Below are positions 1-29,427 of a DNA stretch of 29,427 nt, piece by piece. Both the position numbers and the translations under genes were made by a program. The notes under the pieces are model-generated. The model worked only from the letters and a program-made list of their open reading frames with translations. It ran no database searches and had not been told where the DNA came from. The DNA lies in IMG/VR virus record IMGVR_UViG_3300030104_001887, positions 1-29,427 of that record; one strand, 5' to 3'. The DNA comes from a virus. Position 1 is the first letter of the stretch. The number at the start of each line of letters is the position of its first letter.

Positions 1-1178
1 AGGTAAATGATTACCTAGATAAGATTTCTGTCAAGATCGAAGGCGATATGCTCGAATCTGTTAGTTCAATTAGTTGTAATAATGATGCAGAACTAGGAAA
101 GATTATAGCAGAAGCTTATACTAAAGTAGGTAAAGATGGTGTGGTATTAATGGAAGAGTCTCCAACTGAAGAAACTTATGTTGAAGTTGTAGATGGTGTG
201 CAAATAGATTCAGGACTCACATCACCACATTTCGTTACTGATAAGGACAAGCAGATAGCTGAGCTTGATAACCCATTAGTATTAATAGTCAGTTCAGAAA
301 TACCAAACATAAGAAAAATACAAACAGTATTGGAGCATGTTATAAAAACGAAACGATCGCTTTTAATCGTTGCCCCAGTTGAACAACAAGTTAAAGCTGC
401 TCTTCTTATGAATAAGGTAAAAGGTAATATAAAAGTTAATATAGTTGACTTACCAGGCTTTGGTCCTACTAAACAAGATACAGTTGAAGATCTTGCTTTT
501 CTTGTCGGAGCAAAAGTAATTAACGAACAATTAGGTGATGATCTTGATTTGATCGATGTTAATTGTTTAGGTGAGGCTTATACTGCAATTACAGATGACA
601 AAAACACTGTGTTAACTATAGATACTCCAGAAGAACAACTAGAAGAAAGAATTAAGAGTATACAAAAATTAATTGAAAAAGAGGATAAAAACCCTTTTAT
701 TAAGAAAAAGCATCAACAAAGACTAGCAATGCTATCAGGTAGTGTAGGTATGGTAAAAGTAGGCGCTAACTCTAAAGTTGAGATGAAAGAGAAAAAAGAC
801 AGGGTAGAGGATGCCATCTATGCTACCAAGGCAGCGTTAAAAGAAGGGATTGTCCCTGGTGGCGGGGTCGCCCTTTTGAATGCTGCTCAAAAAATTTCAA
901 CCGACTGCGTCGGTGAAGAGATACTACTAAAAGCTATTGAAGCTCCTTTCTATACTGTACTAGAAAATGCAGGTATAACGCATCCAGATTATGATGATGT
1001 AGAAGGCGAAGGTGTTGATGTTGTTACAGGTAAAAAAGTCAATATGATTAAAGCTGGTATCATTGATCCTGTGCTTGTTACTAAGTCTGCACTTAAAAAT
1101 GCGGTTTCTGTTGTGACTACTATAATATCCGCTGATTGTGTAATTTCAAACATGAGATACAATGAAAGCGATAAATAG
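1..1178 (+). CDS. groEL: Phage chaperonin GroEL (Hsp60), 3' part
   Basis: ATP-driven protein-folding chamber subunit. The reading frame is open from base 3, so the gene starts outside the window; about 391 C-terminal residues are visible and the N-terminal ~150 (equatorial domain with the first ATP-binding segment) are missing. The ATG at 48 is internal. Visible landmarks are the apical-domain IPNIRK and LPGFG segments, VGANSKVEMKEKKDRVED (its final Asp matches catalytic Asp398 of E. coli GroEL), EGIVPGGGVALL, and AGIIDP (Asp495 equivalent, nucleotide pocket). ATPase function is therefore likely kept. The C-terminus ends NESDK, without the Gly-Gly-Met tail of bacterial GroEL. Around E. coli positions 452-464 the phage has Tyr for Arg452 and Thr for Glu461, so the inter-ring salt bridge is absent; a single-ring machine is inferred. 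The stop overlaps groES by 17 bases, so the two are probably co-translated. Confidence 0.95.
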   Translation, partial: VNDYLDKISVKIEGDMLESVSSISCNNDAELGKIIAEAYTKVGKDGVVLMEESPTEETYVEVVDGVQIDSGLTSPHFVTDKDKQIAELDNPLVLIVSSEIPNIRKIQTVLEHVIKTKRSLLIVAPVEQQVKAALLMNKVKGNIKVNIVDLPGFGPTKQDTVEDLAFLVGAKVINEQLGDDLDLIDVNCLGEAYTAITDDKNTVLTIDTPEEQLEERIKSIQKLIEKEDKNPFIKKKHQQRLAMLSGSVGMVKVGANSKVEMKEKKDRVEDAIYATKAALKEGIVPGGGVALLNAAQKISTDCVGEEILLKAIEAPFYTVLENAGITHPDYDDVEGEGVDVVTGKKVNMIKAGIIDPVLVTKSALKNAVSVVTTIISADCVISNMRYNESDK

Positions 1179-1419
1179 ATATATAATAGTAGATAAAATA
1201 AAGCTAGAACCTAAAAAGGTTGCTGGTCTTATAATGACAGATGACACCGATGTTGACAATAGGTATTTAAAAGCAAAAATAATATCATGTGGAAATCTTG
1301 TGGAAGGATTAAAAGATGGTGACACGATATATTACGATAAACACGCAGGCCACGATATATCATGGAAAGATACTCTTTATAGAGTTATTCAAGATAGAGA
1401 CGTAGTCTTAGTGGATTAA
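1162..1419 (+). CDS. groES: Phage co-chaperonin GroES (Hsp10)
   Basis: Lid of the GroEL folding chamber. It has 85 residues, against about 97 for E. coli GroES. The N-terminal strand NRYIIVDKI matches the start of the GroES fold. AGLIMTDD at residues 21-28 matches the GroEL-binding mobile loop, with LIM (23-25) in place of the classical Ile-Val-Leu. AKIISCGN, LKDGDTIYYDKHAG and DVVLVD match the remaining beta strands and the conserved V.GD.V motif. The roof hairpin appears shortened, which accounts for the smaller size. The ATG lies inside the 3' end of groEL (17-base overlap, different frame), giving the order EL then ES, the reverse of the cellular operon. There is no Shine-Dalgarno sequence, so translational coupling to groEL is inferred. 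The identification rests on motif pattern and the groEL neighbour and is strong. Confidence 0.93.
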   Translation: MKAINRYIIVDKIKLEPKKVAGLIMTDDTDVDNRYLKAKIISCGNLVEGLKDGDTIYYDKHAGHDISWKDTLYRVIQDRDVVLVD

Positions 1420-1490
1420 ACCTAAACCATAATCCAAAACCCTTAAACTTAAAAACAAAAACAAATTATTAATTAAAAAAAAAGAAAATT
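1420..1490. other. A/T-rich intergenic leader between groES and the late genes
   Basis: This 71-base gap is one of the two longest non-coding stretches in the window. It is almost only A and T with scattered C, includes a TTAATTAA-like core near 1468, and ends in an A-rich run directly before ATTATG. I see no convincing hairpin and no T4-type late promoter. It could hold a promoter for the structural cluster, because groES and the next gene are separated here while most other neighbours touch or overlap. I cannot identify the promoter elements by eye. Confidence 0.4.
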
Positions 1491-2213
1491 ATGAAATTTT
1501 TAGTATTTCACAACGATCCCGATGATTCATATATCAACACGGTGGAAAACTTTAGAGGAGCTTTTGCTGCTACTGAAACAGTAGATATATATTTTAGATC
1601 TGCACTTTCTGAAGGAACAAGTAGCTACGATAAAATTACTGTAGCTTGTACTAACGGCGAAGAAGATAGAGCTGTTGAAGAGTTAGCAAACGCTATGACA
1701 AGAAACGCTTCGGTTATTACTATAGCTGATGATGTAAACTCTGTTTATGCTTGTCAAAACATTACTTCTATAACCACTATTACTTTAGGAGCTACAGGTA
1801 ACGTGCTTAACGTTATACCTGCAACGTTTACTGATGCTGATACTGGTGGTGTAGATAATCGTATTATTGCTAACAACGCGGACTCAGGCGCTTTATTTTC
1901 TGTTAATGCTGCTACTGATGCTGCTTCAACTATTTACTTACCAACTTCTCCAGTAACTGGATGGCATGCTAAGTTTATAGCTGCTGCTGCTAACGGTTCT
2001 CACACTATTACTGTTACTGCTGGTGGTGCTTCAACAGCTTTTGCTGGTGTTACGCTTCAAGCTGGTGATACTGTAGAGCACACTGGTACTGCTAGTGCTG
2101 TTATAGCTGCAGATGATTTTAAATTAGGTGACTTTTTTGAGGTAATGTATGATGGAACTAAATTCCATATTACAGGTATGTTTGACACTGCTGCTTCTTT
2201 AGCTGTATCTTAA
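1491..2213 (+). CDS. Putative virion structural protein (head decoration or fibre-like)
   Basis: A 240-residue protein of unassigned family. Residues 1-90 (MKFLVFHNDPDDSY onward) look like the small beta/alpha domain found at the start of several phage capsid-associated proteins: a KITVACTNG strand followed by a helix EEDRAVEELANAM. Residues ~95-240 are rich in Ala, Thr, Gly, Val and Asp with alternating hydrophobics, as expected for beta-rich surface proteins. No signal peptide, membrane segment or catalytic motif is seen. Codons are strongly biased to GCT, ACT and GGT, similar to the major capsid gene, which suggests high expression and an abundant virion component. It begins with ATTATG after the A/T-rich leader, so this start is well supported. 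A decoration or head-fibre role is inferred from composition and location. Confidence 0.6.
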   Translation: MKFLVFHNDPDDSYINTVENFRGAFAATETVDIYFRSALSEGTSSYDKITVACTNGEEDRAVEELANAMTRNASVITIADDVNSVYACQNITSITTITLGATGNVLNVIPATFTDADTGGVDNRIIANNADSGALFSVNAATDAASTIYLPTSPVTGWHAKFIAAAANGSHTITVTAGGASTAFAGVTLQAGDTVEHTGTASAVIAADDFKLGDFFEVMYDGTKFHITGMFDTAASLAVS

Positions 2214-2219
2214 TAACAG

Positions 2220-2660
2220 TTGAGATTAACCGCGCAAGATTTGCGTGAAATGAATATCCTTAAGTATTACAGGCTCACTAGAAAGTGGGTCTGTAAAACT
2301 TACGGGTTAAAAGACGCAGACTTAGAATTATTAATTTATTTAGATTGTAAAGGAAGATTTACACGAAACGATTTTATCAACGGAGTTTATACATATTCGT
2401 GGGATAAAGCAAGATGGGAGAGATTAAGAAATGAAGGTTGGATCGATGTATGGAGATATAGAAATAGAACTACTATAATGTACTCTGTATTTAAAACCTC
2501 GTGGAAATGCTCTCAAATGATTAGTAGGATATATCGTATCCTATTAGGTGAGGAGGACTTGCCCACTTCAGAACGAAGTGTATTTTACAATAATAAATCA
2601 TATACAGATAAAGTTTACAATAAAGCTATAGATGATATGATTAAAGATAAAGATAGATAA
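2220..2660 (+). CDS. Winged-helix (MarR-like) putative DNA-binding protein
   Basis: A 146-residue basic protein if the TTG at 2220 is used; the first ATG is at 2250 (136 residues). I prefer TTG because RLTAQDLREMN reads as genuine coding sequence, but this is not proven. Residues ~12-85 fit a winged-helix pattern: helix LTRKWVCKTYG, a recognition-like segment LLIYLDCKGRFTRNDF, then WERLRNEGWIDVWRYRNR as helix and wing, followed by a C-terminal helix with IYRILLGEED. The MarR fold is an inference; the arrangement resembles a small protein recurrent in marine phages. Lying among structural genes, it could regulate late transcription or bind DNA during assembly. Two short perfect hairpins lie inside the gene (2525-2543 and 2564-2580). 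Confidence 0.6.
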   Translation: MRLTAQDLREMNILKYYRLTRKWVCKTYGLKDADLELLIYLDCKGRFTRNDFINGVYTYSWDKARWERLRNEGWIDVWRYRNRTTIMYSVFKTSWKCSQMISRIYRILLGEEDLPTSERSVFYNNKSYTDKVYNKAIDDMIKDKDR

Positions 2661-2662
2661 TT

Positions 2663-2971
2663 ATGCCAAATTTTACAGGAAAAAGCGGTGGTGGTCCACA
2701 CCATATGAAAAAATATGGACAAGGCAAAAGTCCAATAATGAATTTAGGATTTATTAAATCTGAAACATTAAAAAATAATCCAGAAGCTAAAACAATGATG
2801 GTTGATGGCGAGGAAATGCCAATTACAAAAGGAGGACCAAAAATGAACTACGGTAGTCCAATGGATATGTATGGAGATAAAAAAGCATCTATAGCTAAAA
2901 AAAGAAAACCAATGAAAGAAAAGTCTAGAGCAGAGCAAAAAGCAATTTACGCATCTGGATATAAAGGATAA
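2663..2971 (+). CDS. Small basic hypothetical protein
   Basis: A 102-residue Lys/Gly/Met-rich protein with no recognised domain. The N-terminus has a glycine/histidine stretch (GKSGGGPHHMKKYGQGKSP), a middle segment TMMVDGEEMPITKGGPKMN, and a Lys-rich tail with KKRKPMKEKSRAEQKAIYA. The low complexity and strong positive charge suggest a nucleic-acid-contacting or disordered virion protein. It begins with ATTATG two bases after the previous stop, and its own stop overlaps the next start (TAATG at 2969-2973), so it is read in tandem with the metallopeptidase-like gene. The function is unknown. Confidence 0.7.
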   Translation: MPNFTGKSGGGPHHMKKYGQGKSPIMNLGFIKSETLKNNPEAKTMMVDGEEMPITKGGPKMNYGSPMDMYGDKKASIAKKRKPMKEKSRAEQKAIYASGYKG

Positions 2972-3396
2972 TGGGATTTAAACTAGGTAAAAATAGAGGT
3001 AACTATGCTGTCGGTGGTGAAATCAAAACAAAAATGCGTTTTGGCAAGCAAGCCGGAGATATAGGCTCTGTACCTGGTACACCTGTTATTAGAGTACCAT
3101 TAGAAGAAGGCGTTATGGGTGAAGCTAATATGGATGGCACTATATATATAAACGAGAAAATAATTCCTGGCAGCCATGAAGATAGACAAGTGATCAACCA
3201 TGAAATGAGACATGCTACTGATATGAAAGTTGGTAAGTTAGAGTATGGTGATTATTACGTAAAGTATAATGGCGAAAGATTTGAAAGAAAAGATATTAAC
3301 GGTGTTGATTCTATATTAGTAGATGGCGAGTGGAAAGAAGCTGGTAGTCACGATTTTCCATGGGAAGACGATGCTAATAACGGAAACAGTCATTAG
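2971..3396 (+). CDS. Putative HExxH zinc metallopeptidase
   Basis: A 141-residue protein with the motif INHEMRHATDMKVGKL. The pattern H77-E78-M79-R80-H81 fits HExxH, in which the two His bind zinc and the Glu activates water. Asp84 follows three residues after the second His, and tyrosines YGDYY occur near 92-96. The preceding segment MDGTIYINEKIIPGS with a following helix is the expected strand-then-helix context of minimal metallopeptidases. The third zinc ligand cannot be assigned by eye. There is no signal peptide or membrane segment. The next two membrane-protein genes look holin-like, so a lysis role (peptidoglycan endopeptidase) is possible; maturation of virion proteins is an alternative. 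Start and stop are tightly packed: the gene begins in a TAATG overlap. The motif is clear, but substrate and role are unknown. Confidence 0.65.
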   Translation: MGFKLGKNRGNYAVGGEIKTKMRFGKQAGDIGSVPGTPVIRVPLEEGVMGEANMDGTIYINEKIIPGSHEDRQVINHEMRHATDMKVGKLEYGDYYVKYNGERFERKDINGVDSILVDGEWKEAGSHDFPWEDDANNGNSH

Positions 3397-3397
3397 T

Positions 3398-3631
3398 ATG
3401 TGGAAGTTATTTAAAGATAAAAACGATATAAACGAAAAGAACATAGTAGGCTTTATATCTTTTGCCGTTATGGTGTTATTTGCTATTATAGATTTAGCCA
3501 CTGCTATTATATACATGGGTTATGTAGGTGGTGGAGAGCTAGAAATTAACGATACTATTTACAATTCTTTTGTTATGGTAACATTAGGTTGTTTTGGTAT
3601 TAGTGCATTTGAAAAAGTAAAAAATAAATAA
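3398..3631 (+). CDS. Small two-helix membrane protein, holin-like
   Basis: A 77-residue protein from the ATG at 3398, one base after the previous stop; the same frame is open further upstream but would overlap the metallopeptidase-like gene by 74 bases. It has a charged N-terminus (WKLFKDKNDINEKN), one hydrophobic span at about 16-40 (VGFISFAVMVLFAIIDLATA), a short polar loop with GGGELEIND, a second span at about 53-71, and a basic tail FEKVKNK. This two-span, charged-ends design with small size is common among phage holins and other small inner-membrane proteins. It sits 413 bases before a second holin candidate, so the two might act as a holin and a regulator or partner. No family is confidently recognised; the membrane assignment is firm and the holin role is inference. 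Confidence 0.6.
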   Translation: MWKLFKDKNDINEKNIVGFISFAVMVLFAIIDLATAIIYMGYVGGGELEINDTIYNSFVMVTLGCFGISAFEKVKNK

Positions 3632-3632
3632 T

Positions 3633-3839
3633 ATGAAAGGACCATTTAAACTAAAAAATAAAAAAAATCTTTTTGACTTTGATCAAAAACGTGATTTTTC
3701 ATACGAAACTACAAAGCGTGATTTTAATAAAAGCTTTGATTACTCTAAAGGAAATAAAAAACCAGTTGATCTAGATGCGCCTGGAAGACCAGGTACTGCT
3801 GGTTTTGAGCCACAAGTAAGAGAAGAAGACAAAAATTAA
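3633..3839 (+). CDS. Small polar hypothetical protein, MKGPFKLK type
   Basis: A 68-residue highly charged protein (Lys, Asp, Phe, Asn-rich), probably largely disordered. It starts MKGPFKLKNKKNLFDFD and ends in an acidic/basic tail with APGRPGTAGFEPQVREED. The N-terminus is clearly similar to that of the next gene (MKQPFKMKYNN), and both carry a GxP..TAFG/TAGF-like segment in the second half, so the two look like diverged duplicates. It begins one base after the preceding stop with TAATATG. No known domain. Expression with the late genes is inferred from the packing. Confidence 0.65.
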   Translation: MKGPFKLKNKKNLFDFDQKRDFSYETTKRDFNKSFDYSKGNKKPVDLDAPGRPGTAGFEPQVREEDKN

Positions 3840-3844
3840 ACAAC

Positions 3845-4042
3845 ATGAAACAACCATTCAAAATGAAGTATAATAATTCAAGTTTTCCTTTTAAAATGGA
3901 TCTTCCTGATCTTTCAGGAACAACAGACACTAAAGAAGTTGACTTATCTAAAAAGTCAGGTCATGGACCTTCAACAGCATTTGGTGGAGTTAAAAACCCA
4001 GAACTAGACCCTAGTAAGGAACAAGAAGATAAAGCCGAATAA
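3845..4042 (+). CDS. Small polar hypothetical protein, MKQPFKMK type
   Basis: A 65-residue polar protein sharing its N-terminal pattern with the preceding gene: MK, small or polar residue, PFK, hydrophobic, K. The middle has FPFKMDLPDLSGTTDTKE, followed by KSGHGPSTAFGGVKNPELD, matching PGRPGTAGFEP of the neighbour in spacing. The tail is acidic (EQEDKAE). No domain, membrane span or catalytic motif is visible. The gene lies five bases after the previous stop and two bases before the next start. I read the pair as a tandem duplication of a small phage protein of unknown role; a disordered virion or assembly accessory is possible. Confidence 0.65.
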   Translation: MKQPFKMKYNNSSFPFKMDLPDLSGTTDTKEVDLSKKSGHGPSTAFGGVKNPELDPSKEQEDKAE

Positions 4043-4044
4043 TT

Positions 4045-4431
4045 ATGTTAGGAAATTTATTATCAGGAGGAGCTGCAGATTTAGTAAAAGGCGTAGGTGG
4101 AGTTATAGATAACTTACATACCTCTGCTGAGGAAAAGCTAGAAGCAGAAAGAAAAATAAAAGAATTAGTTGCTAACTATCAAGTAGAAATGGAAAAAAAC
4201 ATTACTAGCAGATGGGAGGCAGATTTAAAATCAGACTCATGGCTAAGCAAAAACGTTAGGCCATTAGTATTAATATTTTTAATAGTATGCACCATGCTAT
4301 TAATATTTATAGACGCAGGTGCATTAAATTTCGAAGTAAAATCTAGTTGGGTTGATTTACTTCAATTAGTATTAATAACTGTGATCGGCGCTTATTTTGG
4401 CGGTAGATCACTAGAAAAAGTAAAAAAATAA
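4045..4431 (+). CDS. Holin candidate, GTA 3TM holin-like
   Basis: A 128-residue protein with an amphipathic, glycine-rich N-terminus (LLSGGAADLVKGVGGVIDNL), a charged helix at about 28-60, and two strong membrane spans: ~72-93 (RPLVLIFLIVCTMLLIFI) and ~103-120 (VDLLQLVLITVIGAYFGG), ending GRSLEKVKK. The layout WLSKNVRPL, span, span, GGRSLEKV closely resembles the family named holin of 3TMs for gene-transfer release (GTA_holin_3TM), in which the C-terminal GR.SEK segment is characteristic. Such proteins permeabilise the inner membrane to end infection. It starts with ATTATG directly after the preceding stop. The family match is by memory of the pattern; the membrane topology is seen directly. 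Confidence 0.75.
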   Translation: MLGNLLSGGAADLVKGVGGVIDNLHTSAEEKLEAERKIKELVANYQVEMEKNITSRWEADLKSDSWLSKNVRPLVLIFLIVCTMLLIFIDAGALNFEVKSSWVDLLQLVLITVIGAYFGGRSLEKVKK

Positions 4432-4435
4432 AAAT

Positions 4436-5236
4436 ATGAATTCAAAATATTTTCAGGTTACTGTAGAACCAGAATTAAACCACGCTTTTAGTGCGGCTAG
4501 TGGAGGTGCAGACATACTATTTGATTGGCATGCATTTGAAATACCAAAAGGCACTTGTATAATTAAATCATTTTCAGGGATTATAATGGGTAATAATGGT
4601 GCCGCGGACAATGGAGACGATTTTGCTCTTTATTTCGCTAAAAGTATAGATGGCGTAGCGCCACCAACTTTTGGTACAGTGCACGCTGCACAAAACGCAA
4701 CGCAATCAGCGGCATTTAGAAGGCATATTATAGGGTATATGTATGCAGACATGAGCTCTATAGATGATGCTGACAACTTAGTAGGTTATAACGTTATAGG
4801 TTCAAGATCGGCAGCATCAGCTGATATCACAGCTGACGGTGGACATAACACTCATGTTTTCTTACAAGGAGAAGACACACCTTTTGGAGGAGACTCTAAT
4901 TATTCCGCAACAACACAAGGGTTTCAAACTATATGGGTTGCTGCTATGGCAGAAGGCGCTGCTTTTGATTTTGGAACAGACGTAGATCTTAATATGGGTA
5001 GTAATCAAGCAGCTTCTACGGCAGCTGTACAAATAACAACAGATAGCACAGACCCTAGAACAGTATTTGCACCTGGAGATTTAATTAAAGGTGAAACTGG
5101 CACGGTAACAATGGAAGTTGTTTCTGTAGATAGCGCAACTACAATGACCGTAAAAGATGTAAGCGCACAAATAGACGATGACGAGCAATTAATATTTAGA
5201 CATCCTATGAAGTTCATGTTTGGATTAGAGTATTAA
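4436..5236 (+). CDS. Putative virion structural protein
   Basis: A 266-residue Ala/Asp/Gly/Thr-rich protein with alternating beta-prone segments and no signal peptide or membrane span. Notable segments are VTVEPELNHAFSAASGGADI near the start, GTCIIKSFSGIIMGNNG, and a C-terminal beta region FAPGDLIKGETGTVTMEVVS followed by TTMTVKDVSAQIDDDEQLIF that looks like a compact SH3-like or beta-barrel module. The end, PMKFMFGLEY, is typical of phage structural proteins that pack their C-terminus in a capsid or tail complex. It lies five bases after the holin candidate. A capsid-associated or fibre function is inferred from composition and from the surrounding structural genes; no family is recognised. 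Confidence 0.55.
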   Translation: MNSKYFQVTVEPELNHAFSAASGGADILFDWHAFEIPKGTCIIKSFSGIIMGNNGAADNGDDFALYFAKSIDGVAPPTFGTVHAAQNATQSAAFRRHIIGYMYADMSSIDDADNLVGYNVIGSRSAASADITADGGHNTHVFLQGEDTPFGGDSNYSATTQGFQTIWVAAMAEGAAFDFGTDVDLNMGSNQAASTAAVQITTDSTDPRTVFAPGDLIKGETGTVTMEVVSVDSATTMTVKDVSAQIDDDEQLIFRHPMKFMFGLEY

Positions 5237-5266
5237 AACAAATTAAATTAACTTAAATTAAATAAA

Positions 5267-5578
5267 ATGGCAACAAGCAAAACAAAGGGCACTAATGCAA
5301 AAATAAAAGAACTTAAAGGTATTAAACCTGAAAAAATTACTGACGAGCAGTTAAAAAAAGTTCAAAACACAATAAACGCTATAAACAGAGGACAATTAGA
5401 AATTGGCTCTATTGAATTAAAAAAACACGAATTAATGCATAGTATTGCTGGCGCAAGAGATAATTTAACCGTGTTGCAATCTGAGTTTGAAAAAGACTAT
5501 GGCACTTTTGATATTAACATACAAGATGGAACTATAAACTATCCAAAAGAAAATGGCGAAGCTAATAAGAAAGATTAG
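5267..5578 (+). CDS. Small coiled-coil conserved phage protein
   Basis: A 103-residue Lys/Glu-rich protein. Residues ~5-30 (IKELKGIKPEKITDEQLKKV) lead into long helices at ~24-85 with a heptad-like pattern (QNTINAINRGQLEIGSIELK and AGARDNLTVLQSEFEKDYG), then a conserved-looking beta tail YGTFDINIQDGTINYPKENG. I recognise this layout from marine phage genomes, always without an assigned function. A chaperone, scaffold or adaptor role would suit a coiled coil. Its 3' end overlaps the next gene by 26 bases. It follows a 30-base A/T-only spacer. No catalytic motif is visible. Confidence 0.65.
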   Translation: MATSKTKGTNAKIKELKGIKPEKITDEQLKKVQNTINAINRGQLEIGSIELKKHELMHSIAGARDNLTVLQSEFEKDYGTFDINIQDGTINYPKENGEANKKD

Positions 5579-5774
5579 TGTAGGTAAAGACTACAAAAAC
5601 GATGCAATGCACTATGCTGTTGGTCAAGAAGTATACGGTGGACACACAATATGTGATATAATAGAAGAAGATGATAAGTTTTCTATTTATATTAAAAAGA
5701 AAAAAGATGTGTTACCGTGGAAAGACTTCAATAAAAACATGGCTGTATCTGTAGAATATAATTTAGAGTATTAA
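5553..5774 (+). CDS. Small beta-rich conserved phage protein
   Basis: A 73-residue basic protein whose ATG lies inside the end of the previous gene. The sequence alternates strands and turns (KLIRKISVGKDYKNDAMHYA, then YGGHTICDIIEEDDKFSIYI, KKDVLPWKDFN, VSVEYNLEY), consistent with a small beta-barrel or SH3-like fold. The pattern of RKISVG.DYKN..HY.VGQ and W..FN..MPVSVEYN is one I associate with small conserved proteins of marine podoviruses. No enzyme motif is seen. The 26-base overlap suggests coupled translation with the coiled-coil protein, and the two may be partners. The function is unknown. Confidence 0.65.
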   Translation: MAKLIRKISVGKDYKNDAMHYAVGQEVYGGHTICDIIEEDDKFSIYIKKKKDVLPWKDFNKNMAVSVEYNLEY

Positions 5775-5775
5775 C

Positions 5776-5847
5776 ATGTGTCCTTGTCCAATATGTATTA
5801 TAGTAGCGTTTATAACCGCTATTGGTATAAAGAAAATTAAAAAATGA
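5776..5847 (+). CDS. 23-residue CPCPIC membrane micropeptide
   Basis: A tiny ORF: Met-Cys-Pro-Cys-Pro-Ile-Cys, then a hydrophobic run (IIVAFITAIGI) and a basic tail KKIKK. It begins one base after the preceding stop and ends in an ATGA overlap with the next start (5844-5847), the spacing of a real translated cistron. Three cysteines in C-P-C-P-x-C arrangement precede one short membrane-spanning stretch and a positively charged end, so an N-out or membrane-tethered metal- or thiol-binding peptide is plausible. The filling of an otherwise unexplained 69-base gap and the start/stop overlap are the evidence. The function is unknown; a lysis (spanin- or toxin-like) or membrane role is speculative. 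Confidence 0.6.
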   Translation: MCPCPICIIVAFITAIGIKKIKK

Positions 5848-6425
5848 AAAGTGTTTACAACTTTGTTGTAAAGCCAAAAGGAGAAAGATATAACAATAAA
5901 AAAAAAGTTGGTAATTCAGAATTAATACTTAATACTGAAATTTATAACCATCAATATGTAAATAGAGAAGCTATTGTTATATCAACCCCTATTATTGGTA
6001 ATACAGATATTAAACCTGGAGATACAGTTATAGTGCATCACAATGTGTTTCGTAGATGGCACAATGTAAAAGGTGTTGAAAAAAACAGTAAATCTTATTT
6101 TAACGAAGACACTTACTTTATAAACCACGATCAAATTTTTTTATATAAAAGAAATGATAAGTGGATAGCTCCAAAAGGTTATTGTTTTGTAAAACCTTTA
6201 AAAGCAATAGATCAATTTAATATTGAATCTGAAAAACCTTTACAAGGTATTGTTAAATATTCAGATGGTACTGTAGAGGTTAATGATTTAGTTGGTTTTA
6301 GACCAAGTAGTCAATACGAGTTTATCGTTGATAACGAGAGACTATATCGAGTTTTATCTAATTTTATTACAATCAAATATGAATATCAAGGAGACGAAGA
6401 AGAATATAATCCAAGCTGGGCATAA
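5844..6425 (+). CDS. Tandem GroES-like domain protein, putative second co-chaperonin
   Basis: A 193-residue protein that reads as two GroES-like beta-barrels. Domain 1 (~4-103): YNFVVKPKG strand, then KVGNSELILNTE, which resembles a GroEL-binding mobile loop with LIL (27-29) where E. coli GroES has Ile-Val-Leu, then REAIVIST, TDIKPGDTVIVHHNVF (the conserved V.GD.V motif) and DQIFLYKR. Domain 2 (~107-181): KGYCFVKPLK, EKPLQGIVKYSDG, VEVNDLVGFRPSS, LYRVLSNFITIKYEY repeats the same strand order but lacks an obvious mobile loop. The tail is acidic (GDEEEYNPSWA). It is distinct from the groES upstream. Its start is fixed by an ATGA overlap with the micropeptide. It may cap the phage GroEL or help assemble the terminase and head. 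The fold assignment is inferred from motif order. Confidence 0.6.
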   Translation: MKSVYNFVVKPKGERYNNKKKVGNSELILNTEIYNHQYVNREAIVISTPIIGNTDIKPGDTVIVHHNVFRRWHNVKGVEKNSKSYFNEDTYFINHDQIFLYKRNDKWIAPKGYCFVKPLKAIDQFNIESEKPLQGIVKYSDGTVEVNDLVGFRPSSQYEFIVDNERLYRVLSNFITIKYEYQGDEEEYNPSWA

Positions 6426-6654
6426 AGCAGTTGAAGAACTGATTAAAGTAGCTAAGGAAGCAATTGTTGATTCAGACGATGATATATCGGCAGATAGACT
6501 TAAAAATGCAGCAGCTACTAAAAAACTAGCTATATTTGACGCGTTCGAAATACTTAATAGAATACAAGAAGAAGAAAACCTCTTGGAAGGTAAAACTCCT
6601 GAAGAAAAGAAAGAAAGAGTATTTAAAGGATTTGCAGAAGGAAGATCTAAATAA
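6379..6654 (+). CDS. Putative terminase small subunit
   Basis: A 91-residue, largely helical, charged protein from the ATG at 6379; an upstream in-frame ATG at 6292 would overlap the previous gene by 134 bases and adds a non-conserved-looking stretch. Visible helices are KKNIIQAGHKAVEELIKVAK, then DDISADRLKNAAATKKLAIF and DAFEILNRIQEEENLLEG, with a basic tail ERVFKGFAEGRSK. Position, size and helical nature directly before the large terminase (TAATG overlap, stop 6652-6654) fit a small terminase subunit, which recognises the packaging site and stimulates the motor. I see no clear helix-turn-helix, so the assignment rests on context and resemblance to the equivalent gene in marine podoviruses. 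It overlaps the tandem GroES-like gene by 47 bases. Confidence 0.55.
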   Translation: MNIKETKKNIIQAGHKAVEELIKVAKEAIVDSDDDISADRLKNAAATKKLAIFDAFEILNRIQEEENLLEGKTPEEKKERVFKGFAEGRSK

Positions 6655-8867
6655 TGTACAAACAAACTTTATATAAAATAATCGAACCTGTAAAAAAGAC
6701 TACACTAAGTAGACTTAATAAGGGTAAAAAATGGAAATATGGATATGATAAAGAACACGATATTGTGGTTATCTCAAAAACGGGAAAAATTGGTGAAATA
6801 TATGAAATTCAAGGTTTGCGAATTGGCTTGCCGTTGGAACCAAAAGGAGTGTACGTGCACCCCAAAAACAAATGGGTAAAACAAGAATATCCTAAAGAAT
6901 TAAACAATATAAAAAACATATTTGATTGGAGAAACTATCCAGAGGAGAGTAAAGATCAATGGTTTGATTATATAGACGAAGAGTTTAAACGTAGAGATGA
7001 AGGTTTTTGGTTTATGAATAATAATAAATCAACTTATATAGTGGGAGCGCACTACATGTATTTACAATGGAGTAAAATAGATGTAGGTGCACCTGATTTT
7101 AGAGAAGCAAATAGATTATTCTTTATATTTTGGGAAGCCTGCAAGGCAGACAAAAGGTGTTATGGGATGTGTTACTTGAAAAACAGACGATCTGGTTTTT
7201 CTTTTATGAGTTCTGCCGAAACCGTTAATTTAGCCACTCTTGCAAGTGATAGTAGATATGGTATATTATCCAAAACAGGCGCAGATGCTAAAAAAATGTT
7301 TACTGACAAAGTAGTTCCAATTAGTATAAATTATCCTTTCTTTTTTAAACCAATACAAGACGGTATGGATAGGCCAAAGTCAGAGTTAGCTTATAGAGTG
7401 CCAGCAAGTAAGTTTACAAGAAAAAAGATTACAACTAACGAAAAGCTAGAAGACATACAAGGTTTAGATACAACTATTGACTGGAAAAATACCGGAGACA
7501 ATAGTTATGATGGTGAAAAACTAAACTTACTAGTACACGATGAAAGCGGTAAGTGGGAAAGACCAGATAACATATTAAATAACTGGAGAGTTACAAAAAC
7601 ATGTTTAAGGCTAGGTAGCAGAATAGTAGGTAAATGTATGATGGGCTCAACTTCCAACGCCTTAGACAAAGGTGGAGATAACTTTAAAAAACTATACAAT
7701 GCGTCCGATGTCACTAAGCGAAATAGAAATGGTCAAACAAGATCTGGTTTATACTCTTTGTTTATCCCAATGGAATGGAACTACGAAGGATTTATTGATG
7801 AGTATGGAGTTCCAGTATTCACTACTCCTGACACAGATGTGTTTGCCCCAGACGGTGAACTAATAGATATAGGTGTAATAGATAGCTGGCAAAACGAAGC
7901 TGATGGTTTAAAACAAGATCAAGATGCTTTAAACGAATTTTATCGTCAGTTTCCTAGAACTACGGAGCACGCTTTTCGAGATGAAACAAAAAACAGTATA
8001 TTTAACTTAGTTAAACTATACGAACAAATAGATTATAACGAGGAAATGTCTAGAACTTTAGGCGTTACAACTGGTAATTTTCAATGGGTTAACGGCATAA
8101 AAGATTCACAAGTAATTTATTATCCAGATCCAAAAGGTAGATTTAAACTTAGCTGGGTTCCACCTCAGCAATTACAAAATAGAGTGGTACTTAAAAACGG
8201 TGTAAAATATCCTGGTAATGAACACATGGGGGCATTTGGTTGTGACTCGTATGATATATCAGGGACTGTAGATGGTGTAGGTTCTAAAGGAGCATTACAC
8301 GGCTTAACCAGGTTTAGTATGGAGGACGCTCCTGCGAATAGCTTTTTTTTAGAATACTTATCAAGACCACCTACAGCTGAAATATTCTTTGAAGATGTTT
8401 TGATGGCGCTAGTGTTTTATGGTATGCCAATACTTGCAGAGAATAACAAACCACGTCTTTTGTATTATCTAAGGCGTAGAGGTTACAGAGGTTTTAGCAT
8501 GAATAGGCCAGATAAAGTATGGAACAAATTATCTGTAGCAGAAAAAGAAGTAGGTGGTATACCAAACTCTAGTGAAGATATAAAACAAGCTCATGCAGCT
8601 GCAATTGAAATGTATATTCAAAATCACGTAGGTATGAAGCAAGATGGAACGTTTGGAGACTTGTATTTTAATGAGCTACTAAACGATTGGAGTAGATTTG
8701 ATATAAACAAAAGAACAAAGCATGATGCATCTATAAGTTCTGGATTAGCTATAATGGCTAACAATAGACATTTGTATGCTCCAAATGCAAAGGTTGAAAA
8801 ACCAAAACTAAACATAAATATTTCCAAGTATAGTAATACTGGAACTAATTCACAAATAATCAAATAA
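6654..8867 (+). CDS. terL: Terminase large subunit (TerL)
   Basis: DNA-packaging motor: an ATPase joined to a nuclease that drives the genome into the prohead through the portal. At 737 residues it is at the long end of the family and similar to crAss-like enzymes. The ATPase motif YLKNRRSGFSF (~174-184) is the Walker A counterpart, but the usual lysine before Ser/Thr is replaced by Phe (G181-F182-S183); Lys176 or Arg178/179 may substitute. LLVHDES (~292-298) is Walker B with D296-E297. The nuclease domain shows CDSYDISG (D531), IFFEDVLMALVFYG and KHDASISSG (D691), the three acidic clusters of the RNase H-like fold. The start is in a TAATG overlap with the preceding gene, and the portal follows five bases later. 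Confidence 0.93.
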   Translation: MYKQTLYKIIEPVKKTTLSRLNKGKKWKYGYDKEHDIVVISKTGKIGEIYEIQGLRIGLPLEPKGVYVHPKNKWVKQEYPKELNNIKNIFDWRNYPEESKDQWFDYIDEEFKRRDEGFWFMNNNKSTYIVGAHYMYLQWSKIDVGAPDFREANRLFFIFWEACKADKRCYGMCYLKNRRSGFSFMSSAETVNLATLASDSRYGILSKTGADAKKMFTDKVVPISINYPFFFKPIQDGMDRPKSELAYRVPASKFTRKKITTNEKLEDIQGLDTTIDWKNTGDNSYDGEKLNLLVHDESGKWERPDNILNNWRVTKTCLRLGSRIVGKCMMGSTSNALDKGGDNFKKLYNASDVTKRNRNGQTRSGLYSLFIPMEWNYEGFIDEYGVPVFTTPDTDVFAPDGELIDIGVIDSWQNEADGLKQDQDALNEFYRQFPRTTEHAFRDETKNSIFNLVKLYEQIDYNEEMSRTLGVTTGNFQWVNGIKDSQVIYYPDPKGRFKLSWVPPQQLQNRVVLKNGVKYPGNEHMGAFGCDSYDISGTVDGVGSKGALHGLTRFSMEDAPANSFFLEYLSRPPTAEIFFEDVLMALVFYGMPILAENNKPRLLYYLRRRGYRGFSMNRPDKVWNKLSVAEKEVGGIPNSSEDIKQAHAAAIEMYIQNHVGMKQDGTFGDLYFNELLNDWSRFDINKRTKHDASISSGLAIMANNRHLYAPNAKVEKPKLNINISKYSNTGTNSQIIK

Positions 8868-8872
8868 TAAAT

Positions 8873-11293
8873 ATGGCATATTCTGGCATTAAAAGTTATT
8901 TTCCAAGTCAAACAGTAAGTGACGCTGAAAAGCTAAGTTATGATTATGGTTTAAAAGTAGCAAAAGCTATAGAAACAGAGTGGTTCAATAATGATAGAAG
9001 TCTTAATAGATACAAATCTAATCAAAATAACTTTCATAATCTAAGGTTGTACGCTAGAGGCGAGCAATCTATTCAAAAATATAAGGATGAGTTATCTATA
9101 AACGGTGATTTGTCCTATTTAAATTTAGACTGGAAACCAGTTCCAATTATATCTAAGTTTGTAGATATAGTTGTAAATGGTATGTCAGAAAGAATGTACG
9201 ATATAAAAGCTTACTCACAAGATCCTTACGGCGTTAATAAAAGAACTAGTTACATGAAGTCTATATTAGCAGACATGAGAACTAAAGATTTAAACGCTTA
9301 TACTGAGCAGGCTTTTGGTATACAAATAGCTGACAATGACCCAGAAACATTACCTGATTCAGAAGAAGAATTACAGTTACACATGCAGTTAACATATAAG
9401 CAAGCTGTAGAAATAGCTGAAGAACAAGCAATAAACACTCTTTTTGACGGTAATAAATATGATTTAATAAAAAAGAGATTTTACTATGATTTAACAGTGC
9501 TTGGTATTGGTGCTGTAAAAACAGGTTTTAATACTTCTGAAGGTGTTACTATAGATTACGTTGATCCAGCTAATCTAGTTTATTCTTATACTGACTCACC
9601 TTATTTTGATGATATATATTATGTTGGCGAAGTAAAATCTATACCTGTTAATGAATTAGCAAAACAATTTCCTCATTTATCAGAAAGTGATCTTGAAGAT
9701 ATAATGAAAAACAAATCATACAATAAAAACAATTACAACACTAGATACTCTGTAGACAAAGAAGATAATAATACTATTCAAGTTTTATATTTTAATTATA
9801 AAACTTATATGAACGAGGTTTACAAAGTAAAAGAAACTGGAACTGGAGCTGAAAAAATTATACCTAAAGACGATAACTTTGATCCTCCTAAAAATATGGA
9901 AGGTGGATATTCAAGATTATTAAGATCTATAGAGTGTTTATATGAAGGAGCAATGATAGTTGGTTCAAATAAACTATTAAAATGGGAGATGTCAAAGAAC
10001 ATGATGCGCCCTAAAAGTGATTACACTAAAGTTAAAATGAATTACGCTATTGTAGCACCTAGAGTTTATAATGGTAAAATTGACTCTCTAGTAAAGCGCA
10101 TAACTGGATTTGCTGACATGATACAACTAACTCATTTGAAACTACAACAAGTGTTATCGCGTATGGTTCCAGATGGAGTTTATTTAGACGCTGATGGTTT
10201 AGCTGAGGTTGATTTAGGTAATGGAACTAATTATAATCCACAAGAGGCTTTAAACATGTTCTTTCAAACGGGTTCTGTTATTGGAAGAAGTTTTACTTCA
10301 GAAGGAGATCAAAACCTAGGTAAAATACCTATTCAAGAAATTACATCCGGTAGCGGTGGTAATAAAATGCAAGCGCTTATAGGTAACTACAATTATTATT
10401 TACAAATGATAAGAGATGTAACTGGTCTTAATGAAGCTAGAGATGGTAGTTTACCTGATAAAAACGCTTTGGTAGGTGTACAAAAATTAGCAGCAGCAAA
10501 CTCAAATACAGCAACAAGACATATATTACAAGCAGGGTTATTTTTAACAGCTGAAACAGCTGAATGTTTATCTTTAAGAATATCTGATATATTAGAATAT
10601 TCTCCAACTGCCGATGCTTTTTTACAAGCTATAGGTGGACATAATTTAGCAACACTAAATGAAATGTCTGAGTTATATCTTTATGATTTTGGTATATTTT
10701 TAGAATTACAACCGGACGAAGAAGAAAAAGCAATGCTTGAAAATAACATACAAATGGCACTACAACAAAAAACTTTAGATTTAGAAGATGCTATAGATGT
10801 AAGAGAAATAAGAAATGTAAAGCTTGCTAATCAAGTTTTAAAGATTAGAAGAAAAAAGAAAATGGAACGTGATCAGTTAGCGCAACAACAAAACATACAA
10901 GCGCAAGCTCAAGCTAACGCACAGACACAGCAAGTTGCAGCTCAAGCTGAGGTTCAAAAAAATCAAGCTATAACACAAAGTCAAGCTGAATTAGAGCAGG
11001 TTAAATCTGGATTAAAAACTGAACAGATGGAACTAGAAGTTCAGCATAAAATGAGATTAATGCAATTTGAATTTGAAATTAATCAAAAGCTACAACAAAT
11101 GAACATGCAGGCTGTTGATATGAAAGATACAATGAAAGAAGACAGGAAAGACGAAAGGACTAGAATGCAAGCCTCACAGCAAAGTGAACTCATAGACCAA
11201 AGAAATAATAAAAAACCACCTAAAAACTTTGAGTCTTCGGGTAATGATATACTAGGTGGTGGCTTTGGATTAGGAAGGTTTGAGCCTAGTTAA
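8873..11293 (+). CDS. Portal protein
   Basis: Ring at the unique capsid vertex through which DNA enters and leaves. At 806 residues it is long, like portals of crAss-like and related podoviruses. The N-terminal half has FHNLRLYARGEQSIQKYKDE and LNLDWKPVPIISKFVDIVVN, the typical portal opening, and INTLFDGNKYDLIKKRFYYD. The central part includes LVKRITGFADMIQLTHLKLQ and IRDVTGLNEARDGS. The C-terminal ~660-770 is a Gln/Ala-rich coiled coil (AQQQNIQAQAQANAQTQQVA), followed by a disordered Gly-rich tail ending GGGFGLGRFEPS. It lies between terminase and scaffold-like genes in classical head-module order. The call rests on length, position and sequence pattern; a search would confirm it. Confidence 0.9.
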   Translation: MAYSGIKSYFPSQTVSDAEKLSYDYGLKVAKAIETEWFNNDRSLNRYKSNQNNFHNLRLYARGEQSIQKYKDELSINGDLSYLNLDWKPVPIISKFVDIVVNGMSERMYDIKAYSQDPYGVNKRTSYMKSILADMRTKDLNAYTEQAFGIQIADNDPETLPDSEEELQLHMQLTYKQAVEIAEEQAINTLFDGNKYDLIKKRFYYDLTVLGIGAVKTGFNTSEGVTIDYVDPANLVYSYTDSPYFDDIYYVGEVKSIPVNELAKQFPHLSESDLEDIMKNKSYNKNNYNTRYSVDKEDNNTIQVLYFNYKTYMNEVYKVKETGTGAEKIIPKDDNFDPPKNMEGGYSRLLRSIECLYEGAMIVGSNKLLKWEMSKNMMRPKSDYTKVKMNYAIVAPRVYNGKIDSLVKRITGFADMIQLTHLKLQQVLSRMVPDGVYLDADGLAEVDLGNGTNYNPQEALNMFFQTGSVIGRSFTSEGDQNLGKIPIQEITSGSGGNKMQALIGNYNYYLQMIRDVTGLNEARDGSLPDKNALVGVQKLAAANSNTATRHILQAGLFLTAETAECLSLRISDILEYSPTADAFLQAIGGHNLATLNEMSELYLYDFGIFLELQPDEEEKAMLENNIQMALQQKTLDLEDAIDVREIRNVKLANQVLKIRRKKKMERDQLAQQQNIQAQAQANAQTQQVAAQAEVQKNQAITQSQAELEQVKSGLKTEQMELEVQHKMRLMQFEFEINQKLQQMNMQAVDMKDTMKEDRKDERTRMQASQQSELIDQRNNKKPPKNFESSGNDILGGGFGLGRFEPS

Positions 11294-11321
11294 AAATTAT
11301 TAATTATTATTATATTATATT

Positions 11322-12482
11322 ATGGAAGAAAAAGATGAGCAAGTGGTTGAAGAAACTACCCAAGAAAACGTTACTAAAGTTGAGATTAATGAAACTCAAC
11401 AAGACAATAACATTACAAAAGTAAACTTAAATAAACCAACAATACCAGAAGAAAATGAAACTAAAGAAGATAGCGTTGACGACAGCGGAGTGGTTGCAGA
11501 GTCTGAAAATACCGAGCCCACACAAGAACAAGAAGAAGTACAACCGGAAGTTGAAACACAAGAAACTCCAGTATTAGAAGAAATTACTGAAGAAGTTGTT
11601 GAAGTAGAAGAACAAATAGAAGAAGCTATAGCAGAGGCAGAGGCTACCGGTGAGCCATTACCAGAGAATATTCAAAAGTTAATGGACTTTATGGAAGAAA
11701 CTGGTGGTGATTTAAGTGATTACGTGAAGCTTAATAAAGATTACTCAAAATTAGATGATCAAGATTTATTATACGAGTATTATAAGCAAACAAAACCACA
11801 CTTAAATGCAGAAGAAATTAACTTCCTTATGGAAGATCAATTCTCTTATGACGAAGAAGCAGACGAAGAAAGAGATATACGAAGAAAAAAATTAGCGTTA
11901 AAAGAGCAAGTTGCCAACGCTAAAAGCCACTTAGACGGGCAAAAGTCTAAATACTATGAAGAAATTAAAGCTGGTTCAAAGCTTACGAGTGAGCAACAGA
12001 AAGCAGTTGATTTCTTTAATAGATACAACAAAGAGTCAGAAGCAAATAAAAAAGCAGCAGAAAAACAAAAATCTACTTTTTTAAATAAAACTGAAAATGT
12101 TTTTAACGACAAATTCAAAGGTTTTGAATATAATGTTGGTGATAAAAAATATAGATTTAACGTTAACAATGCTAATGAGGTTAAAAATACCCAAAGCGAC
12201 ATTAATAATTTTGTCAAAAAGTTTTTGAATAAAAATAATGAAATGTCAGATGCTAAAGGTTATCATAAATCTTTATATACAGCAATGAATGCAGATGCTA
12301 TTGCAAAACACTTCTATGAACAAGGTAAGGCTGATGCTATGAAAGATAGCGTTGCTAAAGCCAAAAATGTTAATATGAACCCAAGACAAAGTCATGGGGA
12401 AATTAAAACAGGTGGTATGAAGTTTAAAGTGTTAGGTGATAATTCTTCTGATTTTAAGTTTAAAATTAAAAATAAAAAATAA
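11322..12482 (+). CDS. Acidic scaffold-like protein
   Basis: A 386-residue protein placed between portal and major capsid protein. Residues 1-120 are extremely Glu-rich and low in complexity (EEKDEQVVEETTQEN, EENETKEDSVDDSG, EEVVEVEEQIEEAIAEAEAT). The middle (~150-250) is helical and charged (EQVANAKSHLDGQKSKYYEE), and the C-terminus becomes basic, ending KVLGDNSSDFKFKIKNKK. An acidic N-terminus, helical core and basic C-terminal tail are the usual layout of internal scaffolds that template capsid assembly and contact the coat protein through the basic tail. No protease domain is seen. It starts with ATTATG after an A/T-only spacer. The scaffold role is inferred from position and composition. 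Confidence 0.65.
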   Translation: MEEKDEQVVEETTQENVTKVEINETQQDNNITKVNLNKPTIPEENETKEDSVDDSGVVAESENTEPTQEQEEVQPEVETQETPVLEEITEEVVEVEEQIEEAIAEAEATGEPLPENIQKLMDFMEETGGDLSDYVKLNKDYSKLDDQDLLYEYYKQTKPHLNAEEINFLMEDQFSYDEEADEERDIRRKKLALKEQVANAKSHLDGQKSKYYEEIKAGSKLTSEQQKAVDFFNRYNKESEANKKAAEKQKSTFLNKTENVFNDKFKGFEYNVGDKKYRFNVNNANEVKNTQSDINNFVKKFLNKNNEMSDAKGYHKSLYTAMNADAIAKHFYEQGKADAMKDSVAKAKNVNMNPRQSHGEIKTGGMKFKVLGDNSSDFKFKIKNKK

Positions 12483-12506
12483 ATAACAATTTAAAATTAC
12501 AAAATT

Positions 12507-14012
12507 ATGGCAATTACTCCAGGAGGTAGTTTAAATAGTGTTCCAGCTGCAAAGCAACAAACACTAGTTTCAAACTATCTTGATTTTACGGGTACCACAA
12601 ACACAACGTGGGCTCAACAATATTTACCAGATCTAATGGAAAAAGAAGCTGAAGTTTTCGGTCCGAGAACTATATCAGGATTTCTTTCACAAGTTGGAGC
12701 TGAAGAAGCGATGACTGCTGACCAAGTTGTTTGGTCTGAGCAAGGTCGTTTACATTTATCATACACAGGACATGTAGAGTCTGTTGGCTCTGGTGTTGAT
12801 AGTGTTGGTGAAATAACAATTGAAGGACACATTGACGCTAACGCAACTTACACTGCTGAATCTCATGGTATTAGAGTAAATGATACGGTTATCGTATCTA
12901 ACGCTGGTGGTACTATTAAAGGTTTAGTAACAGATGTTGCTGCTGATGTTATTGATGTAGCTCCTTACAACTCAGGTGCTGCTGGTTTTGCATCTGCAAT
13001 GAACATTTCAACTTCTAAGAAAACAACTATATTAGTTTATGGTTCTGAATACACTAAAGGTGTTGCTTACATGAACGGTGGTACTGCTACAACGCAAACT
13101 GATCAAAGAGGCGCTAACGAGCCTTCAGTTCAAACGTTTACTAATAAGCCAATCATTATGAAAGATTACTACGAAGTATCAGGTTCTGATACAGCTAGAA
13201 TTGGTTGGATTGAAGTTGCAGCTGAAGATGGTCAATCAGGTTACTTGTGGTATTTAAAAGCTGAGGCTGATACAAGAGCTAGATTTACTGATTACTTAGA
13301 AATGGCTATGTTAGAAGGTGAATTAAATGACGCTAACTCTGTAGCTGACTCTTCAAACGTAATGTACAACGCAGCACAGTCAACTGGTGGTAGTGGTACT
13401 GAAGGTTTGTTTGCTGCTATTGAATCTAGAGGTAATTTATCTTCTGGTATTACTGGTGGTGGCGCTGATTTAGCTGAGTTTGATGCTATTTTAGCTGAGT
13501 TTGATTCTCAAGGTGCTATTGAAGAAAATATGATGTTTGTAAACAGAGCTACTAGTTTAGCTATTGATGACATGTTAGCTTCAATGAATTCTTACGGAGC
13601 TGGTGGTACTTCTTACGGAGTATTTGACAACTCTGAAGATATGGCATTGAACTTAGGTTTCTCTGGATTTAGAAGAGGTTCTTATGACTTTTACAAATCT
13701 GACTTTAGATACTTAAATGACAAAGCAACAAGAGGTGGTATTAACGCGGCTGACACTGCTAACGCTATTAGAGGGGTTATTATTCCAGCTGGTACGTCTA
13801 CTGTTTATGACCAAATGTTAGGGAAAAACTTAAAGCGTCCGTTTTTACACGTTCGTTATAGAGCTTCTCAAACAGACGACAGACGAATGAAAACATGGGT
13901 TACTGGTTCGGTTGGAGCTGCTACAGCAGCGCTTGACGCAATGCAAATTCACATGCTTTCTGAAAGATGTTTAGTTACACAAGGTGCTAACAATTTCATG
14001 TTATTGAAATAA
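12507..14012 (+). CDS. Major capsid protein
   Basis: Shell-forming protein, 501 residues, presumably HK97-fold. The N-terminal arm (residues 1-60, AKQQTLVSNYLDFTGTTNTT, then WAQQYLPDLMEKEAEVFG) and GRLHLSYTGHV resemble coat proteins of crAss-like and marine Bacteroidota podoviruses. A beta-rich insertion (~105-180, VNDTVIVSNAGG) precedes the P-domain-like segment VQTFTNKPIIMKDYYEVSGS. The end, DRRMKTWVTGS to MQIHMLSERCLVTQGANNFM, fits the A-domain end of such proteins. Codon use is strongly GCT/GGT/ACT/TCT-biased, as in highly expressed genes. It starts with ATTATG and is followed by a strong terminator hairpin. The next closest alternative, a capsid accessory, is unlikely given length and position. 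Confidence 0.9.
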   Translation: MAITPGGSLNSVPAAKQQTLVSNYLDFTGTTNTTWAQQYLPDLMEKEAEVFGPRTISGFLSQVGAEEAMTADQVVWSEQGRLHLSYTGHVESVGSGVDSVGEITIEGHIDANATYTAESHGIRVNDTVIVSNAGGTIKGLVTDVAADVIDVAPYNSGAAGFASAMNISTSKKTTILVYGSEYTKGVAYMNGGTATTQTDQRGANEPSVQTFTNKPIIMKDYYEVSGSDTARIGWIEVAAEDGQSGYLWYLKAEADTRARFTDYLEMAMLEGELNDANSVADSSNVMYNAAQSTGGSGTEGLFAAIESRGNLSSGITGGGADLAEFDAILAEFDSQGAIEENMMFVNRATSLAIDDMLASMNSYGAGGTSYGVFDNSEDMALNLGFSGFRRGSYDFYKSDFRYLNDKATRGGINAADTANAIRGVIIPAGTSTVYDQMLGKNLKRPFLHVRYRASQTDDRRMKTWVTGSVGAATAALDAMQIHMLSERCLVTQGANNFMLLK

Positions 14013-14024
14013 GCACAATTATTT

Positions 14025-14061
14025 TAAAGAGTCGGGGCTTCGGCCTCGACCCTTTATTTTT
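14025..14061 (+). terminator. Intrinsic terminator after the capsid gene
   Basis: An 8-bp stem (GTCGGGGC with GCCTCGAC, one G-U pair) at 14031-14050 closed by a TTCG tetraloop (C-UUCG-G, the extra-stable type). After one A/C mismatch it extends five more pairs (TAAAG with CTTTA), and TTTTT follows at 14057-14061. GC content is far above that of its surroundings. The features of a rho-independent terminator or a transcript-stabilising 3' end are all present. It lies 13 bases after the capsid stop. Confidence 0.85.
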
Positions 14062-14085
14062 ATTAATTTTATTATATATTATATT

Positions 14086-14928
14086 ATGGCAAAAAAACAA
14101 AAAACAGAAAAGGTTGTAGAACCTTTAAAAGAAAAAAATCTTGAGCAAGAGGTTGCAACAATAGTTGAAGAACCAAAAGCAAGAGAAAGATTAAAACCAT
14201 CTAACGAGTGGGAAATAAAAGATAGAGTATATTATTTAACTGGTGAAAAAAAACCAATAACAAGATCAATTAAGTCTTCAAATATATATTGGTTTGACAA
14301 AGAAAAAGGATACGAAAGAGAACTTAAATATTGTCAAAATCAAAAAACTTCATTTGTTGATGAAATGAAAGGTGATCAAAGATTAGAGCATATAGTTTTT
14401 AGAAGTGGAGCTTTGTTTGTAGAAAAAGAAAAAACAGTTTTACAAAAATTATTATCTTTATATCATCCTCTTAGAGATAAAATTTACTACGAGTTTAAGC
14501 CTTCTGAAATAGCTGCAGATGAAATAGAAGTATTAGACGAGCAAGTTGATGCTTTAATAGCAGCTAGAAATATCGATATAGACATGGCTGAAGCTATTAT
14601 GCGTGTTGAAATTGGTTCTAGTGTTACTAACTTAAGTTCTAAGGAACTTAAAAGAGATTTATTAGTATTTGCTCGTAATAATCCTAAGTTGTTCTTAGAG
14701 TTAGCAGACGACGAAAATGTAATGTTAAGAAACTTTGGTATTAGAGCGGTAGAAGCTGGTATACTAAGATTATCTTCTGATCAAAGAAACTTTTTGTGGG
14801 GTAAAAATGGTAGAAAACTAATGGTTATACCATTTGACGAACATCCTTACACTGCTTTAGCACACTGGTTTAAAACTGATGAAGGTATGGAGATTTACTC
14901 TAATATTGAAAAAAGATTAAACAACTAA
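14086..14928 (+). CDS. Conserved phage protein following the capsid gene
   Basis: A 280-residue charged protein. Residues 1-45 form a Lys/Glu-rich disordered tail (EKVVEPLKEKNLEQEVATIV). From ~50 a domain begins (WEIKDRVYYLTGEKKPITRS, IKSSNIYWFDKEKG), with the segment RLEHIVFRSGALFVEKEKTV and then LQKLLSLYHPLRDKIYYEF, patterns I associate with a conserved virion-module protein of marine podoviruses. A helical region LIAARNIDIDMAEAIMRVEI and an ending HPYTALAHWFKTDEG follow. There is no catalytic motif or membrane span. It sits between the capsid gene and the connector genes, flanked on both sides by UNCG-capped hairpins. The function is unknown; a head-completion or assembly role is inferred from position. 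Confidence 0.65.
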   Translation: MAKKQKTEKVVEPLKEKNLEQEVATIVEEPKARERLKPSNEWEIKDRVYYLTGEKKPITRSIKSSNIYWFDKEKGYERELKYCQNQKTSFVDEMKGDQRLEHIVFRSGALFVEKEKTVLQKLLSLYHPLRDKIYYEFKPSEIAADEIEVLDEQVDALIAARNIDIDMAEAIMRVEIGSSVTNLSSKELKRDLLVFARNNPKLFLELADDENVMLRNFGIRAVEAGILRLSSDQRNFLWGKNGRKLMVIPFDEHPYTALAHWFKTDEGMEIYSNIEKRLNN

Positions 14929-14934
14929 TTTAAC

Positions 14935-14973
14935 TGTAGATGCGATCGCTCTACGGAGCGATTGCAAACTACA
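14935..14973 (+). promoter_or_regulatory. UNCG-capped stem-loop in the leader of the next small gene
   Basis: A 10-bp stem GCGATCGCTC with GAGCGATTGC (one G-U) at 14942-14965, loop TACG closed by C-G (a UNCG tetraloop), flanked by T14941-A14966, a small internal loop, and an outer five-bp stem TGTAG/CTACA (14935-14939 with 14969-14973). No T-run follows, so it is not a classical terminator. It lies 12 bases before the preferred start of the next gene and could be a processing or stability element or a protein-binding site. Confidence 0.6.
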
Positions 14974-14984
14974 ACCTACATTAT

Positions 14985-15158
14985 ATGGAAAAATCTAAAG
15001 GACTAGGTGATTCAATAGAAAAATTTACAAAAGCCACAGGAATAAAACAGTTTACTCAGGTTCTAGCTGCAAATGGAGTGTTTGGTAAAAAGAAAAATTG
15101 TGGATGTAACAAGAGAAAAGATCAATTAAACAAAGCTTTTCCTTATAAAAATAAATAA
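14985..15158 (+). CDS. Small CGC-motif phage protein
   Basis: A 57-residue basic protein: MEKSKGLGDSIEKFTKATGI, a helical middle, then KKKNCGCNKRKDQLNKAFPY and KNK. The combination GLGD.IEK...TGIK with CGCNKRK..LNK.FPY is a recurring small-protein pattern in phages and prophages; the two cysteines (39 and 41) could take part in metal binding or a disulfide, but this is not established. The ATG at 14985 is preferred over an in-frame ATG at 14940, because the latter lies in a stable stem-loop and adds a fifteen-residue stretch not seen in the pattern. It is followed six bases later by the connector-like gene. Role unknown. Confidence 0.65.
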   Translation: MEKSKGLGDSIEKFTKATGIKQFTQVLAANGVFGKKKNCGCNKRKDQLNKAFPYKNK

Positions 15159-15164
15159 AAAATT

Positions 15165-15905
15165 ATGGCGGTAAGCGTAGACACAGTATATCAAAAAGTT
15201 TTAGCATTAGCTAATAAAGAGCAAAGAGGATATGTAACTCCACAAGAGTTTAATTTATTTGCTGATCATGCGCAAATGGAAATATTAGAACAATATTTTT
15301 ATGATATAAATCAGTTTAACAAGATGTCTGGTAATAACACTGACTTTGCAGATCCTTTAACTTTAATTCAAGAAAAATTAAGTAAATTAGAAAAAATAAC
15401 TATAAACACAAGTGTCGATGAAACAGGTTTTACTCCATTATTTTCAGGTAGTGGCAACATATATAAGTTAGGAACTGTAACAGGTTCATTAAGTAACACT
15501 AATACTGATTATCAAAATATAGAAGTTCAAGAGGTAAGTTACGAAGAGTGTAAACTTATGGAACAAACAAGCATTACTAAGCCGCATTTTAAACGACCTG
15601 TATATTATAAATATGCAAATGGAATTAAAATAAAGCCTATTATGACTGTTGATCCAGCTAATCCATATAAAATCGATTATAATTTTATTAAAAGACCAGC
15701 TAAACCTAATTGGAATTTTGTTATAGTAAATAATAAACCACTTTATAATGGTAACACATCTACAGATTTTGAGCTACACGAAGCAGAAGAAATAGAGTTG
15801 GTATACAGAATATTAAAATTAGCTGGTATAAATTTAAGAGCTCAAGAAATAGTTCAAGTTGGACAAACTTTAGAGCAAACGCAAATTCAACAAGAAAAAC
15901 AATAA
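15165..15905 (+). CDS. Putative head-tail connector or ring protein
   Basis: A 246-residue protein. The N-terminus MAVSVDTVYQKVLALANKEQ followed by GYVTPQEFNLFADHAQMEI is a conserved opening of neck-module proteins of marine podoviruses, with a long helical region at ~1-75. A beta-rich middle (EKITINTSVDETGFTPLFS) follows, then YYKYANGIKIKPIMTVDPAN and IDYNFIKRPAKPNW, and a C-terminal helix (VYRILKLAGINLRAQEIVQV). It begins with ATTATG, and four bases separate it from the next connector gene. The helix-plus-beta layout and position between capsid and tail genes favour a portal-adjacent ring. The exact structural role is not determined from sequence. Confidence 0.65.
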   Translation: MAVSVDTVYQKVLALANKEQRGYVTPQEFNLFADHAQMEILEQYFYDINQFNKMSGNNTDFADPLTLIQEKLSKLEKITINTSVDETGFTPLFSGSGNIYKLGTVTGSLSNTNTDYQNIEVQEVSYEECKLMEQTSITKPHFKRPVYYKYANGIKIKPIMTVDPANPYKIDYNFIKRPAKPNWNFVIVNNKPLYNGNTSTDFELHEAEEIELVYRILKLAGINLRAQEIVQVGQTLEQTQIQQEKQ

Positions 15906-15909
15906 ATAA

Positions 15910-17340
15910 ATGGCATTACTAGATAACACTACACAACACGATTATTATCAAGGTAACGATTTTGGTAATTATCAATTTATTTCTTTATCAGATATAATAA
16001 ATCAATTTATGTTAATTTACGTAGGTGAAGATAAAATTGTATCAAAAGCGAAAAGATTAGACGTTGCGTTTCACGCTCAAAGAGCTTTAGCAGAATTATC
16101 ATTTGATACGTTTAAATCTTGTAAATCACAAGAAATTACAGTTCCAGCTACGTTGCAAATGACGCTTCCACAAGATTATGTAAACTACACTAAAGTTAGT
16201 TGGGTGGATTCTGCTGGTATAAAACATTTAATTTACCCAACAACAAAAACATCTAACCCACCAAATCCATTTCAAAATGACAGTGGAGACTTTGAATTAT
16301 CAGTGACTGCGTTATCAACTCCTGGGTCAAATGAACTTTTAGTTAATGTAACGAATACTAGTTTAAGTTTAGGTAGCAATAACCACGAAGTATTAAACAA
16401 TAGTATACACGTAGGTATGCCTTGCCAATTTGAGGGAGATGACGTTGAATATACTATAAAAAGTTTTGATCAAACAGCTGGATCACATACTGTTATTATT
16501 TTAGTAGATTCTAGTGGTATTGAGTTTGTTGCCCCGCTAATAAACACTCCTACTACTCCAACTAATTTATATAGAAAATTAATATTTAGAAATTTAGATG
16601 GTAGTTTGTTTAATGACTTTAGTAATATTACTCATTTTGATAATTTTACACATACCGTAGGTGATAATTTCTTTACCTTTAATGCAGAAGCTACTTCTGA
16701 TTTTAACAATATAGAACCTGGTATGATTATAAGCGTAGATGACGAAGAAGGTTTTGGTGTTGTTTTAAGTATAGATAATGGTTATTTAGGTTCTACTATT
16801 CGTCCAACTATATATTTTGAAGACAATTTTACTAATTTATCGTCTGGTACTAATTTACATCTAACTTTTTCAGGTGGTACACCTGACGAATCTACCACCT
16901 GGTCTAATTATAAGTCAAATACCCGATCTGAAAATAACAACGACGATTATGAAGATGATACTTATTGGCCAATGCACGGTGAAAGATATGGGTTAGATCC
17001 TCAACACGCTCAAGCTAATGGATCTTTTTATATAGACTGTAATTTAGGAAAAATACATTTTAGTTCTAATATTTCTGGAAAAACTGTAGTTTTAGAATAC
17101 ATAAGCGACAGTTTAGGAACTGAACAAGAAATGAAAGTTCATAAATTTGCAGAAGAAGCAATGTACCGTTGGATATTACATGCTATTGCGTCTGGTAGAA
17201 TTCAAACTCAACAAATAGTACCTAGACTTAAAAAAGAAAAATTTGCTGCTGTTAGACAAGCAAAATTAAGATTATCTAATATAAAATTAGAAGAATTAAC
17301 TCAAATACTTAGAGGTAAATCTAAGTGGATAAAACACTAA
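15910..17340 (+). CDS. Putative head-tail adaptor (tail tubular A-like)
   Basis: A 476-residue protein of the neck. The N-terminal helical part NYQFISLSDIINQFMLIYVG followed by DKIVSKAKRLDVAFHAQRAL resembles T7 gp11-like adaptors; TVPATLQMTLPQDYVNYTKV is the following conserved beta segment. A large beta-rich insertion at about 110-340 is unusual in length. The conserved ending (MYRWILHAIASGRIQTQQIV, then KEKFAAVRQAKLRLSNIKLE and ELTQILRGKSKWIKH) is a signature of these proteins in marine and crAss-like phages. GERYGLDPQHAQANGSFYID (~358-377) is a further landmark. It ends three bases before the large tail-hub gene. The adaptor role follows from family pattern and order. Confidence 0.75.
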   Translation: MALLDNTTQHDYYQGNDFGNYQFISLSDIINQFMLIYVGEDKIVSKAKRLDVAFHAQRALAELSFDTFKSCKSQEITVPATLQMTLPQDYVNYTKVSWVDSAGIKHLIYPTTKTSNPPNPFQNDSGDFELSVTALSTPGSNELLVNVTNTSLSLGSNNHEVLNNSIHVGMPCQFEGDDVEYTIKSFDQTAGSHTVIILVDSSGIEFVAPLINTPTTPTNLYRKLIFRNLDGSLFNDFSNITHFDNFTHTVGDNFFTFNAEATSDFNNIEPGMIISVDDEEGFGVVLSIDNGYLGSTIRPTIYFEDNFTNLSSGTNLHLTFSGGTPDESTTWSNYKSNTRSENNNDDYEDDTYWPMHGERYGLDPQHAQANGSFYIDCNLGKIHFSSNISGKTVVLEYISDSLGTEQEMKVHKFAEEAMYRWILHAIASGRIQTQQIVPRLKKEKFAAVRQAKLRLSNIKLEELTQILRGKSKWIKH

Positions 17341-17343
17341 TAC

Positions 17344-20300
17344 ATGCCAGAAATTAAGCATACGTTTAGCGGCGGGAAAATGAATAAAGATCTCGACGAA
17401 AGAATTATTCCAAAAAATGAATATGTAGACGCCATGAACATACAAGTGTCAACTTCTGAAGATTCTGAGGTTGGTACTGCTCAAAACATATTAGGTAATA
17501 AAGAAATAGAAGGTCCAATACCTTCAGATGCTATTACTATAGGCGTAGTTTCAGATGAAAAAATAGACGCTTTGTACTACTTAATATGGTCCAAAGACGC
17601 TCACTACATAGTTGCTTATTACAAAGGCAGCTCAACTCCAACTCCAATTTTAGTAGATTTAAATTTAGACGTTTTAAGATTTGATCCAAATATGATTATA
17701 ACTGGTATTAACGTTATAGACGACATGTTGTTTTGGACAGATAATAGAAATGAACCTAAAAAAATAAATATACCTAGATGTAGAACAGGTACAAATAACG
17801 ACTGGAATACTCATACAAAATTAATTAATGAAAGCCAGTCAAGTTTAGGTTGGTCAAATATAGATATAGAAGAAAAACACATTACTGTAATTAAAAAAGC
17901 GCCAGTAACACCTTTATCAATGCGCTTAGAAAAATCTAGAGACCCTAACAAAATATATACTGGTGTTATTACTATAAGCGCTGATGATAGTATTGATAAT
18001 TCTTTTCCAGACACTACAATACACGATTTTTCTGGTTTTTCTGTTGACGATACTTTTGCTATTGAAATAACAGCAGGTCTTGTTGGAAATACTATTCAAA
18101 CCATAGGTCCTGTTGGTTCTGCACTTCCTACTAATCCGGGTCTTACCGGTTGGCATGATGGTATTGGTGTTGGTCAAGGTGCTATTCCTGCGGGTACTAA
18201 AATTGTTTTTAAACCATTTAACGAAAATGGCACTGCACCTGGAATACCAGTTACGGATTATGTTATAAAAGGTATTGTTGAAAACGTAGACCCAAGTGAT
18301 CCAGCTGTTAACACTTATAACGATGGTATATTAGTAAGAATATTAAGTATAGACGGTTATCCACCTACAACCCCTGATGAAGAAGATACTCTTAATTATG
18401 TTGTAGATTTATTTGAAGAAACTGAAAATTTATTTGAATTTAAATTTCCTAGGTTTTCATATAGATATAAATACGAAGACGGAGAATATTCTCCATTTGG
18501 TCCTTTTACTCAGGTAGCGTTTGCTCCTGGGGCTTTTGATTATCACCCTAGAAAAGGTTATAATATTGGAATGACGAATAATATAACTAAAGTACATTTA
18601 AGTGGACTTGTAAATGATTTTACTCCGAAAGATGTAGTTTCTGTAGATATTTTATTTAAAGATGAACCATCTCCTGTTATATATATAGTAGATACTATTA
18701 GAGCTGACAATGTTACAAATCTTTCAAGCGGAAATAACATGTGGCAAAGTCTTTTGCAACAAGGCGCTGCTTTTACAATTAAATCAGAAACAATTAACGG
18801 TGTAGTACCTTCTAATCAATTGTTAAGACCTTGGGATAATATTCCTAGAAAAGCATTAGCGCAAGATGTTACTGGTAGTAGAATAGTTTATGGTAATTAT
18901 GTTCAAAATTATGATTTATTAGCGCCAGGCGGTGAAAAATACGTTGCTGATTTTACTGTAAATTGGCACCAAGATGATACCTATGATATGATGGATGGTC
19001 TTATTATAACTGATGAAAACTCAGGTGTTGGTAAATCAATAAAATCGTTAAGAGAATATCAACTAGGTGTTGTTTTTACAGATAAATACGGTAGAGAAAC
19101 ACCTGTTATATCTAACACAACTGGTTCTATAAAACTAGAAAAAGATAGAGCAAGTCTAAACAATAGACTCCAGGTTAATGTAAACAATCAACTATTACAA
19201 AGCAACTTAACTTCAATTGAATATTTTAAATTTTACATTAAAGAAACAGCTGGTGAATACTACAACATGGCTATGGATCGTTTTTACGATGCTGAAGATA
19301 GTAATATTTGGTTATCGTTTCCTTCTTCAGACAGAAATAAAATAGATATAGACACGTTTTTAATTTTAAAAAAAGGATCTGAATCAGATGATTTAATTGC
19401 AGATGCTGCTAGATATAAAGTTATAGCTATTGAAAACGAAGCGCCAGATTTTATAAAAACCACTAGGATGAAAGCTTCATCTGTGACTCACAATTCAAGT
19501 ACTAATCCTATATTTGAGTCTGGTAGCACTGGTAATGCCCCGGTAATTGGTGAAGATGAGTTTGAATTAAGTTATAATGCTTATCACGGAACAGCGGGGC
19601 AAAACCTACATACATATACAGAAGGTGAGTTGTATATTGAATTTGGAAAAACTGGAGAAACTGAAGTTTCTAAAAGATATAAAATAGCATCAATATCAAC
19701 AAATTGGGATGGAACAAGTGCAGATTTAGCTGATGCAAAATATTCTATCAAATTAGCTGAAACATTAGATTCTGATGTTAATTTTATAACTGACGATCCT
19801 ACTGGCACAAACTCTAATGAAATTGAAAACGGAGCTATAGTAAATATATATAAATATAAAGTAGAAAACAAACCTCAATTTGATGGTAAGTTTTTTGTTA
19901 AAATATTTTCTGATGATATATTTAGAACAAATATAAGCTTGTCTTTTGCAGATGGTTTAGATCTTAGAGTAACTGAATCAAGACAGGTGTATTACATGGA
20001 TGAAAATCAACACGCTCGCCATACGTCAGATCTTAACAATTTTTTAACGGATGGTTATTCTAACAATGATGGAACTGACTTTAATCCAATTACTGAGGAG
20101 TTTGATAATATTTGGGGTTATTACGCTAATGATGAGTTTGCTTCATTTGCTTTATATTTTAGAAGATATAATAAAAGTAACTTTATACAATCAGCACCTG
20201 CAATAGGAATGAACGACGTATCAACAGGCCCTAATGATCCGCGTCCAGTTTTACAACACTTATCGCTAGGCAATTCAGCTATGATACCTGCAATGGCTAG

Positions 20301-23300
20301 TAGTTTTGAGGATGTTGATGTTTCTTACTTAGATGAAGATTGGGGAGCGCAAGAATATTGGTATAAAGAATATGGAGCTTACGGAACTGGTCAATTTGCC
20401 TGGCAACAAGGGTATACAGCTAATTTTCAATCTAATAGTGGTCTTGCTTCTATAAACCCGCCTACATATGCAAATGAGGGCGTTGGCGCTTATATTGAAA
20501 ACACAGATCACACGAGTCAATCTGATAACCCTAGAGATACTGAAGTTTGGTTTATAGACGCAGGTCCATACAAAGGATATAGAACTACAGATAATGATTT
20601 GTATTTCGATGGTGTTGATGTAGTTGATACCCTCGATACAAATAATACATCTGAGACTTACGAAGCTGGAATTACTTTAGGTGGTGGATACTGGGGCATG
20701 GAACTAGCATTTGGTGGAATATTTGGTAGCAAGCACCATACTTACTGGCCTACTGTAAACCCCGAAATTGAAGGATTTTTTAATGTTGGCGATTGGAATA
20801 ATACAGGTGGCGCAGCATCTAATCCAAAGTATATAGACGCAGTTACTAAAGATTTTGTAAATAGTATAAACACTGGTTATCGTTTTAGATGGAGAGAAGA
20901 TCCAACAAAAACTGTTTATACTATTGATAGCGTTGCTGAAAGAAGAAAATTAAGACATAGTGATTTAAGATTCAAAGAAGTATACCCAGTTCCTTCGATT
21001 GCGTCTGAAAACGCAAACAGAAGTATGGCTGAAGCTGTTTCTTTTAACTTTACAAAAGGTTGGGGAATGACTGGTATTTCACCTGGTTTAGGCGGCACTA
21101 GTTGGAACCCTGTTGTTGATGGTCCAGTTCAAAGTGGTCTTAAAATAAAGCTTCAAGCTGTAGATAGTGCAGGTGGTAACACTGGTGATAGTTGTCCACC
21201 AGCTGGCTTTAGTGATGACGTTATAATATTTGTTTCAACTTTAAGTGGTGATAATTCTGGTGGTGGTGACGCCACTACAGCTAGAATACATAAGGGTATG
21301 GCATTAGAAGCATATACAACTGGCGGAACAAACTCAGATTTAGCAACTCATTTAGGTGGTCAAGATTATTTGGTTGTAAGATATATAGAAAAGCTAAACA
21401 ATGGAACTGATGATTATTTTGCATTATACTTAGGTGGGTATAACGCGCCAATGAGTGGTATTGATCACTTAATATCTGACACAAGAAAACCAGATCTTGG
21501 AGTTAGTGAGGGTCTTACTTTTGTACAAGTGGGTATGAATGGTTATAGTCCAAATTCTGAATTTAACATAAACACAATGTTAAATAATAGCGGTGCTATT
21601 GGCGCGGTTGGTTATCGTATGGAGTTTGTAGAAGATGTTGAACCAGAAGAAATTATATCTGAAAACCCAGCTATATTTGAAACAGAACCTAAAGAAATAA
21701 AAGAATTAGATATATATTATGAAGCTAGTGGAGCTATACCAATAGTGTTAAAAAGTTCAAATGTTCATGAAGCATTTCCTTTAAACTCATTTTTTATGGA
21801 TATAACCTCTACACCAAACAACTTGATGGCACACGTGGTTGTAGGTTATAATGGTCTAGATTTAATAGTTGATAGTCCTACCACTGGATTTATTCCTTCC
21901 GTTGCAAACGTTGGTGGCGTTTATGATATTTATTTACCAGATCGTACTTCTATGCAAGTTCAAATAACAGGCGTTACTGATAACACACCTGTTGGACAAT
22001 CAACAATATCAATAAATCCAAATTTATATAATAATAAAGTTAAGTTATCTTGGCATAACTGTTATTCTTTTGGAAATGGAGTAGAGTCTAACAGAATTCG
22101 TGATAACTTTAATTTACCATTTATTAGTAATGGTGTAAAGGTGTCCACAACACTAGAGTATGATTACGAAGAAGAACACAGAAAATATGGTTTAATATAC
22201 TCTGGTATATACAACTCTGTTAGTGGTGTAAATGATACAAACCAGTTTATTGCTGCGGAAAAAATTACAAAAGATATAAACCCTATATATGGTAGTATTC
22301 AAAAACTACACTCTAGAGATAGCGATTTAGTAACATTATGTGAAGATAAAGTATTAAGAATACAAGCTAATAAAGATGCTTTATTTAACGCTGATGGAAG
22401 CTCTAATGTTACGGCTAGCTCTAATGTTTTAGGTCAAGCAATACCTTTTAGTGGAGAATATGGAATATCTACAAATCCAGAATCATTTGCATCGGAATCA
22501 TACAGGGCTTATTTTAGCGATAAAGTTAGAGGAACAATAATGAGATTATCTAAAGATGGCTTAACCCCAATATCAGATCATGGTATGAAAGATTGGTTTA
22601 GAGATAACTTAAAAATTTGTCGTAATATTATAGGTAGTTACGATGATAGAAACGACGAGTACAACGTTAAAGTAGAAAAGTATTATTTAACAGATTTATC
22701 TGGTCAAAATAGTGGTTGGATAAATAACCGTGGCAACGGTACAAATATAAATATACAAAATATTATTGCTGGAGGTGGTGTTGACGAAGAAAGTGGTATT
22801 AACTATACTGTAAAAGATGAATCTAAAGTTTTATCATTTAAAGAAGATGTTAAAGGTTGGGTTAGTTTTAAATCTTTTACTGACATGCAGCTAGGTGTTA
22901 GTATGGCTAATGATTATTACACTTTTAAAACAGGGAAACTATATAAACATTACGATGAGACTGGGCCAAGAAATACATTTTATTCTACTTTCACACCATC
23001 TTCGGTTGATGTAGTTTTAAATGAAGCTCCTAGTTTTACAAAAGTTTTTCATACAATAAACTATGAAGGCAGTAAAGCAAAAGTAGATAAATTTAAAAAC
23101 GAATCAATACCTTATTTAGATGATAGTTATGACATGACACCTGTTAACTACAGTGATCAAGAGTATTATAATTTATCATCAAAAAAAGGTTGGTATTTAG
23201 AATCTATTACTACAGATAAAGAAGATGGATATATTAATGAGTTTTTAGAAAAAGAAAGTAAGTGGTTTAATTATGTTAAAAAACAAATTAACACTTGTTT

Positions 23301-24126
23301 ACAAGATGCTGACACTGGTGACTTTTCTTTTCAAGGCATAGGTATTGTTAGTGGTTATAACCCAATGATTCCGGCTGACTCTTGGCCAGATGATCCGTTA
23401 GGCGATATTATATGTACTCCAGAAACTATTTTAGACACTACTATCACAACTTTTGATATAGGAGGAGATGTAGAGGTTGATGAAGATATTTTTGAACCTG
23501 ATATTATTGTAATTGATGATGGTATTGGTGGTGGTGGTCAACAAGATTCTGGAGAAGACGGAATTCTTGACGGTGATGATAGTGTTATTGATACTGATTT
23601 TGATGATGGTATAATTAACGTTGAAGATCCTATTGAATTTGATGATCCTGTAGAAGCCGATCCAGACATTATTGATGATTTTCAAACAGAAATTGAAATT
23701 TATGGATGTACGGATCCAACTGCGTTTAACTATAATCCTAACGCAACTATTGATGATGGAGATTGTGTCGCTGTAATAAGTGGATGTACAGATCCAAATG
23801 CATTTAATTATAACGCTGATGCAAATATAAATACTGGTTGTTTATACCTTGGATGTATAGACCCAACTGCAATTAATTATAATCCAAATGCTATTATAGG
23901 TTGTGATATTACCGGTAGTAACGCATGTTGCGAGTATGATACTGGCTCTGGAGAAAGTGGAGGTGGAACAGCTATGGGCGCGCCTATGCCTACATCAACA
24001 AGTCTTGCAGAAATAGTTACAAATTTAGATATTCCTAGATCACCACAAGTAACAAGTGAAGAAGAAGAAGAAGAAGAACTATTAAGAATAAGAAGAAATA
24101 TAAGAACAAATAGAACTAACTACTAA
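17344..24126 (+). CDS. Very large tail stabilisation/tail-hub protein
   Basis: At 2,260 residues it is much longer than typical tail tubular B or stabilisation proteins (usually below ~1,500). The N-terminus FSGGKMNKDLDERIIPKNEY followed by DAMNIQVSTSEDSEVGTAQN and a propeller-like beta region matches that family. The conserved core returns at ~1650-1760: KLHSRDSDLVTLCEDKV, GEYGISTNPESFASESYRAY (~1704-1723), FSDKVRGTIMRLSKDGL and SDHGMKDWFRDNLK. The intervening ~600-1,600 residues are beta-rich and probably inserted domains. Residues ~2030-2119 form an Asp-rich linker, followed by three GCTDPTAFNYNPNA-type repeats (from 2121, 2147 and 2170) and a Glu/Arg tail. It closes the neck and forms the tail; the C-terminus may face the host surface. 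The gene follows the adaptor by three bases. Confidence 0.8.
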   Translation: MPEIKHTFSGGKMNKDLDERIIPKNEYVDAMNIQVSTSEDSEVGTAQNILGNKEIEGPIPSDAITIGVVSDEKIDALYYLIWSKDAHYIVAYYKGSSTPTPILVDLNLDVLRFDPNMIITGINVIDDMLFWTDNRNEPKKINIPRCRTGTNNDWNTHTKLINESQSSLGWSNIDIEEKHITVIKKAPVTPLSMRLEKSRDPNKIYTGVITISADDSIDNSFPDTTIHDFSGFSVDDTFAIEITAGLVGNTIQTIGPVGSALPTNPGLTGWHDGIGVGQGAIPAGTKIVFKPFNENGTAPGIPVTDYVIKGIVENVDPSDPAVNTYNDGILVRILSIDGYPPTTPDEEDTLNYVVDLFEETENLFEFKFPRFSYRYKYEDGEYSPFGPFTQVAFAPGAFDYHPRKGYNIGMTNNITKVHLSGLVNDFTPKDVVSVDILFKDEPSPVIYIVDTIRADNVTNLSSGNNMWQSLLQQGAAFTIKSETINGVVPSNQLLRPWDNIPRKALAQDVTGSRIVYGNYVQNYDLLAPGGEKYVADFTVNWHQDDTYDMMDGLIITDENSGVGKSIKSLREYQLGVVFTDKYGRETPVISNTTGSIKLEKDRASLNNRLQVNVNNQLLQSNLTSIEYFKFYIKETAGEYYNMAMDRFYDAEDSNIWLSFPSSDRNKIDIDTFLILKKGSESDDLIADAARYKVIAIENEAPDFIKTTRMKASSVTHNSSTNPIFESGSTGNAPVIGEDEFELSYNAYHGTAGQNLHTYTEGELYIEFGKTGETEVSKRYKIASISTNWDGTSADLADAKYSIKLAETLDSDVNFITDDPTGTNSNEIENGAIVNIYKYKVENKPQFDGKFFVKIFSDDIFRTNISLSFADGLDLRVTESRQVYYMDENQHARHTSDLNNFLTDGYSNNDGTDFNPITEEFDNIWGYYANDEFASFALYFRRYNKSNFIQSAPAIGMNDVSTGPNDPRPVLQHLSLGNSAMIPAMASSFEDVDVSYLDEDWGAQEYWYKEYGAYGTGQFAWQQGYTANFQSNSGLASINPPTYANEGVGAYIENTDHTSQSDNPRDTEVWFIDAGPYKGYRTTDNDLYFDGVDVVDTLDTNNTSETYEAGITLGGGYWGMELAFGGIFGSKHHTYWPTVNPEIEGFFNVGDWNNTGGAASNPKYIDAVTKDFVNSINTGYRFRWREDPTKTVYTIDSVAERRKLRHSDLRFKEVYPVPSIASENANRSMAEAVSFNFTKGWGMTGISPGLGGTSWNPVVDGPVQSGLKIKLQAVDSAGGNTGDSCPPAGFSDDVIIFVSTLSGDNSGGGDATTARIHKGMALEAYTTGGTNSDLATHLGGQDYLVVRYIEKLNNGTDDYFALYLGGYNAPMSGIDHLISDTRKPDLGVSEGLTFVQVGMNGYSPNSEFNINTMLNNSGAIGAVGYRMEFVEDVEPEEIISENPAIFETEPKEIKELDIYYEASGAIPIVLKSSNVHEAFPLNSFFMDITSTPNNLMAHVVVGYNGLDLIVDSPTTGFIPSVANVGGVYDIYLPDRTSMQVQITGVTDNTPVGQSTISINPNLYNNKVKLSWHNCYSFGNGVESNRIRDNFNLPFISNGVKVSTTLEYDYEEEHRKYGLIYSGIYNSVSGVNDTNQFIAAEKITKDINPIYGSIQKLHSRDSDLVTLCEDKVLRIQANKDALFNADGSSNVTASSNVLGQAIPFSGEYGISTNPESFASESYRAYFSDKVRGTIMRLSKDGLTPISDHGMKDWFRDNLKICRNIIGSYDDRNDEYNVKVEKYYLTDLSGQNSGWINNRGNGTNINIQNIIAGGGVDEESGINYTVKDESKVLSFKEDVKGWVSFKSFTDMQLGVSMANDYYTFKTGKLYKHYDETGPRNTFYSTFTPSSVDVVLNEAPSFTKVFHTINYEGSKAKVDKFKNESIPYLDDSYDMTPVNYSDQEYYNLSSKKGWYLESITTDKEDGYINEFLEKESKWFNYVKKQINTCLQDADTGDFSFQGIGIVSGYNPMIPADSWPDDPLGDIICTPETILDTTITTFDIGGDVEVDEDIFEPDIIVIDDGIGGGGQQDSGEDGILDGDDSVIDTDFDDGIINVEDPIEFDDPVEADPDIIDDFQTEIEIYGCTDPTAFNYNPNATIDDGDCVAVISGCTDPNAFNYNADANINTGCLYLGCIDPTAINYNPNAIIGCDITGSNACCEYDTGSGESGGGTAMGAPMPTSTSLAEIVTNLDIPRSPQVTSEEEEEEELLRIRRNIRTNRTNY
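23701..23937 (+). repeat. Three GCTDP-type protein repeats
   Basis: Three diverged repeats start at 23704, 23782 and 23851 within the large tail gene, coding GCTDPTAFNYNPNA, GCTDPNAFNYNADA and GCIDPTAINYNPNA, each closed by Cys. This repeat is widespread in secreted Bacteroidota proteins. The pattern G-C-x-D-P-x-A-x-N-Y-N-x-x-A recurs with conserved Cys spacing of roughly 18-20 residues. DNA sequences of the copies have diverged, so duplication is not recent. Confidence 0.85.
24058..24078 (+). repeat. GAA trinucleotide run
   Basis: Seven perfect GAA codons encode a Glu run near the C-terminus of the tail-hub protein, just before an Arg-rich end. Such runs can vary in length by slippage; here it simply extends an acidic stretch. 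Confidence 0.7.
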
Positions 24127-24135
24127 ATAACAAGT

Positions 24136-24525
24136 ATGATTTTAATAACTTTAAACTTAACAGATATAAATACTTCTTTACAAGTTGGTGATTTAGTATA
24201 TGCTAGAGAAACTATGACACAAGTTGGGGCAAGTAATCCACAAACAGGCCCAGATGCTTCTACGGGTACTGGATCAAATCATTTAGTAGGTGTATTAAGA
24301 AAAATTGAAGATCAAGGCGGTTTGTTTAGATTATTTGTTGATAACGCTATGCTGGCTGGAGCTACCTACACGCCTAGCGTAAATGATTTTCTTATGTTTT
24401 CAAAATATTCTCAAGGCGATAGCGGTGTGCTTGGGTACTACGCAAGAGCTAAACTAGTAAATAACTCTCAAGATAAAGCAGAAATTTTTGCGGTTAGCAG
24501 TGAAATAATAATAAACAGTAAATAA
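24136..24525 (+). CDS. Small putative tail-module protein
   Basis: A 129-residue protein, beta-rich: ILITLNLTDINTSLQVGDLV opens a barrel-like region, followed by HLVGVLRKIEDQGGLFRLFV and TPSVNDFLMFSKYSQGDSGV, then LGYYARAKLVNNSQ and AEIFAVSSEIII. GDLVY and VGVLRKIE resemble the pattern of small virion proteins found between stabilisation and fibre-like genes in related phages. No signal peptide or catalytic motif is seen. It lies nine bases after the tail-hub stop and two bases before the next large structural gene. The most likely role is a small tail or baseplate component, from context only. Confidence 0.55.
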   Translation: MILITLNLTDINTSLQVGDLVYARETMTQVGASNPQTGPDASTGTGSNHLVGVLRKIEDQGGLFRLFVDNAMLAGATYTPSVNDFLMFSKYSQGDSGVLGYYARAKLVNNSQDKAEIFAVSSEIIINSK

Positions 24526-24527
24526 AC

Positions 24528-26519
24528 ATGGCGTACGAAGATAAAAACCCGTTTGTAAAATTAAAAAATGGTGTAAAGGCTCCAGCTGGATTTCATTATA
24601 TGCCTAATGGTAAGTTAATGTCTGATGCTGACCACGTTGCTATGCATGGTTATATTGAAAAGAAAATTAAAAATATAAGTATTCCTGCTAAAGATATAAA
24701 TTATCTTGGAGAAACTAAATCGTTTACAGTAACTGGAGATACGGGCGCTATTTTTAGTTTAGAAATTTATGACGACGCAGCTGGAAGCCCTACTCTTAAT
24801 CCTAGTTATTACAATTTTAAAACTAAAACTTGGTCTACAGAAAAATCTGGACTGTACAATATAGAACTAACAGGAAACTATACTTTTTCAGTTACATTTC
24901 CTAAAGTAGAATTTACAGACGCAACTTGTGATTATAATAACGATCCTACTATTACTCATGATGATGATAATGGTAAAATTGTAGCTGGAATGACTGTTAC
25001 TGGCACTGGTATACCGGCTGGAGCTACTGTTAGTAGTGTTACTAGTGACACCGAGTTTGAACTATCTGCATCAACAACTGGAGGTTCTGTTACAAATGGA
25101 ACACTTACGTTTGCTGGTATAAAAAAATATACTATAGATTTACTAGCTAAAACAGCGCAAAACATACGAACAAGTCACGTTGCTTTATCTGAAGTAAGAA
25201 ATGCTGATCAAAGTATTAATTTAAACAAGTCTATAGGTTCTGATTCAGATTTACTAAAAAAAATAATATATCAAGATATAAAGAAAACTTTAACGTTATC
25301 TTGTATAGCCCCATCTCTTTATTCAACAAGCGCGGATATTGTTAAGGGTTCAACTAGTAGTAGTAATAGAATTATACTTGATAGTGTTATAAATCAAAAT
25401 ATTGTGAGAGTTGGTGATAAAGCAACTACAACTGGTGTTGCTTCTAGTGTACATGCGTTAGTTACTAAAACAAATCCTGATAATGATAATACTCGTGAAA
25501 TAGAAATTTCTATATCTGACAGTGCTACTAACGACGCTGCTATAACATTTACACCTCCGTTTAACGGAATGACGCCTCACGGTACAGATAGTACTAGTGG
25601 AGTAGCTACATTTAACTTATCTTCGTCTGCAAGCATACAAGTACCATTTAGCATTACTTGCACGGCTTTAACAGGAAGAACGTTTTCTGTAATTAGAACT
25701 CCTAATGTAAATGATTTATGTGCTTTTACAACTGTTGATATATCAACGGCTGGTTTAGCAATACCAGGAGAAAGCGCTGGAAGTTTTCATAGATGGCCAA
25801 TTGATAATATAGCAAATCTATTTGAAGGTATGGTTTTAGATCCAGCAAGAAGCGGTACTGGCGCTAACACAACTACGCCTGCTACTATATCTAGGTATTT
25901 ATCAACTACAACAAAAACAGAAATTAATGAGCGTAAATATTATAATGATGTTAAAACTGTTACAATAAAAGATGTTGAAGTTAGTGGCGTTGATTCTTTT
26001 GGTAATGATGTTACTGCTGTAGATAGAAACGGAGATATAACTGCTCAAGTAGGTAATATTACTTTTAATAAACAACAAGCTGATGCTTTTAAAGATGATA
26101 CTAATGTTAGGTTGTTTGCATATGGGCCTAATGGAATAAAAAAATTAACTGGAATGAACGTTTCGTTAAGCAATGTTGTTATAACACCAACACAAATATC
26201 AACAACAACAACATCAGCGGTAAGTGCTAGTACTAGCATACCACTTACAGAAGTTGGTAATATTAGTTCAGCCCAAACTTTACGTGGCATTGGTATAAAT
26301 CCTTCTGTTGCCGCTCCTACTGTTACATCAAAACCTGCTGTTAGCGGTGGAGCCACTATTACGGCTAGCGCTGCTCAAACATTAGAAGAAGGTGCAACGT
26401 TGTTTTTTGACGGAGCAAGTAATATAGTAACTATAACAGGGACGATTAATATAGACAATATGGCTCTTAGCGATACTACTTTATATTTTGACGTAGAAAG
26501 GTTCCTAACCGCAGTATAA
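24528..26519 (+). CDS. Putative tail fibre or surface structural protein
   Basis: A 663-residue Thr/Ser/Ala/Asp-rich protein. The N-terminus AYEDKNPFVKLKNGVKAPAG followed by FHYMPNGKLMSDADHVAMHG looks like an attachment segment. The rest is repetitive beta structure with no signal peptide, including GMTVTGTGIPAGATVSSVTS (~154-173), a motif frequent in phage fibre and decoration proteins, and a low-complexity Thr/Ser-rich stretch TPTQISTTTTSAVSASTSIP. It is a candidate for receptor contact or a virion appendage. A tail-fibre function follows from length, composition and position after the tail hub, not from a recognised domain; no chaperone or endosialidase motif is visible. Confidence 0.55.
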   Translation: MAYEDKNPFVKLKNGVKAPAGFHYMPNGKLMSDADHVAMHGYIEKKIKNISIPAKDINYLGETKSFTVTGDTGAIFSLEIYDDAAGSPTLNPSYYNFKTKTWSTEKSGLYNIELTGNYTFSVTFPKVEFTDATCDYNNDPTITHDDDNGKIVAGMTVTGTGIPAGATVSSVTSDTEFELSASTTGGSVTNGTLTFAGIKKYTIDLLAKTAQNIRTSHVALSEVRNADQSINLNKSIGSDSDLLKKIIYQDIKKTLTLSCIAPSLYSTSADIVKGSTSSSNRIILDSVINQNIVRVGDKATTTGVASSVHALVTKTNPDNDNTREIEISISDSATNDAAITFTPPFNGMTPHGTDSTSGVATFNLSSSASIQVPFSITCTALTGRTFSVIRTPNVNDLCAFTTVDISTAGLAIPGESAGSFHRWPIDNIANLFEGMVLDPARSGTGANTTTPATISRYLSTTTKTEINERKYYNDVKTVTIKDVEVSGVDSFGNDVTAVDRNGDITAQVGNITFNKQQADAFKDDTNVRLFAYGPNGIKKLTGMNVSLSNVVITPTQISTTTTSAVSASTSIPLTEVGNISSAQTLRGIGINPSVAAPTVTSKPAVSGGATITASAAQTLEEGATLFFDGASNIVTITGTINIDNMALSDTTLYFDVERFLTAV

Positions 26520-26567
26520 AGTAAAAAAACAGCAAAAGCTGTGATAATAAATAACAAACAATAAGAT

Positions 26568-27383
26568 ATGGCAAAAGGTAGAAAAGTTGGTCCTGGACAG
26601 TTTCTTAAAAGAAGTCCAAACAGGTTTATAGAACAGCTTGTTGGTGGGGTGTCTAATATTATAGGTGGTAGTAGAGCATTGAAAAGAGGTAAAAGGGCTC
26701 AAAGCGCAGCGGAAGCAGAGTTAAGAGAGCAAAGAGCGGCTTACGAAGGTTTAGATACTAGTAATTTAGCTGCTAACGCTATAAATCCATATGCAAACAT
26801 ACAAACTCAGTTTGAAAACACGTTTGAGGATTTAACAGTAAATCAACAACAAGCTCAGTTTCAAGCCCAACAAGGTGCTCAGCAAAGGTCAAATATAATG
26901 CAAGGACTAAGAGGAGCAGCTGGTGGAAGTGGAATAGCTGGTCTTGCACAAGCAATGGCTAACCAAGGTCAATTAGCAACTCAACAAGCATCGGCGTCTA
27001 TAGGTCAACAAGAAGCAGCTAATCAAAGAGCAATGGCTCAAGGTGCGGCTGGAGTACAGCGAATGGAAGCAGCAGCACAAGCAAGGATGGGTCAAGGCGA
27101 GCAAATAAGACAACAAGCAATGTTAAAAGGAGCTGCTGACGCTAGAGGTTTAGAGTATCAAAAAACAACAAATTTACTTGGCATGGCAAGTGGAGAATTA
27201 CAAGCGGCTAATAAAGCAGTTGAAGCTGCAAGAGCACAAAGAGCAAGTGGTTGGTCTGCTGCAATAGGTGGTGTAGCTAGTGCTGGTATGGCTGTTGCTA
27301 CTGGTGGTATGTCAGGATTAGGACAAGCAGCGCTAGGTCAAGAAGTAACACCAACAAACGATTCATTGTTTGGAGGAATGTAG
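26568..27383 (+). CDS. Putative internal virion (ejection) protein, Ala/Gln-rich
   Basis: A 271-residue helical protein of low complexity, rich in Ala, Gln and Gly. It has a basic start (KGRKVGPGQFLKRSPNRF), then SNIIGGSRALKRGKRAQSAA, a long helical region with NPYANIQTQFENTFEDLTVN, QQQAQFQAQQGAQQRSNIMQ, GLRGAAGGSGIAGLAQAMAN, and a C-terminal Gly/Ala hydrophobic segment (SAAIGGVASAGMAVATGGMS, ~225-250) that could insert in membranes. The composition and position resemble small ejection proteins such as T7 gp14 and P22 gp7, which leave the capsid before the DNA. It follows the fibre-like gene after a 48-base A-rich spacer. The assignment rests on composition and context. Confidence 0.7.
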   Translation: MAKGRKVGPGQFLKRSPNRFIEQLVGGVSNIIGGSRALKRGKRAQSAAEAELREQRAAYEGLDTSNLAANAINPYANIQTQFENTFEDLTVNQQQAQFQAQQGAQQRSNIMQGLRGAAGGSGIAGLAQAMANQGQLATQQASASIGQQEAANQRAMAQGAAGVQRMEAAAQARMGQGEQIRQQAMLKGAADARGLEYQKTTNLLGMASGELQAANKAVEAARAQRASGWSAAIGGVASAGMAVATGGMSGLGQAALGQEVTPTNDSLFGGM

Positions 27384-27404
27384 TAGATTATAAAAAATAA
27401 TAAT

Positions 27405-28508
27405 ATGGCAAAAAAACAAAGTAATACGGGTGTATTTGAAAGAGCGGGCTACGCTTTAGGCGCTGCTAACTTAACAATGGAGCATCATGACTATGTTAAA
27501 TCTCTTAAACAAAACATAACGTTTGCAATGGAGGATAACAAGAAAAAAGAAGAAGAAAATCCATACGGTTTACCTTATGAAAAAATGGGTGGTAATACTA
27601 CTACTGATACAGATAATTTTATAATTGATGTTTCTGACGAGATAAAAGAACTTACAGCAATAGAAGTTGGTGGTAAATATGATATGGGTGATGGCGTTAT
27701 GGGTACTTATACAGAAGAAGATGTTAGAAACACTAGAGATAAAATTGATCAATTAAACCTTCAAATACAAAACCATAGTAATCATTTAGAAGAAAAAGTA
27801 AATTTATCTGCTGAAATAAAAAATAGAGGAATTTCACAATCTGCATCACTAGAACAACAACAAAACTATCAACTTTTAATTGGTCAAAACTACGGTGAAA
27901 ACGGTTTAAAACAAAAACTAGATAAAGATCCAAAAAGCGAAAGCTATGGTCAATATTTATATTATGATGCAACAGTAAATAAACACGTGCCAATATCAAA
28001 TTTTAATACAGGTTCTGCATACGATCCTACTTTAGCTCAAAACATAGAAACAGATGAAAATAATATTATAGATTTTGCTAATAAAAAAGCAACAATATCA
28101 GATCCAGGTTTATGGGAAAGGCAAGAAAAGCCTAAGCTCATAAATAAAGTAAATGGTTATATAAAAGAAAATCCTAACGCTGTTAAAGACATGTTATTTG
28201 AAGAAGATGATTTTCAACCTCTATTAAATACAATGTTAAAAGATTTATATTTTCCAAAACAAACAGATACTGATTTAACAGATGCTGAAAAAGCATTTTA
28301 CTTACAATTTGCAGAAGGAACTCCAGAAGAAACTATATATAACGTTTGGAAATCAAGTGATTTATACAATACTTCTATGGAAGATCTTAAAAAAACAGAA
28401 ATTAATCCTACGTTTTTTATGAAATCATATGAAGAAATGATTGATAAAATTTTTAACGATGCTTCTCCTGAGCCTAAAGAAGAAGAGGAAGAAGGAGCAC
28501 TAAATTAA
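27405..28508 (+). CDS. Putative internal virion protein
   Basis: A 367-residue charged helical protein. The N-terminus GVFERAGYALGAANLTMEHH precedes a Lys/Glu-rich part, an Asp-rich segment with TDTDNFIIDVSDEIKELTAI, a helical stretch RDKIDQLNLQIQNHSNHLEE, and an acidic end PEPKEEEEEGALN. No known domain is recognised. It sits between the Ala/Gln-rich ejection candidate and the long final gene, the usual place for internal core proteins in podoviruses, so a similar role is inferred. It starts at TAATATG after a short A/T spacer. There is no signal peptide and no membrane span. Confidence 0.6.
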   Translation: MAKKQSNTGVFERAGYALGAANLTMEHHDYVKSLKQNITFAMEDNKKKEEENPYGLPYEKMGGNTTTDTDNFIIDVSDEIKELTAIEVGGKYDMGDGVMGTYTEEDVRNTRDKIDQLNLQIQNHSNHLEEKVNLSAEIKNRGISQSASLEQQQNYQLLIGQNYGENGLKQKLDKDPKSESYGQYLYYDATVNKHVPISNFNTGSAYDPTLAQNIETDENNIIDFANKKATISDPGLWERQEKPKLINKVNGYIKENPNAVKDMLFEEDDFQPLLNTMLKDLYFPKQTDTDLTDAEKAFYLQFAEGTPEETIYNVWKSSDLYNTSMEDLKKTEINPTFFMKSYEEMIDKIFNDASPEPKEEEEEGALN

Positions 28509-28513
28509 ATAAT

Positions 28514-29427
28514 ATGGCGGAAACATTACAGGGTATAACATTTCAAGAAATTGAAGATTCTAAAGCTAGAGGAGAACAGTCAAGGTGGAATCTTGGTCCA
28601 GATGGCGAAATGCTACCTGAAGGCTATACTATGAATGAGCTAAGCGAAGTTATTTGGGTTGGAGAAGGACCTGAGCCAATTAAAGAAGAAAAAGAAACTA
28701 CTACAACGCCAGATCCTTTACAGAAATTATTTGACCATGTTTCTAGTAAAAAATATTACACAAATTCTTATGAAGATTTTCAAGAAAGATATTCTTCTGA
28801 AGAAGAGCAAGGTAAGTTGTACGACTTTCTCAAAAACAAAAAAGCTTATACAAATTCAAAGGGTGAGTTTTTAGACAAATATTTTCCAATACCAAACGAA
28901 GAAGAAACTGTAAAAGAAAAAACAGAAGTAGAGACAGCAGTAGTAGAAACACCTGACGAAGTAGAGGTTGATGTTGAAACACCTGAGTATTCAACAAGCA
29001 AAACGTTTAGTTTCTTACAATCAGATGATAAAAAAGAATATGATATAAATATTAAAAACTTTTTTAATGCTACAGAAGATGTAGCTGTACCACAATTACA
29101 AAAAATTCTTGGTGATGATTACGAGGTGTCGCAAAGCACAATTAATATGACTAGTGAGGCTAGATTGAAAGAGTATGCGGATAATATTACTAAACAAATT
29201 AAAATAAATTCTGGCGCGATTGGTACTTATAACTGGAACGCTGCAAAAATTATACACAAAGGTACTGGTGAAGAAGTAAGAATAAACTTTGGTATTGGTG
29301 ATATTTCTAGAAACGAAGAATTAGTAGAGCAATTGTATTCTCTTGACTCTAAAAAACTTTTTGATTTTGTTAATAAAACAATGTCTGAAGAAGGTTTATC
29401 TAAAACAGAAGCTGAGTTGCAAAGTAT
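28514..29427 (+). CDS. Putative large internal virion protein, 5' part
   Basis: Open frame from ATG 28514 to the window edge, 304 residues visible, with no stop. It begins MAETLQGITFQEIEDSKARG; residues ~68-125 have two related motifs, KKYYTNSYEDFQERY and KKAYTNSKGEFLDKYF, in a helical context (EEEQGKLYDFLKN between them). I associate such YTxS..F...F repeats with the start of very long internal virion proteins in marine podoviruses. An acidic linker (PNEEETVKEKTEVETAVVET) precedes FSFLQSDDKKEYDINIKNFF and a mixed alpha/beta region. A short 71-residue frame at 28659-28874 in another frame is spurious. The role (DNA ejection, perhaps with a lytic domain further on) is inferred; the enzymatic part would be beyond the edge. 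Confidence 0.65.
   Translation, partial: MAETLQGITFQEIEDSKARGEQSRWNLGPDGEMLPEGYTMNELSEVIWVGEGPEPIKEEKETTTTPDPLQKLFDHVSSKKYYTNSYEDFQERYSSEEEQGKLYDFLKNKKAYTNSKGEFLDKYFPIPNEEETVKEKTEVETAVVETPDEVEVDVETPEYSTSKTFSFLQSDDKKEYDINIKNFFNATEDVAVPQLQKILGDDYEVSQSTINMTSEARLKEYADNITKQIKINSGAIGTYNWNAAKIIHKGTGEEVRINFGIGDISRNEELVEQLYSLDSKKLFDFVNKTMSEEGLSKTEAELQS

Follow-up and report, generated by a model that had tools for sequence, protein, structure and literature searches.

A GCTDP-repeat cassette at the C-terminus of a predicted crassvirus-type muzzle protein

The window analyzed here is a viral stretch of 29,427 nucleotides. A large open reading frame in it (ORF 17344-24126) ends in an acidic segment followed by tandem GCTDP repeats, which raises the question of what kind of phage protein carries such an extension, where the repeats come from and what they contribute to infection. 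The first-pass annotation had placed these features at 23431-24126, and the location proved correct, corresponding to residues 2030-2260 of the ORF product.

Identity of the gene and anatomy of its C-terminus

The ORF product matches the Pfam family PF25729 (crAss_MUZ_C) at 35-38 bits against a gathering cut-off of 27, and phrog_14478, a virion structural protein family, with an E-value of 1.6e-130. In tblastn searches it was linked to structural proteins of Cellulophaga, Flavobacterium and Tenacibaculum phages; gp97 of phage phi38:1, annotated as a virion structural protein, is a homologue. Genes for terminase, portal and two virion structural proteins (phrog_13977 and phrog_14543) lie upstream. 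Given the crAss_MUZ_C match and the structural homologues, the protein previously labeled a tail hub is, by sequence, the muzzle protein of a marine crassvirus-allied podophage, where "crassvirus-allied" refers to the nearest cultured relatives and does not assert membership of the order Crassvirales. These relatives are the flavobacterial podophages phi38:1 (Pervagoviridae), Gundel (Pachyviridae) and Elemovirus. The muzzle of phi-crAss001 forms a hexameric tail-tip assembly that gates ejection and is thought to touch the cell surface (PMC10172136). Homology to the muzzle and to gp97 of phi38:1 thus indicates that the repeat tract lies at the tail tip, on a structural protein of the virion, which agrees with the earlier proposal of a repeat module on a phage virion protein. 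Sequence and fold searches of the muzzle body against the PDB gave no match; the C-terminal muzzle body was poorly modeled (pLDDT 55), and a fold search with this model was uninformative. The window also contains GroEL-like and GroES-like genes (48-1178 and 5844-6425; phrog_5725 and phrog_13932).

The features of the gene and its surroundings are collected in Table 1. The acidic core of the linker, ~90 residues long (2031-2120), is, as originally described, dominated by Asp (24 residues), Ile (16), Gly (11) and Glu (9); 37% of its residues are acidic and none is Lys or Arg, compared with 8% Asp and 6% Glu in the muzzle body. Three repeat units were likewise recovered by a unit HMM built from a seed without the window units, and the array fits the tandem pattern GCxDxxAxNYxxxA...C. 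However, the motif GCTDPxAxNYNPxA with which they had been described holds only in part, since GCTDP opens units 1 and 2 only and NYNPxA occurs in units 1 and 3 only. At the DNA level the other units share 67-74% identity with unit 1 and are therefore old duplicates rather than an assembly artefact. Comparison with the sister contig L012 (muzzle body 81% identical), in which a GCTD unit follows the body almost directly with no acidic linker, identifies the Asp-rich linker as private to the window phage. Among 47 measured extensions, 45 have no more than 14 acidic residues in their most acidic 60-aa stretch, versus 24 in the window.

Table 1. Coordinates of the features in the window and of secreted array protein examples on related contigs
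Feature	Position	Strand	Residues	Basis or remark
Muzzle (nozzle) protein, crassvirus gp44 type, by homology	17344..24126	+	2260 aa	PF25729 crAss_MUZ_C, phrog_14478, tblastn
crAss_MUZ_C domain	22963..23280	+	1874-1979	Pfam
FSFQGIG, conserved end of muzzle body	23323..23343	+	1994-2000	relatives diverge after
Linker, lineage-specific	23344..23703	+	2001-2120	acidic core 2031-2120
GCTDP unit 1, GCTDPTAFNYNPNATIDDGDC	23704..23766	+	2121-2141	HMM 41.6 bits, i-E 4e-11
GCTDP unit 2, GCTDPNAFNYNADANINTGC	23782..23841	+	2147-2166	HMM 21.0 bits, i-E 1e-4
GCTDP unit 3, degenerate, GCIDPTAINYNPNAIIGCDITGSNACC	23851..23931	+	2170-2196	HMM 24.7 bits, i-E 8e-6
C-terminal tail ending EEEEEEE/Arg-rich	23944..24123	+	2201-2260
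Putative detached muzzle C-terminal domain	24136..24525	+	129 aa	fused forms, phrog_18548, hhalign
Secreted array protein, contig L209	7543..9912			22 contigs in alignment A2
Secreted array protein, contig L197	7798..9912			same alignment

The C-terminal slot in related phages

A scan of viral contigs yielded 80 muzzle relatives, and 68 muzzles whose end could be read were classed by their C-terminal state. They can be aligned through the FSFQGIG motif and diverge completely beyond it. Half of them (34) carry a GCTDP array, with the number of units ranging from 1 to 21 and the tract reaching ~1200 aa; some arrays, such as that of the L038 muzzle, are interspersed with fn3 domains (Pfam). The array is not essential, since 19 muzzles are short and stop within about 45 aa. 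Seven have other tracts, including Big_9, low-complexity Ser/Gly/Pro (L006) and acidic (L002) sequences, six are fused to a further domain, and two are lost to the contig end. On the muzzle-body tree, array presence requires nine changes, and at least six of these are forced by well-supported branches; L006, L014 and L018 group with the window phage. Judged from these states and this tree, the C-terminal slot of the muzzle is a cassette site at which the array has been repeatedly gained and lost and the content swapped. No GCTDP array was found in the cultured relatives of the window phage. Some extensions are of other kinds. The L059 muzzle (ORF 8998-18084) ends in a Hint domain of the hedgehog/intein type (PT-HINT, E 1.2e-9) preceded by one GCTDP-like unit, and L287 (334-3201, minus strand), L276, L282 and L289 have unclassified, apparently beta-rich muzzle extensions of 600-900 aa with no GCTDP units.

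The six fused muzzles, as well as those of the outgroups, end in a domain of ~110 aa that corresponds to the small ORF 24136-24525 of the window, and phrog_18548 matches both pieces, the muzzle and this ORF. The fused form is probably the ancestral muzzle C-terminus, because the ORF product is homologous to the last ~110 aa of the phi38:1, elemo and Gundel muzzles (hhalign probability 98.7%, E 1.7e-16). Where phages have an array, the detached domain usually starts 4-24 nt downstream of the muzzle; the array therefore sits at the point where the muzzle body and its old C-terminus have come apart. Readthrough of the muzzle TAA into ORF 24136 was considered and rejected: the two share a frame in the window, but the variable gap length in relatives led us to treat this as a coincidence.

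The window muzzle and gp44 of phi-crAss001 (PMC10172136) have in common crAss_MUZ_C, a large tail-tip virion protein and length variation. In gp44, however, the variation resides in crass and IG2 domain insertions, whereas here it takes the form of a C-terminal cassette, and the old C-terminal domain has become a separate gene.

The repeat and its occurrence outside the muzzle

The repeat has the consensus VYGCTDPTATNYDPNATVDDGSCI and a unit of ~21 aa with two near-invariant cysteines; the Cys, GC, N and A positions are strongly kept. It matched no family in Pfam or NCBIfam, a literature search with the motif string found no relevant paper, and an assignment of the window tract to BACON, TSP3 or another named repeat family was rejected for want of a Pfam or NCBIfam match. 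When the window repeats were searched by themselves against PDB sequences, nothing beyond chance matches came up. In contrast, a 100-row three-unit profile searched against the whole PDB matched perforin-2/MPEG1 only, at its truncated EGF-like module (E 2e-4). The window units were modeled by AlphaFold2 at pLDDT 91, and the Foldseek PDB matches were again to MPEG-1 only, one of them with 0.9 A rmsd over 22 residues, at weak E-values above 1. With sequence and predicted fold concurring, the resemblance of the repeat to the truncated EGF-like module of perforin-2 appears convincing. This module (PMC6989145, PMC7593815) aligns with one GCTDP unit along its length; it acts as a single-copy hinge in an animal pore-forming protein, whereas the GCTDP units are bacterial or viral and occur in multiple copies. 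The counterpart in MPEG1 comprises residues 329-354 of PDB 6u2j, a stretch of an animal immune protein that resembles a bacterial surface repeat in sequence and fold.

Among genomes, the best 80 matches to the repeat came nearly all from Flavobacteriales MAGs. The host array proteins have signal peptides (judged by eye), and six of the seven tested contain a T9SS sorting domain, two of them together with SprB repeats and fn3. Strong arrays occurred in 24 of 100 evenly drawn Flavobacteriales genomes versus none of 148 Bacillota genomes, a count that leaves out the seed genome; a single 3.8-Mb genome contains 175 repeat matches. The genome profile search thus bears out the view that secreted proteins of Bacteroidota, especially Flavobacteriales, use the repeats as a module. 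Distant relatives from outside the Bacteroidota phages do not all carry them; yet the only annotated phages with the repeat are Synechococcus phage S-CAM3 and AG-345-P14 (Kyanoviridae), which carry it in structural proteins, that of S-CAM3 near tail-fibre genes. The repeat is therefore mainly, not exclusively, a Bacteroidota feature, and the Kyanoviridae units possibly reflect an independent acquisition on a virion. In these proteins (L242 5566-7116 in S-CAM3, L243 3586-5139 in AG-345-P14), two to three GCTDP units precede a long C-terminal part with an Ig-like look. A host-to-phage direction of transfer is plausible, though units of 20 aa cannot be placed on a tree.

Function of the tract and its significance

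We consider it probable that the array is an exchangeable adhesive cassette on the muzzle C-terminus, serving as an exposed, variable contact with the host envelope. Each ~21-aa unit would fold as a small module of the truncated EGF type, with its two near-invariant cysteines as the staple, and six copies of the tract would project beyond the tail tip; a position outside the tail is suggested because the longest tracts could hardly fit the channel. With the muzzle gate still closed, the tracts may touch the flavobacterial envelope in a multivalent manner. That envelope carries the same repeats and would be the likely source of the phage units, while the Asp-rich linker may act as a flexible charged spacer. 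The surface-contact role suggested at the outset fits such a hypervariable tract, and some of the alternative or interspersed domains of the slot (Big_9, fn3) are adhesin-like. Against the contact role, many related phages, the cultured ones among them, manage with no array, and the disulfides would need to form extracytoplasmically, after lysis.

The array could instead be passive filler: a spacer, a shield or a mimic, lengthening or covering the muzzle tip with no specific host ligand. The order and number of units are not conserved, and low-complexity or acidic tracts can replace the cassette, as in L006 and L002; however, filler would not need the strict conservation of the Cys, GC, N and A positions, several replacements or companions of the array are Ig or fn3 adhesin-like domains, and the units specifically match the host surface repertoire, all of which make this explanation unlikely. 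Far less credible is a calcium-dependent contact through an RTX/TSP3-like acidic linker and repeat; the first-pass annotation had suggested a possible calcium dependence from the linker and from DxDxDG-like stretches. An acidic linker is indeed present and a DDG triad closes canonical units, but the muzzle protein contains no DxDxDG (the nearest string is DTDFDDG at residue 2083), the triad is missing from window units 2 and 3, and no calcium-binding Pfam family was matched. What is left in favor is essentially the linker, which the sister phage lacks and whose acidity nearly all measured extensions fall far short of; calcium dependence is thus not supported.

A further explanation arises from the best viral array proteins, most of which are not muzzles. 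On contigs that also carry the muzzle they form a conserved secreted family with a signal peptide (by eye), about 10-16 units and the module PYWLNDPCYAWVIDVDxYCC... The muzzle array and such a phage-secreted protein could act jointly, the tail docking onto GCTDP surfaces through homotypic or shared-ligand binding and the secreted protein coating the cell against superinfection, which we regard as improbable; it is just as doubtful that the array protein, exported by the T9SS, recoats the infected cell and so masks receptors or blocks competitors. For a matched pair speak the presence of the same muzzle on 24 of 50 IMG/VR contigs chosen for their best-matching array proteins, the signal peptide, a T9SS type A sorting domain (TIGR04183/PF18962; best E 1e-12) in 6 of 22 secreted array proteins, and the occurrence of the secreted-protein module in 10 of 26 muzzle-selected contigs of at least 30 kb, including those of the tree neighbors L006, L014 and L018. 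However, coupling is weak because the muzzle array is missing from most contigs that encode the secreted protein, and the gene for the latter is absent within the 29-kb window, whose muzzle has no sorting-domain match. Moreover, muzzle and secreted units of one genome are not clearly closer to each other than units across genomes (0.633 vs 0.622, p = 0.08), a result on which gene conversion between the two arrays of one phage was also rejected.

The secreted protein is host-like in sequence, although L090, the genome contig it matches best, may itself come from a phage and have been binned into a MAG. The other 16 of the 22 proteins have a different C-terminus, in most cases a short ITDLLGRP...IYxDGTVERKLIK tail that also occurs in some Flavobacteriales proteins. 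On L209, the Cys-rich secreted array gene is preceded upstream by a thioredoxin-like gene (6734-7099, just under the Pfam cut-off), which is possibly relevant to disulfides.

The closest precedent for the favored adhesive cassette is the BACON repeat (PMC6949934), a domain of Bacteroidota secreted proteins that crAss-like phages carry as tandem copies on tail-associated proteins and that has been proposed to aid binding. A T9SS sorting domain was also present in one BACON ORF, and in the literature searched this is the sole paper joining crAss-like phages with the T9SS. The GCTDP repeat differs in being an unrelated ~21-aa Cys unit that is not Ig-like, in its location on the muzzle itself, and in its occurrence in marine phages with fast-changing array length. 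In "Cryophage" (PMC7468147), genes were described whose products carry T9SS type A sorting domains and presumably rely on host secretion; the cargo there consists of enzymes and PA14 proteins, whereas relatives of the window phage, though not the window itself, encode array proteins.

How crassvirus-type tail tips recognize cells is not established, and the GCTDP cassette offers a specific, swappable and testable tract at this site. A widespread repeat, unnamed in Pfam and NCBIfam, is now given a structural template in perforin-2. The cassette also connects the tail tips of phages with the surface proteins that ocean Flavobacteriales export through the T9SS, and it may provide a sequence handle on host range for phages that have no culture.
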